Shown: positions 1-64,000 of the stretch, one piece after another | How the letters are laid out: each line of letters opens with the position of its first letter | How positions within the stretch are numbered: the stretch's first letter is position 1 | Assembly (NCBI RefSeq): GCF_900167415.1 | Contig: NZ_FUWU01000001.1 | Location: 62,001-126,000 of the forward strand | Length of the DNA stretch: 64,000 nt | From: Fibrobacter intestinalis | Lineage (GTDB): Bacteria > Fibrobacterota > Fibrobacteria > Fibrobacterales > Fibrobacteraceae | Direction of reading: 5' to 3' | The notes under the pieces: model-generated | The model's input: the letters and a program-made list of their open reading frames with translations, nothing else | Database searches by the model: none | What the model was told of the DNA's origin: nothing | Translations under genes and position numbers: made by a program

Positions 1-112
1 TAAAATAGAGAAGTGCTTCTGTCGCTTCGGCAAAAGCTTCTTCTACAAGGGCCCCCATCTCTATAATGCCGTCGTTCAAAGCTTCGAGTTGAGATGTAAA
101 ACGATTTCTCAT
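1..112 (-). CDS. phoU: PhoU-like phosphate regulator, N-terminal fragment cut by window edge
   Basis: Only the first 37 codons lie inside the window. The product begins [16 protein letters not shown] and continues with an acidic, alanine-rich helix, which fits the start of PhoU, a helical protein that restrains Pst transport and PhoR/PhoB signalling when phosphate is plentiful. Its ATG shares one base with the pstB stop (TAATG), so translation is probably coupled. It is the last visible gene of the porin-pstC-pstA-pstB-phoU operon. The identification relies on both the N-terminus and the position. Confidence 0.8.
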   Translation of the reverse strand, partial: MRNRFTSQLEALNDGIIEMGALVEEAFAEATEALLYF

Positions 113-867
113 TATCCGAACCTCCCGGTAATGTAATCTTCGGTTTTTTTATTCTTGGGCATGGAGAAAAGTTGCTCCGTTTCTCCGATTTCTATGATTT
201 CTCCCAAAAGGAAAAATGCGGTGAAATCCGAAACGCGAGTGGCTTGTTGCATATTGTGAGTTACCATAACAATTGTGTATTTACTTTTCAGTTCTAAAAC
301 CAAATCTTCGATTTTTCCTGTAGATATGGGATCTAGAGCACTGGTTGGTTCGTCCATTAAAAGAACGTCTGGAGAGATAGCAAGCGCTCTTGCGATGCAG
401 AGTCGTTGCTGTTGCCCACCGGAAAGACCTAACGCGCTTTTAGTCAGTCTGTCTTTCAACTCATCCCAAACACCTGCGCCCTGTAAGGATTTTTCTACGA
501 TTTCGTCTAGTTTAATACGATTCCGGATGCCGTGAGTTCTCGGACCGAAAGCAATATTGTCATAGACACTCATGGGAAAAGGATTTGGTTTTTGGAAAAC
601 CATACCGACTTTTTTTCGCAAAAGATTGACGTTGAAATCTTTGTAGATGTTTTTTCCGTCCAATTCGATCGTACCTGTGATTTTACAGTTTTCCACAAGA
701 TCATTCATGCGGTTTAACGATTTGAGAAGAGTGCTTTTCCCGCATCCAGACGGTCCGATAAAAGCGGTGATTTTATTGGCGGGAATATTCAAATTGACGC
801 TTTTAATCGCGTGAAAATTTCCATAGAACAGGTCCATTTCTTGAATTGTGATTTTATTCAATTCCAT
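112..867 (-). CDS. pstB: Phosphate ABC transporter ATP-binding protein PstB
   Basis: This is the ATPase subunit of the high-affinity phosphate importer, acting as a cytoplasmic dimer under PstA and PstC. The 251-residue length is normal for the family. Visible motifs are Walker [10 protein letters not shown] (38-46), Q-loop Q92 in FQKPNPFP, the ABC signature LSGGQQQR (148-155), Walker [13 protein letters not shown] (168-179) and switch His204 in MVTHNM. The PNPFPMS segment after the Q-loop is characteristic of PstB. It starts one base after the pstA stop and overlaps phoU by one base, so the genes are tightly co-transcribed. Confidence 0.97.
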
Positions 868-868
868 A

Positions 869-1678
869 TTAAGCCTTCTTGATTTTATTCGCTAATTTGT
901 TTGAAATCCAATTGATAATAAGAACGACTAAGATGAGAATCACCGCTGTCGCATAAGCTTCTCCTGTGTGCAAACCTTCGCGTGAAAGTTCATACATGTG
1001 AACAGCGAGCGATCTGCCTGAGGAAAAAATGCCCTTGGGAAAATCGGCAACGGTTCCTGCCGTGTAAATGAGGGCTGCCGTTTCTCCGATTACCCGACCG
1101 ACTGCCAAAATGATTCCGGACAAAATGCCGGGAATCGCCGCGGGAAGAATGATCGTACTGACCGTACGCAATTTTCCTGCGCCTAAACCGAATGCACCTT
1201 CTCGATAGCTGTCGGGAACAGCGAGGAGGGCTTCTTCAGTGGTTCGCAGAATAAGAGGCAAAATCATGATGGAAACAGTGAAAATGCCGGACAAAAGCGA
1301 ATAGCCCAAGCGGATAGACGTCACAAAAAAGAGCATTCCGAAAAGTCCGTAAACAATGGACGGAATCCCGGAAAGCGTTTCTGCCGTCAAGCGCACAAGT
1401 GAAACGATTTTGTTTCCCCGACGGGCGTATTCAACTAGGTATATCGCCGCAAAAATTCCCAAAGGTCCCGCGACCAGTATCGCACCAAATACAAGGATCA
1501 ATGTATTGAAAATGGAGGGAAGAATGGAGACGTTTTCGGAATTGTATTCCAATGCGAAAAGGGACAGTTTCAAGTATGGAATGCCACTTACCAAAACATA
1601 GATGACAAGAAATGCCATGGACACGACGGTAATTGTCATCGATATTTTTACGGCATATCGTAAAATTTTGCTGGTCAT
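869..1678 (-). CDS. pstA: Phosphate ABC transporter permease PstA
   Basis: This 269-residue inner-membrane protein has about six hydrophobic helices. The EAA-loop region ([21 protein letters not shown]) before the penultimate helices and the conserved [11 protein letters not shown] stretch are typical of PstA/PstC permeases. It forms the phosphate channel together with PstC and is energised by PstB. The start ATG overlaps the pstC stop in an ATGA arrangement. PstA is distinguished from PstC by gene order (C-A-B) and by the shorter N-terminus. Confidence 0.95.
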
Positions 1679-2547
1679 ACGTGCCCTCGTCTTTTGAGAA
1701 CGGAAAAAATTAGATTGATGATGAGAATGAAGGCAAATAGGACGACTCCCGTTGCAATGAGCGCTTCTCGATGCAAATCGGTCGCGTATCCCATTTCGAG
1801 GACGATGTTCGCCGTAAGAGTTCGCACTCCGTTCAAAATTCCGTTCGGCATTCTCGCCTGATTTCCTGCAACGAGAATTACGGCCATGGTTTCCCCGATG
1901 GCTCGTCCAAAACCAAGTACGATAGCGGCGGTAATCCCGGATTTTGCGGCGGGAAGGACAGCGAAGAATACGCTTCTTTCGTGCGTTGCCCCTAGAGCAA
2001 GAGCTCCTTCATAATAACTATTTGGAACAGCTCGAATTGTCGCTTCCGATACGGAAATGATTGTGGGAAGAATCATCATCCCCAACAAAAAGGACGCTGC
2101 AAGAATACTCGCTCCGCTACCGCCAAAATACGTCCGGACAAATGGAACAATGACGACCAACCCGAAAAAACCGTAAACGACAGAGGGAATTCCCGCCAAC
2201 AAATCCACCGCCGGTTTCAATCTTTTGTGTAATTGGACAGGGCAGAATCTAGCCAGATACACTGCAGAAAGAATCCCGACGGAAATACCGATGACTAAAG
2301 CACCTAAAGTTACATACAAACTTCCTAAAATCATCGGAAAAATGCCGTATAGAGCGGGTTCATCTGTCGGAGCCCAGATTTTCCCAAAAAGAAACTGGAA
2401 AAATCCGATTTTCTGCATAGCGGGAATACCGTTTGCAAAAAGAAAAACGCAAATAAGAAGAACAAAGAAAATGCTGGCAAATGCCGAAAGCAAGAATACT
2501 CCCGACATCGTTTTTTCTTTGAACTGATTTAGATTCAATCGAAACAT
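1675..2547 (-). CDS. pstC: Phosphate ABC transporter permease PstC
   Basis: This is the second permease subunit of the Pst importer. A hydrophobic N-terminal helix is followed by five to six further helices. The family-typical LLAGIPSVVYGFFGL segment and the EAA-like loop AVPNSYYEGALALGATHERS are both present. I chose the ATG at 2547, five bases after the upstream porin stop, because the product then begins MFRLNLNQFKEKT like other PstC proteins. An in-frame ATG at 2592 would overlap the porin gene by about 40 bp. Neither start has a strong Shine-Dalgarno sequence. Confidence 0.93.
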   Translation of the reverse strand: MFRLNLNQFKEKTMSGVFLLSAFASIFFVLLICVFLFANGIPAMQKIGFFQFLFGKIWAPTDEPALYGIFPMILGSLYVTLGALVIGISVGILSAVYLARFCPVQLHKRLKPAVDLLAGIPSVVYGFFGLVVIVPFVRTYFGGSGASILAASFLLGMMILPTIISVSEATIRAVPNSYYEGALALGATHERSVFFAVLPAAKSGITAAIVLGFGRAIGETMAVILVAGNQARMPNGILNGVRTLTANIVLEMGYATDLHREALIATGVVLFAFILIINLIFSVLKRRGHV

Positions 2548-2551
2548 AAAG

Positions 2552-3562
2552 CTATTTGATAGTTGTTGTAATTCGCGCAGAGAAAGCAACATCGCTCAAT
2601 TCATTTTCGCTATAAACGGAGACTTGTGCCTTCGTTCTCGAACCGAGCTTTTTCACAATTCCCGCCGCCCACGCCCAATCATCCGCATCGGCGTTCAGTT
2701 CATCACGGCTATTGACATATTCCACTTCAACAAAAGCCTTGTCTAAAATTCCTGCGGTGGGAATTTCTATTCCGGCGTAAACGGGGAAGTATTTTGTATC
2801 CTGCGCGTAATCCGGAGAAACCGCCAAGCCCGCGTCAATCGATTCCTTGTTTACGTCCTCATCCTCTCCGGTGATAATCAGGGCAGCTTCTCCATAAAGG
2901 GACAGGTTCTTTGCCATCTTCACATTGGCCCGGAGATTGGCGCGATGCGTAACAATCGCCGAATACTGAATGGGGTCTATTACATTGGCGCGATAACCGA
3001 CGCCTAAATTCAAATTCTCATTGATTTTGACATCTTCGGTTACACGTAAATAACCTTGGTTGAAATAGCCGTCTTCGGTGGCGAGCATCACGTTGAGCTG
3101 CGAAATGCCTTTTTTGAAGCCGACTTCCAAAGCGTCATGCGAATAGTCGCGGGAAAGGAATCCCCGCTTGGAAATACTTTTGTCCAAATAAGCACCGAAA
3201 TTGCCACCGTTTTCGGTATCCGTTTTCCAATGTCCGAGTTTTAAATTCAATCCCCAATCGTTCCACTTGTAATTTCCGTAGTAGGTGTCCGCTTGGTATC
3301 TGTCGGAACCGTTGTTGAAATTGGGCGCATACATGCGAATGGTAACTTTGGCGTCGAAGTCTTCGGATTTATAATTACCGCCAATGTTTGCCCGAAACCA
3401 GAATCCGTCTAAATTGTTTTCCTTGTCGTTATCGTAAACGGCTTTCGTCGCTTGGGTTTGAATGTTTCCGGTCAGGTCAAATCCTTCGTCTGCGGCATAA
3501 GTCATGCTGCAAGCAACAAGAAGAGCGAAACCGAAAGAACCGTGATTTTTAAGAAATGTCAT
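2552..3562 (-). CDS. Outer-membrane porin-like beta-barrel, first gene of the pst operon
   Basis: The 336-residue product starts with a signal peptide (hydrophobic run FGFALLVACSMTYA, likely cleavage near residue 23). The rest is an alternating polar/aromatic pattern (for example WGLNLKLGHWKTDTE, LNLGVGYRAN, KAQVSVYSE) expected of transmembrane beta-strands in a porin. It is the promoter-proximal gene, directly followed by pstC, so the inference is that it admits phosphate across the outer membrane, as OprP/OprO do in Pseudomonas. No sequence similarity to OprP is claimed. The signal peptide and barrel pattern are clear; the substrate is inferred from context. Confidence 0.8.
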   Translation of the reverse strand: MTFLKNHGSFGFALLVACSMTYAADEGFDLTGNIQTQATKAVYDNDKENNLDGFWFRANIGGNYKSEDFDAKVTIRMYAPNFNNGSDRYQADTYYGNYKWNDWGLNLKLGHWKTDTENGGNFGAYLDKSISKRGFLSRDYSHDALEVGFKKGISQLNVMLATEDGYFNQGYLRVTEDVKINENLNLGVGYRANVIDPIQYSAIVTHRANLRANVKMAKNLSLYGEAALIITGEDEDVNKESIDAGLAVSPDYAQDTKYFPVYAGIEIPTAGILDKAFVEVEYVNSRDELNADADDWAWAAGIVKKLGSRTKAQVSVYSENELSDVAFSARITTTIK

Positions 3563-3672
3563 TTTTTTCTCCTTTGGGCCAAGCCCGATTGAATGACGCT
3601 TTGAATGTAGATGTCGAATGTAAAGACTATTGGGCCCAAATTGTAAAATTGGAGAAAAGTCTATTTTGAAAA

Positions 3673-3718
3673 CTTTTATTTTACCCGCTTTTTACACAAA
3701 CCTTTTATTGCTTTTTAC
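3673..3718. promoter_or_regulatory. Candidate Pho-box-like direct repeats between porin-pst operon and pstS
   Basis: The 211-bp divergent intergenic region contains TTTTAC at 3679, 3690 and 3713, with the octamer CTTTTTAC at 3688 and 3711 and TTTTAT at 3674 and 3703. The 11-bp and 23-bp spacings resemble the 11-bp helical phasing of PhoB/PhoP half-sites, although the E. coli core TGTCA is absent. The position suits control of both transcripts. This is an inference from spacing and context only. Confidence 0.3.
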
Positions 3719-3773
3719 GAAGCCCAGCTAACTTATGAATGTCTTAAAAACAATCAACCAAAAGGAGTTCAAT

Positions 3774-4649
3774 ATGAACAAACTAACATTCGTTTCAGCA
3801 ATAGCGGGAATTGTCGTTTTGGCGATTATAGCAGCCTGCCGCGACGATTCTAATTCTAAAAAGCTTTCGTTTGACACGAACAGGGAAATCACGGTCATCA
3901 CGCGAGAAGCCGGCTCGGGAACACGCGATGCGTTTACGGAGCTGGTCGGCATCCTTGTAAAACAAAATGGAAAAAAGAAAGACAATACGACGGTAGAGGC
4001 TCTTACGATTGATGGAACACAAGGAGTGATTTCTACAGTTGCGGGAAATGAATACGCGATAGGATATATTTCCCTGGGTTCAATGAACAACTCCGTCAAA
4101 GCGTTGAAAATCGACGGTGTTTCTCCGGACAAATTAAACGTTAAACGGGGGACTTATCCGATCGCTAGACCGTTTAATGTAGCAACCAAATCGCAAATCA
4201 GCGAAATAGCCCAGGATTTCCTAGACTTTATTATGAGCGCAGATGGCCAGAGTATTGTGGATGCGAACGGCTATGTAAGCGTGGTGGAAGGAAAAGTTTA
4301 TGAAAGCAAGAATCTGAAAGGAAAAATTGTGATAGCCGGTTCTTCTAGCGTTTCTCCGGTAATGGAAAAACTGAAAGAAGGTTATCTCCAAAAAAATCCG
4401 GGGGTAGAAATTGAAATCCAAACGAATGATTCCTCGTCGGGAATGCTGGCCGCCAAAGAAGGAACTTGCGATATCGGCATGGCGAGCCGCGATCTCAAAT
4501 CCAGTGAAAAGGATGTCTTGAACTGTTTGACAATCGCCAGGGACGGCATTGCCGTGATCGTCAATTCTAAAAATCCTCAGGACAATTTGAACAAAGAAAC
4601 CCTGCGTCAAATCTATACAGGACTTATTCGCAACTGGAATGTGAAATAA
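3774..4649 (+). CDS. pstS: Phosphate-binding lipoprotein PstS with swapped lobe order
   Basis: This 291-residue lipoprotein delivers phosphate to PstCA. The signal peptide ends at a lipobox (IIAAC, Cys22). The ATG at 3774 is preceded by AAGGAG with good spacing; an upstream ATG at 3735 lacks this. The order of sequence blocks is unusual. The block that normally forms the second half (REAGSGTRDAF at 44-54, GYISLGS, ARPFNVATK, GQSIVDANGYVSV) comes first. The canonical first half (IAGSSSVSPVMEKL at 187-200, DIGMASRDLKSSE, DGIAVIVN, RQIYTGLIRNW) comes last. All binding loops are present, so this looks like a functional circular permutation. From memory, Clostridia have PstS proteins with the same order. 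Confidence 0.9.
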   Translation: MNKLTFVSAIAGIVVLAIIAACRDDSNSKKLSFDTNREITVITREAGSGTRDAFTELVGILVKQNGKKKDNTTVEALTIDGTQGVISTVAGNEYAIGYISLGSMNNSVKALKIDGVSPDKLNVKRGTYPIARPFNVATKSQISEIAQDFLDFIMSADGQSIVDANGYVSVVEGKVYESKNLKGKIVIAGSSSVSPVMEKLKEGYLQKNPGVEIEIQTNDSSSGMLAAKEGTCDIGMASRDLKSSEKDVLNCLTIARDGIAVIVNSKNPQDNLNKETLRQIYTGLIRNWNVK

Positions 4650-4680
4650 TCGAACAAGAATGAAATGTTCGGACAGCTTT

Positions 4681-4700
4681 GCCTTGAGCAAGGCTTTTTT
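4681..4700 (+). terminator. Rho-independent terminator after pstS
   Basis: A short GC-containing hairpin (GCCTT, loop GAGC, AAGGC) at 4681-4694 is followed directly by six T residues. It lies 31 bp beyond the pstS stop and should end that monocistronic transcript. Confidence 0.75.
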
Positions 4701-4821
4701 ATTTGGAACCGCATTTTAAATGAAAAGGGAATATGCTTTTTGAAGGGCAAGAAAGCCTAGTTGGCTTGCGTATCATTCCCATTTTCTGGTCAAGATCAAA
4801 AAAAAAGACTATTTTAATTTT

Positions 4822-5638
4822 ATGGAAATCAAAATGGAAACAGCTAGCCTCTATAATGGCGAAATGGAATACGCGCGTTTTGGCGTTGGAAAAAAATTTT
4901 TCATCATCATTCCAGGACTTTCTATAAAGAACATTTTGAAGTCGGCAGCGATAGTTGCCGAATCTTATAAAATTTTTGCGGAAGAATATACCATATATCT
5001 TTTTGATCGCCGAAAAATGATTTCACCCGGTTATTCCTTAAAGGAAATGGCCGATGATATTGCAGAAGCCATGAAAAATTTAGGCATTTCAAATGCGGAC
5101 ATCTTTGGCTTTTCTCAAGGCGGCATGATTGCGCAGGATTTGGCTATTCGCTATCCGAATTTAGTTCACAAAATGGTTTTGGGTTCAACGTCTTCTCGCC
5201 CAGAGCCGCTACAGTTAAAAGTCATTGGCGAATGGATGCGTTTAGCGAAAGCCGGTGATTCTTCGGGGCTGGTGAACCGATTTATTGACGATGCTTTTTC
5301 TAAAAAATTTGTAGAGCGATATCGCCGAGCTTTGCTCGCTCTTTATAGGAAAATTTCGACCGAAGAACTTGCCCGATTTTTCATTTGCGCCAAAGCTTGC
5401 AACGAGGTGAATACTTACGACGAATTGGAAAAAATTCAATGTCCCGTATTGGTCATAGGCGCAGGCCAGGATGGCGTTTTGAGTTTGGAAGCCTCTCTTA
5501 AAATTGCAAACAAATTAAAATCATTGAAAAAAATCGTGCGAGTTTTATGTTTATGAAGACGGTGGTCACGCTGCTCCCGATGAAATTCCGGATTATAAAG
5601 AAAGAATGCTGCGCTTTTTTCAACAGGAATCGATTTAA
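4822..5638 (+). pseudogene. Alpha/beta hydrolase, frameshifted at an A7 run
   Basis: The first 244 codons (stop at 5554-5556) encode an alpha/beta-hydrolase core. It has an HG-loop equivalent (IIPGLS), the nucleophile elbow GFSQGG (Ser98) and a candidate acid region CPVLVIGAGQDGV. The expected C-terminus continues in the +1 frame after an A7 tract at 5527-5533, reading CEFYVYEDGGHAAPDE and ending at the TAA at 5636-5638. That tail carries the GGHA histidine that would complete the triad. Removing one A restores a single reading frame of about 271 codons. It is either a recent lesion, slippage-based variation or a sequencing error. The start at 4822 could also be the ATG at 4834. Confidence 0.8.
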
Positions 5639-5702
5639 GTTTATAGCTTTCGACCGTCCATTTATGACCTAAAGAAAACAAAACCCCGAAATTCGTTTAA
5701 AA

Positions 5703-5736
5703 GCAAAAAAATCCAGAATCTTTTGAGACTGGATTT
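5703..5736 (-). terminator. Terminator downstream of tRNA-Val
   Basis: On the minus strand an 8-bp perfect stem (AAATCCAG pairing with CTGGATTT, loop 5717-5728) is followed by a T-rich tract. It sits just past the 3' end of tRNA-Val and matches an intrinsic terminator. Confidence 0.75.
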
Positions 5737-5742
5737 CAACAG

Positions 5743-5816
<74 letters not shown>

Positions 5817-5882
5817 GTTTGATGCCCCCAAATTAGAAAGGTTATGAGAAAATGTCAAGGGGAAATATCATAAAATTGCGAC

Positions 5883-6368
5883 TTAGCGGTCGTCGGGATC
5901 AACCCAATACTGCATCCGGCCAGAAACGACGGTCCGAGTAGAATCGCAATCGTCTCCGTAACAATGATTAAAAATAAGCCGAATGTCGGCGCTCCATAAA
6001 ATGCTGTCCTTTCTGTCGAACTTGACATAGCTGGAATCCGCATCGATGATATGGGCGGGAACGCTATTGCCAAGGACGAGATAGGTGTAATTCGGATTGG
6101 TTTGCGGCGTATTGAGGCCCAGAACAGGCTTGTAAACCATTAACTGAAGCCGGTCGCCCTGGTCGTTTTTGCCCAGAAAAAGGACAAAATGTTTGTTCAC
6201 GCGCAAATCCACATCCCCATCATCGGGAGAAATGTCAAGTTTTAATTTTTCACTGCCGTTCAGCTGCAAATTCATGTATCCGCCGCCATCGACCGTCCAA
6301 CCGCTGTTGATATCGCTGCAAGCGGAAAGCCAAAAGCACACAACAAATACCGGAAAATGAAAGCGCAT
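5883..6368 (-). CDS. Small lipoprotein of unknown function
   Basis: The product has 161 residues from the ATG at 6368, chosen because it opens directly into a lipoprotein signal (MRFHFPVFVVCFWLSAC, Cys17). The mature part is polar with alternating strands and one Cys pair near the C-terminus (NHCYGDDCDS), which might form a disulphide. I recognise no family. It is transcribed away from the phosphopantetheinyl transferase gene, with about 100 bp between their starts that must hold both promoters. Upstream in-frame codons to 6566 overlap the neighbouring gene and look non-coding. Confidence 0.7.
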   Translation of the reverse strand: MRFHFPVFVVCFWLSACSDINSGWTVDGGGYMNLQLNGSEKLKLDISPDDGDVDLRVNKHFVLFLGKNDQGDRLQLMVYKPVLGLNTPQTNPNYTYLVLGNSVPAHIIDADSSYVKFDRKDSILWSADIRLIFNHCYGDDCDSTRTVVSGRMQYWVDPDDR

Positions 6369-6470
6369 GGAAATAAAATAGCAAATACGCATTTCTACTA
6401 TCAAAATCCCAAAAGGCTTTTTCAAAAATACGCCCAATAAAAAATGTGTATTTAAATAGCGTCTCTTTGA

Positions 6471-7040
6471 ATGAATGAAATTTATATTAAAGTCATGATA
6501 ACGCAATACGAAGTGAATACTCCTTTTGGACTGGTGAATTGGTGCGTTTTGCCTGTAAAAAATCATCTGGATGAAATTTTGTCGGTTTTATCATCGGTTT
6601 CGGGAATGCAGCTGACCCGCGTAGATATCAAACGAACTCCGGACGGACGCCCTGAATTTCCCGACTGCGGATTTGACGCGAACTGGACGCACAGCAAGGA
6701 CACCTGTGTTCTCGCCTATTCTTTTACAGCCAAAGTCGGCGTGGATATTGAAAAATTGCGCCCCCGCGCATTGCGCATTGCCGAGCGTTTTTTCGCTAAA
6801 GAGGAAACTACGCTGCTTTTAAAAAGCGGACTTTCTCCAGAAAAAGCGTTGCGCCAGTTCTATCGGATCTGGTGCCGTAAAGAAGCCCTGTTCAAATGTA
6901 TCGGTGGCTCCTTTTTGAGCGGAGTGCTTTCTCGCAACGTGTTGGAAGAAGAAGTGGACGGAGCACGCCTGATAGACCTTCAACTTCCCCAGCAGCCCAA
7001 ATCCTTTGCCGCCGCACTCGCCGTCGCACCGAGGATTTAA
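6471..7040 (+). CDS. 4'-phosphopantetheinyl transferase (Sfp/AcpT type)
   Basis: This enzyme transfers the phosphopantetheine arm of CoA to a serine of an acyl, peptidyl or aryl carrier protein. The protein (up to 189 residues) shows the family landmarks in order: GRPEFP (59-64), the substrate loop NWTHSKD (71-77), VGVDIEKLRP with Mg ligands Asp92 and Glu94, and WCRKEALFKCIGG with Trp134, Lys137 and Glu138. The start may be the ATG at 6471 or the one at 6495, since neither has a clear ribosome-binding site. No carrier protein or synthase lies nearby, so it probably serves targets encoded elsewhere. Confidence 0.92.
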   Translation: MNEIYIKVMITQYEVNTPFGLVNWCVLPVKNHLDEILSVLSSVSGMQLTRVDIKRTPDGRPEFPDCGFDANWTHSKDTCVLAYSFTAKVGVDIEKLRPRALRIAERFFAKEETTLLLKSGLSPEKALRQFYRIWCRKEALFKCIGGSFLSGVLSRNVLEEEVDGARLIDLQLPQQPKSFAAALAVAPRI

Positions 7041-7046
7041 CTCCCT

Positions 7047-7472
7047 TTAGCTGATTTTTGGGTCAGGTTCATGCGGAAGCAAATCCCGAACATAAAGCGG
7101 AAGGGTTACATCCACAACGATTTCATCTATCCGAAGATGAAGAAGATATTTTCCACTTTTTTCAATGCGAAAGCGATTCAGATTTAAAATGAGATTCACT
7201 GCAGCCGAGTCCATGGCTGTTGAAAAAGGCAAAAAAGTGACGGAAGTCTCTATCGGTGGAAAAATTTCCTTGTTGTCAAACGGATTTTCCAGCGTGACAC
7301 GAAGCTGGTGTTTCCCAATTTCGGATCGCGCATATCGAATGCGAAAAACGATTGAACAACGTGGAATGACAACCGGCAAATTCGCTTCGATATAATCGAA
7401 AACGCCCAGCATATTCAGCTTTCCGCCTTGATCTGTTGCAGCATCGCAAATGGCAGCAATTTCCGTCTTCAT
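7047..7472 (-). CDS. DUF6941-like protein
   Basis: This 141-residue soluble protein has the pattern AAICDAATDQGGKLNMLGVF near its start, then VIPRCSIVFRIRY and a Pro-rich tail. It resembles the DUF6941 family (AxxCDxA followed by GGKLnilGiFd), whose function is unknown. No signal peptide is evident. Its ATG overlaps the stop of the very large upstream lipoprotein gene by one base (TAATG), so it is probably translated by coupling at the end of that long mRNA, an odd partnership between a giant exported protein and a small cytosolic one. Confidence 0.75.
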   Translation of the reverse strand: MKTEIAAICDAATDQGGKLNMLGVFDYIEANLPVVIPRCSIVFRIRYARSEIGKHQLRVTLENPFDNKEIFPPIETSVTFLPFSTAMDSAAVNLILNLNRFRIEKSGKYLLHLRIDEIVVDVTLPLYVRDLLPHEPDPKIS

Positions 7473-10400
7473 TACCAGTCATCTCCACGATATTCCATGA
7501 CGATAGGACCGTTGTTCGTTCCCGGCAGCACGGAGGCCGCACTCGAAGGCGCTTCCTGTGCCCGCATCGAAAGATAAATGTCTCCCGATGAAGATACCGC
7601 CAACTGAGGACGGAATCCACGAATATAATAGCCATGTTTGGCTCCGAAAATATTTTTGAAATAGGGCAATTCATTTTCACCGAGTTCTGCCCACGCTCCA
7701 TCCGCAAAACGATAAACGTGCACTTGCGAATTTCGGGCGTAGAAAGCGTCATCGATGGCAAGGAGAGGATTCCCGTTTTCATCCACCGCAAAGAACGTAT
7801 TGAAGCAACGGTGGCCAAAGGCCGTGAACTCGGCCCCAGACGTGGTAAACGCATTGGAGTTTGTCAATTTAGATTGCGTCGCCTGCGCACGAACTAGGCG
7901 CGGCAAGCCGTCATCATCACGACTGCGGAAACCGACATAGAAAAATTCGCCGCTATAGAAAGCCTGAATGGATTCCGCATTGATGTTGATTTTATTGTTT
8001 TTAGTGCTGGCTGTCGATGTCGCACCACTAGCGATGTAGTAGTAATAAATTGTGTAATCGCTGGAAGTATTTCCGTTGGCAACAACGATACGGTTGCCGT
8101 TTGGATCGAACGCCATGTCCACTTCGCGATAGGTGGAATTTTCATTCATCGTCGCTTTGGTCAAGGCATTCCATTTTGCATTGGAATAATCGTAAACCCG
8201 AACGATGTTTGCCGTATTGTTTACCGAACCGAGAAGAATGATAGAAGGAGCGTTGTTCTTGGGATTGATTTTCAGTTTTGCAGATATGACGGAAGTTCCC
8301 AAACCGCTTCCCAATGCCGTCCAAGAATTTGAAGCCGAGGCGGATTTGTAAACATAAGCTTTTCGATCGGAATTGCTGATATAAGACAAATACAGATTTC
8401 CGTTTCCATCGCAAGCCAGATTCAACGTTTGCCCAACAATCCCAGATATATTCGGGCTGCCAAATGCGGACCACTTATTTCCACTTCTGGATTTAGTAAC
8501 AAGACTTCCGCTTTCATTGATATAAGCGATATTCAAACGATCATTGCAATAAGAAAGCGCTGGAGCGTTTGCATTCGTCGTCAATTCCAGAACAGAATCT
8601 GTTACATCGGAAATGTTTTTCCACGCTTTGCGGAAATAAACCTTTCTGGAGGTAATCTCTGCCTGATGCCGAGACGCAAAGTTTACATCCATCTGCGCTT
8701 TTGAAGAATCAAAATAATCCAAACGAACGGTAATGGAACCTTCTTCGGAACTACGCAAGAACGCAGCGTTGAACTCGGCGATACTCGTATCTATCGTACC
8801 ATCGGAATTTCCTTCATACCAATACTTATCGCTGACATTGCTAAAATTCCACCAGAACTTCTGAGCGTCTTCATCGCCCAACGTTCCGAGTTTAGAAGAA
8901 CTGGCATTGGCTTCTGACGTATACCAATATCTGGCTTTAGGCGATATTTCCGAAGAATCCTGACTCCAGAGGTAAACCGTATCCGGCATACTGATAATTC
9001 CTTCCGGCATCTTGGACATCGTTCGAATAATCGTCGTATCCGTTGCGATAAAATTGGTTCCCGATTCCTGAGCCCAAACGATGCAATAGAATTCATTGCT
9101 GCCACGGGAAAGTTTGGCAATGGTCGTGTCATCAAAGAAATAAAAGTCCGAAGCCAAATAGTCCGTCGGGTCGTTGAATGCCCACCAGACATGATTCTTG
9201 GAAGCGGTGTCTTGAAGTGCCGAAGACCCCTTATTGCCGCACGTCCATGTATAGCGCTTGATGCTTTGCCAGGCCTTGTTCGCTCGCGCAGTCAACTCCG
9301 TCGATGTTCCCGCTAAAATGTAGGCGACGCCCTGATCCACTGTAATCACGGGAATGTCCGTCGTAAAAGAAATATGAATCGTATCCTGCACCTGATTGCC
9401 ATCGTCATCGGTTGCCCGTGCAATACAGTAATAAGTCGCTTGCGGAGTCGCCGGTCCCATCCAAGTCGTATCGTAAGAAGAAACCGTTCGCCAGTTATCG
9501 CCAATCTCTGAAGGGCTGCCACAACTCCATTCCCGTTTAGCAATGTAACCGAATTTGTCGCTGGCCGAAGCGTTTATTCCTATGGGATAATTGACTCGAG
9601 TCGTAAAGGACTCCGTCGATACTTTCAATGTCGGCGGATCTTGCAAGACCGTAATTTTGGTCGTATCTTCGGCGATATTGCCGTCGTCATCGGTAATGCG
9701 GATAATGCAAAGATAGTCCGAAGTTTCCGTCGTCGGCATAATGGCAGAATAACGTGGGGTCGAAGTGGACGAAACAAAATACTTCCCAGCGACACCCGAA
9801 TTGCCACAGCTCCATTGATATAGAACGATTTTCCCCAGTTTATCATAAGCCATCGCATCCAGTTCCAGAGTGTCCTTAATAGAAACCGTCAAAGTGTCCT
9901 CGCTGGCCGTAACCGTCGGCAAATCCTGAAGGACAGAATAAGTCGCCGTATCAATTGCTGTCAGATTATCGTCGTCGGTAACACGTATCATGCAATACCA
10001 AGTACATTCTTTACTCGGAGCGACAACCGTTGTATCCGGCTTTGAAATCTGAACCCAGGTTGGCGATTTCAAGCTGGAACCGCAAAAAAGTTCCACCGAT
10101 TCAATGCGGCCAAGTGTATCAACGGCGGCACCGGAAACTCGGATGTTCGAATTGATTTTCACTTCGGCGGAACTGGTGAAAAGCGTGATGGAGGGCTTGT
10201 CCAAAACCACACGGAATGTCAGCGTATCATAGCCGTATTCGCCATCATCGTCGGTCGCCCGGACGACGCATTTGTAATTGTCCGTTTCTGTTTGAGGAAG
10301 GGGGACATTTATCGTTGCAGAAACATTTTTGCCCGGCGTCACCGTCGCCGAAGAGTCCCACGAAATTTTAGAAGCATTGGCATTGCAGCCCCATTCAATA

Positions 10401-12730
10401 GCGACAACCTTTCCATATTTATCGTTAGCCGTGACAGCGTAAGAAAGCTTCGCATTGATTTTCTGCCGAATAACATCTTCGGTTGTTTTCACCGTAACGG
10501 ACGGAGGATCGGCAATCACATTGACGGAAATCGCGTCGGAGACGGAAGCTCCACCGTCTTGTTTCAAAGTCAAAACGACATTCTTTTTACCAACGGAACT
10601 CCAAGCCAAAGTCGCCTTGTCCGCATCATCCGACGGGCAGACATAACCTTTTGTCAATATTCCATCGCAGTTCCATTGAACGCTTGCCGATGTACCGGCA
10701 GGCAGGAATTTTTCAAACTGGAAAGAAAGCGTGTCATTCATCGTCACGGAAGTATCCGCCTTCGGCTGCAAGAAATAAATGATCGGTCGATCTCCAATAA
10801 ATCCAAAACGGACACTATCCACAACTGTTCCGCCAGCGACTGACGCGGACATCGTATAAATTTTTCCCAATTCGATATTCGGTACCGAGCTTGCTCCCAA
10901 TATATCCAGCGAAGAAGAGCTGTCGCTACCGAACGCCGTCTTCCGCACAGTCGTAGTGCCGTTGATTTTATAAGTCCAAGTTACCGAATCCGGCAAAGGA
11001 ATGACATTGCCCGCATAGGCGACAAAATGAAGGGTCGAATCCGAAAGAACCATGGACGTGGACTTGCCGTTGACGCTCAGTTTTAAAGACGAAGCCTTCA
11101 CCGTGAAATCGATTTTTGCCGTATCCGAAACATTCTGTGCGCTGTCAAGCACGACAAAACGGAAGCGATGGTCGCCGTCGGAAAGATCCTTGAAATTCAT
11201 AATCCATTCATTCACTTTCAAAACGGAAAGAGAGATTTCCTTTCCATCCAACCAGGCTTTAGCGCTGGCGATTTGCGAACCGGAATCCGAAAGCGTTCCC
11301 GAGAACGAGACGTCTCGAGAAGGGAAGAGAGATGTATAATTATTGATGCGGATTTTAGGAACCATAGAGTCTTCCAAAAGCATCGTCGCTACATTTTTTT
11401 CGTCGCCCATTTCCACATATTGGTTTTCGAGAATCATGCGCTTGTAGCCAAAACCCGTCGTATCCCGTGCATAAATTCGATAAGTGCCCGGATCAACAGT
11501 CGCTTTGAAATAGCCCGTAGCAGTCGTATGGGTAAATGTAAAATTGGATGTTTCCACGTTTTCCAGCACCACTTGAATACCATTGTGCGCTTTTCTTCCC
11601 TGGAATTTGGCGTAGCCATAAAAACTTCCTGTCGTAGCACTCAAGTCACCCAAGAAGAAATTCCAAGTTGGCGAAGTCGCCGTATCATAGCCGTCGGTAA
11701 CATAGACCTGCCAATAAAGACGCCCACGCAAACTTTCATCCATATTCCACACAGAATCGGTAATGGCCTCCCAGCTTTTTTCACGAATCCCCGAAACGAC
11801 CAAATTGGCATCCGTTAAAATAGGAGCGGTTCCCGCATTGTCGGGGCTTTTGCCCACCCGAATTGAATATCGCAGATCCTCTGGATTATCGTCATCGGAA
11901 CCCGCATAATAAAAAGCAAAGCGGGGCACATAGATACTCTGACGGCTCGCAGAATCCGGCATCAGCAAGGAAATTTCGGGAATCCGATTAAAATGCAAAT
12001 AGGCGGAATCCCGAGAAACATTGCCATCTTCATCCACCGCCCCATACACATAGCGCACATCATTATGCCCATTCAAAATGCCCTTTGCTTTCTCATAAGG
12101 AATCCGCGCCCGGTAAACAAATCCCGAAGAATCTTTTTTTGCCTCAACCGTATCTGCCGGCTTGTTCTTGGAATCCAGCAAAACCACAAAAGCGCTGTCG
12201 ATTACGCCAAAAGAATCCGAAGCCATAAAAGGAATCGTCGCATCGTGAAGCCCCCGCGTCCACAAGGTATCTGCGTCCACAGAAATATCGGGTGGCGTAT
12301 CCACCACTCGGATGTATTGACCTCTACCGGCGGTGTCTCGCGCATTGGCCCCATCGACAGCAATAAACAGCGGCGAATAAATTCCCGCAGAATCATAGGC
12401 GTAGGCGAACAATTCTTCATTTTTCCCATCAAATAGGGAATCGACGTCTCCCATTTTCCAAGCATAGCGCAAAATCTTTTTCGTATTGTATTTGAGGAAT
12501 CCGACAAAATAGACCGTATCATGCACTGTAACGGTGAGAGTGTCATAGGTATAAACAGAATCCAATGCTGCAATCGAATCGATAAACGTTGGAAGTTCTT
12601 CCGGTGATTCCGTAAAAGCGAAAATGACGGAATGGTTATTGCGAAGGGTTCCGTTCACACGAATATCGGACTCGCGAGAACAGCCGACAAAGAGCAAAAG
12701 GGACAGTGCGACAAAAAGCAATTTTTTCAT
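7472..12730 (-). CDS. Giant surface lipoprotein with PKD/Ig-like repeats
   Basis: This is a 1752-residue lipoprotein. The ATG at 12730 gives a clean signal with lipobox LFVGC (Cys17); the open frame runs upstream but over unlikely sequence. After N-terminal Ig-like stretches there is a carboxypeptidase-regulatory-like segment (GYAKFQGRKAHNGIQVVLE ending DPGTYRIYARD). Then come about six PKD-like repeats of 85-95 residues sharing AxDKxGxI, WxCG, YxCxxRxTDDDGN and VLQDPP. The last roughly 450 residues look like propeller-type strands (LACDGNGNLYLSYIS, MAFDPNGNRIVVANG). It is probably a surface adhesin or binding protein. No catalytic motif was seen. Confidence 0.85.
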   Translation of the reverse strand: MKKLLFVALSLLLFVGCSRESDIRVNGTLRNNHSVIFAFTESPEELPTFIDSIAALDSVYTYDTLTVTVHDTVYFVGFLKYNTKKILRYAWKMGDVDSLFDGKNEELFAYAYDSAGIYSPLFIAVDGANARDTAGRGQYIRVVDTPPDISVDADTLWTRGLHDATIPFMASDSFGVIDSAFVVLLDSKNKPADTVEAKKDSSGFVYRARIPYEKAKGILNGHNDVRYVYGAVDEDGNVSRDSAYLHFNRIPEISLLMPDSASRQSIYVPRFAFYYAGSDDDNPEDLRYSIRVGKSPDNAGTAPILTDANLVVSGIREKSWEAITDSVWNMDESLRGRLYWQVYVTDGYDTATSPTWNFFLGDLSATTGSFYGYAKFQGRKAHNGIQVVLENVETSNFTFTHTTATGYFKATVDPGTYRIYARDTTGFGYKRMILENQYVEMGDEKNVATMLLEDSMVPKIRINNYTSLFPSRDVSFSGTLSDSGSQIASAKAWLDGKEISLSVLKVNEWIMNFKDLSDGDHRFRFVVLDSAQNVSDTAKIDFTVKASSLKLSVNGKSTSMVLSDSTLHFVAYAGNVIPLPDSVTWTYKINGTTTVRKTAFGSDSSSSLDILGASSVPNIELGKIYTMSASVAGGTVVDSVRFGFIGDRPIIYFLQPKADTSVTMNDTLSFQFEKFLPAGTSASVQWNCDGILTKGYVCPSDDADKATLAWSSVGKKNVVLTLKQDGGASVSDAISVNVIADPPSVTVKTTEDVIRQKINAKLSYAVTANDKYGKVVAIEWGCNANASKISWDSSATVTPGKNVSATINVPLPQTETDNYKCVVRATDDDGEYGYDTLTFRVVLDKPSITLFTSSAEVKINSNIRVSGAAVDTLGRIESVELFCGSSLKSPTWVQISKPDTTVVAPSKECTWYCMIRVTDDDNLTAIDTATYSVLQDLPTVTASEDTLTVSIKDTLELDAMAYDKLGKIVLYQWSCGNSGVAGKYFVSSTSTPRYSAIMPTTETSDYLCIIRITDDDGNIAEDTTKITVLQDPPTLKVSTESFTTRVNYPIGINASASDKFGYIAKREWSCGSPSEIGDNWRTVSSYDTTWMGPATPQATYYCIARATDDDGNQVQDTIHISFTTDIPVITVDQGVAYILAGTSTELTARANKAWQSIKRYTWTCGNKGSSALQDTASKNHVWWAFNDPTDYLASDFYFFDDTTIAKLSRGSNEFYCIVWAQESGTNFIATDTTIIRTMSKMPEGIISMPDTVYLWSQDSSEISPKARYWYTSEANASSSKLGTLGDEDAQKFWWNFSNVSDKYWYEGNSDGTIDTSIAEFNAAFLRSSEEGSITVRLDYFDSSKAQMDVNFASRHQAEITSRKVYFRKAWKNISDVTDSVLELTTNANAPALSYCNDRLNIAYINESGSLVTKSRSGNKWSAFGSPNISGIVGQTLNLACDGNGNLYLSYISNSDRKAYVYKSASASNSWTALGSGLGTSVISAKLKINPKNNAPSIILLGSVNNTANIVRVYDYSNAKWNALTKATMNENSTYREVDMAFDPNGNRIVVANGNTSSDYTIYYYYIASGATSTASTKNNKININAESIQAFYSGEFFYVGFRSRDDDGLPRLVRAQATQSKLTNSNAFTTSGAEFTAFGHRCFNTFFAVDENGNPLLAIDDAFYARNSQVHVYRFADGAWAELGENELPYFKNIFGAKHGYYIRGFRPQLAVSSSGDIYLSMRAQEAPSSAASVLPGTNNGPIVMEYRGDDW
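9000..10800 (-). repeat. Tandem PKD-like protein repeats inside the giant lipoprotein
   Basis: About six diverged coding repeats, roughly 260-290 bp each, share the peptide signatures D-G-x-I, WxCG, YxC and TDDDG. The DNA copies are clearly diverged, so this is an old domain expansion rather than a recent satellite. Boundaries are approximate. Confidence 0.7.
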
Positions 12731-12805
12731 AAAGATTCCAGTAAATGACAACGTATATCCCAAAATTAAATTCAAATTTTCCAAAAGCAAAACTATCTTT
12801 AGGAT

Positions 12806-13618
12806 ATGCAAGAAATTCCTATCTGGTATATGGCGATTCTCTTTGCCATTCTGGGTGCCTGCGTGGGCAGTTTTTACAATGTCGTCGTCTATCGGATGCC
12901 TCGAGGACTTTCTTTGATTTCCCCTCCGTCCTTTTGCCCACATTGCCAAAAACATATCCCTATCTGGTATAATCTGCCAATAGTCGGCTGGCTCATCCTG
13001 CGCGGAAAGAGCGCCTGCTGCCACCAACCGATTAGCATCCGCTATCCACTCGGCGAAGCCTGCTGCGGAATTTTGGGAGTTTTAGCCCTGATTCTTGCCA
13101 ACTATCCTTTTTCCTGGACAGAACCGGTAGCTCATTGGGCGGATTCCTTTGCGCTTTTTTGGCTTTTGCTCGCCATCTATCCCGTCGTCGCCGTGGATGT
13201 CGCGTTCAAGCTTATTCCAGACACCATCAGCATCGGGGGAATCGTCGTGGGTATTCTGCTTTCCTTTTTCCCCGAAGGACTGACCCCGGCACAAAGCATT
13301 CTCGGCGGACTCTTTGCGGGGGGAGGGCTCTATTTGTTGGGCTTTATCGCCGGAAAAATTTTGAAACGAGACGCCATGGGGCTTGGGGATGTCAAACTCG
13401 TAGCCGGATACGGCGCACTGATGGGTGTCGGACTCGCTTTTGAAACGCTGGTCCTGGCTTCTCTTTTGGGAATTTTGGTGATGGTTCCCTACCGGATGAT
13501 AAAAAAAGAGAAAAGCCAAGAAATTCCGTTCGGGCCGTTTCTTGCCGTGGCCGCTCCAATCGTCTATCTTTGGGGAGAGCTGTTCTTGAACTACTATTTA
13601 GGGCTTTTCCAGCTGTGA
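12806..13618 (+). CDS. pilD: Prepilin peptidase (type IV leader peptidase, A24 family)
   Basis: This integral membrane aspartic protease cleaves and N-methylates type IV pilin-like precursors. The 270-residue protein shows the N-terminal methyltransferase-type domain with the zinc cysteines CPHC and CC. The two catalytic Asp sites follow: Asp in VAVDVAFKLIPD and the GxGD-type site in GLGDVKLVAGYGALMG. The VGSFYNVVVYRMP opening is canonical. It diverges from the giant lipoprotein gene across 75 bp. No pilin or assembly gene is present in the window. It could equally be called gspO/pulO. Confidence 0.95.
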   Translation: MQEIPIWYMAILFAILGACVGSFYNVVVYRMPRGLSLISPPSFCPHCQKHIPIWYNLPIVGWLILRGKSACCHQPISIRYPLGEACCGILGVLALILANYPFSWTEPVAHWADSFALFWLLLAIYPVVAVDVAFKLIPDTISIGGIVVGILLSFFPEGLTPAQSILGGLFAGGGLYLLGFIAGKILKRDAMGLGDVKLVAGYGALMGVGLAFETLVLASLLGILVMVPYRMIKKEKSQEIPFGPFLAVAAPIVYLWGELFLNYYLGLFQL

Positions 13619-13641
13619 TTCGCCGGTCGAGGAAGCTTTTT

Positions 13642-14583
13642 ATGCGAATTTTTGCCATCATCCTTGCACTCGTCTTGATTTCCTGCCAACGGGAAACTCC
13701 CGCACCGACACCGACGAAAAAAGAAAGTTCTTCCTCTGCGGAAAGCAGCAGTTCCTTCACCTCGTCAAGTTCCGAGCAAAATGCCCCACCACCGAGTTCC
13801 AGTCCCCAAATAAAATCCAGTTCCAGCCAATCTCCTGTTTCTTCAGCTACAGAACACTCTTTGACTGTCCAAAACGCATCGGGTTCTGGAACCTACGCTC
13901 CCCAAAAGAAAATCCCGATCCAATTGATGCAGCCAAGCCAACAGTGCTTTGCCTTCTGGAAAGTTTCGCCCGGGCGTTACAAAAAAAATTTGAAGCTCCT
14001 CTCCACCGATTCCGCCGAGTTTTTGATGCCGGACGCCGACGTGACCATCACGGCTAAATTCAAGCCCTGCGACGCTAAAGGAATTGTCGTAGGCAATTTG
14101 CGCTGGATGAACCGCAATCTGAACGTACAAACCTCTTCGGGTTCTTTCTGCTACAAGAATCAGAAAAAAAACTGCGACAAATACGGCAGACTCTATGATT
14201 TTGAAACTGCTCAGACCGTTTGCCCCGAAGGCTGGCGGCTCCCATCCGACGCCGAATGGGAATCCCTGGTGCAATTTTTAGGAACGGGTGGAGGAACCAA
14301 ACTGAAATCCAAAAACGGTTGGCAAGGAGATGAAGAATCCTCTGGGAACGGCACGGATGAAATTCACTTTACAGCGATGCCTTCGGGAATCGTCTATGAA
14401 GGAAATTTTATGTACCTGGGAGCCCACGCTTATTTTTGGAGTTCCACGGAAAAAGATTCTCTTAGCGCCTATTATCGCAGCCTGGATTACGATTCGCCGG
14501 ATATTTACCGCTATCATAATTTCAAAACAGCAGGGTATGCGGTACGGTGCGTTCAAGATGTTCAATCATCAGAAAAGAAATAA
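13642..14583 (+). CDS. FISUMP-domain lipoprotein
   Basis: The ATG at 13642 opens a lipoprotein signal (MRIFAIILALVLISC, Cys15). A low-complexity Ser/Pro linker follows (about residues 28-85, SSSS runs), as is common in Fibrobacter surface proteins. Next comes a short repeat-like strand region and the C-terminal FISUMP domain (about 145-305: VVGNLRWMNRNLNV, YGRLYDFETAQTVCPEGWRLPS, WSSTE, YAVRCVQD). Domains of this type are very numerous in Fibrobacter and their function is unknown. It lies 23 bp after the prepilin peptidase gene and may share its transcript. Confidence 0.93.
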   Translation: MRIFAIILALVLISCQRETPAPTPTKKESSSSAESSSSFTSSSSEQNAPPPSSSPQIKSSSSQSPVSSATEHSLTVQNASGSGTYAPQKKIPIQLMQPSQQCFAFWKVSPGRYKKNLKLLSTDSAEFLMPDADVTITAKFKPCDAKGIVVGNLRWMNRNLNVQTSSGSFCYKNQKKNCDKYGRLYDFETAQTVCPEGWRLPSDAEWESLVQFLGTGGGTKLKSKNGWQGDEESSGNGTDEIHFTAMPSGIVYEGNFMYLGAHAYFWSSTEKDSLSAYYRSLDYDSPDIYRYHNFKTAGYAVRCVQDVQSSEKK

Positions 14584-14641
14584 GGCATCCTCTGAAAATA
14601 CATCTTCAAAAAATCGGTTGCGACACATTCGAGAGGTGGAT

Positions 14642-15328
14642 ATGAAAAAATTTGCGGTTGTTCTTCCCGCTGGCGGACTGGGAAAGCGAATGGGGACTTC
14701 AATTCCTAAGCAGCTTTTGGATTTGGGCGGCAAGCCGGTTTACCGATATTCCTTGGAAACTTTTGCGTCCCTGCCTCAAATTACAGAAGTCGTTTTGGCG
14801 ATTCCCGCAGATTGGCAATCCCATTTTGAAAAAGATTTGCAGGATTTTTCGTTTGCTCAAAAACTCAAAATCGTTGTCGGCGGCAAAGAACGCTGGCAGT
14901 CGGTGCAAAACGGTATCGCCGCCCTTTCTCCCGAAGTGGAATTTGTGTTGGTTCACGATGTCGCGCGGCCCTTGATTTCCAAAGAGCTGATCGAGCAAGT
15001 TTTCAAAACTTTAGAAGATAAGGGAGCTTGCCTTGTCGCCCGCCCCTCAACGGACACAGTTAAAGTCGTCGAGAATGGAAAAGTAATTCGAACAATTCCC
15101 CGAGAAAAAATCTTTTTAGCGCAAACCCCGCAAGCAGCCGCAGTTTCCACATTCCGAGAACTTTATCAAAAAATGGAAAAGGAACCTCTTCACTTTGTTC
15201 CCACAGACGAAGCTTCCATTTTAGAACACTATTCTATTCCCGTCCACATTGTCCCGGGCAATTCTCTGAATGACAAATTGACGACTCTTTCCGACTTGGA
15301 AAAATTTCGAGCACTCTTAGGAAAATAA
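14642..15328 (+). CDS. ispD: 2-C-methyl-D-erythritol 4-phosphate cytidylyltransferase
   Basis: This enzyme makes CDP-methylerythritol in the non-mevalonate isoprenoid pathway. The 228-residue product has the nucleotidyltransferase signature LPAGGLGKRMG, then PKQLLDLGGKPV, the GGKERWQSVQNG loop, VHDVARPLIS and AQTPQAA, which together match IspD. The start at 14642 follows a GAGAGGTGGAT ribosome-binding region. A second, more TarI-like paralog is at 54395-55123, so this copy is the likely housekeeping one. The next gene starts 2 bp after its stop. Confidence 0.93.
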   Translation: MKKFAVVLPAGGLGKRMGTSIPKQLLDLGGKPVYRYSLETFASLPQITEVVLAIPADWQSHFEKDLQDFSFAQKLKIVVGGKERWQSVQNGIAALSPEVEFVLVHDVARPLISKELIEQVFKTLEDKGACLVARPSTDTVKVVENGKVIRTIPREKIFLAQTPQAAAVSTFRELYQKMEKEPLHFVPTDEASILEHYSIPVHIVPGNSLNDKLTTLSDLEKFRALLGK

Positions 15329-15330
15329 AA

Positions 15331-16182
15331 ATGCACTTGCCTTGTCGCCCAGCCGATTCCAACAAATCCACTTTTGGCAGCGTGCTAAACATTGCGGGTT
15401 CCGTCCACTTTCGGGGAGCCGCCTATCTTTCAACGGTTTCCGCTTTGCGAGTCGGCGCAGGCTATGCAACTTTAGCGGCAATTCCTCCCGTCATCGATGC
15501 GGTGGCCGCAAAACTTTCCGAAGCCATCTTTCTGCCCCTTCCACAAGATGGAGCAACCATTTCCCGAGACGCTGTTTTCACCTTAAGTTCCCAAATCAAA
15601 TCTGGAACCATCTGTTCCTTTGGTTGTGGGATTTCCGCGTTGCAAAACGCTTCAGTGAATTTGTCCGAAACCACCGATGAATTGTTGAACATTTTCATTC
15701 AAAAAAGAACACCATTGGTACTGGATGCCGACGGATTAAATTTATTGGCCAAGTCCCCAATTTCATTTCGATTCGGCAATCGCTGCGTGATGACGCCACA
15801 CCCGATGGAACTCGCCCGCCTGCTCCACACCGACGTTGAGCAAATTCAAAAAAACCGTTTGGACGCCGCGCGGGAAGCCTCAAAAAAATATGAAGCCATT
15901 GTTCTTCTCAAAGGACACCGAACCGTCATCGCTCTTGGAGAACATGGGAAAATCAACGAAACAGGCAATTCCGCGCTGGCCAAAGCAGGAAGTGGAGATT
16001 GCTTGACCGGGGTCATCGCCGGGCTTTTGGCTCAAAAAATGGAACCCTTTGATGCCGCTGTTTTAGGAGCCCACATCCATGGACTCGCCGGAGAAATGGC
16101 ATCCAAAGATTTTTCGGAATATGGCGTTTTAGCCTCGGATTTGCCCAGCTATATCGCTCGGATAATCCGCGACTTAAAATAG
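15331..16182 (+). CDS. nnrD: ADP/ATP-dependent NAD(P)H-hydrate dehydratase
   Basis: This enzyme repairs hydrated NAD(P)H. The 283-residue ribokinase-fold protein shows GSVLNIAGSVHFRGAAYLS, the VLDADGLNLL motif, TPHPMELARLL and the catalytic/nucleotide loop AGSGDCLTGVIAGLLAQ (usually AGTGDxLxG). The NnrE epimerase half found in bifunctional versions is missing, so this is the stand-alone dehydratase. It sits 2 bp after ispD, converging on the nucleotidyltransferase-like gene at 16191. Confidence 0.92.
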   Translation: MHLPCRPADSNKSTFGSVLNIAGSVHFRGAAYLSTVSALRVGAGYATLAAIPPVIDAVAAKLSEAIFLPLPQDGATISRDAVFTLSSQIKSGTICSFGCGISALQNASVNLSETTDELLNIFIQKRTPLVLDADGLNLLAKSPISFRFGNRCVMTPHPMELARLLHTDVEQIQKNRLDAAREASKKYEAIVLLKGHRTVIALGEHGKINETGNSALAKAGSGDCLTGVIAGLLAQKMEPFDAAVLGAHIHGLAGEMASKDFSEYGVLASDLPSYIARIIRDLK

Positions 16183-16183
16183 A

Positions 16184-16198
16184 CCCTTTCTTAAAGGG
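16184..16198. terminator. Possible bidirectional terminator hairpin
   Basis: CCCTTT-CTT-AAAGGG forms a 6-bp stem between the convergent nnrD and nucleotidyltransferase-like genes and includes the latter's stop codon. T-tracts on either side are weak, so efficiency is doubtful. Confidence 0.35.
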
Positions 16199-16862
16199 AT
16201 TCTTCCAATTGGCGAATAGCCGCAAGAATGGCATCTGCCCGTTTTACATTTTCATCAAAAGTGAGTGCCGGCTCTTTGATGCGGAACTCCGGAAAACATT
16301 CCAACAGCTCTTCCCGATTTTGCGGATACTTTTTTTGTTTCAAAAAGAAAACGCCGTAAAGGATTGGTAGAATTTCTTCGTAAACGGCAATAAAAAAATC
16401 CATCGGAGTAATTCCCGCCTGAATGCGCGTAAATTCCCGAATCAAATGCAAACGGCGACATTCCAGTTCCCACCGGCATTCATTTCGAAGCCCCATTTCT
16501 TCCGGGACAAAACCCGACAACGGCGGATTTCCATACAAAAGAACATTTTTTTGAGAAATATGTAAAAATTCCAGAGGATAATCGTTCTGCTTACTCAATA
16601 AGAATTCCCGGTCCAAAAAAAATCCAAATTTAAGATTGTCTTTTGCCATATCCCGACTCAAACGATGAACATCTCGCAATTTTTCAGGACGAGAATCTTC
16701 TAGAATCAAACTGATTTGCCACGGTTCATGAATCGCGTCAAAACCTTCGTGCAAACAGTTTCCGTGCAAAAATGCCGAAAGTAAATTGTTTCCGAGGAGA
16801 TCATGGATGCGCTCTCCCCAAGACGAACTTTTGATATCCTGCAAAGTCAAAATTTTTTTCAT
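16191..16862 (-). CDS. Nucleotidyltransferase-like protein of unknown role
   Basis: This is a 223-residue cytosolic protein. The ATG at 16862 has a good ribosome-binding site (GAGAGGTGAT). The segment FLHGNCLHEGFDAIHEPWQI followed by ILED resembles the start of a MNT/DNA-polymerase-beta-type nucleotidyltransferase, but the usual GS...DxD residues are poorly conserved. YPLEFLHISQKNVLLYGNPP matches a pattern seen in proteins annotated that way. The rest is helical. Catalytic activity is uncertain. It begins one base after the stop of the TPM-domain gene, so the two form an operon. Confidence 0.55.
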   Translation of the reverse strand: MKKILTLQDIKSSSWGERIHDLLGNNLLSAFLHGNCLHEGFDAIHEPWQISLILEDSRPEKLRDVHRLSRDMAKDNLKFGFFLDREFLLSKQNDYPLEFLHISQKNVLLYGNPPLSGFVPEEMGLRNECRWELECRRLHLIREFTRIQAGITPMDFFIAVYEEILPILYGVFFLKQKKYPQNREELLECFPEFRIKEPALTFDENVKRADAILAAIRQLEESL

Positions 16863-16863
16863 A

Positions 16864-17517
16864 TCACCTCTCAAAACCGGAATCAAATTTTTGATGTGGA
16901 AACTTGCCAAAATCACGAATCGCTTGACGTTTCTGCGCCCTGCTACCCTGTCGAACAAAATAAATATAGGCACCAACGACTAAAATAAAAACCGCTGCGA
17001 TTAAAAGCCAAGCAATCGCGGGAATGCCATCTTTTGAAGGACGAGGCAATGGAGTGGCCAATTTCACATCGTGAAGGCGAGCCACATTTTTAGATAGCTC
17101 GGCTGCAAAAACAAGAATGCCATGCCCAAAGCGATCCTTTCGAAATTCGGGAAGCAGATATTTTTGAGCCAGACGTTCTGCGACATTTTCCGAAACAAAT
17201 CGGGAAGCCGCCGGAGAAATGGAAATATAACGAGAATGGGCGGAACTATCGATAAGAATAACCGCACGCAAAGTATCGTTCCCCATTTCATCACGGCACA
17301 AAGAATCGGCCAGCAATTTCACATTTGAAATCCGGGAGGCCGCCGTGTACAAATACAGGGAAAATCCCGTTTTGTTACGGAGTTCCTCGGTAAATTGTCG
17401 ATAAGTCAAACGCTCTTTTTCTGAAAGAAAATAAGCCCTGTCTTCAATAGGATCGCCGTCCGGCGCAAATCCGAACAAAGAAACGACAAAAAGCAAAAGA
17501 ATCGGCAAAAGACGCAT
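16864..17517 (-). CDS. TPM-domain membrane protein (TLP18.3/Psb32/MOLO-1 type)
   Basis: The 217-residue product has an N-terminal signal or anchor (MRLLPILLLFVVSLFGFAP). An exported TPM-like domain follows (about 25-150: YFLSEKERLTYRQFTEELR, ISPAASRFVSENVAERLAQ, YLLPEFRKDRFGHGILVFAAELSK), then a transmembrane helix (IAWLLIAAVFILVVGAYIYF) and a basic cytoplasmic tail. TPM domains occur in repair- and stress-linked envelope proteins and are sometimes called phosphatases. The ATG at 17517 follows GGAG; a TTG at 17523 is also possible. Confidence 0.8.
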   Translation of the reverse strand: MRLLPILLLFVVSLFGFAPDGDPIEDRAYFLSEKERLTYRQFTEELRNKTGFSLYLYTAASRISNVKLLADSLCRDEMGNDTLRAVILIDSSAHSRYISISPAASRFVSENVAERLAQKYLLPEFRKDRFGHGILVFAAELSKNVARLHDVKLATPLPRPSKDGIPAIAWLLIAAVFILVVGAYIYFVRQGSRAQKRQAIRDFGKFPHQKFDSGFER

Positions 17518-17716
17518 CGGCAAAGCTCCAAGTCAAAGAAGTCGCATAGAAAATATAAATTCAAGCCCGCATTTAAAAAAGGCTTTGTTGAAGAAATAGC
17601 GTTTCGTGGCCAATGGATAAAGGCAAGATAGACAATTCGGACAAACCACTAATCTCTGGCAACTGACAACGAATCACTAATGCTACTGATTTTTTGAAAA
17701 GGCATTTAGGGGGAGT

Positions 17717-18790
17717 TCAAAACAAATCCGTTTGCATGGAATCGACATCCTCCGAAATTTTATCCAAACGAATTCCGGCACCGAGCAACCGCACCTTTCG
17801 ATTTTCATCATAGCGTTCCCGAAACAACGAAGAAAAACGTTTCCACGAAGCATCTGGAAAGGTGCGTTCAATCGTAGTGGATTGAAAATCGGCGTATTTG
17901 ATTTTAACGAAGCAATGAAAAGCCGGAAAAGTTTTTTGCGACTCCCTTTCGATAAAGCGATTGGCGCGACGTAAAAATTCAAAATAAACCGTGCGCAATT
18001 CCGATTCGCAATCTTTCCATCCGCGCAAATCTTTGGGAAAAGTATTTTCGGTAGAAATCGATTTTCGGATTTGAGAAGAAGAGACTCTCCGATTGTCAAT
18101 CCCTCGGGCAAAATCATAAAGGGCATTCCCGAAACTGCCAAAGTCTGCAACCAATTCTTCCCGAAAAAAAGGAAGAATGTCTTTGCATAAAGTCACACCT
18201 TTGGACAGAAGTTTTTGTTTGCAAACCTTTCCAACTCCCGGAATTTTTTCCATCGGCAAATTTGCGGTGAAGGATTCCACTTCTTCGGGTCGAATAGTCC
18301 ATTGTCCATTCGGCTTGTTCCAATCGCTGGCAATTTTAGCAAGGAACTTGTTTGGAGCAATTCCCGCACTAGCGGTAATTCCGTCGCGTTCCTTAAAAAT
18401 CGTTTCCCGAATTTCTTGCGCAATTAAAGATGCCGAACCGTTGTGCATATCGCTTCCCGTCACATCTAAAAAAGCTTCATCTAAACTCAAGCCTTCAATT
18501 CGATTGGTATAACGGTAAAAAATTTTAAAAATTTCTTCGGATTCCGCTTTGTATAAATTCATATCGACAGGAAGCAAAACCAGCTGCGGGCAAAGTCGCA
18601 TCGCTTGAAAAGTCGGCATTGCCGAATGCAGCCCGTATTCCCGCGCGGGATAATTGCAAGTGGAAAGAACTCCCCTATCCTGAGCGCTTCCTCCGACGGC
18701 CATCGGAACATTTTTCAATTCGGGATGGCGACGCATTTCAACGGAAGCATAAAAGCAATCCATATCAATATGAATAATCTTGCGAACCAT
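17717..18790 (-). CDS. dinB: DNA polymerase IV (Y family)
   Basis: This is a translesion DNA polymerase. Palm motifs include IHIDMDCFYASVE with the metal Asp near the start and SLDEAFLDVTGSD with the second Asp/Glu pair. CNYPAREYG, GIAPNKFLAKIASDWNKPNG and the helix-hairpin-helix region IPGVGKVCKQKL are typical of DinB. The C-terminus ends in QTDLF, a good beta-clamp-binding peptide. The ATG at 18790 gives MVRKIIHIDMD; another at 18802 is possible. Both overlap the end of uvrC, so the polymerase is translationally linked to the excision nuclease. Confidence 0.95.
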   Translation of the reverse strand: MVRKIIHIDMDCFYASVEMRRHPELKNVPMAVGGSAQDRGVLSTCNYPAREYGLHSAMPTFQAMRLCPQLVLLPVDMNLYKAESEEIFKIFYRYTNRIEGLSLDEAFLDVTGSDMHNGSASLIAQEIRETIFKERDGITASAGIAPNKFLAKIASDWNKPNGQWTIRPEEVESFTANLPMEKIPGVGKVCKQKLLSKGVTLCKDILPFFREELVADFGSFGNALYDFARGIDNRRVSSSQIRKSISTENTFPKDLRGWKDCESELRTVYFEFLRRANRFIERESQKTFPAFHCFVKIKYADFQSTTIERTFPDASWKRFSSLFRERYDENRKVRLLGAGIRLDKISEDVDSMQTDLF

Positions 18791-20627
18791 AATTCTCCGC
18801 ATCAGGATTATATTCAGCGATTTTATCGCGAATTAAAAGTCCCCTTTTCTTTCCGAAAATTTCCTGAATATCCTCCGGTGGAGCTTTTAAAAAATCGGAA
18901 CGACATTTATATCGAGAAAGAATTTTAATCCGCGTTTCGTCGCCAATTCCCGGAAGATTCAACCAAGCAACCCGCAAGTCTTCTTTCCGTTTGCTACGCT
19001 GATATGTAATCGCAAAGCGATGCGCTTCGTCTCGAGCATTTTGCAACAATTTCAAAGCCGCACTCGTACGATGCAACACAATAGATTTTCTATCGTCGGG
19101 AAAAACAATTTCTTCCAATCTTTTGGCAAGTCCAATCAACGGCAAATCTTTATCATGCCCGAGTTCCCGCAAAATCTGCATCGTCGCATCCACCTGACCT
19201 TTACCACCATCGCAAACCCACAAATCGGGCATGGGCGTTCCCTCTTCTTCCAACCGTCGAATTCGCCGCGTCATCACTTCTCGCATACTGGCAAAATCAT
19301 CGACTCCAGAAACGGTTTTGATGATAAACTTGCGGTAATTTTTTTTGTCGGGGCGACCATTTTTAAACGAGACCAAGCTGGCAACGGTATGCGTTCCCGC
19401 CAAATGGGAAATATCTACACATTCAATGCGGAACGGCGTTCTTGACAAACCCAGTTCCCGCTGCAAATCAAAAACGCTCTGATCTACTTCATCAAAATGT
19501 TTCACACTGGCTTGTGCTTCAACCAGAAGCATTTCCGCATTTGCCAATGCGAGTTTCATAAACTGGACACGCTCGCCTCGTTTAGGAACTGCGATGTTCA
19601 CCTTATGATGCGCCCTTTCCGAAAGTTCTTCTTCTATCTGCTCACAATCCTCATCAGCAATCGCATTACTGATGGCTATTTCACTCGGGATTCCTTCGCC
19701 GTCTTCATACCATGTCGAAAGCATTTCGCAAAAAATTTCCGACTCGTCCTGTTCCTGATCGCATTCCAACTGGAAATGCCTTCTTCCCGAAATCACTCCT
19801 TGACGATATTCAAAAATGACTGCTGTCGCCAAATTTCCATTTCGACGCACCGCAATCACATCCAATTTAAGCGTCGTGTCCGTCGTATCGGCTTTTTGAA
19901 AAGTCGTCGTCGCCTGTAACGCTTCAATAGCATCTCGTTTTTTGGCTGCCGTTTCAAAATCGAGTTTCAGCACGGCATCTTCCATCTCCCGAGTCCATTC
20001 CGAAAGCAAATCATTGCGTTTGCCCTCCAAAACTTTCACCATTTCTCCGACATTCCGCGCATACTCTTCTTGTGTGCAAAGATTAGCGCAAGGAGCAAGG
20101 CAACGGCCAATATGATAATTCAAACAAGGTCGCTGCGGTTTAGCAAGAGGGAATATCAATTTGCATTCCCGCATTTTAAAAAGCCGAGCAGAAATGCCTA
20201 TCAACGTACGAAATGCTTTAGAACTCGGATACGGGCCAAAGCAACGAAAACGAGTGCTCGCATGACGAGAAAGAAAAAGTCTCGGAAAAGGATCCCGCAT
20301 ATCAATCGCAATATACGGATAATGTTTGTCGTCTTTTAAACGGACATTATAAATCGGCTTGTGCTTGCGAATCAAATTGGCTTCTAAAATAAAAGCCTCT
20401 TCTTCCGTATCGGTTACAATCCATTCAATTTCTCGAATGTATGGCAGCATCAGCGTCGCCGCCCGATGTCCCGGCTTTTCTTTTCCATCAAAATAACTGC
20501 GAACCCGATGCGCCAAGACTTTAGCCTTGCCGACGTAAATCACTTTTTTAGCGGCATTCTTCATCAAGTAAACGCCGGGGCGAAAAGGGAGTTCCGTCAA
20601 TCGTTTTTGAATGGCTTCTGAAAACAA
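18765..20627 (-). CDS. uvrC: Excinuclease ABC subunit C
   Basis: This subunit makes both incisions during nucleotide excision repair together with UvrB. The 620-residue length is normal. The GIY-YIG domain is at the N-terminus (GVYLMKNAAKKVIYVGKAK, RVRSYF). A UvrB-binding UVR segment (about 200-235, KLDFETAAKKRDAIEALQ), the C-terminal endonuclease domain (ECVDISHLAGTHTVASLV, MPDLWVCDGGKGQVDA) and a terminal helix-hairpin-helix (LPGIGDETRIKILSRYKC) follow. Its 3' end overlaps dinB by 26 bp (38 bp with the alternative dinB start). Confidence 0.97.
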   Translation of the reverse strand: MFSEAIQKRLTELPFRPGVYLMKNAAKKVIYVGKAKVLAHRVRSYFDGKEKPGHRAATLMLPYIREIEWIVTDTEEEAFILEANLIRKHKPIYNVRLKDDKHYPYIAIDMRDPFPRLFLSRHASTRFRCFGPYPSSKAFRTLIGISARLFKMRECKLIFPLAKPQRPCLNYHIGRCLAPCANLCTQEEYARNVGEMVKVLEGKRNDLLSEWTREMEDAVLKLDFETAAKKRDAIEALQATTTFQKADTTDTTLKLDVIAVRRNGNLATAVIFEYRQGVISGRRHFQLECDQEQDESEIFCEMLSTWYEDGEGIPSEIAISNAIADEDCEQIEEELSERAHHKVNIAVPKRGERVQFMKLALANAEMLLVEAQASVKHFDEVDQSVFDLQRELGLSRTPFRIECVDISHLAGTHTVASLVSFKNGRPDKKNYRKFIIKTVSGVDDFASMREVMTRRIRRLEEEGTPMPDLWVCDGGKGQVDATMQILRELGHDKDLPLIGLAKRLEEIVFPDDRKSIVLHRTSAALKLLQNARDEAHRFAITYQRSKRKEDLRVAWLNLPGIGDETRIKILSRYKCRSDFLKAPPEDIQEIFGKKRGLLIRDKIAEYNPDAENYGSQDYSY

Positions 20628-20643
20628 AATTCACTCCAACGGA

Positions 20644-21636
20644 TTACGGCTTATTCTCCGCTGCAACCTCTCCCGTTTTTTCTTCAGCATTCAATTCTTT
20701 TTTCGCAGAAGAATTTCCGATATTCAAATCTTGTTTAAAATACAGGACGTTGGCATTCAAAGAGTGATTCGCTCCCACATTGTAGCCCACAACAGGATGG
20801 TAAGCGTCCCCAAAAGCAAACGAAAGTTCTATGCCCATTCGGAATCCGCCGCGACCATCCAAATCCACATCGGGATTTATTTTCCCTTGATAAATGCCAT
20901 CCTTGGTGTAAGCATCCATGCTTCCGCCCGCTTCCATAGAAACCGTTTGATAACCCAAAGAAAGCATCACTTCCATCATTTTGAATGGCTTATAGCCAAA
21001 AACGACTGCGGTATAAGTTGTTCCGAAATCCAAGTCCAGTTGCCCTTTCCATTTATCCGGGGCATAACCGATATAAGCGGAATTGTAACCGAAGAAAAGG
21101 CTCACATCAAAATTTTGAAAAGCCGGCGGAAGTTTTTCGATAAAGAAATGTCCGAAGCTGTGCTGGATGCCAAAAGAAAGGAGGTTGTAGCCCTTCAATT
21201 CACTCACAGACGGGAAATACATTCCTCGCAAAGCCATTCTCGTATAAAAGAAACTCGCACCGATTTGCAAATAAGGCAAAGTGAAAACGGAAAGGCCGTG
21301 CAAATCTTCGTTTCCGCCGAGTCCCCCTTCGGCTTTACCGCCAAAAATCGTCGGGATATTTCCCAAACTCGACGAATGATAATTTCTATCGCCGGATTCA
21401 ATCAAAGCGATTTGAAAAGGAAGGCCGCCTTCAAAAGAAAGCCCGCGGCCAATGGATGCCGAAGAAATCCAGTTGCCGTTCAAAACCGTTCCCACATAAG
21501 TCGCAATCGGCTTGACGTAACCCGTGCGCCCGTTGGATTTTTGAAATGCACTCATCGACTGATAATCGCTGGCCCATTCGGCGGCAAAGAGTGAAATGGC
21601 TGAACAAAAAATCGAAATACAGAAAGCCTTTTTCAT
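20644..21636 (-). CDS. Exported DUF6588-like outer-membrane protein
   Basis: The ATG at 21636 opens a signal peptide (MKKAFCISIFCSAISLFA). The 330-residue protein then shows glycine-rich amphipathic strands (YVGTVLNGNWISSASIGRG, LPYLQIGASFFYTRMALRG, YNLLSFGIQHSFGHF) ending in a charged Glu/Lys tail. It resembles DUF6588-type proteins of unknown function, probably an outer-membrane barrel. It is transcribed in the same direction as uvrC, 16 bp upstream of it, and could be in one transcript. Its start lies about 150 bp from the divergent secreted-protein gene. Confidence 0.7.
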   Translation of the reverse strand: MKKAFCISIFCSAISLFAAEWASDYQSMSAFQKSNGRTGYVKPIATYVGTVLNGNWISSASIGRGLSFEGGLPFQIALIESGDRNYHSSSLGNIPTIFGGKAEGGLGGNEDLHGLSVFTLPYLQIGASFFYTRMALRGMYFPSVSELKGYNLLSFGIQHSFGHFFIEKLPPAFQNFDVSLFFGYNSAYIGYAPDKWKGQLDLDFGTTYTAVVFGYKPFKMMEVMLSLGYQTVSMEAGGSMDAYTKDGIYQGKINPDVDLDGRGGFRMGIELSFAFGDAYHPVVGYNVGANHSLNANVLYFKQDLNIGNSSAKKELNAEEKTGEVAAENKP

Positions 21637-21790
21637 AGCCGGAAATTTAGAAAATGGCAAGTGTGGGCGAAGATATAGTTTAAAGATATGTTGCTTTATA
21701 TATCTTTTGAGACAACTAAGGAAAAATAAGAATGCCAATTTGACGGATAAACGGATTTTATATAATTTAGGAATGAACAAGGAGAATCAG

Positions 21791-22231
21791 GTGAGAAACG
21801 TATTGCTCTGCATAATTTTGTTCGCATCTCTTGGGGTAGCCTCAGAAATCTGCAACGTGAAAAATTCAAACCCGGGGATTCCCGAAGGCTCCTGCACGCA
21901 ATCCGGCTACGTTTGCCATTTGGCTTTCGATACGAATAATTCGCAGAACGTCATCGCCTTTTATCTCGGGGCGGATTCCCTGTGCTCCTCGCTACAGACG
22001 ACAAAGTTCATCACGAAAAAGCAATCCGACAATACGACCACGAATGCGCACCACCTTTTCCTGATCGAGAGCGAGGAATTTCATACGGACGCCCTGGCGA
22101 TGACACTTTCCGGAGCACTTGCGCTTTCCGCATCGAACAACAGAAGCCAGATTTCGGTCATCTATCACAAGGTAAAGGAAGCCGAGTACGGCGGAATCCT
22201 CTTGCAGTCGATTTCAATCGTAGGAAATTGA
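21791..22231 (+). CDS. Small secreted protein upstream of the subtilase
   Basis: The 146-residue product starts at a GTG preceded by AAGGAG (21779-21784); an ATG at 21773 is an in-frame alternative. The N-terminus VRNVLLCIILFASLGVAS is a signal peptide. The mature region has four cysteines (EICNV, SCTQ, YVCHL, SLCSS), suggesting disulphides. I recognise no family. The subtilase gene begins immediately after its TGA, so the two are almost certainly co-expressed. It might be a substrate, inhibitor or partner, but nothing in the sequence proves this. Confidence 0.65.
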   Translation: MRNVLLCIILFASLGVASEICNVKNSNPGIPEGSCTQSGYVCHLAFDTNNSQNVIAFYLGADSLCSSLQTTKFITKKQSDNTTTNAHHLFLIESEEFHTDALAMTLSGALALSASNNRSQISVIYHKVKEAEYGGILLQSISIVGN

Positions 22232-25200
22232 GTGGTCAAGAAAGTCGGCATATTGGGAATTTTGGTGTTCCTTTTCTGGGGACATTCTTTTGCCGCTGTC
22301 AAGGTGGTTTCCGAACGGCATCGTACGGAATGGAACTGGGTCGAATACAGACTGCACTTACTCAACGGATCTGAAAGTTCCCTGATTAATCCGGAAGTCC
22401 GCTATTTCGCTCAAAATTCATGGCTGGAATTCTGTGAAAATAAACAGGATGCAGTCTGTGAAAAAGTCCGTTACGGAATCGTCCCGGCAGATTCGATGCT
22501 GACGGCGACCGTGGATTACGTTTCCTTTCCGTTTTCTACGGCAGTCTCAACGGTTTCAAATTCGGAATTCACGACATTTAAAATCCGGATTTCGGGCATC
22601 ATTCCACCGGATGATTCCATACAAATTCATTTTCGCATTCACCGGAAGGATTGGGCCGGATGGTCTGACGAAAAGAGTTTTTCGCACCAGAAGGATGCCG
22701 GAATTTTTGAACCGAACTTTTTCATCTCCGTCTATTCAATGGGCGGGCAGTTGTTGTGGGGTGTCGATCCTGTCAACGGGAAATGGAGCGCAGATGAAAT
22801 CTGGTGGGATTTCCGCGGGAAACGTTCCGTCATCGAGAAATTTGGCGGCGAAGAGGAAAGCGTCTCGGGGCGTTTCTGGCTGCTGAAGGAAAATCCATTG
22901 ACAGGGAAAGAACGACGGCTGCTTGCGGAAATCGGAGTCGAACGCTTGAACGCCGGACCTTATCAAGGACTGGATCTGATCCTATTCAAGGCAAGGAATC
23001 CGGTTTCAAAGACGACGCTAAATAAAATTGTTTCAGGATTTTACAACGCCTTCGATGCGGACGATACGACTGCAGTGAAGCTGAAACTTTCCGCAAAAGA
23101 TCTTGGAAAAGACACGCTAAAATTGCAGGTCGGCTGCTGGCGTGACGTTCCGATGTCCGAGTGCAGGAACCTTGTCGAAATCTGTGACGGCAAGGACGCC
23201 CGAATAGACAGGACAGTCGTCCTGTCGGATTTCCTCTTGAACCGAATTGAGTGCCTAGAAAGGAATCGCGACATCTATCGGCTGGACGTGATTTACGAAG
23301 GGAGTCCGACGAATAACTTTGGCCGCAAAGCAGTTCGCATTTCGGGATTGCAGAACGATTCCGTCTGGAAAGCGGAGCTGAAAAAATCGAAGCCGAGCCT
23401 GGAATGGCTCCAGAATGCAGACTATACGGGCGAAGGAATTATTGCGGGAGTCTATGACAAAGGAATTGATTTTAAGCATCCGAGCTTTTTAGAAGACTCG
23501 ATGGGCATCCTTGTACCGAGAAAGGCTCCTGCAAAAAAAAGTTCATCAAATAGTAAAAGTGATCATGGAACTCATGTCGCGGGAATTCTCGGTGGAAATG
23601 GATCGGCTTCAGAAGGCTACCGTTATCGCGGAGTGGCACCCAAAGTACGCATTTTCTCGGACGGAGGGCATTTTTTTAGCCAGATCGGGCATGTCGTAAA
23701 CCATTCGCACATATGGATAGAAAATTCATTAGAGGAAAATTCTTCTGAGTTCAATTATTATGGGACTAAAAATCAAAATGCTGATCGATGGATTTTTAAT
23801 GATTGGAAAGACTTTTCTGACTATGGGGATTCTCTTTCTAAACTTGTGGTCTTTGCCGCTGGAAATAATGGCGTTGTAAGGCAGGACGCTGGTTACACAT
23901 ATCAAATCGGATACCATTCGATTCTAGTCGATGCGAAGAATCCCATCACCGTCGGGAACTACGCAATCGTTACTGGAATCCGAAATACGAATTCCAGCAT
24001 GGGACCCACTTGGGACGGACGAATTAAGCCTGATGTAATGGCTCCGGGATCGACTGTGCAGTACTCTTTTGATTCTTCGAATCCGTTCACCGTGTATATC
24101 GACTACGTCAAATTCTACCATAAAGATTCGCTGAAGCCTTTTTTCGTATTGGATTTCTCGTCTTTCGTACAGCCTTCGGCAGAGATGAATATCTCTACGC
24201 TGGAAGTCGTGCAGGATAAAGATGCGCTGAATGGATTCGCTCTAAAATATTCGGATTTCAGGCCGGATGCCGGAGAGAGCTATATCAACTGGAAACTTTC
24301 AGATTGGGGACTGGATTCTTTAAAGGTCAACAGGGACGATATAATTGAATTTAGACTTCGGACCGAGACAAAGAATTTGGAGCGGCCACGCTTGGGTGGA
24401 ACAGTCTATTTTTGTCCAGCTGAAGATTTTAACAAAAAGAATAAATGGAATTATGAGCGACGATTTATTGAAGTCATATGGCCTCTTTCTAAAGAATATT
24501 CTCTCGCTAGATTCGTATGGAAGCAATCTCTGCGACCGACCCGTTTTTTCCGTTTTGGATTCGCCTACGACCAAGGTATCCTTTCGAGCGTTCCCTGTTC
24601 AGAAGTTTCAGAAGAAAATTGCTACGCAGAGGACTCGGGCACGTCGATGGCTGCTCCGTTCGTCTCTGGAATCGGAGCCTTGATATATCAGCGCTTCGCG
24701 CAAAAGACGGGAAAACCTCTGACGCAAGAATCCATGCGGAATTCGACAGCCAAGGCGATCCTCATCCATACCGCAGAAGACATGATCGACACCGTCGGCT
24801 TTGCGAGGGATCTGGCCAAGGATATTTTTTATACGGAGAATGATGGCCAAAGCCATCTGGTGAAATTAGGAAAGGGACCGGACTTCGCGACCGGCTGGGG
24901 CAAGGTGAACGGCGAGAAGGCATTGAACGTTCTGGAGGATTTCAACGAAAAGCGCAGAACATTTAACCGCTTCAGGGAATTCGGAATTGAGAATGGAAAA
25001 GAAGCGCACTGGAATATGGCGGTTCCGGTCGGCAAGGAAAATCTGCGCGTGACGCTTGCATGGGACGATTGCGCCGGAATCGACGGCCTATACACTGCAA
25101 CGAATTTTTCGGCATCAAAGCTTTGTAACGATCTGAACCTGTATTTGATTTCTCCGTCAGGGAAGTTTTATTTTCCGTGGCGCATCGATCCGTTGCCGAT

Positions 25201-25831
25201 CGAGAAAATAGATTTGAGCGGGAATGCAGTCCCCTGGTCTTCGGATACGTTCGGGATCGAGCGGATAAAGGAGTCGGACATGCCCAAAGCGAAACGTTAT
25301 TGCGGAAAGAACGATGCCGTGCGCGATGAATGCTTCGATCATCTGAACAATGTAGAAGTCGTCGATGTCGATAATCCGGAACAGGGAACCTGGCAGGTCG
25401 TCGTGCGGGGAACTGCGGTCCGCGAAGGAAATGTAAATGGCGATGCGCAATTGGCTTCCATTGTCAGCGATTTTACGCTGACAGAGTCTTCGTGCCAGAT
25501 CATGCATCCTTATAAAGCTCAAAACCATCTGGAGTGCGAATACGCGTTGGGCGACAATCTGGAAGCGTTCGTCACGTTTGACGAGAAAACGTTCGTCGGG
25601 GGCGGCGATACGATTACTTTGTCCGACGATTCGGGAAAAATCCTCGGGAAATATGCGGGGAATGCCTTGGCGGGAAAGCGCATCCGTATGAAATCTTCGA
25701 AGCTGAAAGTCGAACTGGAAAGCGATAACGACAGTTCCCAGGGCTACGGATTCGAAATCCGCCGGATAGAGAAAGTTCCGTTTTCAATAGCACCCTTGTT
25801 TTTGCCGGCGATAAAATCCAGGAGGAGATGA
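22232..25831 (+). CDS. Secreted subtilisin-like serine protease (S8 family)
   Basis: This 1199-residue exported protease starts at GTG with a signal peptide (VGILGILVFLFWGHSFA). An N-terminal beta-rich domain (about 25-160; EYRLHLLNGSESSLINPEVRYFA, HFRIHRKDWAGW) resembles carbohydrate-binding modules of Fibrobacter proteins, although this is uncertain. The catalytic triad is intact: Asp409 in GVYDKGIDFKHP, His445 in DHGTHVAG and Ser805 in EDSGTSMAAPFVSG. The oxyanion Asn is in FAAGNNG. A 150-residue insert lies between the oxyanion and Ser regions. The C-terminal 200 residues form a beta-sandwich-like domain duplicated downstream at 26829-27452. Confidence 0.93.
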   Translation: MVKKVGILGILVFLFWGHSFAAVKVVSERHRTEWNWVEYRLHLLNGSESSLINPEVRYFAQNSWLEFCENKQDAVCEKVRYGIVPADSMLTATVDYVSFPFSTAVSTVSNSEFTTFKIRISGIIPPDDSIQIHFRIHRKDWAGWSDEKSFSHQKDAGIFEPNFFISVYSMGGQLLWGVDPVNGKWSADEIWWDFRGKRSVIEKFGGEEESVSGRFWLLKENPLTGKERRLLAEIGVERLNAGPYQGLDLILFKARNPVSKTTLNKIVSGFYNAFDADDTTAVKLKLSAKDLGKDTLKLQVGCWRDVPMSECRNLVEICDGKDARIDRTVVLSDFLLNRIECLERNRDIYRLDVIYEGSPTNNFGRKAVRISGLQNDSVWKAELKKSKPSLEWLQNADYTGEGIIAGVYDKGIDFKHPSFLEDSMGILVPRKAPAKKSSSNSKSDHGTHVAGILGGNGSASEGYRYRGVAPKVRIFSDGGHFFSQIGHVVNHSHIWIENSLEENSSEFNYYGTKNQNADRWIFNDWKDFSDYGDSLSKLVVFAAGNNGVVRQDAGYTYQIGYHSILVDAKNPITVGNYAIVTGIRNTNSSMGPTWDGRIKPDVMAPGSTVQYSFDSSNPFTVYIDYVKFYHKDSLKPFFVLDFSSFVQPSAEMNISTLEVVQDKDALNGFALKYSDFRPDAGESYINWKLSDWGLDSLKVNRDDIIEFRLRTETKNLERPRLGGTVYFCPAEDFNKKNKWNYERRFIEVIWPLSKEYSLARFVWKQSLRPTRFFRFGFAYDQGILSSVPCSEVSEENCYAEDSGTSMAAPFVSGIGALIYQRFAQKTGKPLTQESMRNSTAKAILIHTAEDMIDTVGFARDLAKDIFYTENDGQSHLVKLGKGPDFATGWGKVNGEKALNVLEDFNEKRRTFNRFREFGIENGKEAHWNMAVPVGKENLRVTLAWDDCAGIDGLYTATNFSASKLCNDLNLYLISPSGKFYFPWRIDPLPIEKIDLSGNAVPWSSDTFGIERIKESDMPKAKRYCGKNDAVRDECFDHLNNVEVVDVDNPEQGTWQVVVRGTAVREGNVNGDAQLASIVSDFTLTESSCQIMHPYKAQNHLECEYALGDNLEAFVTFDEKTFVGGGDTITLSDDSGKILGKYAGNALAGKRIRMKSSKLKVELESDNDSSQGYGFEIRRIEKVPFSIAPLFLPAIKSRRR

Positions 25832-26854
25832 ATATGCGGAAATTGTTCGCTGCGATTTTACTGATGGCTACTTCTAGCATTTTTGCCGAAACGTGGACGC
25901 AAACGCTGAAAGGGTATGATTGTAGAGGATCTTGCTGGCTTTATGCGGACACTTCGAATGTTTTGTATGGAAAGCATCTGATTACTTCAGATGATGCATG
26001 GTTTTGGAATACATCTTCTCTTTTCTTTAATGACTCGCAAATTGTGTTTGGTAATAAATCTTATGACTATGGAGAACCGGACGTTCTGCCTGGGCAGATC
26101 ATTTTTTCTTATAAGCCGACGATGAGCGGCTGTCGAATTCCAGAATCTTATTACGAACATCAATGTGAGTACGGATTAAGCGTAGTATTTAAAGATACTT
26201 CGGACACCTTGAGTGATTCTCTTTGGATTCAAAAAGAAACGGGTTTTGCATTTGATGATACTTTGAATTTAGTAGATACCAATCGGTTCAACTTTATAAA
26301 GCCAGAGGAAAGAGCTTCGGATTACCCTATTTTCTTAGCGGATCTTTTTGAAGAAAAAATTTTCTCTTGGAATTTCGGAGTTTACAAAAATTCTAGTACA
26401 GGGGATTCTATTTATTATCGTGTAGCGGCCGCTTTGGATTCTATTTTTTTCGTCTATCGAAAAGACAGCGCATACTTCGCCTACTGTCGCTTATTGCAAG
26501 CAAGAACCTGTAATTCATTTCAGATACAGTGTATTTTCCAGACGGATCGTTTGCCGTATTTTCCTTCTTTTGAACTAGAAGAATACCCATACCCCTGTTA
26601 TGCTTTAGCTTGGTACAGAACGGAAGGTGGAGATAAAAATTATTCCTATTGCAATACGCTAGAAAAGATAGGAGATTTTCTTTATACAACGACACCCATC
26701 CCATCTCGCCGGAGGTTCACTCCGAAAAATGGAGAAGAAAAATCCTATCAGCTAAACGGCTGCCCGAATTCGGGAAATCACACAGGCGTTATTATTGAAA
26801 ATGGCAAGGTGAAAGTCCAGCTGAAGAAGTGATGTCTACCGATGGAAATACGGG
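25232..26854 (+). repeat. Tandem duplication, copy A (period about 1.62 kb)
   Basis: Copy A comprises the last 200 codons of the subtilase plus the whole following secreted-protein gene. Copy B begins at 26856 with the same CCCTGGTCTTCGGATACG and runs in the same order. The offset is 1624 bp at the start and 1621 bp at the second gene, because copy B lacks one codon. The edges are gradual, and GGnAAT just before the match is also shared. Confidence 0.9.
25834..26832 (+). CDS. Secreted protein with conserved C-terminal tail, duplicated downstream
   Basis: The 332-residue product has signal MRKLFAAILLMATSSIFA, then ETWTQTLKGYDCRGSCWLY, a variable middle, and an end reading KSYQLNGCPNSGNHTGV followed by IENGKVKVQLKK. 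The ATG at 25834 is favoured: it has GGAGGA upstream, and the downstream copy has GTG at the first candidate position but keeps this ATG. It overlaps the subtilase operon end. The basic C-terminal tail recalls short C-terminal regions of other Fibrobacter exported proteins and could be a sorting or anchoring signal. No enzyme family is recognised. Confidence 0.75.
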   Translation: MRKLFAAILLMATSSIFAETWTQTLKGYDCRGSCWLYADTSNVLYGKHLITSDDAWFWNTSSLFFNDSQIVFGNKSYDYGEPDVLPGQIIFSYKPTMSGCRIPESYYEHQCEYGLSVVFKDTSDTLSDSLWIQKETGFAFDDTLNLVDTNRFNFIKPEERASDYPIFLADLFEEKIFSWNFGVYKNSSTGDSIYYRVAAALDSIFFVYRKDSAYFAYCRLLQARTCNSFQIQCIFQTDRLPYFPSFELEEYPYPCYALAWYRTEGGDKNYSYCNTLEKIGDFLYTTTPIPSRRRFTPKNGEEKSYQLNGCPNSGNHTGVIIENGKVKVQLKK

Positions 26855-27452
26855 CCCCTGGTCTTCGGATACGTTCGGGATCGAACGGATAAAGGAGTCG
26901 GACATGCCCAAAGCGGAACGTTATTGCGGAAAGAACGATGCCGTGCTAAACGAATGCTTCGATCATCTGAACAATGTAGAAGTCGTCGATGTCGAGAATC
27001 CGGAACAGGGAACTTGGCAGGTCGTCGTGCGAGGAACGGCGATCCGCGAAGGAAATGCGGATGGATACATGCAGGTCTCTTCCATCGTGAGCGATTTTGT
27101 ACTGACGGAATCTTCGTGCCAAATCGTGCATCCTTACAAAGCCCAGGACCATCTGGAATGCGAATACGCGTTGGGCGACAATCTGGAAGCGTTCGTCACG
27201 TTTGACAAGAAGACCTTCGTCGAAACGGGCGACACGATTACGTTGTCCGATGGTTCGGGAAAAATCCTCGGAAAATATGCGGGGAATGCCTTGGCGGGAA
27301 ATCGCATCCGTATAAAATCTTCGAAGCTAAAAGTCGAACTGGAAAGCGATAACGACAATTCCCAGGGCTACGGATTCGAAATCCGCCGGATAGAGAAAGT
27401 TCCTTTTTCGATAGCACCCTTATTTTTGTCGGCGATAAAATCGAGGAGGTGA
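26829..27452 (+). pseudogene. Orphan duplicate of the subtilase C-terminal domain
   Basis: These 207 codons are almost identical to subtilase residues 1000-1199 (shared WSSDTFGIERIKESDMPKA, LNNVEVVDV, PEQGTWQVVVRGTA, GKILGKYAGNALAG). There is no signal peptide and no catalytic part, so it cannot be exported as a protease. It starts at a GTG overlapping the end of the previous gene and follows in-frame sequence only briefly. It is best read as a by-product of the tandem duplication. The frame is still open, so it may be recent or may still make a cytosolic domain. Confidence 0.8.
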
Positions 27453-28449
27453 ATATGCGAAAATTGTTCGCTGCGATTTTACTGATTGCTACAGGTAATT
27501 TGTTTGCCGAAACGTGGACGCAGACGCTGAAAGGGTATGATTGTACAGGTTCTTGCTGGCTTTATTCGGATAGCTCGAATGTGATGTATGGAAAATATTT
27601 TGCAAGTCATTTTAGCGATGTGAGGACCGCTACAATTGTCTTGACAGATTCTGGTTTGTCTTTTGGAGAGTTCTTTGACCCTTTTGAGGCGAATTATCCT
27701 GGCGTTATCTACTTTTCTTTAGCGGACGGATTGTGTGATTGCAGCTTTTTTGTAGGAGCTGCTCCGCTAGGGAGCAGTGCAATTCCAGCTTTTTGTGGAT
27801 ACGATTTTCTTGTTTCCGCTTTCGCAGCAAATTCTACAGTGCCATAATGGATTCAATCTGGATTCAGAAAACTCCAAGTTTTGTATTTGAGGACGCACTG
27901 AATTTAACAGATAGCAATGCATTTTTGCCCGTAATAAATAAGGAGTTCTACCTGAGCGATTTGGTTTATGCTTCAGCGATCCCAAAATTTACTGACACAG
28001 TGTTGTCGATTACCTTCAAGCAGATAATCGATTCGATCTATTTTGTCTATCGGAAAGACACTTCCTATTTTGCCTACTGTCAATTACTTCAGTCAAATGG
28101 CTGCTTTTCATTCCAGATACAGTGTGTCTTTCAAAATGATGGATCGACTTATTTTCCAACTTTTGAATTGGAATCACACCCTTATCCTTCTTGGTTCCAT
28201 TCAAGTGATATGATATATTTTGGCACTGGAATTGGCGTTCCTGTAAATGAGGGAACATGTCTTACATGGGAAGAGGTGGAAAAGTACGTAAAAGTCGCAA
28301 AGGAAAATGCGGCCATCACAAGTCAAAAACAAAATCGGCAAAAAGAATCAGATTCAAAATCCTATCAGCTGAACGGCAGTCCGAGTTCGGGCAATCACAC
28401 AGGCGTTGTTATCGAAAACGGCAAAGCAAAACTTCGGCTGAAGAAATGA
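26856..28449 (+). repeat. Tandem duplication, copy B
   Basis: Copy B contains the orphan subtilase C-terminus and a second version of the secreted-protein gene. The first 600 bp are nearly identical to copy A. The signal-peptide and C-terminal coding ends of the second gene are also close, but its middle has diverged strongly and carries a frameshift. Confidence 0.88.
27455..28449 (+). pseudogene. Frameshifted copy of the duplicated secreted protein
   Basis: The ATG at 27455 opens MRKLFAAILLIATGNLFA and ETWTQTLKGYDCTGSCWLY, matching the gene at 25834. That frame stops at 27845-27847 (ANSTVP then TAA). The homologous remainder continues in another frame from about 27830: MDSIWIQK, FVYRKDTSYFAYCQLLQ, FSFQIQCVFQ and the tail KSYQLNGSPSSGNHTGV. 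The gene is 995 bp against 999 bp for the intact copy, consistent with a net 4-bp loss. A truncated 131-residue secreted protein could still be made. Confidence 0.82.
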
Positions 28450-28493
28450 CCTCGGCGCAGATGCCGGCGGGCAATCTTTTTACATTTGTCCGC

Positions 28494-29288
28494 ATGGAAC
28501 TTTCATCTGTTTTGAATTTGGCAAGTTCGTTTGCCCAAGAAGCCGGAAACGCTGCGCTTTCTATGCAAGATCACTTGGGAAACATCCGATTTAAAACTCC
28601 CAAGGATGTCGTGACCGTCGCCGACATGGAAAGCGAACGCATTCTCGTCGCTCGCATTCAGGAGCATTTTCCCGAACATTCCATCCGCACCGAAGAAGCC
28701 GGTCACGTGAAAGATGGCTCGCAATTCGAATGGATCATCGATCCGGTCGATGGAACCTTGAACTTTAGCCGCGGCATCCCGCTCTGGGGTGTTTCGCTCG
28801 CACTTGTCGAAAAGTCGGAATCGGCAGCAAAGCCTTTGATTGCGGCGGTGTACTTGCCCGGGCTCGGAAAAATATATTCGGCGTATCGCGGAGGCGGCGC
28901 TTTTGTGAACGGCAAAAAAATTTCGGTCAGCGCCACGTCGGAACTTTCGAAGGCGATTGTTTCCAACGGGGACTTTAACGTCGGCGACTGGGCGAAAATC
29001 AACGCGCAGAACCTGAAAAACTTTCGGAACGAAGCGGAAAACTGCTCGCGCGTCAAGTGCTACGGCAGTGCCGTTGTCGAAGGAACTCTGGTGGCTCAAG
29101 GCTCTCTAGACGCATTCGTCATGACCATGAGCTACCCCTGGGACATTGCGGGCATCGCACTGCTCGTTCAAGAAGCTGGCGGCAAGGTTTCCGAATTGTC
29201 CGGAGAACCCGTGCGCTTTATCGATGGCGAGCAGGTCCTATTCTCCAATGGAATTTTACATGAACAAATGATTCAAATCCTAAAATGA
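28494..29288 (+). CDS. suhB: Inositol-monophosphatase family phosphatase
   Basis: This is a Mg-dependent phosphatase of about 264 residues. The metal site is visible: Glu67-Glu68 in RTEEAG, Asp83 and Asp86 in WIIDPVDGTLNF, and a second Asp in YPWDIAG near the C-terminus. The family also includes SuhB, CysQ and histidinol phosphatases, so the exact substrate (inositol-1-phosphate, PAP or another) is not settled. The ATG at 28494 matches the usual N-terminus; in-frame ATGs at 28446 and 28461 also exist, the former overlapping the end of the duplicated pseudogene. The NSS transporter follows 7 bp later. Confidence 0.88.
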   Translation: MELSSVLNLASSFAQEAGNAALSMQDHLGNIRFKTPKDVVTVADMESERILVARIQEHFPEHSIRTEEAGHVKDGSQFEWIIDPVDGTLNFSRGIPLWGVSLALVEKSESAAKPLIAAVYLPGLGKIYSAYRGGGAFVNGKKISVSATSELSKAIVSNGDFNVGDWAKINAQNLKNFRNEAENCSRVKCYGSAVVEGTLVAQGSLDAFVMTMSYPWDIAGIALLVQEAGGKVSELSGEPVRFIDGEQVLFSNGILHEQMIQILK

Positions 29289-29295
29289 GGAAAAC

Positions 29296-30648
29296 ATGAA
29301 AAGAGAAGGATTTAAATCGCGGTTGGGATTTCTCCTCGTTTCCGCAGGATGTGCCGTCGGAATCGGCAACGTCTGGAAATTTCCGTTTTTAGTCGGTCAA
29401 AATGGCGGCGGATTTTTCGTATTGTTCTATCTGATTTTCTTAATCGTCATGGGCATTCCCATTTTGACTATGGAACTTTCCGTAGGGCGAGCTTCTCGCA
29501 GAACAGCGGTTTCCGGCTACAAGCGACTGGAACCCGCAGGCAGCAAATGGCATTGGCATGGTTATTTCTGTTTTTTGGGTTGTCTGCTTTTAATGATGTA
29601 CTACACGACTGTTTCCGGCTGGATGCTCAACTATTTTTGCAAATTTTCGTTGGGAGATTTCGCAATGGCTTCGACTGGCGACGTGGGAAATATCTTCACC
29701 TCTATGCTCGGCAGCCCAACACAAATGCTTTTGGGAATGACCGCTTCGGTTGTGTTCGGTTTTCTCATCAACAGTTTCGGCGTCCAAAAAGGGCTTGAAC
29801 TCGTTTCTAAAGTGATGATGGTCGGGCTTTTCATTTTGATTCTCGCCCTTGCCGTTCACAGCTTATGCTTGCCGAACGCCATCGAAGGCGTCAAATTCTA
29901 TCTGCTGCCAAATCTGGACAATATCCGAGCGCAAGGACTGGGATCCGTCATCACCGCCGCAATGAATCAGGCATTTTTTACGCTTTCTTTGGGGGTCGGA
30001 GCTATGGAAATTTTTGGTTCCTACACTTCCGACAAATACACTCTCGGCGGGGAAGCCGTGCGAATTGGCATACTCGACACGATGGTTGCCATTGCCGCCG
30101 GACTCATCATCATTCCCGCCTGTTTCGCCTACAATGTGGAACCGGACGCCGGTCCCAGCTTGATTTTTCTGACCCTTCCCCACGTTTTTCTGCACATGGA
30201 GTTCGGGCGTTTTTGGGGGGCAGCCTTCTTCCTTTTCATGACTTTCGCCAGCCTTTCCACGGTTTTGGCCGTATTCGAAAACCTCCTTTCGGGATGCCTT
30301 GACGAATTCCACTGGACACGCAAAAAAGCGACCCTCGTTTGTCTTGTCGTCGTTTTCGTGTTGTCGATTCCCTGCGCTCTGGGCTATAATCTTCTAAGCG
30401 ACGTACATCCCATTGGCGAAAAGGACATCCTGGATTCCGAAGACTTCATCGTTTCCAATTTTTTGCTTCCTTTAGGTTCTCTGGTTTATCTTCTGTTTTG
30501 CGTCAGCAAATGGGGCTGGGGCTTTGACAATTACTTGGCCGAAGCAAACAAAGGCAAAGGATTAAAAATCCCCCGTTGGTTTAAAAACTATTTCCGATTT
30601 GTGCTTCCCATCCTGATTTTAATTATCTTCGTCAATGGATTGCTCTAA
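29296..30648 (+). CDS. Sodium-dependent transporter of the NSS (SNF) family
   Basis: This 450-residue inner-membrane protein is a sodium:amino-acid symporter related to LeuT. The first helix shows the unwound sodium/substrate region FLLVSAGCAVGIGNVWKFPF, followed by NGGGFFVLFYL and MGIPILTMELSVGR, the NSS signature. The helix 6 region NQAFFTLSLGVGAMEIFGSY is also conserved. About eleven hydrophobic helices fit bacterial NSS proteins. The start at 29296 follows GAGGAAAAC. The substrate cannot be deduced. The response regulator gene begins 40 bp downstream. Confidence 0.93.
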   Translation: MKREGFKSRLGFLLVSAGCAVGIGNVWKFPFLVGQNGGGFFVLFYLIFLIVMGIPILTMELSVGRASRRTAVSGYKRLEPAGSKWHWHGYFCFLGCLLLMMYYTTVSGWMLNYFCKFSLGDFAMASTGDVGNIFTSMLGSPTQMLLGMTASVVFGFLINSFGVQKGLELVSKVMMVGLFILILALAVHSLCLPNAIEGVKFYLLPNLDNIRAQGLGSVITAAMNQAFFTLSLGVGAMEIFGSYTSDKYTLGGEAVRIGILDTMVAIAAGLIIIPACFAYNVEPDAGPSLIFLTLPHVFLHMEFGRFWGAAFFLFMTFASLSTVLAVFENLLSGCLDEFHWTRKKATLVCLVVVFVLSIPCALGYNLLSDVHPIGEKDILDSEDFIVSNFLLPLGSLVYLLFCVSKWGWGFDNYLAEANKGKGLKIPRWFKNYFRFVLPILILIIFVNGLL

Positions 30649-30688
30649 TCCGAGCAAAAAGGATATAGCTGTAAATTATATTAAGGCC

Positions 30689-31456
30689 ATGCAATTCAAA
30701 ACATTAATTGTCGATGACGAACCTTTGGCGCGCATGAGAATGCGTAAATTGTTAGAGCCGTATGCAGATCTCGTGACGATTGCGGGCGAAGCGGCTACGG
30801 GCGAAGAAGCGGTAAACCTCATTCGTCAAATTCATCCCGACCTCGTTTTTCTGGACATTCAAATGCCGGACAAAAACGGTTTTGACGTGCTGAAAGAAGT
30901 CGATGCAGAAGAAGACCCCCTGATTGTTTTTACGACGGCTTACGACGAATACGCTTTAAAAGCTTTTGCGGAATATACGATCGACTACCTGTTAAAGCCC
31001 ATTGAAGAAGAGCGCCTACAGGTCTGCATGGACAAGGTTCGCCGCCTCGGAGGAATTTTAGGCGGTTCCGTCGATACAGAAGAAGATATGCAACGCCTGC
31101 TCAATCGTTCTCCCAGCGACCAGCAGACTTATTTGCGAAGAATCCAAGCTAAAATCGGCGACAGGACAATCGTCATTCCCATTGAAAACATTTTCCGTTT
31201 TCAAAGCGAAGAAAAATACACGACGGTTTACGCATCGAACGGAAAGTTCATCATCAGCACGCCACTTATCGAGTTGGAAAAGCGACTGGATCCCGCTCAA
31301 TTTGTTCGGGTGCATCGCGCCCATTTGATCGCCATCGACGCGATTACAGAATATCAGCGCCTGCCCAACGGGCACTTCACGATTAAATTGCACGACAAAG
31401 ACCTCTCCGTCATTCCGGTCAGCCGGAACTTTGTCAGCAACCTGCATTCACTTTGA
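30689..31456 (+). CDS. LytTR-family response regulator
   Basis: This is a 255-residue two-component regulator. The receiver domain (1-120) has the acidic pair DD near residues 9-10, phospho-acceptor Asp56 in VFLDIQMP, Thr in FTTAYDEYAL and Lys103 in YLLKP. The C-terminal LytTR DNA-binding domain (about 150-250) shows IPIENIFRFQSEEKYTTVY and FVRVHRAHLIAI. The ATG at 30689 begins MQFKTLIVDDEP; longer frames overlap the NSS gene. No histidine kinase is adjacent, so its partner is encoded elsewhere. A strong terminator follows. Confidence 0.92.
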   Translation: MQFKTLIVDDEPLARMRMRKLLEPYADLVTIAGEAATGEEAVNLIRQIHPDLVFLDIQMPDKNGFDVLKEVDAEEDPLIVFTTAYDEYALKAFAEYTIDYLLKPIEEERLQVCMDKVRRLGGILGGSVDTEEDMQRLLNRSPSDQQTYLRRIQAKIGDRTIVIPIENIFRFQSEEKYTTVYASNGKFIISTPLIELEKRLDPAQFVRVHRAHLIAIDAITEYQRLPNGHFTIKLHDKDLSVIPVSRNFVSNLHSL

Positions 31457-31478
31457 TTCATTCTTTAAAATTCTTTTT

Positions 31479-31510
31479 AACCGGCGGCACTTGCTCCGGT
31501 TTTTCTTTTT
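31479..31510 (+). terminator. Rho-independent terminator after the response regulator
   Basis: The stem AACCGG/CCGGTT (31479-31484 and 31496-31501) encloses an 11-nt loop and runs into a T-rich tract (TTTTTCTTTTT). It lies 22 bp after the response regulator stop and should end the suhB-NSS-regulator unit. Confidence 0.8.
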
Positions 31511-31640
31511 AGATGGCATAAGACTATGCGAGAAGCAATAATGAAATACGCAGAAAAAAATCGACAACAGGCTAAATAACTATTTTTTATCCTGAACTCC
31601 CGCAAAAACAAACCCAAAACGACACATAAAAAATTTTTCG

Positions 31641-32669
31641 ATGCAGTCCATGGTAAAATATCTTTTTGTATTGACAAGTTCCCCAAAAGACTTTTTTTGT
31701 GAACAGACCCTTGTCGCCATCGCCTCTTTGCGCGACCACAATCCAAACGCCTTTGTCACCGTTCTCACCGACGACAAAACCGCAGCCACCCTAACGGGAA
31801 ATCGCGCAGCACTCAAAGATGCCGCCGATGAAGTCAAGGTTTTGGAACTCGACGAAAAGCTTTCGCCGATGCTCCGTTCCCGCTACCTGAAGACCGTTAT
31901 GCGCAACGTGATCGACGGCGATTTCCTGTATATGGATTCCGACATCGCCGTTGTCGGCGACCTTTCAATTCCTTCTGAATGGAACGGCGGCATTTATGCC
32001 GTTTTGGATTTTCACACCAATTTGCACAAGGCAATCAATCGGAAAAAAATTCTGAACAACGCCAAGATGCTGGGATTTTCTCCGATTCTAAACGACGAAA
32101 TTTTTAACGGGGGCGTCATGTTTGCTCCCGACACGATCGAATGCCGCCATTTTTTTGAAAAATGGCACGAATTATGGCTGTATTGCGTCAGCAAGAATTT
32201 TCCTTACGATATGGCATCTTTGGCAGAAGCGAATTTTCATTTCGGCTATATCATGCAAAAAATGCCCGGTGGATGGAACTGTCAGCTGGCTTACGGCAAC
32301 CGTTTTTTGCCCACAGCAAAAATTTTGCATTTTTTTGGTTCCCGCATTATCGACACCCGCGGCATTCCCGTTCCAAAATCCATGGACATTTTTCTGCCCA
32401 AAATTTTGCGCAAGGATTTTTATACAAACCTCAAAAACATTCCCGTTCATGTCGGCGCGGACAAGCGAATTTCTATCAACGCCTACTACGATGAAGTGAT
32501 CCTGCACGCCAAAGACGCGTTTGAATTTCAGACGAAAAAGGTCGGAGCTCCAGGCGCGTACATCATTCGCAGCTACGCTTTCGCCAAATCCCTCGCCTGG
32601 ATTTACAAAAAAGCACCGATTCTTTTAAAACCCTTGGAATGGCTCGGAAAACTTTTTAAACCGGAATGA
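31641..32669 (+). CDS. Glycosyltransferase with GT8-like DXD site
   Basis: This 342-residue cytosolic protein has the fold pattern of GT-A transferases: KYLFVLTSSPKDFFCEQTL, RYLKTVMRNVIDGDFLYMDSDIAVVGDL with the DSD metal site, NDEIFNGGVMFAP and LHFFGSR near the end. The placement of MDSDIAVVGDL and FNGGVMF matches GT8-type enzymes (glucosyl- or galactosyltransferases acting on lipopolysaccharide or glycogenin-like acceptors). The acceptor is unknown. A start three codons in (31650) is possible. The gene stands alone between a terminator and a convergent lipoprotein. Confidence 0.75.
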   Translation: MQSMVKYLFVLTSSPKDFFCEQTLVAIASLRDHNPNAFVTVLTDDKTAATLTGNRAALKDAADEVKVLELDEKLSPMLRSRYLKTVMRNVIDGDFLYMDSDIAVVGDLSIPSEWNGGIYAVLDFHTNLHKAINRKKILNNAKMLGFSPILNDEIFNGGVMFAPDTIECRHFFEKWHELWLYCVSKNFPYDMASLAEANFHFGYIMQKMPGGWNCQLAYGNRFLPTAKILHFFGSRIIDTRGIPVPKSMDIFLPKILRKDFYTNLKNIPVHVGADKRISINAYYDEVILHAKDAFEFQTKKVGAPGAYIIRSYAFAKSLAWIYKKAPILLKPLEWLGKLFKPE

Positions 32670-32676
32670 CCTCGGA

Positions 32677-33942
32677 TCAATCGATGCGGTAAATTTTCAC
32701 ATCTTTAAATTGATACCGATTTAAATTTTTTCCCAAATTGAATTCCAAACGAGCAAAAAGATCGTCCACAAGCGCCGTATATTCAAACTCGTACGATTTC
32801 CAAACCGTATCCATATCCACTTGCTTTTGGAAAGCTTCCGTATCGTATGTATTATACGAGCCCAAACGAACAGTGATAGGAGCTTCCGAATCCGCAATCG
32901 CCGTAAAAATCAATTTATATCGACGTCCCTGAAGCAGCGGAATATCTTCATGAATCAGCTGAACACTGTAATTCTGTGTTCCCGCGGACGAAACGGTCAC
33001 GGTCATTTCATTATTTGAAATACTCGTATCCGCCAATCCTCCCAACTGCTGCACCAAAATCCAATCCCGATGGTCTGCAAAATTCCCATTAGAAACCCAA
33101 TTGGAATCGATGACATCATAGCGGGCAAGGACATTCGCGTCATATTCATCTTCAAAAACACCGTTGGAATAATATGTCAGACGATGCGCCGCCGAAAATG
33201 CCCGGCTAAATCTCGCCGTCAAAGAATCCCACAGCACCTTATTGTGCAACGCATCAAAACGGACCGTGTCGTCCACCGCCTCTGCTGTCGTCATAGGCAA
33301 ACCGCCGACCCATTTGGGCACGCAAAAACACACCGTCAACGAAACGGCTCCATCTGCGGCAAAGTCCAATTGATTTTTCATATAGCGCACTTCCAAAGAA
33401 TCCAAGCCGGCGAAAGAAAAAGTAAACGGCACATACGAGCCCGCTATTTTCATTTTTCCTGCCATCTGCGGATTTTCAACAACCGGCGCAAATCTCGCCC
33501 CAACTTCTTTCAGCAAACCGGATTCGTCAATTTCAATATCGCCAAACGCGGCCTTCCAGTCTTCCCGAATTTCTGCGGAATCTTCTGCAAACGCAATGGA
33601 GATTGGAGCATCCGACGAATACTCGGGCCACAAAGTAAGTCCCGCAGCCAAATCAAAACCCACATAGATGTAGTAGCTAGAATACGCAGAAAGCCGCCAC
33701 AACGAAAGACTCAAATCATCAATCAGAACCGAATCCGAATCCAAAGCCATCCGAGCAGCCACCGCAGGTTCAGGACTGTCCGTTTCCTCTAATTCATAAT
33801 CCACGACAAATCGAGCTAAAAAAGAATGCGCCTGAATTTCCGGATTGCCGATTTCAATTCCAGCCTGATCCGAAGTTTTGCTGCAAGAGAACAAAAGAAC
33901 GGAAAGAATCACCGCAACAAAGGAAACGAGACTTTGAAACAT
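32677..33942 (-). CDS. Lipoprotein with C-terminal CBM4/9-like module
   Basis: This 421-residue lipoprotein has lipobox LLFSC (Cys20). It carries the motif AGIEIGNPEI shortly after the anchor, which I associate with a set of Fibrobacter lipoproteins. The middle is beta-rich and unassigned. The last 150 residues (WVSNGNFADHRDWIL, YSVQLIHEDIPLLQGRRYKL, VWKSYEFEYTA, LARLEFNLGKN-like, FKDVKIYRI) form a jelly-roll pattern like CBM family 4/9, suggesting polysaccharide binding at the cell surface. Its ATG overlaps the TIGR02147 gene stop (TAATG), so the two are translationally coupled. Confidence 0.8.
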   Translation of the reverse strand: MFQSLVSFVAVILSVLLFSCSKTSDQAGIEIGNPEIQAHSFLARFVVDYELEETDSPEPAVAARMALDSDSVLIDDLSLSLWRLSAYSSYYIYVGFDLAAGLTLWPEYSSDAPISIAFAEDSAEIREDWKAAFGDIEIDESGLLKEVGARFAPVVENPQMAGKMKIAGSYVPFTFSFAGLDSLEVRYMKNQLDFAADGAVSLTVCFCVPKWVGGLPMTTAEAVDDTVRFDALHNKVLWDSLTARFSRAFSAAHRLTYYSNGVFEDEYDANVLARYDVIDSNWVSNGNFADHRDWILVQQLGGLADTSISNNEMTVTVSSAGTQNYSVQLIHEDIPLLQGRRYKLIFTAIADSEAPITVRLGSYNTYDTEAFQKQVDMDTVWKSYEFEYTALVDDLFARLEFNLGKNLNRYQFKDVKIYRID

Positions 33943-34790
33943 TACATTCCTCGGGTTAATGGAAACAGCTGGATGTTCACTTGAACAACATCATCACCAT
34001 TTCCGGCTTCACTGGAGAAATCTAATAGTTCTTTTCGCATGAGTTGCAAATGTTTTTTCAAAGCGGGGAAATCTTTACGCTGAATGGAGAAAGTCACCGC
34101 CGAAATATCCCGTCGATCCGCCGAAACGCCTTCCATGGACTCTTTGGCCAGGTCCAGCATCTGGCGATGATACTGCCTCACCAGCATATCCTTTACTTCG
34201 TCCTCCGTCGTAATCAAAGACTGCTGCTGGCGGTAGCTGTTCGCCGTTTTAGAAATCAATCCGAGGGATGCTAGCAATTTTAAGGATTCCGCCGCCTGTG
34301 CAGGCGTTACCAAACCGCCAAGACGCCTAGAAATCCATTCCGGGGCCGGATTGAATCCCCGCAGTTCCACCATTTCCCGAATGACGGAATGATACCATTC
34401 TGTAAATATACGGAATTGCGCATGTTCCAATTTGCGCAAACGGGAACCCGGAGTCGATTTGACCAGCTTTCCGTAGTAAAATGATTTTTCCTTATCGGTT
34501 GTCGCCTGATTGAAAAAAACCAAGTTTTCAAAGTAAACGGCCCTTTCATCGGTCAAGTCCAGACCCTGGATGATTTTGACAACCGTATTCTTGGTGATAT
34601 TCCGTTTGCCGTCCATGACGAGTTTGAGATGCGCATGACTGGAAAGTCCCGCTTTAGAAGCAAAGTAGCGCAAACTAAACGCCGGCGATGTCGCCTTTTT
34701 AAAAGCATAATAGTCGTGCAGAAACACGCGATAATTCGTGTACTGTAAAACGTCTGGAAAGGACGGTTTTTCTTTTTCTACACTTTCCAT
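33942..34790 (-). CDS. TIGR02147-family putative regulator
   Basis: The 282-residue protein begins at the ATG at 34790 (MESVEKEKPSFPDVLQY). It shows the TIGR02147/DUF4423 pattern: YTNYRVFLHDYYAFKKA, FSLRYFASKAGLSSHAHLKLVMDGKRNIT (helix-turn-helix-like), and a C-terminal part with DRRDISAVTFSIQRKDFPALKKHL. These proteins are numerous in Fibrobacter and also occur in Bdellovibrio. A DNA-binding or regulatory role is inferred from the HTH-like segment. It precedes and overlaps the lipoprotein gene by one base. The longer frame to 34949 enters AT-rich non-coding sequence. Confidence 0.88.
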   Translation of the reverse strand: MESVEKEKPSFPDVLQYTNYRVFLHDYYAFKKATSPAFSLRYFASKAGLSSHAHLKLVMDGKRNITKNTVVKIIQGLDLTDERAVYFENLVFFNQATTDKEKSFYYGKLVKSTPGSRLRKLEHAQFRIFTEWYHSVIREMVELRGFNPAPEWISRRLGGLVTPAQAAESLKLLASLGLISKTANSYRQQQSLITTEDEVKDMLVRQYHRQMLDLAKESMEGVSADRRDISAVTFSIQRKDFPALKKHLQLMRKELLDFSSEAGNGDDVVQVNIQLFPLTRGM

Positions 34791-34845
34791 GTTAAAAAAA
34801 TAACCGCTTTGCAAAAAAATAAAAAAGCAAACTGTGAAATCCTGT

Positions 34846-35415
34846 TTACATTTGAGAACGAGAAAGCAGTTTTCCGTAGCGATTGTGGTGCAGATATTTT
34901 CCGTGTAAAAATTCCGCATCCTTCGCCATGCCTTCCCATTCAAAACCAAGGCGTTTAGCGAGCGCGTTGCTTTTCACATTTTCTACAGCCGCAGAAATTT
35001 CCACCCGATGTATTCCCAAATTTTGCAAATAGTCCAGCACAAGTCCAACAGCTTCCGTGGCGCAGCCCTCGCCTTCAAATTCGCTCCCTAAAAAATATTC
35101 CAAAGCCGACGAACAATTTTTCCAGTCAATCCATTGCAAAATCACTCCACCGATTAAAGCTCCATCTGCAAAACGCCGTATTCCCAAGGCACCGCCGCGT
35201 CCCATTTCCCGCTGGACCCGATACGAATCAATCATCGCATAGGCATCCGAAATCGAGCGGAAATTTTCTACCCACGGCAACCAAAGCTGTAAAGATTCCC
35301 TCGACGAATCCACCAAAAACAACAATTCTTCGGAATCTTCCGCTTCCCAAAAAGACAAAAAAAGGCGCGAACCTTCCAGCGATTCCAAAGGCAAATCCCA
35401 CAAACTACTCGACAT
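34846..35415 (-). CDS. RimJ/RimL-type GNAT N-acetyltransferase
   Basis: The product has about 189 residues. It has the GNAT order: LESLEGSRLFLSFWEAED, LQLWLPWVENF (typical of RimJ/RimL/SpeG-like enzymes), LIGGVILQWIDW, and the acetyl-CoA loop LGSEFEGEGCATEAVGLVLDYL followed by IHRVEISAAVENVKSNALAKRLGF. It would acetylate an amine, perhaps a protein N-terminus. The ATG at 35415 overlaps the upstream lipoprotein gene by 8 bp; the ATG at 35424 is an alternative. Confidence 0.9.
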   Translation of the reverse strand: MSSSLWDLPLESLEGSRLFLSFWEAEDSEELLFLVDSSRESLQLWLPWVENFRSISDAYAMIDSYRVQREMGRGGALGIRRFADGALIGGVILQWIDWKNCSSALEYFLGSEFEGEGCATEAVGLVLDYLQNLGIHRVEISAAVENVKSNALAKRLGFEWEGMAKDAEFLHGKYLHHNRYGKLLSRSQM

Positions 35416-35818
35416 CTTTGACATAAAAAGCCCGCTGGCATTCCGGATTAGAAAAATCATCGCAGGAATAATCTTTTGACGGGTAGTAATCCCCAGTAAC
35501 GCGGGTCAAATGAACTGCCGACGCATCTTGCCATTTCGACGGAAAAGCCGATGCGTCCGAAAGATAAATGCTGTCGCCTTTGACGCGATTCCCTTGCGCA
35601 TCCACGTCGTAGAGGAAAAAACATCCTTTCCGAGCGCAACGTCCCGAATATTGAAAAGACACTTCTCCGTAAATCGTCCGGCAAAAGGAAGAGTTCTGCA
35701 CCTGAGACGAAAGCTCCCGAAGACCAGCGACTGTCGTTTCCTGACAAGTTGAGAAAGAATCGGAATCGCCACAGCTCCACAAGCAAAGAGCCATAAGCCC
35801 AAGAATACTTTTTTTCAT
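35405..35818 (-). CDS. Small lipoprotein of unknown function
   Basis: The 137-residue product has lipoprotein signal MKKSILGLMALCLWSC (Cys16) at the ATG at 35818. Seven further cysteines (STCQE, SSFCR, SGRCARKGCFFLYD, YSCDD, PECQ) suggest several disulphides in the periplasm. No family is recognised. It overlaps the acetyltransferase gene downstream. The 309 bp upstream hold tRNA-Leu and its terminator. Confidence 0.7.
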   Translation of the reverse strand: MKKSILGLMALCLWSCGDSDSFSTCQETTVAGLRELSSQVQNSSFCRTIYGEVSFQYSGRCARKGCFFLYDVDAQGNRVKGDSIYLSDASAFPSKWQDASAVHLTRVTGDYYPSKDYSCDDFSNPECQRAFYVKDVE

Positions 35819-35971
35819 GTCCTCTAATATAGATAGTCTTTTTACTCGCCGGGCGACCATCTCCTCGTCCAAATCCGCCAAGGAGAATTTTAAAAATTCT
35901 TTCCCTTATGGAAACCGCCACAAAGGCGCATTTTAGAAGAACCGCTTTAATCTGAAAAATTTCCGCCGTCA

Positions 35972-36003
35972 CAAAAAAGTCCCGTTCCAAAAGAACGAGA
36001 CTT
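35972..36003 (-). terminator. Terminator downstream of tRNA-Leu
   Basis: On the minus strand AAGTCTCGTTC pairs with GAACGGGACTT (one G-T wobble, 5-nt loop) and runs into six T residues. It is a strong intrinsic terminator just past the tRNA-Leu 3' end. Confidence 0.85.
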
Positions 36004-36004
36004 A

Positions 36005-36088
36005 TGCGGGTGAAAGGACTTGAACCTTCATGTCCTTGCGAACACTAGAACCTGAATCTAGCGCGTATACCAATTCCGCCACACCCGC
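36005..36088 (-). tRNA. tRNA-Leu(CAG)
   Basis: The minus strand folds as a class II tRNA. Acceptor GCGGGTG pairs with CACCCGC, the D-arm contains TGGCGGAATTGGTATACGC, the anticodon stem CTAGA/TCTAG encloses loop TTCAGGT (anticodon CAG), a long variable arm follows, and the T-arm contains GGTTCAAGTCC. The discriminator is A. CCA is not encoded. Confidence 0.96.
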
Positions 36089-36127
36089 AAGTGTGTGCAA
36101 CCAATGTTAAAAAAAATCCCCGATTTG

Positions 36128-36847
36128 TCAAGGGAAAAAATTCTGAATCCAAGCTCTACGGAAAGAAATCCACCAGGACCAATCATGTTCACCCCTTTCA
36201 TCAAAGCGGATTTTACAAAATTTTGCCCCTAATCCAGAGCAAAAGCGTTCCAGCCAAGGCAAAATCCGTTCCGGCGGATATAGCCGGTCCAAACCGCCCT
36301 GCATAAAAGTCCACGAGCCTTCCCGAATTTTCGGATCTCGAAGCAAGTTCTGCGCATCGGCGACCGCGGCTAGATTCGTGCTGATCAGAAGCCTGGATTT
36401 TACCGTACGCTTTCCATAAAGCGTATAGCCCACAACCCCCAAACCGCCGTCCGAAATACCGACGAGAGAAACAGTATCTATTTGAATATGAAATCGGGCT
36501 TCCATAGAATCCAGTGCATAATCCACCGCAAGCAACGCCTGTTGCGTCAGCCAGTGATTTTCCTTGCACGCTGAAACGCTGACCACCGCAGACTCTCCAG
36601 AGGCTTTCTCTAAAAAGGGAACCAGCGCTTTGCCCGCTTCATAACCTTTAGCGCATTTGGAACTTTGCATTCCTCCATGAAACCAGACATAGATCTGCGG
36701 AAGTTTGATATTTCCTTGATGCCAAAAAGCGGCAGGACTCGAAAAATCCCCCGCGGAAATCACCAGAGAATCGGCAGAAAATTTTGGAACGGTCGTTTCA
36801 GAAAAAGCGAAAGAAAGCATCAAAAGAACGGCGACGAGAATTTTCAT
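36128..36847 (-). CDS. Exported alpha/beta-hydrolase (esterase-like)
   Basis: The 239-residue product has signal peptide MKILVAVLLMLSFAFS. It shows an oxyanion-type HGG turn (YVWFHGGMQSSKC), the nucleophile elbow GISDGG and a C-terminal histidine in DERGEHDWSWW, matching the Ser/His layout of secreted esterases of the feruloyl esterase/PHB depolymerase type. The substrate is unknown; xylan or polyester side chains are possible for a fibre degrader. Its start overlaps the preceding membrane-protein gene by ATGA. It is the last of a three-gene operon. Confidence 0.78.
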   Translation of the reverse strand: MKILVAVLLMLSFAFSETTVPKFSADSLVISAGDFSSPAAFWHQGNIKLPQIYVWFHGGMQSSKCAKGYEAGKALVPFLEKASGESAVVSVSACKENHWLTQQALLAVDYALDSMEARFHIQIDTVSLVGISDGGLGVVGYTLYGKRTVKSRLLISTNLAAVADAQNLLRDPKIREGSWTFMQGGLDRLYPPERILPWLERFCSGLGAKFCKIRFDERGEHDWSWWISFRRAWIQNFFP

Positions 36848-37350
36848 TTTGAACGCCTTAGCGATCGACGCAAAGCCCAGAACGCTAGGAATAAAAGCCC
36901 GATTTCCAAACACGCTTCCCACAACAACGCCCGAAGCTGGAATGCGCGGATTTCCTCCGATGCCAGAGCACCGTCATTTCCGGCAATTCCCGTCACGATC
37001 CATTCCGAATCCGAAATGCGAATTGCCCGCACTTCAATCGGTGCAGGCATTTCCGATTCTGCCCAAAAAGAAATCCACTCCTTTAAAACAAGATCTTCGC
37101 TTTGCGGCAAAGCCAGAATGAATACGGCATTGCGGTCGCCATTCAAACTGAAAAAGGCTTTGTCTAAAAGCGGAATTCCCGAACCGCTCCAACCGCGAAC
37201 CAACGATACCGAGGAAATTTTCCCATAGAACAGATCTTCATTGCCATTCAAAGATTTATAAAAAGGCAGAGTCTGCACGAAAAGATATGACGAAATAAAG
37301 CAGCAAAAAACCGACAATGACAAAAAAAGAATTCGGATAGAGCGAGACAT
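36844..37350 (-). CDS. Membrane protein with two transmembrane helices
   Basis: The 168-residue product has an N-terminal helix (IRILFLSLSVFCCFISSYLFV), a periplasmic domain of about 100 residues and a C-terminal helix (EACLEIGLLFLAFWALRR) ending in a basic tail. This topology exposes the middle to the periplasm. No family is recognised. It lies 2 bp after the preceding membrane gene and overlaps the hydrolase, so all three probably act together in the envelope. Confidence 0.65.
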   Translation of the reverse strand: MSRSIRILFLSLSVFCCFISSYLFVQTLPFYKSLNGNEDLFYGKISSVSLVRGWSGSGIPLLDKAFFSLNGDRNAVFILALPQSEDLVLKEWISFWAESEMPAPIEVRAIRISDSEWIVTGIAGNDGALASEEIRAFQLRALLWEACLEIGLLFLAFWALRRSLRRSK

Positions 37351-37352
37351 TT

Positions 37353-38144
37353 CTATTTCCTTGAACGAACGGCGAAAAATAAGGTGAATAAAAGCAGCAC
37401 AATCGAAATCAAATAGAAGACTTGCTGCGTCCAAAATTTAATTTCACGATTTTTCAGGCTTTGTATCTTAAAAGACTGGGCAAGATTATCGCATTGTACA
37501 AGCACTCTGTCGCCAGCGACCCGATTCCAGAGTTCCGCAATTTTTGCATTCCACAAAAGAATCGATTCATAACGCAGCCATAAAGAATCCGGCAATTTTC
37601 CCTTCCATGCAGAATCCGGCAGAATGGCAAAACCCAGTCGGGCAGAATCCAAATTTTTCACCAGAGGTTCCGCAATTTCAAGATTCCAGCGATTCAACGT
37701 CGCCACTAGATTCATCGCACTGTCCAACCAAGAAGCCCTTTCTGGCACATAGCGCTTTATAGAAGCTATCCATACCAACACCGAATTTTCAAACTCCGAA
37801 AACTCGCGTTCCGGAGGCATCCAGACAATGGAGCGATCGTTTTCCGAAGCCGCATAAACCGACACGGCGATTTCCCGCAACCCGCGAAGTGAAGACATCA
37901 ACTCTTCGGAGTTTCCTTCCGACGCCACCCGAACTCTTTCCATTTTTTGCATCACTCGACCGGAAAAAAACTTATAGTCGGACAGCGTATCTAAATAGCG
38001 AACATAAACATCCATCTGTTGTTTTTGGGAATAATAAAAGAGCACCGTCAAAGCCAGTGTCAGCAAAAGAATGCCCCAAACCAGAGGCGCATTGATGCGG
38101 TTTTTTAAAATTTCACCAAGAGAATGAATCCGATTTCCCTGCAT
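37353..38144 (-). CDS. Membrane protein with periplasmic helical sensor-like domain
   Basis: The 263-residue product has a helix near the N-terminus (PLVWGILLLTLALTVLFYY), about 180 mostly helical periplasmic residues and a final helix (VFYLISIVLLLFTLFFAV) with a short basic tail. The layout recalls four-helix-bundle sensor modules, but no signalling domain (HAMP, kinase or MCP) follows. It heads the three-gene operon and diverges from the MORN-type lipoprotein with only 33 bp between starts. Confidence 0.65.
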   Translation of the reverse strand: MQGNRIHSLGEILKNRINAPLVWGILLLTLALTVLFYYSQKQQMDVYVRYLDTLSDYKFFSGRVMQKMERVRVASEGNSEELMSSLRGLREIAVSVYAASENDRSIVWMPPEREFSEFENSVLVWIASIKRYVPERASWLDSAMNLVATLNRWNLEIAEPLVKNLDSARLGFAILPDSAWKGKLPDSLWLRYESILLWNAKIAELWNRVAGDRVLVQCDNLAQSFKIQSLKNREIKFWTQQVFYLISIVLLLFTLFFAVRSRK

Positions 38145-38177
38145 AACTCGAAATTACCTTTTTTCTATGTTATAGAT

Positions 38178-39269
38178 ATGCACGAATTTCAAAAAATGAT
38201 GTTTTTGGCCTGGCTTTGCGCCGTACTTATCGCCTGCGAAGAAGACGACATCCGCCAAACGGAACACTACAACGGCATCCGCAAAACACAAGTCGCCTAT
38301 AAAAACGACAAGCCTCATGGAGAGTTCAAACGTTGGACATCCCACGGAGATTTGGCGGAATCGGGAATTTATAAAAACGGTTTTCGCGAAGGCGAATGGA
38401 CAGAATGGTTTGCCAACGGAAAAATACAAGCGCGCGGACAATACGAACACGGTAAAATGCAAGGACTCTGGCTTGGTTATTATCACGATGGAAAAATCGC
38501 ATGGGAAAGGACCTACAAAGACGGAGAACCCGTCGGCATTTGGACGGAATACTATCCTTCGGGGAAAATTCAAGAAAGAAATTCCTGTTTTAAAAATGCA
38601 CAAACAGGTGTTCGCGAAGTATTTGCAGCAAGCGGGAAACGGGAACGGCTAGAACACTGCAAGTACGGCATATTGAACGGTTCCGTTGAAACGTATTATC
38701 CCGGAGGAGCACTGGAATCCTCGCATCAATACAGCGAAGGTACTCTTCATGGTAAAGCGATTTTGTTTCGAGCAACGGGAAAAATCTGGCGGACCGCTTT
38801 TTACAAATTTGGCCTTCGAGATTCCCTTTGGACATATTATTCTCAAGACGGAAGCGAAGAAAAAACAAGCCTTTTCAAAAATGGGAACGGCATTGCCTAC
38901 GGAGAACTCGGAGAAAAAGGAATCGATGCAGAAACCACTTTTGTGAACAATCTTGTTCAAGATACGATTCGCTACACTCTTCCCGGCCACTCGCTGCTTT
39001 ACGAAGAAATTTGGCATCAAGGTGAAAAGCTAAAATTGACATCAAGATACACACAAAACAACCAGATTGCCAGTGAAGGCTTCTTCTCAAATGGGAAACG
39101 CAACGGATTTTGGAGAAACTGGTATTTGAACGGGAAGTTAAAGGATAGCCTATTTTATAAAGACGACGAAGTTCAAGGCGAACAGCTGCATTACGATTCA
39201 ACGGGAAAATTATATATGCGTAAAACGCAATTCGGAAAAAACGGACCCATGCAGGTGAAATTTGAATAA
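38178..39269 (+). CDS. MORN/YwqK-type repeat lipoprotein
   Basis: The 363-residue product has lipobox LIAC (Cys20); an ATG at 38196 is an alternative start. The body is a series of 20-24-residue repeats of the MORN-variant type (NGFREGEWTEWFANGKI, HGKMQGLWLGYYHDGKI, DGEPVGIWTEYYPSGKI, NGKRNGFWRNWYLNGKL), found in proteins often labelled YwqK-family antitoxins. A toxin-antitoxin role is not supported here. As a lipoprotein it is more likely a surface or periplasmic interaction scaffold. Confidence 0.85.
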   Translation: MHEFQKMMFLAWLCAVLIACEEDDIRQTEHYNGIRKTQVAYKNDKPHGEFKRWTSHGDLAESGIYKNGFREGEWTEWFANGKIQARGQYEHGKMQGLWLGYYHDGKIAWERTYKDGEPVGIWTEYYPSGKIQERNSCFKNAQTGVREVFAASGKRERLEHCKYGILNGSVETYYPGGALESSHQYSEGTLHGKAILFRATGKIWRTAFYKFGLRDSLWTYYSQDGSEEKTSLFKNGNGIAYGELGEKGIDAETTFVNNLVQDTIRYTLPGHSLLYEEIWHQGEKLKLTSRYTQNNQIASEGFFSNGKRNGFWRNWYLNGKLKDSLFYKDDEVQGEQLHYDSTGKLYMRKTQFGKNGPMQVKFE

Positions 39270-39280
39270 TCAGAAATAAA

Positions 39281-40105
39281 TCACCAGCTAGTGCCTAAGA
39301 AAAATTCCATCCGATGCCCCGTTTCAAAACCAAAAAACAAACCGCGATTCATCTCGTATGCAAAGCCGTATTCAAACGGAAGAGATTTCAATCCATAAGC
39401 AATCTGCACTCGCATTCTGAATCCGGAATACTCATCGTCCATTTTTTGATATGCAGGCAACATATTCAAATTCTTGGATTCTTGAATCCGGTGACGCAGT
39501 AAAAACACATAAGAAATACGAAGTCCATTCGGCGTTGAAATTTTATAAAAAGGTTTCCAGACCAAAGAAAATTTCTCGCCGATTTCCATACCGGGCTGAA
39601 AATTGTCCCTTTCCAAAAAAGAATAAAATCCGAAAGCAGCGCCAAAATACAAAAACGCCGAAATCGGATAAAACGCCATCGGTTCCAAGCCCCAACGCGG
39701 AAAACGCTCCTTTTGACTGCCTTCTCCAGGAACAAAACGAAAATTTGCAGCCACTCCCACATATTCCAAAGGAAACCATTTCATTCCCAAATAGGATTCG
39801 TTAAAGCCATTCACCTGCAAATCCAACATTTCATGCAATTGCCTTCTCCACAATATTTCCCACTGGTAACTGAAAAAACGATAAGAAACATCGCTGTAAA
39901 AACTCAACTGCCGGCACACGGCCAGCTCTGTAGAAAGCCGAGCATCCAAGCTATAAACATCGTCACGAAGTTCCAGTATTGTACCCGTTGCAACCGATGA
40001 ATACGGCGCGGAAATCGGACGCAAAAATTCCATTGCCAAAGAATAGGATTGCACAAGCAGAGCAAAGCCAAAACCTTTTACGATGATTTTCATCAATTCA
40101 TTCAT
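39281..40105 (-). CDS. Outer-membrane beta-barrel protein
   Basis: The 274-residue product has a signal peptide (IIVKGFGFALLVQSYSLA) followed by alternating aromatic/polar strands (LSFYSDVSYRFFSYQWEIL, YLGMKWFPLEYVGVAANFRF, GLRISYVFLLRHRI), ending in the aromatic FFLGTSW typical of a barrel closing strand. The start may be the ATG at 40105 or 40093. It converges on the MORN-type gene with 11 bp between stops and diverges from the CotH-like gene. No close family is recognised. Confidence 0.7.
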   Translation of the reverse strand: MNELMKIIVKGFGFALLVQSYSLAMEFLRPISAPYSSVATGTILELRDDVYSLDARLSTELAVCRQLSFYSDVSYRFFSYQWEILWRRQLHEMLDLQVNGFNESYLGMKWFPLEYVGVAANFRFVPGEGSQKERFPRWGLEPMAFYPISAFLYFGAAFGFYSFLERDNFQPGMEIGEKFSLVWKPFYKISTPNGLRISYVFLLRHRIQESKNLNMLPAYQKMDDEYSGFRMRVQIAYGLKSLPFEYGFAYEMNRGLFFGFETGHRMEFFLGTSW

Positions 40106-40156
40106 TTGGAGATAAGAAAAATAGCTTCAAATTCATCAAAGAAAATTTCCGTTTGC

Positions 40157-40162
40157 TATAAT
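40157..40162 (+). promoter_or_regulatory. Candidate -10 box for the CotH-kinase gene
   Basis: TATAAT lies 39 bp before the start of the CotH-like gene in a 95-bp divergent intergenic region. No convincing -35 hexamer at 16-18 bp was found, so this is tentative. Confidence 0.3.
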
Positions 40163-40200
40163 TAGATGACAAATCCTACGTTTTTAGATTTGAAAAATTC

Positions 40201-41472
40201 ATGCAGGCCCATTCCCATACACCCAATCGCCCTAAACGGGGCACGATATGCGCACAAAAAATCGCATTGCTTTTTGTCTGCACAATATTCTGCGGTTGCA
40301 TCGGGGAAAATCCGCAGAGCCACTCGACATATCTGCCCTTGAACGACACGGAATACCCGTATGCAGGCGTACCGAGAATCGTCATTGAAACCGAGGGCTT
40401 CCAAGAAATCCGAGACAACGAAACAGAAATTCCCGCGAAATTGCAAATTTGGGGAAAGAATGCGCCTGAAAGCGAAGTGCTGAATCTCACCATCCGTGGA
40501 AGAGGCAACTCGTCATTCATGATGACCAAATACAGTTTGAAATTGGAATTTTTCGAGAAGCAAAAACTCTTTGGAATGCCTGCCAACAAAGACTGGAACC
40601 TGATTTCCAATTTTCGGGACAAAACCCATTTAAGGAATTACATTACCTTTTTGCTCGCCGAATCTCTTGGCGATTATGCAACCCGCTCTTGCTTTACCGA
40701 AATTTATCTCAACCGACAATATCTGGGGCTCTACTTATTTACGGAAAGCGTCAAAGTCGGAAAGAATCGGGTAAACATTCCCAAAAATGATTCGAGCTTT
40801 TTGATAGAAAAAACCAGAGAGAACAACGCAAAAGAAAATTTATTCACCACAAATCGAAAATATCTATTTGAATTGAAATATCCTAAAAGACCTTCGCAAG
40901 AAACAATTCAACTGGTGAAATCGCACTTTAATGACTTTGAATCCTATTTAAAGGAAAACTCTTTCACAAAAGAAAACCCTTTAACGCATTGGATAGATAT
41001 TGAAAGTTTTTTACGCTATTACTGGATTCAGGAATTTTCCAAAAATCGAGATGGTAATTTTGGACGCAGTATATTTATCACTTGGGAAAAGGGCGGACTC
41101 ATCAAAATGGGGCCCGTCTGGGATTTTGATTTGGCTTATGGAATTTGGAACTTCGATACGACTCCGCCGTCGGATTGGTTTATTAGGCATTTCGGCTGGT
41201 ACGGCCTCTTATTCGACCACGAATCCTTTGAAAATCTGGCGAAAGAATATTGGAAAAATCATCGCGGCGATTTTCTAGCGATAACATCCTCCATAGATTC
41301 GTTGGCTTTGCAAGTGCGCAAGGCTGTACTGAACGACGAAAAACGCTGGCCTGTTTTAAAGAACGACGATTCCTGGCCATTTGTCGATAAATACGAAAGC
41401 CACGAGGAAGCCGTCGATTCTCTGCAAAGTTGGATGACTCAGCGCATCAAATGGCTGGATGAAAATTTATAA
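40201..41472 (+). CDS. CotH-kinase-family lipoprotein
   Basis: The 423-residue product has a lipobox (FCGC, Cys33) after an unusually long charged N-terminus. The CotH pattern is clear: LTIRGRGNSSFM, YSLKLEF, KDWNLISNFRDKTHLRNYI, YLGLYLFTESVKVGKNRVNI and the catalytic-site-like MGPVWDFDLAYGIWNFD. CotH proteins are atypical secreted kinases first described for Bacillus spore coats, and related domains are common in fibre-degrading bacteria. Its target is unknown. The polysaccharide flippase begins 15 bp after its stop, so it may be linked to that locus. Confidence 0.9.
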   Translation: MQAHSHTPNRPKRGTICAQKIALLFVCTIFCGCIGENPQSHSTYLPLNDTEYPYAGVPRIVIETEGFQEIRDNETEIPAKLQIWGKNAPESEVLNLTIRGRGNSSFMMTKYSLKLEFFEKQKLFGMPANKDWNLISNFRDKTHLRNYITFLLAESLGDYATRSCFTEIYLNRQYLGLYLFTESVKVGKNRVNIPKNDSSFLIEKTRENNAKENLFTTNRKYLFELKYPKRPSQETIQLVKSHFNDFESYLKENSFTKENPLTHWIDIESFLRYYWIQEFSKNRDGNFGRSIFITWEKGGLIKMGPVWDFDLAYGIWNFDTTPPSDWFIRHFGWYGLLFDHESFENLAKEYWKNHRGDFLAITSSIDSLALQVRKAVLNDEKRWPVLKNDDSWPFVDKYESHEEAVDSLQSWMTQRIKWLDENL

Positions 41473-41487
41473 TTCTATCTTTTACCC

Positions 41488-42933
41488 ATGGTTTCAAAGC
41501 AAACTATAATTTCTTCTCTCATTTGGAAATTTCTAGAACGAATAGGAACCCAGTTAGCGCAATTTGTCGTTTCCATAGTCCTCGCCCGTCTGCTTGCTCC
41601 TAATGATTTCGGTATTATCGCTCTTGTAATGATTGTCATTGCTATCGCCGATGTTTTTGTGCATAGCGGACTTAATACAGCGCTCATCCAAAAAAAAGAT
41701 GCCGACGAATTAGATTTTTCTTCCGTATTTTACGCAAGCATGGGCGTAGCAACAATCATTTATACAGGAATCTTTTTCACCTCTCCCTTTATCGCCGAGT
41801 TCTACGGGAAAACAGAATTGGTTCCCGTTATTCGCGTTCTTTCCTTGACACTATTTCTCGGTGTATTCAATTCTATTCAGGGAGCCTATATTTCCAAACA
41901 CATGCTTTTTAAAAAGCTGTTTTTAAGAAGTATCGGAGCCATGATTCCTTCTGGAATTTTAGGAATTGCGCTAGCCTTCTGCGGATTTGGAGTCTGGGCG
42001 CTCGTCGCCCAACAATTAAGCAACGTCTTTCTCGCCGTTATCATCATGTGGTTCACCATTCCTTGGCGTCCTCGGCTCCAATTTTCTTTTACAAGATTAA
42101 AAGGTTTATTTTCTTTCGGCTGGAAACTTCTTCTATCGTCATTGTTAGACACGCTTTACTCTAAGATGCGAGGATTAATCATTGGCAAAATTTTTACGCC
42201 CGCCGACCTCGCTTTCTACGATCGCGGAGATCGTTTTCCCTTTTTAGCGGTAAACAACATCAACAATTCAATCCAATCCGTCATGTTGCCATCTATTTCG
42301 GCAATCCAAGACGACAAATCACAAGTTAAAAGACTTATGCGAAGAGCCATCGTCACCAGCTCCTTTTTGATTATGCCGATAATGGCAGGACTTGCGGCGA
42401 CGGCAAAGCCCATCACACTAATCCTACTTGGCGAAAAATGGCTCCCCTGTGTCCCATTTATGCAGATCTATTGTTTCATTTACTGTTTTTATCCGATTCA
42501 CACTTCAAATCTTTCCGCCATCAACGCAATGGGGCGAAGCGACATCTTTTTAAAACTGGAAATCATCAAAAAAATTTTAGGCGTTTCTTTGATTTTAGCG
42601 TCCCTTTACATTTTTAGATCTCCGATAGGAATCGCCTACGGAACCCTGTGCAATACGCTGTGCTGTGCATTCATCAACGCTCACCCCAACAAAAAGTTAC
42701 TGAATTATGGCTATTTAGAACAAATCCGGGACATCCTTCCATCCTTTATTCTTGCCATTCTAATGGGCATCATTATCCATTTCATCGAATTTGCAGGATT
42801 CAATCTTTATTTAACGCTTGTTTTACAAATCTTAATCGGATTCGCTATTTATATGGGCGCCGCAAAACAATTACATTTAGAATGTTTAGAATATCTGATA
42901 GAAACCGTGAAAGGATTTAAATATGGAAGATAA
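41488..42933 (+). CDS. Oligosaccharide flippase (Wzx/WzxC-like, MOP superfamily)
   Basis: This 481-residue polytopic protein has about 12-14 hydrophobic helices. The opening SLIWKFLERIGTQLAQFVVSIVLARLLAPNDFGIIALV is the standard polysaccharide-flippase N-terminus, and ANFDYDR-type helix breaks are replaced by SKMRGLIIGKIFTPADLAFYDRG. It moves a lipid-linked oligosaccharide across the inner membrane. It is the first gene of the plus-strand half of the polysaccharide locus and overlaps the aminotransferase gene by 11 bp. Confidence 0.92.
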   Translation: MVSKQTIISSLIWKFLERIGTQLAQFVVSIVLARLLAPNDFGIIALVMIVIAIADVFVHSGLNTALIQKKDADELDFSSVFYASMGVATIIYTGIFFTSPFIAEFYGKTELVPVIRVLSLTLFLGVFNSIQGAYISKHMLFKKLFLRSIGAMIPSGILGIALAFCGFGVWALVAQQLSNVFLAVIIMWFTIPWRPRLQFSFTRLKGLFSFGWKLLLSSLLDTLYSKMRGLIIGKIFTPADLAFYDRGDRFPFLAVNNINNSIQSVMLPSISAIQDDKSQVKRLMRRAIVTSSFLIMPIMAGLAATAKPITLILLGEKWLPCVPFMQIYCFIYCFYPIHTSNLSAINAMGRSDIFLKLEIIKKILGVSLILASLYIFRSPIGIAYGTLCNTLCCAFINAHPNKKLLNYGYLEQIRDILPSFILAILMGIIIHFIEFAGFNLYLTLVLQILIGFAIYMGAAKQLHLECLEYLIETVKGFKYGR

Positions 42934-44032
42934 ACCGATAACAGTCACCTCCCCATTGCTTCCAAATTTGGACGAATTCATCCCGATGCTCCGTGATATT
43001 TGGAATCGGAAATGGCTAACAAACAACGGCCACTACCACAAAAAACTAGAAAATGCTTTAGCGGAATATCTAGGAGTAAACTATCTAAGTCTTTTCACTA
43101 ACGGAACCCTCCCCTTGATAACCGCATTACAGGCTTTGCGCATTTCAGGAGAAGTGATAACAACGCCATATAGTTTTGTGGCGACGACTCATTCCATCTG
43201 GTGGAACGGCATTAAGCCCGTGTTTGTTGATGTTGAGGAAGAAACAGGAAATATCGACCCCGAAAAAATCGAGGCGGCGATCACCCCGCACACAACGGCA
43301 ATCATGCCCGTACACGTTTACGGCACACCTTGCAATATAAAACGCATTCAAGAAATCGCCGACATTTACGGTTTGAAAGTTATTTACGATGCCGCACACG
43401 CCTTTGGGGTAACCATAAACAAGGATTCCATTTTAAAAGCCGGCGATATGTCCACGTTGAGTTTCCACGCTACAAAAGTTTACAATACAATCGAAGGCGG
43501 TGCCCTTATCTGCCACGACGAAGCGACAAAAAAGAGAATCGACTATCTAAAAAATTTTGGATTTGCCAACGAGGTAACAGTCGTTGCTCCAGGAATTAAC
43601 AGTAAAATGGACGAAATCCGAGCAGCCTATGGTCTTTTAAATTTGAAACAAGTCGATTCAGCCATCGCCCAAAGAGCCTCCATAGTTCAAAAATACAGAA
43701 ACGGATTCAAAAATGTTTCGGGAATCCGAGTTCTTAAAGATCTGGAAGGGGTTCGGCACAACTATTCCTATTTCCCGATTTTCGTGGATGAAAAAGAATA
43801 TGGAATGAGCAGAGACTCCCTTTACGAGTTGCTCAAGGCGCATCATATTTTTGGACGACGTTATTTTTATCCACTGATAAGTACATTCAGCGCATACAAG
43901 GGATTGGCATCCGCAGACCCCAAAAATCTACCAATAGCAAACAAACTCGCAAATCAGGTCCTTTGTTTACCAATGTTCGCCGGTCTCGATAACAAAAACA
44001 TCGACCGCATTATAAATATTGTCGCAAAATAA
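42923..44032 (+). CDS. DegT/DnrJ/EryC1/StrS-family sugar aminotransferase
   Basis: This 369-residue PLP enzyme aminates a nucleotide-linked keto-sugar. Visible are LFTNGTLPLITALQAL, TPYSFVATTHSI, the PLP-phosphate and ring contacts VIYDAAHAFGV (Asp156), and the Schiff-base lysine in SFHATKVYNTIEGG (Lys185). The RRYFYPLIS segment near the C-terminus is also conserved. The keto-sugar supplier (dehydratase) is not encoded alongside, so the substrate is open. It overlaps both neighbouring reading frames, indicating a tight operon. Confidence 0.94.
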   Translation: MEDKPITVTSPLLPNLDEFIPMLRDIWNRKWLTNNGHYHKKLENALAEYLGVNYLSLFTNGTLPLITALQALRISGEVITTPYSFVATTHSIWWNGIKPVFVDVEEETGNIDPEKIEAAITPHTTAIMPVHVYGTPCNIKRIQEIADIYGLKVIYDAAHAFGVTINKDSILKAGDMSTLSFHATKVYNTIEGGALICHDEATKKRIDYLKNFGFANEVTVVAPGINSKMDEIRAAYGLLNLKQVDSAIAQRASIVQKYRNGFKNVSGIRVLKDLEGVRHNYSYFPIFVDEKEYGMSRDSLYELLKAHHIFGRRYFYPLISTFSAYKGLASADPKNLPIANKLANQVLCLPMFAGLDNKNIDRIINIVAK

Positions 44033-44036
44033 CAAT

Positions 44037-45485
44037 ATGACCCAAGACGAACTCATCAAAAAAATCAAAGACATCGAATGGGATGACTTTGAAGTAAAAG
44101 AAGCAGCAACGGCTCTTCCCAAAAACATTTGGGAAACCGTCAGTGCTTTCGCCAATACTTCCGGCGGATGGATTGTCTTAGGCGTAAAGCAAATGGGGAA
44201 AAAATTTAGCATCAGCGGCGTTCAAAATGGCGAAAAAATTGAATCGGATTTTTTGAACATTATTCGTAGCCGACAGAAATTAAATCAACTGATTGCCGTA
44301 AAATTGAAAAAATACAGAATTGGCAACAAACTAATCCTTGCATTCTATATTCCCTCGTCTCCATTTAAGCCGATTTATTTTTCTTCGGAGTACAACACGT
44401 TCATTCGAACAGGTAGCGGCGACCGGCGAGCTTCCGACTTTGAAATTACGGCCATGTTACGGGATCAAGCGTTTGGAACAAAAAGCGAACAGATTATCGA
44501 AGAATCTTCACTAAAAATGCTCAATCTTGATTCTCTGGAATCCTATTTAGAACATGTTAAAGCTTTTAATCCGGAATTTCCATATAGCAGATTGCCTACC
44601 GAAAAATTTTGTGAAAAGACGGGAATAAGCAAAAAAGGAAAACTGACTTATGGAGGCCTTCTCATGTTCGGCAAGCGAGACCCCATTCAATACCATGTCA
44701 ACAATTTTTGGATAGATATGCTGGAAATTCCAGGGAAAAATATGGGGGAAGCTGAACCCCGATATACTTTCCGGATGCCAGAACAAGAAAATATTTGGGA
44801 ATACTATAATGTCCTTATCCAACGTCTAAGAACACATATAGATGCCCCTTTTTCTACGGGACCAAATGGGTTTTCTCCTGACGACAATTCCCAATTATAC
44901 GCTTTACGAGAAGGCCTCATCAATATGCTCGCCCATGCAGACTATTTCACTCCAATGCATTCAACTATTCGCATATTCACAGATCGCATAGAATTTCAAA
45001 ACCCGGGGCGATTTCCATTCAATCTGAAAGATCTGCGCTCGCAAAACCATTCCATACCACGCAATCCAATTCTCATCAAATTATTCCGCTACGCCAAACT
45101 GTCTGAAAACGCCGGATACGGAATTGACAAGATGCTCTCTTGGGAAAAATTGACCCACAAAAAAGTCAAATTTAAAAGTGATTTTGTCCTTTCAACCATT
45201 ATATACTATCAAGTGTCTAAAAATTTTGCCGACAAATGGGATGAGCCTCTAAATGAGCCTCTAAATGAGCCTCTAAATGAGCCTCTAACTCATACAGCAA
45301 AAGAACTATTGAAAGCTATAAGAAACAATCCCAAAGCAACCAAAGAAGATTTCGCTAAACTGATTCAAAAATCACGTTCTACAATAACTCGGACAATCGC
45401 AAAACTCATAGAGCACAAACTTATCATGCGAACCGGATCGGACAAGAACGGTTTTTGGGAAATCATCCAGAACAGGAAATCTTAA
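44037..45485 (+). CDS. AlbA_2 (Schlafen-type)/HATPase_c_4 putative transcriptional regulator
   Basis: The 482-residue product has an N-terminal AlbA_2-like domain (DFEVKEAATALPKNIWETVSAFANT, GGWIVLGV). A degenerate GHKL ATPase-like part follows (LYALREGLINMLAHADYF, IRIFTDRIEFQNPGRFP), and a C-terminal winged helix ends it (KATKEDFAKLIQKSRSTITRTI). Members of this group are predicted DNA-binding regulators. Four 4-residue repeats EPLN precede the winged helix, encoded by a 12-bp tandem repeat. It sits between sugar-biosynthesis genes, where a regulator is unexpected. The ATG at 44037 is preferred over a TTG at 44019. Confidence 0.85.
   Translation: MTQDELIKKIKDIEWDDFEVKEAATALPKNIWETVSAFANTSGGWIVLGVKQMGKKFSISGVQNGEKIESDFLNIIRSRQKLNQLIAVKLKKYRIGNKLILAFYIPSSPFKPIYFSSEYNTFIRTGSGDRRASDFEITAMLRDQAFGTKSEQIIEESSLKMLNLDSLESYLEHVKAFNPEFPYSRLPTEKFCEKTGISKKGKLTYGGLLMFGKRDPIQYHVNNFWIDMLEIPGKNMGEAEPRYTFRMPEQENIWEYYNVLIQRLRTHIDAPFSTGPNGFSPDDNSQLYALREGLINMLAHADYFTPMHSTIRIFTDRIEFQNPGRFPFNLKDLRSQNHSIPRNPILIKLFRYAKLSENAGYGIDKMLSWEKLTHKKVKFKSDFVLSTIIYYQVSKNFADKWDEPLNEPLNEPLNEPLTHTAKELLKAIRNNPKATKEDFAKLIQKSRSTITRTIAKLIEHKLIMRTGSDKNGFWEIIQNRKS
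45243..45290 (+). repeat. 12-bp in-frame tandem repeat, four copies
   Basis: The unit GAGCCTCTAAAT occurs at 45243, 45255 and 45267 exactly, and at 45279 with one change. It encodes (Glu-Pro-Leu-Asn)x3 plus EPLT. Because the unit is a multiple of three, copy-number change would lengthen or shorten the linker before the winged helix without breaking the frame. Confidence 0.97.
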
Positions 45486-45488
45486 CCC

Positions 45489-46784
45489 ATGGCACACAAA
45501 AAAAACATCCTCGTATTTCCTTGCGGTTCAGAAATCGCTCTTGAAATCTATCGCAGCGTTAAGAATTCAGCGCATTTTAATTTGATCGGAGCCAGTTCAG
45601 TCGATGATCACGGGAAATTCGTATTTGAAAACTACATAGGAAATATCCCATTCATCACAGACAAGAATTTTATTAACGCCATCAAAAAGATTGTCAAAGA
45701 AAAACACATCGATGCCATTTACCCAGCGATGGACGCCGTTATCGAAATCTTGAAAAAAAATGAAAAAAGCCTCGGATGCAAAGTGATTTCTTCTAATTCG
45801 GAAACAACGCAAATTTGTCTTTCCAAAACAAAAACCTATCGAGTTCTAAAATCTTTCGTTCGAGTTCCAGAAATTTATTCCACAGAAAAACTCCGAGAAT
45901 CGCCCGACGTATTTCCCATTTTTGCAAAACCTGATATCGGTTACGGCAGTCGCGGAGCAAAAAAAATCTGTTCCGTTCTCGAAATGGAAACACACCTTGC
46001 CCAATATCCTTCTTGTATTTTGCTGGAATTTTTGCCCGGCGATGAATTTACCGTAGATTGCTTTTCCGACAAATCCGGAAATCTTCTTTTTGCTGCTCCA
46101 AGAAAACGTGGCCGTATCATGAACGGCATCAGCGTAAACACAAAAGCGGAAAAAGATGATTCGGAATTTCAAGCGTTTGCAAAAAAAATTAATGCGCAAA
46201 TAAAATTCCGCGGAGCCTGGTTTTTCCAAGTCAAACGGGACTCAAACGGGAAGCTCGCCTTACTAGAAGTTGCCAGCCGTTTCGGCGGATCTTCTTCACT
46301 GTTCCGTGCGCAAGGAGTCAATTTTGCCATGATGTCATTATTTGACGCCTTTGACATCCCGGTATCTGTTCTTCGCAACAATTACGCTGTTGAACTCGAT
46401 AGAGCTTTGGGCAATAGTTATCAAATAGATTTAAAATACAGCGAAGTCTTTGTAGATTTCGACGACTGCATTTACCTAGAAACAGCTTATGTAAACGATA
46501 CGTTGATGGCTTTCCTTTTTCGCTGCATCAACGCAGGTATTCGGATAACTCTGCTTTCTAAGCACGACGACGAAAAATTAGGTCCTCTAGACGATTTGTT
46601 GGATAACCTTCGGATTCGTCCAATCTTTGACCGAATCCTGCACATAAGACCCGATCAAAAAAAAGTAGATTTTATAGACAATATGGAAGCCATTTTTATT
46701 GACGATTCTTTTGCCGAGCGCAAAGCTATTGCAGAAAAATTCCACATCCCGGTATTTAGTATGGATATGGTGGAGATACTATGA
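45489..46784 (+). CDS. ATP-grasp ligase fused to a HAD-like domain
   Basis: This is a 431-residue two-domain enzyme. Residues 1-310 form a carbamoyl-phosphate-synthase/PylC-like ATP-grasp: NILVFPCGSEIALEIYRSV, IFAKPDIGYGSRGAKKI, ILLEFLPGDEFTVDCF, ALLEVASRFGGSS. Residues 318-431 look like a HAD hydrolase: motif I VFVDFDDCI (Asp323, Asp325), motif II LLSKHDD (Ser357), a Lys around 391 and motif IV FIDDS (Asp405, Asp406). The inference is a ligase that joins a carboxylate and an amine, coupled to a phosphatase-type domain. It directly precedes a cytidylyltransferase with a 4-bp overlap, pointing to a shared pathway for a polysaccharide substituent. Confidence 0.88.
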   Translation: MAHKKNILVFPCGSEIALEIYRSVKNSAHFNLIGASSVDDHGKFVFENYIGNIPFITDKNFINAIKKIVKEKHIDAIYPAMDAVIEILKKNEKSLGCKVISSNSETTQICLSKTKTYRVLKSFVRVPEIYSTEKLRESPDVFPIFAKPDIGYGSRGAKKICSVLEMETHLAQYPSCILLEFLPGDEFTVDCFSDKSGNLLFAAPRKRGRIMNGISVNTKAEKDDSEFQAFAKKINAQIKFRGAWFFQVKRDSNGKLALLEVASRFGGSSSLFRAQGVNFAMMSLFDAFDIPVSVLRNNYAVELDRALGNSYQIDLKYSEVFVDFDDCIYLETAYVNDTLMAFLFRCINAGIRITLLSKHDDEKLGPLDDLLDNLRIRPIFDRILHIRPDQKKVDFIDNMEAIFIDDSFAERKAIAEKFHIPVFSMDMVEIL

Positions 46785-47227
46785 TGATGTATAAAACAGG
46801 AATTACCGTTGGCGTTTTTGATTTATTTCATGTGGGTCATTTAAATTTATTAGAAAGCTGCAAAGCCATGTGCGATTATTTAATTGTTGCCGTTTGTTGC
46901 GACGAGTATGTGACAAAAATAAAGCACAAGCAGCCCGTTTATAATGAACAGGATCGGATTCGTCTTCTTTCGGCGTTAAAAGTTGTCGACAAAGTCGTCC
47001 CCGTAACCATTGAAGAAATAGAAAACAAATTACTTCTATTAAAAAAGCATCCTTTCGACTGTTTGTTTTCAGGGGATGATTGGAAGGGAAGTCCTCGTTA
47101 TCAAAAAACAGAAGAACAATTTGCCAAGTTGGGAGTGAGCATTGAGTATCTCCCTTACACAAAAGGCATTTCGACGACACAAATAAAAAATAAATTATTA
47201 GGACAGAAAAAAATGGAAGAGGTTTAA
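46781..47227 (+). CDS. Cytidylyltransferase-family protein (TagD-like), first copy
   Basis: The 148-residue product has the nucleotidyltransferase signature GVFDLFHVGHLNLLE (HxGH at 17-20), the FSGDDWKGSPRY segment and the ISTTQIK terminal motif. It activates a phospho-alcohol with CTP. It is more diverged from TagD than the copy at 47975 (MCDYLIVAVCCDEYVTKIK) and could use a different alcohol. It is followed one base later by a LicD gene, forming the first activation-transfer module. Confidence 0.85.
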   Translation: MMMYKTGITVGVFDLFHVGHLNLLESCKAMCDYLIVAVCCDEYVTKIKHKQPVYNEQDRIRLLSALKVVDKVVPVTIEEIENKLLLLKKHPFDCLFSGDDWKGSPRYQKTEEQFAKLGVSIEYLPYTKGISTTQIKNKLLGQKKMEEV

Positions 47228-47228
47228 T

Positions 47229-47978
47229 ATGATTTCTTTTGACATTAAACGCGTTCAAGAAAGACTTCTTAAAATGGCAAAAGAAATCGCCAGTATTCTT
47301 GAAGACCACGATATTCCTTATCAAATAGCATTCGGTACGCTTCTCGGAGCTGTACGTCACAAAGGATTCATTCCATGGGACGACGATTTTGATTTTTTCC
47401 TTTTCGACGACTCCTATGAAAAAGCTATGGAGGTTCTTCAAAAAAACATCTCGCAAAATATGTTCCTAGAAAATGAAAAGACAGAAGCGCATTTTTTTCA
47501 TGGATGGGCCCGCATAAAAGACACCCAAAGCGATTGCCAATACGACCTCTATCCTCAAGACAAATCGTATTTACATCACGGGCTCTGCGTAGATTTATTC
47601 AGAATCAAAAAAATGCATGGAAAGGATTTTGCCGACTTTCGTTTCAACGAAGCAATGAATTACATTAAACGTCGAAAAAAGTTAGGTCTTATTTCAGACG
47701 AAGAATTTATAACACGGCAAAAAAAGTTTGAAGAGTGCTTCGAAAAAGACAAGACCAATTCTACCAAAGAAATTCTCGCCTATCCTTTCGACATTGGCAA
47801 ACAATATCCCGAAGATGTTTTTCCGCTCAAAAAATACAAGTTTGAAGACACCACATTTTTCGGACCCCAAAATGCAGACAACATTCTGGCAATGCGATAC
47901 GGCGACTACAGAAAACTGCCACCAGAAAGCGAACGGCACCCGCATTACAGCCAGGTAATATTTAAGGAGAACGAATGA
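47229..47978 (+). CDS. LicD-family phosphotransferase, first copy
   Basis: The 249-residue product has the hallmark [23 protein letters not shown] near residues 35-54, and a C-terminal [19 protein letters not shown]. LicD proteins transfer phosphocholine or other alcohol phosphates from CDP-linked donors to glycans. The TagD-like gene just upstream is its likely donor maker. The next TagD gene overlaps its stop (ATGA). Confidence 0.92.
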
Positions 47979-48370
47979 AACGGATTATCACTTATGGAAC
48001 ATTCGATTTACTTCATTACGGGCACATCAATCTTCTCCGTAGAGCGAAAGCCCTTGGCGATTATCTAATCGTAGCTCTATCTACAGATGAATTCAATTGG
48101 AACCAAAAGCAGAAAAAATGTTATTTCTGTTATGAAAAACGCAAACAGCTTCTAGAAGCGATTCGCTATGTGGATTTAGTCATCCCCGAAGAGAACTGGG
48201 AGCAAAAAAAAACAGACGTCAAAGAATACCACATTGACACCTTTGTAATGGGTGATGATTGGAATGGCAAATTTGATTTTTTAAAAGAACAATGCGAGGT
48301 CGTCTATCTGGGACGCACTCCAGAGATCAGTACAACGCAAATCAAAAAAGATCTGGAGAAAAATACATGA
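47975..48370 (+). CDS. tagD: Glycerol-3-phosphate cytidylyltransferase, TagD type
   Basis: This 131-residue enzyme makes CDP-glycerol from glycerol 3-phosphate. [20 protein letters not shown] (HxGH at 14-17), [14 protein letters not shown], the [15 protein letters not shown] block, [15 protein letters not shown] and ISTTQIK match TagD closely in sequence and length. CDP-glycerol could feed the CDP-glycerol transferase at 55120 as well as the adjacent LicD. Confidence 0.93.
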
Positions 48371-49281
48371 CAGAAGCAGAACGCCTTATCCAAGATGGAT
48401 TATTTTCAGACGATTATTTTAAAGAAGAAACTCGAAATGATTTTAAAATTTCGTCAAAAACAAAAAAAATCTGGGCAATCGAATTAGAAATGCTCCTTAC
48501 CCTGGACAAAGTCTGCCGCAAACATCATCTGAAATATTTCTTGCTCTTCGGAACGCTTCTAGGGGCCGTGCGTCACCATGGATTTATCCCTTGGGATGAC
48601 GATGTCGATGTCGGAATGTTCCGAGACGACTACGAAAAACTTCTCCTTTTAAAAGACGAATTTCCTGCTCCGATTTTTTTGCAGAACCACAAAACGGATC
48701 CGGAATGTTTTATGTCCTATTCGCGCTTGAGAAACTCCAATACGACCGCGATTTCTAAAAAGCTAAGATTTCAAAAAATGAATCACGGTATTTTTCTCGA
48801 TATTTTCCCATTGGACAATTTACTTCAAAATGAATCTTCCGAACGCTACGAAAAAATAAACGCTCTCAATATTGACAACGGAACATTCATGAAAATGTCC
48901 AACCCCAATCTTTCCGGAAGAGATCTGCTTTTGTCAAAAGACTACAAAAGACAAAATAAAGATCCCGAAAAAACGCTAGAGGAAATTCACCTCTTGGCGA
49001 CTTTGCAAAACGCCAAACCCATGGAATACATTTGCAATCTTGTTTGTACTCTTTCGCCACTACGAACTAAAAGATGGAACGCTGAATGGTTTTCAAAAAC
49101 GATACCATTTGAAATCGACGGTTTTAAGTTTTCGGGACCTGTAGGCTATAAAGAAATTCTGACAATGAACTACGGCGACTATATGAAATTTCCGCCTTTA
49201 GAAGAGCGGCAAGCACATCCTCATTATCTTTTTGACCCAGACAAATCTTACTTGGATTTCCAACCTCAAGACATAGAGTAA
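48367..49281 (+). CDS. LicD-family phosphotransferase, second copy
   Basis: The 304-residue product has [36 protein letters not shown] and [21 protein letters not shown], the standard LicD blocks, with a longer middle than the first copy. It overlaps tagD by ATGA and forms the second activation-transfer module. The ATG at 48367 is preferred over the upstream in-frame start within tagD. Confidence 0.92.
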
Positions 49282-49346
49282 ATACAAAAAAACTATTATT
49301 TAGGACAATACCGAATCCATTTTTAGAAAGAGAACGTTAACGCCTT

Positions 49347-50297
49347 ATGCTCGACAGAACAGAAGAAGATATTATCAGAAATTGGCCAAACCATTTTGAT
49401 TGCCCATTGGTCTCTGTCCGTTGCACGGCATTCAATCATGAAAAATACATCGCCGAATGCCTTGAAGGATTCCTGATCCAAGAAACGAATTTTCCATTTG
49501 AAGTTATTGTACACGAAGACGCTTCGACGGACAAGACAGCATCAATTATTCGGGAATACGAGAAGCGGTATCCAAAAATCATCAAGCCTATCTATGAAAC
49601 GGAAAATCAGTACTCCAAACAGGACGGCTCCTTTACACGAATCATCAACGCTCACCTGACGGGAAAATATATCGCCATGTGTGAAGGAGACGATTATTGG
49701 ACTGACCCGAATAAATTGCAGCGTCAAGTAGATTTTTTAGAAAGCAATTCAGATTACTCTATGATTTTCCATGATGCCGCCATAAAAAACGAATTAGAAA
49801 CTCGTTTAATAAATTCGGTTTATCCTGTTATGAAAAATCAGGACTATTCTGCAACCGAATTGTTTAAAAAATGGACAGTTCCTACAGCCTCTATGCTATA
49901 CCGACGAGAGGCTTTAACGTATGCCATCAAAAATTCCAAAAACATTTTAAATGGAGATATTTTTTTAGTTGAAAAGTGCGCTCATTTGGGGAAAGTCCGC
50001 TGCATCAATGAACAAATGAGCGTATATCGTATTCAACCCAAAGGCGTCACATGGGACGACTCGCAGAAAATACAGCGTTTGCGCAAATATCCCGCCCATT
50101 TCAAAGCAATAAAAGAAAATTTTCCATTAATAGAAAAAAACATAGTCAATGCGGCGATCAGCCGCTCGCTAATATGCGCACTAAAATATGAGAATTTTCC
50201 TCAAAAAATATCTTACGCCATTCAATCCTTGTACTACTCTCCTAAAGAATTTTGCCTCTCTTTTCTAAAAAAATTACGAAAAATCGTTCATTCATAA
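49347..50297 (+). CDS. GT2-family glycosyltransferase
   Basis: The 316-residue product has VRCTAFNHEKYIAECLEGFL, the nucleotide-binding VHEDASTDKTASII, and the DXD-containing MCEGDDYWTDPNKLQRQVDFL. It adds a sugar to a lipid-linked intermediate; the sugar is unknown. Its TAA overlaps the acyltransferase ATG by one base (TAATG). Confidence 0.9.
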   Translation: MLDRTEEDIIRNWPNHFDCPLVSVRCTAFNHEKYIAECLEGFLIQETNFPFEVIVHEDASTDKTASIIREYEKRYPKIIKPIYETENQYSKQDGSFTRIINAHLTGKYIAMCEGDDYWTDPNKLQRQVDFLESNSDYSMIFHDAAIKNELETRLINSVYPVMKNQDYSATELFKKWTVPTASMLYRREALTYAIKNSKNILNGDIFLVEKCAHLGKVRCINEQMSVYRIQPKGVTWDDSQKIQRLRKYPAHFKAIKENFPLIEKNIVNAAISRSLICALKYENFPQKISYAIQSLYYSPKEFCLSFLKKLRKIVHS

Positions 50298-51307
50298 TGC
50301 CACGCATCCACTACTTTAATTTATTAAACATATTCGCCTGCATCAGTGTAATCGCATTACATTGCAACGCCTATTCACATTCATTTGCCCACAACAGTGC
50401 TTGGCATCAAGCAATTATTTTTGAAGTTGTCTTTTTTGCCGCAGTCCCCATATTCTTTATGCTTTCTGGAGCAACGCTCTTTTCTTTTAAAGAACGATAT
50501 ACCACAAAAGATTTCTATAAAAAAAGGATTCGGCGGACTTTTTTTCCCTATCTTATTTTCAGTATCATTCTTTACATTCTATTTCTCTATAAAAATTTCC
50601 ACGACACGGGGGCGTTTTATTTAGACCTACATCATTTCTTTTCTACGATGTCAACAGGGCAAATTCCGTTTTCAAACTACTGGTTTTTCATCCCGTTATT
50701 TCTTTTCTATTTATTTCTTCCCTTTCTAGAAAAAATCGTCAATCATTCATCATTAAACGCTCTTGCTTGGCTGTGCATTTTCGTTTTCTTCTTTCAATCA
50801 TGCGTCCCCCTAATCAATTTATTCGGCGACTTTAATATTACAAAAGCAACGCCTATTAGCGGATATTGTATTTATGCCATTCTAGGATTTGTTCTAAATA
50901 AAACCAATCTTGAAAAAAGATGGACAAACCTACTTTGGCTTGGAATTATTACTTTATGTGTTTTTATAATCCGCTATTTAGGTATTTTATCCCTTGAGCA
51001 TCGAGATACATTGTGGTTCAGCTACTTCGGATTTTATGCCGTGATCCCCGCGATATTTTTCTTTTTAACATTTAAAAGATTAAATCCTCATTTAGACAAA
51101 CATCCTCAATTAGCAGAAAAGATCAAACAATTATCTTCGCTTAGTTTTGGCATTTATTTAATCCATGGAGTTGTTTTAACTTTACTTCCTTTTGAAAAAT
51201 CTTCTATTTCTTATCGCATCTTAGGAATACCTCTTGTTTACGGTTCTTGTGCTTTCTTTATTTATTTCGGCAAAAAAATTCCCTTGCTAAAACGAATCAT
51301 CCCTTAA
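50297..51307 (+). CDS. Acyltransferase family 3 membrane protein
   Basis: This 336-residue polytopic protein has about ten hydrophobic helices. RIHYFNLLNIFACISVIALHCNA (catalytic-type His21 region), FFAAVPIFFMLSGATLF, FYKKRIRRTFFPYL and FGIYLIHGVVLTLL are typical. Such enzymes O-acetylate or otherwise acylate cell-surface glycans. It lies between a glycosyltransferase and Glf in the polysaccharide operon. Confidence 0.9.
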   Translation: MPRIHYFNLLNIFACISVIALHCNAYSHSFAHNSAWHQAIIFEVVFFAAVPIFFMLSGATLFSFKERYTTKDFYKKRIRRTFFPYLIFSIILYILFLYKNFHDTGAFYLDLHHFFSTMSTGQIPFSNYWFFIPLFLFYLFLPFLEKIVNHSSLNALAWLCIFVFFFQSCVPLINLFGDFNITKATPISGYCIYAILGFVLNKTNLEKRWTNLLWLGIITLCVFIIRYLGILSLEHRDTLWFSYFGFYAVIPAIFFFLTFKRLNPHLDKHPQLAEKIKQLSSLSFGIYLIHGVVLTLLPFEKSSISYRILGIPLVYGSCAFFIYFGKKIPLLKRIIP

Positions 51308-51328
51308 AGGAGAATCAGCTCTGTCTTT

Positions 51329-52459
51329 ATGAAAAAATGGAATTATCTTATTGTAGGTTCAGGACTTTTTGGTGCAACTTTCGCTTACCGAGCTACGAAA
51401 TTAGGTAAAAAATGCCTAGTAATTGATAAACGTCCGCATTTAGGCGGAAATATCTACTGCGAAAATATGGAAGGAATCAATGTGCACAAATATGGTGCCC
51501 ATATTTTTCACACATCCAACAAGCAAGTTTGGGATTTTGTCAATTCCTTTGTCAAATTTAACCGCTACACAAATTCACCGATTGCAAATTATAAGAATAA
51601 ACTTTATAATTTGCCATTTAATATGAATACATTTTATCAAATGTGGGGAGTACAAACCCCTGCAGAAGCTTTTGCCAAAATAGAAGCGCAAAAAGCGGAA
51701 GCTCTTAAATTTATCGGTAATCGTAGTCCAAAAAATTTAGAAGAACAAGCACTCTTACTCGTTGGTAAAGATATTTTTGAAAAGCTCATTAAAGAATATA
51801 CAGAAAAACAATGGGGAAGAAATTGCAAAAATTTACCGGCGTTCATTATCAAGCGATTACCGCTTCGTTTTACATTTGATAATAATTATTTCAACGATAA
51901 CTACCAAGGGATTCCTATCGGAGGATACAACAAATTAATAACAGGTTTGTTATCTGGCATAGAATGTCAAACAAGCGTGAATTTTTTTGACAGCTATAAA
52001 GACAATTGGAAAAATTTGGCAGAAAAACTCGTTTATACAGGTCCGCTAGATGAATATTTTGCATACAAATTAGGAAGACTTAATTGGCGTTCAATTAAAT
52101 TAAAATGTCGTATAGAAAATGTTCCGAATTTCCAAGGAAATGCCGTAGTAAATTATACATCTCATGACAAACCGTTTACTCGAATTATTGAGCACAAGCA
52201 TTTTGAAATGTTTGGGCAAACCATTTATGACATCCCCAAAACTATAATTTCTGAAGAATATTCCTTAGAGTACAAAAATGATGGAGAAATGGAGCCATAT
52301 TATCCTGTTAATGATGGATACAACAATAAACTGGCGGAAGAATATCGAACATTAGCGAAAAAAGAAGAAAATGTCATTTTTGGAGGCAGGCTTGCAGAAT
52401 ACAAGTATTATGATATGGCTCCAATTATTGATCAAGTAATGAATTTGCAAAATATTTAA
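51329..52459 (+). CDS. glf: UDP-galactopyranose mutase
   Basis: This FAD enzyme interconverts UDP-Galp and UDP-Galf. In its 376 residues the FAD-binding GSGLFGATFAYRA, VIDKRPHLGGNIY, VHKYGAHIFHTSN, the TEKQWGR block and the C-terminal GGRLAEYKYYDM motif are all present. The visible coding bias is more AT-rich than in the housekeeping genes. It predicts galactofuranose in the polysaccharide. Confidence 0.96.
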   Translation: MKKWNYLIVGSGLFGATFAYRATKLGKKCLVIDKRPHLGGNIYCENMEGINVHKYGAHIFHTSNKQVWDFVNSFVKFNRYTNSPIANYKNKLYNLPFNMNTFYQMWGVQTPAEAFAKIEAQKAEALKFIGNRSPKNLEEQALLLVGKDIFEKLIKEYTEKQWGRNCKNLPAFIIKRLPLRFTFDNNYFNDNYQGIPIGGYNKLITGLLSGIECQTSVNFFDSYKDNWKNLAEKLVYTGPLDEYFAYKLGRLNWRSIKLKCRIENVPNFQGNAVVNYTSHDKPFTRIIEHKHFEMFGQTIYDIPKTIISEEYSLEYKNDGEMEPYYPVNDGYNNKLAEEYRTLAKKEENVIFGGRLAEYKYYDMAPIIDQVMNLQNI

Positions 52460-52470
52460 ATTTATTCAAT

Positions 52471-53328
52471 ATGACGAGTACAAATATAAAAATCCTAGTC
52501 TGTTGCCATAAAGCAGACATTAAAGCCTCTCAAGAACCATATTTGCCCATACATGTAGGTAAAGCTCTTTCGAATCAAGAACTATGCATTCAAGCAGACA
52601 ACGAAGGAGACAACATCAGTCACAAAAACCCAAGTTATTGCGAATTGACCGGAATGTATTGGGCCTGGAAAAATCTCAAAAACGTTGATATTATTGGTCT
52701 CTGTCACTATCGTCGATATTTTGATTTTCACAATCAATGTAGGAAGAGTTTTCCTCAAACCATTGTTTCTTCGGAAAATTTTGACAAAATCAATCTTTCA
52801 ATCCCTCAAGACATCATAGAAAAAATACAAAAAGGTTTTGTCGTTACGGCAAAGCCATACCCTCATTGGAGATTTCTTGTTGATGAATACTGCTTTAATC
52901 ACGTTAGCGATGATTTGCGAGTTTTAGAATCCATTTTAAAAACTTCTCAACCCCAAGAAATAAAAGACGCTTATTTTAAAATCATGTATCAAAGCCATTC
53001 TTTGCGGCATTACAATATGTTTTTAATGAATTGGAAAGAATTTAACGACTATAGCACTTGGCTTTTTGACATCCTTCAAAAAGTAGAAGCCCAAACAGAC
53101 ATAGAACATTATAATCCGGTTCAAAAACGAATTTACGGTTATCTCGCAGAACGACTTTTAAATGTATGGATTGAGGCGTATCATAAACCGATTATAGAAA
53201 AGCCTATCATTTGGTTTTCTAATTCAGCAGACATTTTTAGCCACTATAGTTACCTAAAATTTAAATTTCGTTGTTGGATCAACGACTTCGCTTTTTGGCT
53301 AATTAAACCAAGAAAAGCTATTTTTTGA
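52471..53328 (+). CDS. DUF4422 glycosyltransferase-like protein
   Basis: This 285-residue protein is common in capsule and exopolysaccharide loci. ILVCCHKADIKASQEPYLPIHVG, YCELTGMYWAWKN, IIGLCHYRRYFDF and YNMFLMNWKEFNDYS are the family blocks. The activity is probably sugar transfer, sometimes of Galf, which would fit the adjacent glf gene. Its 3' end overlaps the convergent SDR gene by 11 bp. Confidence 0.88.
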   Translation: MTSTNIKILVCCHKADIKASQEPYLPIHVGKALSNQELCIQADNEGDNISHKNPSYCELTGMYWAWKNLKNVDIIGLCHYRRYFDFHNQCRKSFPQTIVSSENFDKINLSIPQDIIEKIQKGFVVTAKPYPHWRFLVDEYCFNHVSDDLRVLESILKTSQPQEIKDAYFKIMYQSHSLRHYNMFLMNWKEFNDYSTWLFDILQKVEAQTDIEHYNPVQKRIYGYLAERLLNVWIEAYHKPIIEKPIIWFSNSADIFSHYSYLKFKFRCWINDFAFWLIKPRKAIF

Positions 53329-54385
53329 TTTTCATACTTTCAATCATTCTGCCAAACATATCATACAAACCAAAATTTGCACTCCAGCCCAAGGCTTTAA
53401 GCTTTGTCGTATTCAAGCATATTTTCATACACGGATTATAGCCAAGTTTTGTAGCGTCATCAGCAATATCAAAAACTACATGACTTTTGCCATCAGAAAA
53501 ATTTTTACAGACAAATTCCGCCATGTCAGCAATACTAATAGCGGTATCTTCGTTTGCAACATTGTAGGCTTCACCTATTTCTCCCTTTGCAAGAATCAGC
53601 AACAAGGCAATTACGGCATCGGCCACATAGCAATAGTTACGCAAGGTTTCTCCCTTCGTCTTTAGAACAATGTCTTTGCTTTCAATGGCACTTCGTGCAA
53701 ACTGCGCAAAAACACGTCCATCATCGTACGCAACGCCGGTACCAAAAGTTTGAGTTAAGCGAGCGATCTTTACAGGAACATTATATTCCGAAGCGTAGGA
53801 ACAGCAAAGGCATTCTACCATACGTTTGCCTTCAGAATAGCTGCTTCGAACCTGAAGGAAATCTATATAGCCGCTATAAGTTTCAGAAATATCTACGATG
53901 CCTTTTTCAGGAGTGCCATACACTTCCAAAGAGGACAGATAAAGAAATCCATCCAAATTCATTGTGGAAGATTTTTCTAAAATTCGATTCGTCCCCATAA
54001 TTGCAGTACGGATTGTTTCCACAGGTTTGGTAACAAAGTCCTTGGAGCTGGTAACGCTGGCAGTATGGATGATATAATTCAAATTTTCTGGAAATTCGTA
54101 ATTACTATTAACATCTCCACAAATCAATTGAAAATTTTCTCTTGATTCAAAGCCGTTAAAAATAGTACGAGCTTTCTGCAAGTTACGGACCATTGCATAA
54201 ATTTTTATGTTCGTTCCATAAAGACGGTTTCGCCACGCCAAGGATTTTACAATCTGGGAGCCTATAAGGCCTGTAGCGCCCGTTACCAGAATGGACTTAT
54301 TCCGAAATAAATCCCAAGGAACCATTTTGGAACTGGCAATAAATTCCAAATCTTCCTGAAGTAATGTATCAAAGGATTCCGGCAT
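53318..54385 (-). CDS. Extended SDR (nucleotide-sugar epimerase/dehydratase-like)
   Basis: The 355-residue product has NAD-binding GATGLIGSQIV, HTASVTSS, a YLSSLEVYG strand and the YSEGKRMVE catalytic Tyr-Lys pair, followed by RLTQTFGTG. It resembles extended short-chain dehydrogenases that act on nucleotide sugars. In some capsule loci such an SDR follows a TarI-like gene, but it is not the ribulose-phosphate reductase TarJ. It is the last gene of the minus-strand half, 9 bp after the cytidylyltransferase. Confidence 0.9.
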   Translation of the reverse strand: MPESFDTLLQEDLEFIASSKMVPWDLFRNKSILVTGATGLIGSQIVKSLAWRNRLYGTNIKIYAMVRNLQKARTIFNGFESRENFQLICGDVNSNYEFPENLNYIIHTASVTSSKDFVTKPVETIRTAIMGTNRILEKSSTMNLDGFLYLSSLEVYGTPEKGIVDISETYSGYIDFLQVRSSYSEGKRMVECLCCSYASEYNVPVKIARLTQTFGTGVAYDDGRVFAQFARSAIESKDIVLKTKGETLRNYCYVADAVIALLLILAKGEIGEAYNVANEDTAISIADMAEFVCKNFSDGKSHVVFDIADDATKLGYNPCMKICLNTTKLKALGWSANFGLYDMFGRMIESMKIKK

Positions 54386-54394
54386 ACCAAAAGC

Positions 54395-55123
54395 CTAAAT
54401 TCCAAATACTTGAGAATTGAGTTTCACTTCGTAAATCGCCTTGAACAGGAAAAAGTCCATGGGCGTAGTAATCTTGATATTTTCCGCAGGGCCATCCACC
54501 ATGTGAAGAGAATAGCCGTAATGTTTCATAAGACATGCGGAATCAATCATATTCACAACACCTTCTGCACGAGCCCTTTCATGGGCGTTCCAAATATTCT
54601 TCATCCAAAAACTTTGGGGAGCCCTAGCCAAATGACAGCAATTTCTGTTATAGATGCTCTGAACCTCAAAATTCTCATTCGACGTTATTACGGTTTCAAT
54701 AGCGGGAGCAACCGTAATAGCAGAGCCAAATTGTTCAACACAATCAATATTATCCGTAATGACTTTTTCCGAAATAAGAGGACGGACGCCATCGTGAATC
54801 AAAATTGAATATTCGTCTGGAAACTGAACTTCATCGTGAATAGCCTTCAAACCATTGTATATGGATTCCTGACCTGTAGATCCACCGGGTACAACCCAGC
54901 GAACCTTTGAAATAGAAAATCTTGCCAGAAGGCTTTTCAAATAGGAAATCCAGGATTCCAAGCAAACGACACAGATGGATTCAATTCCGGGATGTTTTTC
55001 AAAATGTCCCAATGTATGGATAATAACGGCGCGTCCATCCAATTCCAAGAACTGTTTTGGACGAGCGGAGTTATTCATTCTAGTGCCGGTTCCGCCGGCA
55101 AAAATAAGAGCGACATTTTTCAT
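54395..55123 (-). CDS. TarI/IspD-family cytidylyltransferase (ribitol-type)
   Basis: The 242-residue product has ALIFAGGTGTRMNNSARPKQFLELDGRAVII, VCLESWISYL, WVVPGGSTGQESIYNGL and LIHDGVRPLIS. The GGTGTRMNNS and PGGxTGQxSIYNGL forms are closer to D-ribitol-5-phosphate cytidylyltransferases (TarI) than to IspD, and a separate ispD is present at 14642. It would make a CDP-polyol donor. The start overlaps the glycerophosphotransferase stop (ATGA). Confidence 0.85.
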   Translation of the reverse strand: MKNVALIFAGGTGTRMNNSARPKQFLELDGRAVIIHTLGHFEKHPGIESICVVCLESWISYLKSLLARFSISKVRWVVPGGSTGQESIYNGLKAIHDEVQFPDEYSILIHDGVRPLISEKVITDNIDCVEQFGSAITVAPAIETVITSNENFEVQSIYNRNCCHLARAPQSFWMKNIWNAHERARAEGVVNMIDSACLMKHYGYSLHMVDGPAENIKITTPMDFFLFKAIYEVKLNSQVFGI

Positions 55124-56316
55124 CCGATAACCACCTTGCATTTTTCGCAGATTTTTTGATAAGTATTTTCGCTATAGCAAGTTCCTGCAATAGAAGGATC
55201 TTCAAAAATTTCATTCAACAAATTTGCCTGAGAAATATTCCCTGTCAATAATAACGCTACAAGTTCCTCCACATTCCGAGCCTTTTCCTGCACAACTTTC
55301 GAATAGGCATCATTTAACGATGAATAGGAAAGATACTTTTCTTCATCAGGGACAAAAAATACAATAGGGCGTTTTAACAAAGCATAATCAACGCAACAGC
55401 TCGAATAATCCGTAACCAAGCAATCAGCAGCCATCAACAAATGCTGAACCGACAATACATCCTTATCTCCAAGAATTTTTAAATTTAGAATGGCTGTATC
55501 CATTTTAAACTTCGTCAAAGGATGAAGCTTTACAAGAAACAAAACCCCATTTTGCTTCAAGTAATTCAGAAAAGTTTCATCAACGGTCAAATCTTCTAAA
55601 ATTTTTTTCACTACATCCTGACCGTTTTGGGGATTCACCCGATAGGTCGGCATATAAAGAACGACCTTCTTGAACGATTTATCCAACACCCCTTTAAGAA
55701 CTTCTTTCTGGTTCACACCAATATGAAATAAATCATTTCGAGGTTGCCCAGTAATCATAATGGAACTTCGCTTTACATTAAACTGTTCCATCGTTCTTTG
55801 AGCCGTATATTCAGATGTGGCCAAAGAGAAATCTCGATGAACCCAGCTATAGAACCCATCCACAAGCTTCTTAATAACAAGGGAACATCCCAAATAATTT
55901 TCATTATAAATTTTTTTGAAACCGCCTACACCATGCCAAAGGGCAATGATTTTCGCGCCACCAATCAGCGGAATTGGGCTAAAGTCATCAATGCCGTTGG
56001 TCATGATGGCAACTCCACCCCTTAACATCCAAAAAATTCCCTTTAAGGAAGTCGAAGTATAACATTCATACCCAAGGGCTCTTACCTGGTCCACCACCTC
56101 AATATTTCGGGTAATCCAGATGCAACGAATTTCGGGATGATTTTTACAGACATGTTCAAAAAGGAACTTGGAGTTATCATCATACTTTTTGCCAATCCAG
56201 CAAGCAAAAAGCCACACCCGTTTAGTGCGGAATGGATGCAGCCTTAAAAGATAAAATACGACACAAACAAAGGGCAACGAAAATTTTCGCCACTCCAGCA
56301 TTTTAGAAAACTTCAT
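55120..56316 (-). CDS. CDP-glycerol:glycerophosphate glycerophosphotransferase-like enzyme
   Basis: The 398-residue product has an N-terminal hydrophobic, membrane-associated segment. LWHGVGGFKKIY, ATSEYTAQRTMEQFNV, ITGQPRNDLF, YMPTYRVNPQNG, KLHPLTKF, LVTDYSSCCVDYALLKRPIVFF and PDEEKYLS match the TagB/TagF family of teichoic-acid enzymes. It transfers a CDP-linked polyol phosphate to a glycan or polymer. The ATG at 56316 avoids overlap with the upstream gene; a TTG at 56355 is less likely. Confidence 0.93.
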   Translation of the reverse strand: MKFSKMLEWRKFSLPFVCVVFYLLRLHPFRTKRVWLFACWIGKKYDDNSKFLFEHVCKNHPEIRCIWITRNIEVVDQVRALGYECYTSTSLKGIFWMLRGGVAIMTNGIDDFSPIPLIGGAKIIALWHGVGGFKKIYNENYLGCSLVIKKLVDGFYSWVHRDFSLATSEYTAQRTMEQFNVKRSSIMITGQPRNDLFHIGVNQKEVLKGVLDKSFKKVVLYMPTYRVNPQNGQDVVKKILEDLTVDETFLNYLKQNGVLFLVKLHPLTKFKMDTAILNLKILGDKDVLSVQHLLMAADCLVTDYSSCCVDYALLKRPIVFFVPDEEKYLSYSSLNDAYSKVVQEKARNVEELVALLLTGNISQANLLNEIFEDPSIAGTCYSENTYQKICEKCKVVIG

Positions 56317-56342
56317 AATTTCAAATCTAAGAAAAACAAAGT

Positions 56343-57167
56343 TCACCGGTCCCAACGAATCTTCGCAACACGTTTATTATGGCCTATACGGGCACTACGT
56401 TTAGAAAACAAGACGAGCATCCATACCGGAATCATGAGATACACCAACTTTTTTATAAGATGAAAGTTTCCAATATCCTTCCGACAAAACTTCTTCCAAA
56501 AATAGGATCCCACAACGTTTTCAAGTACTGGATTTTCTGAACCGGAATCACGCCAACTACCAAGACCATTATGGACGCACACGTTATGACCATCAAAAAC
56601 ATTGATGGTAAAATAGGAGTCCGGATAAATCGTCATATCTGAAAATTCCAACGGTTTACCATCAAAGTTAACTAGCGGGCCATCATACTTGTAGTTATTC
56701 ATAAACACTTTGGTGATAATGCAAGGCATTGCATTCGTATCACAAGATCCATCCGGCAAAATAAAGTGCCTATCTTTATAGTATTCCAAGCATCGCCTTA
56801 AAAAAGGGTGACCCGCTTCGGCTCCAATGACGTGAGCGGCAATTTGATCCGTGAACTCCGTACCGATAAAAAGTTTTTTTTCGAGGAACTTATCAAAATT
56901 ATCATTAACGGTAACATCGGCGTCCAAATAAATACCGCCAAATTTTTCAAGCACCCAAAGCCTAAAGTAATCTGTTACAAAAGCCCACTTTTTTTTGGAG
57001 AAGGCTTCCTTAGCAAAAAGAAATTCACTGTATGGGAAATTCGTCGAATTCCATTCCATAATTTCATAATCGTTCAGGTGCTTCTTCCAAGAAGCCAGAC
57101 AGCGTTCCACCGCAGGAGTTTTGGTTTCCGATATCCAAAGATAATGAATTTTCTTAGGAATAGACAT
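56343..57167 (-). CDS. GT32-family glycosyltransferase
   Basis: The 274-residue product has IPKKIHYLWIS at the start, FVTDYFRLWVLEKFGGIYLDADVTV with the DXD site, and GAEAGHPFLRRCLEYY. This is the capsular/Och1-like GT32 pattern. A basic, hydrophobic C-terminal segment (KKLVYLMIPVWMLVLFSKR) suggests membrane attachment. It sits between two other transferases in the minus half. Confidence 0.92.
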   Translation of the reverse strand: MSIPKKIHYLWISETKTPAVERCLASWKKHLNDYEIMEWNSTNFPYSEFLFAKEAFSKKKWAFVTDYFRLWVLEKFGGIYLDADVTVNDNFDKFLEKKLFIGTEFTDQIAAHVIGAEAGHPFLRRCLEYYKDRHFILPDGSCDTNAMPCIITKVFMNNYKYDGPLVNFDGKPLEFSDMTIYPDSYFTINVFDGHNVCVHNGLGSWRDSGSENPVLENVVGSYFWKKFCRKDIGNFHLIKKLVYLMIPVWMLVLFSKRSARIGHNKRVAKIRWDR

Positions 57168-58079
57168 CTAAATACCCCACAATACTTTATAGAACTTTCG
57201 GGTATTTTTGAAAATATAAGGAGACAGCCATTGAACACTAATCATAATCTTTAACAAAAAAGCCGCCATGGGGGAAAGATTTTTTTTAGCGTAACGCACC
57301 CGAGATATTTCGGATTGGATAATCGAAAAAGAACCATATCTAATAACATCATCGACCCGCTTGCCTCCACCACGAATTAGGTGTTGAATTTTGGGACCCT
57401 CCACAATCATACTCACTTTTCCTTTCTTACGTAAACGCCATTGCATATCTGTTTCTTCAAAATACAGAAAAAAACTTTCATCGTAACGAGCATTTTCATC
57501 ATTGGTCATAAACAAATCCGCGCCTGTCACATAATCAACTTCACCAAAACGTTGTTTGTAAACAGGAACCGGACGTAGCTTGCTAATGTCTTTGTGAAAA
57601 AATTTCATCACGTTTTTTACATAAAACGCTATCATATGACGAAACATGGCTTTCACCATTTTTTTTGATTGAGGAAACGATCCGTAAGATTCTGTCGGCT
57701 TGCCATCAGCATCCACCAAATTACAACCTATGGCACCAACATTTTTGGGAAGTTTTGTCCAACAGTCAAAAAAAATCTTAACTGCGTTATTCAAAAGCAG
57801 TGTATCGCTGTTCAAGTAAAAAACGCACTTCCCCTTTGCCACGTCAAGACCTCGATTATTGCCTTTTCCAAAGCCCAAGTTCTCTTTATTCTCCACAAGA
57901 TATACTTGCGGAAATTCATTCCGCACCATTTCAACAGAACCGTCTTTAGAGCCGTTATCAGAGACAATTACTTCAAATTCTAAATTTTGCGTTTGCTCGT
58001 AAATGGATTGCAGGCAATTCCGTAAAAGAGCTTTTGTGTTAAAACTGACTATGATAATAGATACTGGAATACGGTTCAT
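57168..58079 (-). CDS. GT2-family glycosyltransferase (rhamnosyltransferase-like)
   Basis: The 303-residue product has SIIIVSFNTKALLRNCLQSI, VIVSDNGSKDGSVEMV, GFGKGNNRGLDVAKGK and FYLNSDTLLL, typical of GT2 enzymes that transfer rhamnose or galactofuranose. A C-terminal hydrophobic part may contact the membrane. It is overlapped by ATGA with the polymerase-like gene upstream. Confidence 0.92.
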   Translation of the reverse strand: MNRIPVSIIIVSFNTKALLRNCLQSIYEQTQNLEFEVIVSDNGSKDGSVEMVRNEFPQVYLVENKENLGFGKGNNRGLDVAKGKCVFYLNSDTLLLNNAVKIFFDCWTKLPKNVGAIGCNLVDADGKPTESYGSFPQSKKMVKAMFRHMIAFYVKNVMKFFHKDISKLRPVPVYKQRFGEVDYVTGADLFMTNDENARYDESFFLYFEETDMQWRLRKKGKVSMIVEGPKIQHLIRGGGKRVDDVIRYGSFSIIQSEISRVRYAKKNLSPMAAFLLKIMISVQWLSPYIFKNTRKFYKVLWGI

Positions 58080-59371
58080 TGCAGACTTTCCTCCTCATCA
58101 TCTTCTTCCCATTCGCCTTGCGTCTGCAATCGGATATATTCCGCATATTCTTCTTCCAATTCGTCTTGACGATTAAATTTACTTTGGATATGGCCCAAAC
58201 AAAACCAATACATAAACGGCTGCAAAGTTCCCAATTCCCACGTTGCCGCTCCAAGCATCGAAACAAGCGCAAACAAAATGCAAACAACTTCAAAAAGACA
58301 ATACTTAAACAGAGCAATACCCTTTTGCAAAGAATTAAGACAAATAAACATCAGCAAAGCCAACCCCAAAAAGCCAAGTTCAGCAGGAACCCGAACATAA
58401 TCACAATCGGGAATAGTGGGAAATCCTTCTGCAAAGGCACCGTGCCCATAACGCCCCAAACCTTTTCCAAATAAAGAAAGATGATAAAAAAAATCCTCAA
58501 AAAGTTTAAAACGATCCCCAACCATATTGCCATCATAATTTACAGAACGATTCAACACATACTCTACAAAATCCGGGCCCAAGATAATAACAGCAATAAT
58601 CCCCATCGCAATTCCTAGAACAATAGACGTCATCCACAAAAGGTATAAGATCCGCCGATTTTCCAATTTATTTATCGACGCATAAATCGTTAAAACTATC
58701 AAATACAAAACCGCAAAAGCAATGGACACCCGCTGTTGAGCAAAGAACAAGCAAAAAAAACTGACCAACAGACAAGCTACATCTAAATGAGACGAAATTC
58801 CGTCCACAATAATTTTTTTAGAGCAAAGAACTAACAAAAAAAGGGAAGAATACCCAATAAAATAAGAATGCGGCCAAAAAGAAGAAAGACGGGATATTTC
58901 ATACAGCAGATGCCCAGAAGCACTGATCGTATCTATATTCATTGAATTCCACAATACGCTGGACTTGTAGGACAGATAAAAGGACGGCATTGTAAAGTAA
59001 AACAAAATCCCGCAAGCCATGGCAAATAATAACGGTTTTCTGATATTGAAAAAAAAATCATCATTTTGAAATTCTTCGCTGCGCGCAAAAAAGTAAAAAC
59101 AGATCGGAATTATTTCAGCTCGAAAACCCAAATAAAATAATCGAAACGGATACGCATTTAGTAATCCTGTCATCAAGCAATAAAAAACATAGATAATAAC
59201 AATGCCATCCAAAAAATTAAACTGGATTTTATTAAAACAAAAAAGAAAAGCTAAAACAGTTATAACAATCAACCCTGATGATGTATCTCGAAATCCAAAC
59301 ATCAAACTCGCTGCTATTACAACAAGAAACCAGTAATAATGGGAAATAGCACCAATTAAAAATTTTCCCAA
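58076..59371 (-). CDS. O-antigen polymerase/ligase-like membrane protein (Wzy type)
   Basis: This 431-residue polytopic protein has about eleven hydrophobic helices and a large extracytoplasmic loop (ILGPDFVEYVLNRSVNYDGN to GKGLGRYGHGAF), as in Wzy/WaaL proteins. The sequence is otherwise weakly conserved, as expected for the family. It ends in an acidic tail (EEDDEEES). It would polymerise or attach the repeat unit moved by the flippase at 41488. Confidence 0.82.
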   Translation of the reverse strand: MGKFLIGAISHYYWFLVVIAASLMFGFRDTSSGLIVITVLAFLFCFNKIQFNFLDGIVIIYVFYCLMTGLLNAYPFRLFYLGFRAEIIPICFYFFARSEEFQNDDFFFNIRKPLLFAMACGILFYFTMPSFYLSYKSSVLWNSMNIDTISASGHLLYEISRLSSFWPHSYFIGYSSLFLLVLCSKKIIVDGISSHLDVACLLVSFFCLFFAQQRVSIAFAVLYLIVLTIYASINKLENRRILYLLWMTSIVLGIAMGIIAVIILGPDFVEYVLNRSVNYDGNMVGDRFKLFEDFFYHLSLFGKGLGRYGHGAFAEGFPTIPDCDYVRVPAELGFLGLALLMFICLNSLQKGIALFKYCLFEVVCILFALVSMLGAATWELGTLQPFMYWFCLGHIQSKFNRQDELEEEYAEYIRLQTQGEWEEDDEEESLQ

Positions 59372-59390
59372 AAGACAAACCCCTTAAAAG

Positions 59391-60137
59391 TCAATGTTGA
59401 TTTCTGTATTTCCACAATAATTTTAAAAATCGCCAATCACGCAGGAAATATCTTTTAAACATCCGTATCGGTTCCTGCTTTAAACGAAACAGCCATTCCA
59501 AACCATGATTTGACATCCACTGTGGAGCTCGTTTCTGTTTTCCCGCCAAAAAATCCAAACTGGCACCAACCCCTATGCTCAACGGGATTTTCCAACGATC
59601 TTTATTCTTTACGATAAAAAGTTCTTGTTTTGGGCAGCCGAGCGCAACAACCAAAATATCTGGGCGAGCATCCTTCAAGCGTTGATCAATGTTTTCCATC
59701 TGCTGCAAATCATTCTCAAAACCAATCTCCGGGGAATAGTGTCCAACAATTTGCAATTCAGGAAACATCACTTTCAAATTTTGAGACGCTTTCCGAGCGA
59801 CACCATCTTCCCCGCCCAAAAAGAATATTCTATATCCTTTTTGAGCCGCTAGTTCGCAAAGTTTTGGCAAAAAATCCGAACCTGAAATTTTTTCTTTAAT
59901 CGGAGCACCATAAAATCTGGAAAACCAAACAAGAGGCATCCCATCAGCCAACACGAGATCGGCTTGAGCATAGGCTTCTTGTAATTCGCGATTTTTTTCA
60001 AGAATCACAAGATGATCCACATTTGGCGTTGTTATAAAAGACATTTTCCCTTGGCGAATCAGCCCATCTGCAGCTAACAAGGCCTCATCCATAGTAAGGT
60101 TATCTATGGACACATTGAGAAAATGAACCTTCTTCAT
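59391..60137 (-). CDS. WecG/TagA/CpsF-family glycosyltransferase (GT26)
   Basis: The 248-residue product has TPNVDHLVILEKNRELQEAY, ADLVLADGMPLVW, the ISGSDFLPKLCELA block, FFLGGEDGVARKAS and VALGCPKQELFI plus IGVGASLDFLAGKQKRAP, the complete GT26 pattern. Such enzymes add ManNAcA or ManNAc to an undecaprenyl-linked GlcNAc, an early step in surface-polymer assembly. It follows UDP-glucose dehydrogenase, which can supply a uronic acid precursor. Confidence 0.95.
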   Translation of the reverse strand: MKKVHFLNVSIDNLTMDEALLAADGLIRQGKMSFITTPNVDHLVILEKNRELQEAYAQADLVLADGMPLVWFSRFYGAPIKEKISGSDFLPKLCELAAQKGYRIFFLGGEDGVARKASQNLKVMFPELQIVGHYSPEIGFENDLQQMENIDQRLKDARPDILVVALGCPKQELFIVKNKDRWKIPLSIGVGASLDFLAGKQKRAPQWMSNHGLEWLFRLKQEPIRMFKRYFLRDWRFLKLLWKYRNQH

Positions 60138-61514
60138 CTAATCCACCAGACCTTTTCCAACATTGGCGACATCAAACCCAATATCGCGAAGTGCAGCCGC
60201 ATCCAAGATATTGCGTCCGTCATAAACAAAAGCCGGTTTTGCCATGCCTTTATAGATTCGCTTCCAGTCGAGTTCCGCAAAGCATTTCCATTCAGTGCAA
60301 ACCACAACAGCGTGTGCGCCTTCAGCCGCTTTATACGGGTCCTCTTCAAATTCCACTTTGTCCAAGACATCCGCCAAATCCCGTTTGGCATCGGGAATTG
60401 CCTTAGGATCGGTTACAATCGGTAAGGCATGTTCGGCGAGCAAATCTCGCACGACCAGATTCGCAGGGCTCTCTCGAGTGTCTCCCGTATTCGCCTTGAA
60501 CGCAAATCCGAATACAGCAATTTTTTTGCCAGCAATCGTATTGAACATCCGTTCGAGCATACAGCCGAGAACCCGATGCGTTTGCCATTCGTTGATTTTT
60601 ACAACGCTTTCCCAATAGGCGGCAACTTCCGGAAGACCGTAATAAGAACACAGATAGACAAGATTCAGAATGTCTTTCTTAAAACAGCTTCCGCCAAAAC
60701 CGATCGAAGCTTTGAGGAATTTGCTTCCTATGCGGTGATCCTTCCCCATCACATAAGCGACTTCGTCCACGTCGGCTCCGGTCTTTTCGCAAAGCGCGCT
60801 AATCGAGTTGATGGAACTGATCCGCTGGGCAAGGAACGCGTTCGCCGTGAGTTTCGTCAGTTCCGAACTCCAAAGATTCGTTGTCAGAATGCGTTCCCGC
60901 GGAACCCAATGCGCATAAATATCGACAACTTTCTGAAGAGCTGCAAGGCCTGACTTGGTTTGGTGGCTGCCGATGAGTACGCGATCCGGTTCAAACAAAT
61001 CTTTAATGGCAGATCCTTCCGCCAAAAATTCCGGATTGGAAAGCACTTCAAAATGAAGTCCCTTGTCATTGGAATTCAAAATGCGTTCCATGGCGGCAGC
61101 CGTTCGTACCGGCAGCGTGGATTTTTCAACGATAATCTTGTCGTTGGAAGCGACGTCCAAAATTTCCCGTGCAGTTTTTTCCCAATACTGCAAATCACTC
61201 GCTTTTCCTGCACCCCGACCAAAAGTCTTTGTCGGCGTATTCACGCTCACAAAAATAATGTCGGCTTCCCGCACCGCATTCGGAATATCCGTGCTGAAAA
61301 ATAAATTCCGACCACGAGTCCGTTTGACGACTTCATCCAAGCCGGGTTCAAAGATGGGAAGATTTTCACTGTTCCAAGCATCGATTCGCTTTTGATTGAT
61401 GTCCACAACCGTCACTTTAACGTCGGGGCATTTATCGGCAATTACAGTCATTGTCGGACCGCCGACATATCCGGCGCCGATACACAAAACATGGGTTTGA
61501 AAATGAGTAGGCAT
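60138..61514 (-). CDS. ugd: UDP-glucose 6-dehydrogenase
   Basis: This enzyme oxidises UDP-glucose to UDP-glucuronate. In its 458 residues there is GAGYVGGPTMTVIA (NAD site, 13-18), SVNTPTKTFG, NPEFLAEGSAI, the catalytic GFGGSCFKKD (Cys277) and the FGFAFKANTGDTRESPA segment. The length and KTFGRGAGKASDLQYWE insert are closer to the animal/plant form than to the shorter bacterial Ugd. It is the first gene of the minus-strand half of the locus. Confidence 0.95.
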   Translation of the reverse strand: MPTHFQTHVLCIGAGYVGGPTMTVIADKCPDVKVTVVDINQKRIDAWNSENLPIFEPGLDEVVKRTRGRNLFFSTDIPNAVREADIIFVSVNTPTKTFGRGAGKASDLQYWEKTAREILDVASNDKIIVEKSTLPVRTAAAMERILNSNDKGLHFEVLSNPEFLAEGSAIKDLFEPDRVLIGSHQTKSGLAALQKVVDIYAHWVPRERILTTNLWSSELTKLTANAFLAQRISSINSISALCEKTGADVDEVAYVMGKDHRIGSKFLKASIGFGGSCFKKDILNLVYLCSYYGLPEVAAYWESVVKINEWQTHRVLGCMLERMFNTIAGKKIAVFGFAFKANTGDTRESPANLVVRDLLAEHALPIVTDPKAIPDAKRDLADVLDKVEFEEDPYKAAEGAHAVVVCTEWKCFAELDWKRIYKGMAKPAFVYDGRNILDAAALRDIGFDVANVGKGLVD

Positions 61515-61563
61515 AACGCATCAAAGTTAAATTTTTTTAATTCTTCAAATCAACGGCTGTAAC

Positions 61564-63099
61564 TTAAAACACCTTTTTATAAGAGAAATCCCAACTTAAA
61601 CTGGCTCCTCCCCAAAAATCCACGCCGTTTTCCCCACGAACATGGTCCAAATTCTTGTACCTGCGGGCACCTGCCCCCAATTTTGCCGAAAAGCCCAAGC
61701 CCAGCGAAATCCCATACGACAAATCGGCAACATATTGCCGTTCCACAATTCCCGATAGCGTTCGCCTACACGCCAAAGCTTCGTCATAGTCCACGGTCAA
61801 CTCCTTGTCCCCCTGACGAAGCCAAGCCAATTCCAACGAAAGCAGGTGGCGTTTATACTTCCAATCTACGGTAAACCAGAGGTCTTTTGCATCTGGCCCC
61901 CGACGATAGCCCAACGGATAATCCACGATAAATTTATCGGCATAATTCGGGCTGGACTGATCCCGATAATTGGAATGGTAAATGTGGCGGCTCGTGTATT
62001 TGAGAAGGGGCAAACGCTCATTGCCCGCCGCAGGGTCCGTAAGAACGGCATCCAAACGAAAATCGAAGTCGCCGAACCGTTTTGTTTTCAGTTTTTGATT
62101 ATACCCGACCATGTGGCTAAGAATCCCTCGCGTGGAATTTTTCCCCGTCTCTCCAACCGGACTTTTCACATCATCGATATTGAACTGATAATAGAAACTC
62201 GAACCGCGAATCGGGCGGAATCCGAATTCAAACATGGCGTTCGCCTTCGTATAACCGGTCGCATAATTGTCATGCCAAAACATAAACGGATTGATTGTCC
62301 GAAATTCGATTTGCTTGCCCCCGATGACAGACTGTTCCGTAAAAAAGAACCATAAGAAGTTGAAGTCCACGCCAAAGCGATGGTACGCCAATGTTTTATA
62401 CGGATCCGTGTACTGCCTCTTCCTCTGGTTGTCGATTTGCAAATGCGCCTGTTTCCACACTTCCGTCGTGGAGTCCACTTCGCCCCCGGGAACATCCGGC
62501 GTTCCATGCAAATGAGCGTCCAGTGAACTCAGAAAAAAATCATAGCGAAAAAATCCAGCCTTAAAATCCCATAGAATCGCGTCGTGATAGGGCGCGCCGC
62601 CCAAAGTCAGCGAGTTGGGGGAAGGGCCCAAATCCGGTTTAAAACGTCCGATTTGTACAAATCCCGCTCCGTATTCCCATTTTGCATAAACCTTTGTCGG
62701 CACATTGATGTCCACATTGTTCGGCGAAAAAGTCGTATTCAAAGAAAGATCGTCTTCATACCAGGCTTCCAAATCTTTGCGAAGCGGCAAATAAAAATAC
62801 ATGGAAAAATCCCGATACGAACCTCCGACAAATGCTTCAAAAAAAGGATCTATCGTCTGTTCATACACCCGCGCGAGTTCCAATGGAATTTGCAGCCCTC
62901 GCCAGTTCAAACCATAACGGTCGGCAGTGTCCGTTGCAAAAACGCTGGATTTAGGAGCACCAAAAAATCCGCCAGAAATTTTTGCTCCGATAAAAAAAGA
63001 AGTCCCTTGCGAAGCCAAAGCACTAACCGCTGCACAAACGACAAAAGACAATATCGCGAGACAATTCAAAAATCGTTTTTCAATCCATTTTTTTTGCAT
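61564..63099 (-). CDS. Large outer-membrane barrel next to the polysaccharide locus
   Basis: The 511-residue product has a signal peptide (LAILSFVVCAAVSALA) and many amphipathic aromatic strands (VYAKWEYGAGFVQIGRF, AMFEFGFRPIRGSSFYYQF, YGISLGLGFSAKLGAGARRY), ending in a C-terminal aromatic WDFSYKKVF. It may be a capsule-assembly-type (Wzi-like) or transport barrel; the location upstream of ugd suggests a role in export or surface retention, but this is inferred. Its ATG overlaps the GNAT stop (TAATG). Confidence 0.75.
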   Translation of the reverse strand: MQKKWIEKRFLNCLAILSFVVCAAVSALASQGTSFFIGAKISGGFFGAPKSSVFATDTADRYGLNWRGLQIPLELARVYEQTIDPFFEAFVGGSYRDFSMYFYLPLRKDLEAWYEDDLSLNTTFSPNNVDINVPTKVYAKWEYGAGFVQIGRFKPDLGPSPNSLTLGGAPYHDAILWDFKAGFFRYDFFLSSLDAHLHGTPDVPGGEVDSTTEVWKQAHLQIDNQRKRQYTDPYKTLAYHRFGVDFNFLWFFFTEQSVIGGKQIEFRTINPFMFWHDNYATGYTKANAMFEFGFRPIRGSSFYYQFNIDDVKSPVGETGKNSTRGILSHMVGYNQKLKTKRFGDFDFRLDAVLTDPAAGNERLPLLKYTSRHIYHSNYRDQSSPNYADKFIVDYPLGYRRGPDAKDLWFTVDWKYKRHLLSLELAWLRQGDKELTVDYDEALACRRTLSGIVERQYVADLSYGISLGLGFSAKLGAGARRYKNLDHVRGENGVDFWGGASLSWDFSYKKVF

Positions 63100-63545
63100 T
63101 AAACGTCCCCATTTCGAAACATTGATATATACGGCAATTCACGAAATCCCGCGCGATGATAGACGTGCAAAGCCGCCGCATTTTCTTTCTCCAATTCAAG
63201 GCGATGCAAGAATTGAGGAAACTCTCGTTGCACCAGATCCAAAAAGCGGCTCCCCAACTTCATTCCCCGGAATTCTTCTTTCACATAGATGTCTTCTATC
63301 CAAACGCATTTTTTGCCAAATTCTGTCGAGAACCCAAAAGCGAGCATTCCATATCCAGCCATTTTCCCATCGCATTCAAAAACATAGCCACGAGCATACG
63401 GCGAATCGCCAACGCACTCCCGCACATCCGCCCGGAAAATTTCTTCCGATCCATTGGACCATACGGCAGAAGATGCGTAGAACTTTTGCATCAAGGCTAC
63501 AATCTGAGATTCATCGTTTTTTTGCATTTGTCGGATAGAAATCAT
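63099..63545 (-). CDS. GNAT N-acetyltransferase
   Basis: The 148-residue product starts at the ATG at 63545 with AAAGGA upstream. ISIRQMQKNDESQIVALMQKFY opens the GNAT fold, followed by CDGKMAGYGML, CVWIEDIYVKEEFRGMKLGSRFLDLV (acetyl-CoA loop) and LELEKENAAALHVYHRAGF. The substrate is unknown. It is immediately followed by the outer-membrane barrel gene with a one-base overlap, an unexplained pairing. Confidence 0.9.
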   Translation of the reverse strand: MISIRQMQKNDESQIVALMQKFYASSAVWSNGSEEIFRADVRECVGDSPYARGYVFECDGKMAGYGMLAFGFSTEFGKKCVWIEDIYVKEEFRGMKLGSRFLDLVQREFPQFLHRLELEKENAAALHVYHRAGFRELPYISMFRNGDV

Positions 63546-63745
63546 TTGACGTCCTTTTCTATAGAGCAAATCTAAATATCTTTGTAAAAATCAAAAATTT
63601 TTTTCAAGTAAAGAACCACAAGAACGAGTTTTTTAACATTTTGCCGAGCGAGACTTTTAAAGATTATTTTGGTAAAAAAGAGCGATTAGTGCTTCGAGAA
63701 GCTCAGCAACCGATTTCTTGAAAATAAATTTTTAGGAGTCTGCAT

Positions 63746-64000
63746 TTATTTCCGTGGCAAAGTCGCAAGAAAAACAACATCCCGAGCGATTTGCGCAGCT
63801 TTTAAAGCCCAAGTCGAAAAAGAACCGCCAAGCAATTTTAAAAAGAATTTTTGTTCATTATCCAAAGAATCGGGTATATGCAAAATTTCGCCATTTGATA
63901 GGTATTGTGCAAGGCTTACTTCTTGCGTTTCTATTTTCTCGCCGGATTCCATTTGCACAGTAATCGTCCGCACATCAACTTGACTATCGCGATCGACCCA
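63746..64000 (-). CDS. Unidentified protein, C-terminal part cut by window edge
   Basis: The frame is open from the window edge to the stop at 63746, giving at least 84 residues with no N-terminus seen. A GTG at 63973 exists but the frame continues past it without a stop, so the gene probably begins outside. The tail reads VSLAQYLSNGEILHIPDSLDNEQ and KFFLKLLGGSFSTWALKAAQ. I recognise no family. An overlapping plus-strand frame at 63754-63963 looks like its shadow. Confidence 0.5.
   Translation of the reverse strand, partial: WVDRDSQVDVRTITVQMESGEKIETQEVSLAQYLSNGEILHIPDSLDNEQKFFLKLLGGSFSTWALKAAQIARDVVFLATLPRK

Follow-up and report, generated by a model that had tools for sequence, protein, structure and literature searches.

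The window analysed here, a stretch of 64,000 nucleotides from Fibrobacter intestinalis, contains a locus that very probably makes an activated sugar alcohol and transfers it in phosphate form to a surface polysaccharide. The sugar alcohol is more likely to have six carbons (glucitol or mannitol) than to be ribitol. Judged from sequence, an IspD-family cytidylyltransferase (54395-55123) and an extended SDR (53318-54385) would act in succession to make a CDP-polyol, in the manner of the HS5.18/HS5.17 and Mnp1/Mnp2 pairs, with hexitol-phosphate then passing onto a Wzx/Wzy-type glycan (probability about 0.62). Rather than a new system, this is another example of a route reported in 2024. The observations comprise gene order, homology, conserved ligand residues, clade membership and the repeated pairing of the two genes elsewhere.

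Gene content of the locus

The original prediction had a TagB/TagF-family transferase, a cytidylyltransferase and an SDR lying end to end on the minus strand. Profile matches confirmed this arrangement: PF04464 (E 5.6e-47) for the single-domain polyol-phosphate transferase of 398 aa (55120-56316), PF01128 (E 4e-43) for the IspD-family enzyme and PF01370 (E 2.2e-37) for the SDR. The TagF-family gene is located directly upstream of the cytidylyltransferase/SDR pair. Its stop codon overlaps the ATG of the cytidylyltransferase gene as ATGA, and the SDR gene starts 9 bases past the stop of the latter. In an alignment with S. epidermidis TagF (3L7I), the TagF-family protein retains both catalytic histidines (chain positions 444 and 584).

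These three genes are the last of an eight-gene minus-strand run (61514-53318). The run opens with a member of the UDP-glucose/GDP-mannose dehydrogenase family (60138-61514; PF03721, PF00984, PF03720) and a WecG/TagA/CpsF-family glycosyltransferase (59391-60137; PF03808, E 5.8e-63). A putative repeat-unit polymerase (58076-59371), a GT2 glycosyltransferase (57168-58079; PF00535) and a GT32-type glycosyltransferase with a DXD sugar-binding region (56343-57167; PF04488/PF05704), whose order is shared with L049 and G031, complete it. We infer a Wzy-like role for the membrane protein at 58076-59371, which is hydrophobic as judged by eye, gave no match in a Pfam search and is 56% identical to the protein at the same position in L049.

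The plus strand carries a Wzx-type flippase (41488-42933; PF13440, E 1.4e-102), a UDP-galactopyranose mutase (51329-52459; PF03275, E 3.7e-71) and two TagD-like genes, each followed directly by a LicD gene that the original prediction left out. The TagD expected on this strand was recovered at 47975-48370 as a glycerol-3-phosphate cytidylyltransferase (TIGR01518, 211.6 bits, cut-off 165.4; 1COZ, E 1.8e-59). The weaker TagD-like nucleotidyltransferase (46781-47227) reaches 90 bits on TIGR01518, below the cut-off of 165, and its nearest PDB entries are ethanolamine-phosphate and glycerol-3-phosphate cytidylyltransferases. The LicD-family phosphotransferases at 47229-47978 (PF04991, E 3.8e-28) and 48364-49281 (PF04991, E 8e-40) are the only two LicD genes in the genome.

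The genome searched, that of a Fibrobacteraceae member, comprises 3.29 Mb and is 99.95% complete. Its gene content is diderm, with LpxC present, and a profile search of the genome found no LytR-CpsA-Psr protein (PF03816), the ligase attaching wall teichoic acid to peptidoglycan. The gene at 55120-56316 is the sole PF04464 member genome-wide, and PF01128 is represented by two genes only, at 14642-15328 and 54395-55123.

Identity of the cytidylyltransferase

A separate housekeeping ispD had been proposed at 14642. The plus-strand gene with its start ATG at this position (14642-15328) indeed passes the IspD equivalog model TIGR00453 (205.6 bits, cut-off 181.3). The enzyme encoded at 54395-55123 scores 164 bits on the same model, below the cut-off, and its identity as a methylerythritol phosphate cytidylyltransferase was not upheld; the view that this second IspD-family gene is dispensable for isoprenoids is supported. 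Its identity is 34% to B. subtilis IspD and 32-35% to TarI, so that it is no closer to the latter. In a tree based on SDR-linked enzymes and structurally solved TarI, with outgroups on long branches, it fell inside the clade of SDR-linked enzymes (support 97/97), and TarI formed a clade of its own (100/99). By sequence, the enzyme is hence a member of a clade separate from TarI, whose genes occur alongside one for an extended SDR, itself a relative of CDP-6-D-glucitol synthase.

A ribitol route, in which a TarI-like enzyme would act on ribitol-5-phosphate and the SDR would substitute for TarJ, was considered very unlikely. TarI structures are the top PDB matches of the enzyme, and it passes the cut-off of NF001183 (D-ribitol-5-phosphate cytidylyltransferase), but its 180 bits against a cut-off of 166 are marginal compared to 328-353 bits for true TarIs. 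Placement of the window enzyme with TarI alone was rejected in an AU test (p 0.006), and placement of the whole window subclade beside TarI was disfavoured at a value above rejection (p 0.059). Fourteen positions that are invariant in six TarI rows carry another, conserved residue in the window clade. Moreover, the adjacent SDR is akin to a CDP-ketose reductase, and two genomes (L101 and L120) possess a true TarI close by in addition to the SDR-linked enzyme. Taken together, the TarI-like identity of the original prediction did not hold, and TarI was discarded as an assignment. Genes of this clade pass the NCBI ribitol model and one close relative passes the IspD model; automatic annotation will therefore label them as "ribitol" or "isoprenoid" enzymes.

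The SDR and its partner gene

By sequence, the SDR finds its best PDB match in HS5.17, the CDP-6-D-glucitol synthase of C. jejuni HS:5 (8V4G/8V4H; E 1e-43, next family 3e-28), to which it is 35% identical. The same entries are the best match by fold (E 1.9e-29, TM 0.85/0.91; next protein 5.7e-24). The YxxxK motif is present and the contacts to CDP, NADP and glucitol are mostly kept. We compared 17 positions, namely the HS5.17 side-chain contacts named in PMC10918830 without Asn34, plus Met139 and one neighbour. Fifteen of them are identical, among them Glu140, Arg164, Thr195, Gln196 and Arg208, which surround the glucitol. The other two carry Leu for Met139 and Gln for Asp212, the latter at a position that varies between D, E and Q across the family. 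Asn34, a dinucleotide contact outside this set, is replaced by Thr. The AlphaFold model (pLDDT 94) contains an N-terminal helix (residues 7-17) ahead of the first strand, a feature described as unusual in HS5.17 (PMC10918830). Matches to HS5.17 in a plasmid collection were only ~30% identical.

Pairing with a cytidylyltransferase gene was analyzed in 80 relatives, which were retrieved by the SDR motif only. An IspD-family gene was located within 1.5 kb of the SDR in 70 of them; in 67, the nearest such gene preceded the SDR gene on its own strand. TagF or LicD genes lay within 3.5 kb in 66 of the 80. Exchange of the operon with Firmicutes of the gut is probable. In G003, G021 and G058, a second SDR subfamily was observed in which RPxH replaces RLxQ.

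An alternative in which the SDR serves as a standard nucleotide-sugar epimerase or dehydratase (e.g. UDP-xylose synthase-like) and lies next to the cytidylyltransferase by accident appears very improbable. The best NCBIfam match is dTDP-glucose 4,6-dehydratase, though at 94 bits against a cut-off of 365, and UDP-glucuronate decarboxylase ranks second among the PDB families; the recurrent pairing argues against an accident, and a Leu-Glu pair, near the Met-Glu of the reductase, replaces the catalytic Asp/Glu or Asp/Lys of the dehydratases. The same two-step logic could also operate on a pentulose phosphate and yield CDP-D-arabinitol or another pentitol. Pneumococcal Abp1/Abp2 are reported to make CDP-D-arabinitol from D-xylulose-5-phosphate. 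Enzyme classes and gene pairing would be identical, sequence is no sure guide to the chain length of the substrate, and the substrate may well differ within the pair family because the RPxH subfamily exists. Nevertheless, a pentulose substrate seems unlikely here: the SDR keeps Gln196 and Glu140, the residues that touch the glucitol hydroxyls at C3', C4' and C5', and HS5.17 leads the PDB matches by both sequence and fold.

Predicted pathway and related systems

In the hexitol pathway favoured here, the IspD-family enzyme would join a ketose phosphate, D-fructose-6-phosphate being the likeliest, with CTP, yielding CDP-6-D-fructose. Using NADPH, the SDR would then reduce the keto group of the open-chain form to give CDP-D-glucitol or CDP-D-mannitol, and the TagF-family enzyme may transfer hexitol-phosphate to the repeat unit of a surface glycan of the Wzx/Wzy type as this unit is being built. 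We infer the substrate, the stereochemistry at C2, the acceptor and the final glycan. Separately, the TagD-LicD pair probably adds glycerol-phosphate.

The enzymology of the cytidylyltransferase/SDR pair has been published for the C. jejuni HS:5 pathway (HS5.18 and HS5.17; PMC10918830), where both protein families are likewise adjacent in a Gram-negative surface-glycan cluster. The Fibrobacter locus differs in its cluster, which is of the Wzx/Wzy type, and in its partner transferase, a TagF-family protein with a single domain. The CDP-D-mannitol pathway of S. pneumoniae 35A (Mnp1/Mnp2), as far as it is cited in PMC10918830, has the same type of pair in a Gram-positive host. The TarI/TarJ pathway of Gram-positive wall teichoic acid also feeds a TagF/TarL-type transferase from an IspD-family cytidylyltransferase, but here the adjacent reductase is an extended SDR and the host lacks LytR-CpsA-Psr. 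TagF-like capsule polymerases of Gram-negative pathogens (PMC5974469) also transfer polyol-phosphate in a surface glycan; they unite glycosyltransferase and phosphotransferase in one protein, whereas PF04464 stands alone here and the glycosyltransferases are separate. Given these capsules and the prediction of the pair in more than 200 organisms (PMC10918830), the claim of a pathway outside its usual hosts was overstated. Of the original prediction, the use of CDP-polyol chemistry to build a polyol-phosphate glycan in a genome of Gram-negative type is supported; its ribitol assignment is not.

It is a speculative and rather unlikely extension that the pair uses a ketose phosphate undescribed for this pathway and that the glycan carries two polyol phosphates, one placed by the TagF-like enzyme and a glycerol-phosphate placed by LicD. 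If true, Fibrobacterota would have an envelope polymer that has yet to be described in them. Literature searches yielded no usable report of an envelope polyol in Fibrobacter. For the genes of the window clade, the analysis corrects a misleading database label. It indicates a route to a hexitol-phosphate type glycan in the Fibrobacteraceae, which degrade cellulose in the gut of herbivores, and predicts glucitol or mannitol in the surface glycan.

Organization of the glycan cluster

All three genes of the original prediction were confirmed at the stated positions. On the minus strand they run from a TagB/TagF-family transferase gene (55120-56316) through one for an IspD-family cytidylyltransferase (54395-55123) to one for an SDR (53318-54385). 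They are tightly spaced, with an ATGA overlap at the first junction and a gap of 9 bases at the second. They close an eight-gene minus-strand run (61514 to 53318), in the order UDP-sugar dehydrogenase, WecG/TagA/CpsF-family transferase, Wzy-like membrane protein, GT2, GT32, TagF-like, IspD-like and SDR. The separate housekeeping ispD was likewise found (14642-15328); a third IspD-family gene was not detected in the genome. PF04464 has no other member in the genome than the TagF-family gene, and the genome's two LicD genes both lie within the glycan cluster.

The plus-strand half of the cluster (~40.2-53.3 kb) encodes, among others, a Wzx flippase, a UDP-galactopyranose mutase and two TagD-like proteins. 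Each TagD-like gene is followed by a LicD gene, giving two consecutive pairs (46781-49281). The predicted plus-strand TagD corresponds to 47975-48370, and its pair with LicD (47975-49281) probably adds glycerol-phosphate. With a score of just 90 bits against the glycerol-3-phosphate model, the first TagD-like protein (46781) is too divergent for substrate assignment; its gene follows one (45489-46784) that encodes an ATP-grasp protein with an additional C-terminal domain. On these grounds, it may activate a different phospho-alcohol. Within the cluster we also noticed a putative ATP-binding transcription-regulator-like gene (44019-45485, plus strand), which contains a short in-frame repeat (NEPLNEPLNEPL) close to the C-terminal end. 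At the cluster edge lies a CotH-kinase-family gene (40201-41472, plus strand); a 38% identical gene (9530-10912) lies near the same operon in the Fibrobacter locus L049.

Among the best 80 of at least 574 matches, the closest named relatives of the SDR are from Fibrobacter genomes of horse faeces (L049, L050). L049 keeps the order from WecG to SDR, with protein identities of 56-84%. LpxC is present in the F. intestinalis genome and LytR-CpsA-Psr proteins were not found in it; therefore, the product is a diderm surface glycan rather than wall teichoic acid bound to peptidoglycan.

Identity of the SDR and the cytidylyltransferase

The closest solved relative of the SDR is HS5.17, the CDP-6-D-glucitol synthase of C. 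jejuni HS:5 (PDB 8V4G/8V4H, E 1e-43; PMC10918830), followed by the UDP-glucuronate decarboxylase family (E 3e-28). Seventeen HS5.17 residues were mapped, comprising the side-chain contacts named in PMC10918830 except Asn34, plus Met139 and one neighbour; the published numbering matched at 18/18 positions checked. Fifteen are identical in the window SDR (Arg67, Lys71, Thr112, Ser114, Glu154, Arg180, Tyr183, Lys187, Leu210, Thr211, Gln212, Arg224, Thr243, Arg249, Tyr316). The two changes from HS5.17 are Met139 to Leu and Asp212 to Gln; family members vary between D, E and Q at the latter position. The dinucleotide-contacting Asn34 is replaced by Thr. The AlphaFold model (pLDDT 94) contains the N-terminal helix described as atypical in HS5.17 (PMC10918830), and Foldseek again ranked 8V4G/8V4H first (E 1.9e-29, TM 0.85/0.91; next protein 5.7e-24).

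The cytidylyltransferase had been predicted to be TarI-like; this ribitol reading was not borne out. Pairwise identity to four solved TarI proteins is 32-35% and that to B. subtilis IspD 34%, against 40-81% to most SDR-linked enzymes. In a maximum-likelihood tree the enzyme falls among the SDR-linked proteins; these make up a single clade (97/97), distinct from both TarI (100/99) and IspD (97/96). Grouping it alone with TarI was rejected (AU p 0.006); grouping its entire subclade there was disfavoured yet not rejected (AU p 0.059). On the curated ribitol model it scores a marginal 180 bits (cut-off 166), compared to 328 and 353 bits for true TarIs in two Firmicutes loci, and a Streptococcus sanguinis member of its clade passes both the ribitol and IspD models. 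By these scores, the 'ribitol' label appears to be a threshold effect.

Two Firmicutes loci carry a true TarI (L101, 8945-9673; L120, 9028-9747) together with an SDR-linked enzyme, consistent with different products. These TarI-type genes have leuC/leuD-like neighbours and no adjoining TarJ; the SDR-linked pair lies ~2 kb or less away.

Distribution of the pair and origin of its locus

An SDR motif scan of GTDB species genomes, in which neighbours were ignored, retrieved at least 574 relatives; those listed are mostly from gut Lachnospiraceae, Oscillospiraceae, Eubacterium and oral streptococci. Among the best 80, an IspD-family gene was on the fetched stretch in 72 (within 1.5 kb in 70). Of these 72, 67 have the nearest such gene upstream and in the same orientation. 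A TagF- or LicD-family gene was at most 3.5 kb away in 66/80. Within the phylum, the cytidylyltransferase was found (E < 1e-30) in 14/61 genomes, all 14 of which also have the SDR, at ~1.5 kb or less in 12 and at 3 and 7 kb in one each. Across the genus the pair is patchy, as variable surface-glycan genes would be.

In a second subfamily of the pair in Fibrobacterota, the SDR carries RPxH where the first has RLxQ, and the cytidylyltransferases form a separate clade (100/100; L045 11158-12927, L046 9366-11094, L047 18146-19791). This subfamily presumably serves a different polyol.

G+C content is 37.9% over 44.0-60.1 kb versus 45.6% over the first 40 kb. TagD (47975-48370) is 79-83% identical to TagD of three Roseburia loci (L085, L105, L126), which also carry the SDR pair. 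Such high identity across phyla suggests recent gene transfer, and exchange with gut Firmicutes is likely.

Proposed pathway

The best supported reading for the pair is a CDP-glucitol or CDP-mannitol route from D-fructose-6-phosphate. The cytidylyltransferase would convert CTP and D-fructose-6-phosphate to CDP-6-D-fructose, which the SDR would reduce to CDP-D-glucitol or CDP-D-mannitol, depending on C2 stereochemistry. The main rival is a pentitol product, because the comparison with characterised enzymes of such pairs covered one of the hexitol type, HS5.17. In the hexitol route, the TagF-family protein would move hexitol-phosphate to a putative lipid-linked repeat unit, which Wzx/Wzy-type proteins would flip and then polymerise. 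This protein keeps both TagF histidines, which function in catalysis.

The pathway type was published in 2024 and predicted in >200 organisms (PMC10918830); the Fibrobacter pair is a further member and not new in kind. The gene observation stands and the ribitol reading does not. This is a specific, testable correction of the annotation, and it predicts hexitol-phosphate for Fibrobacteraceae.
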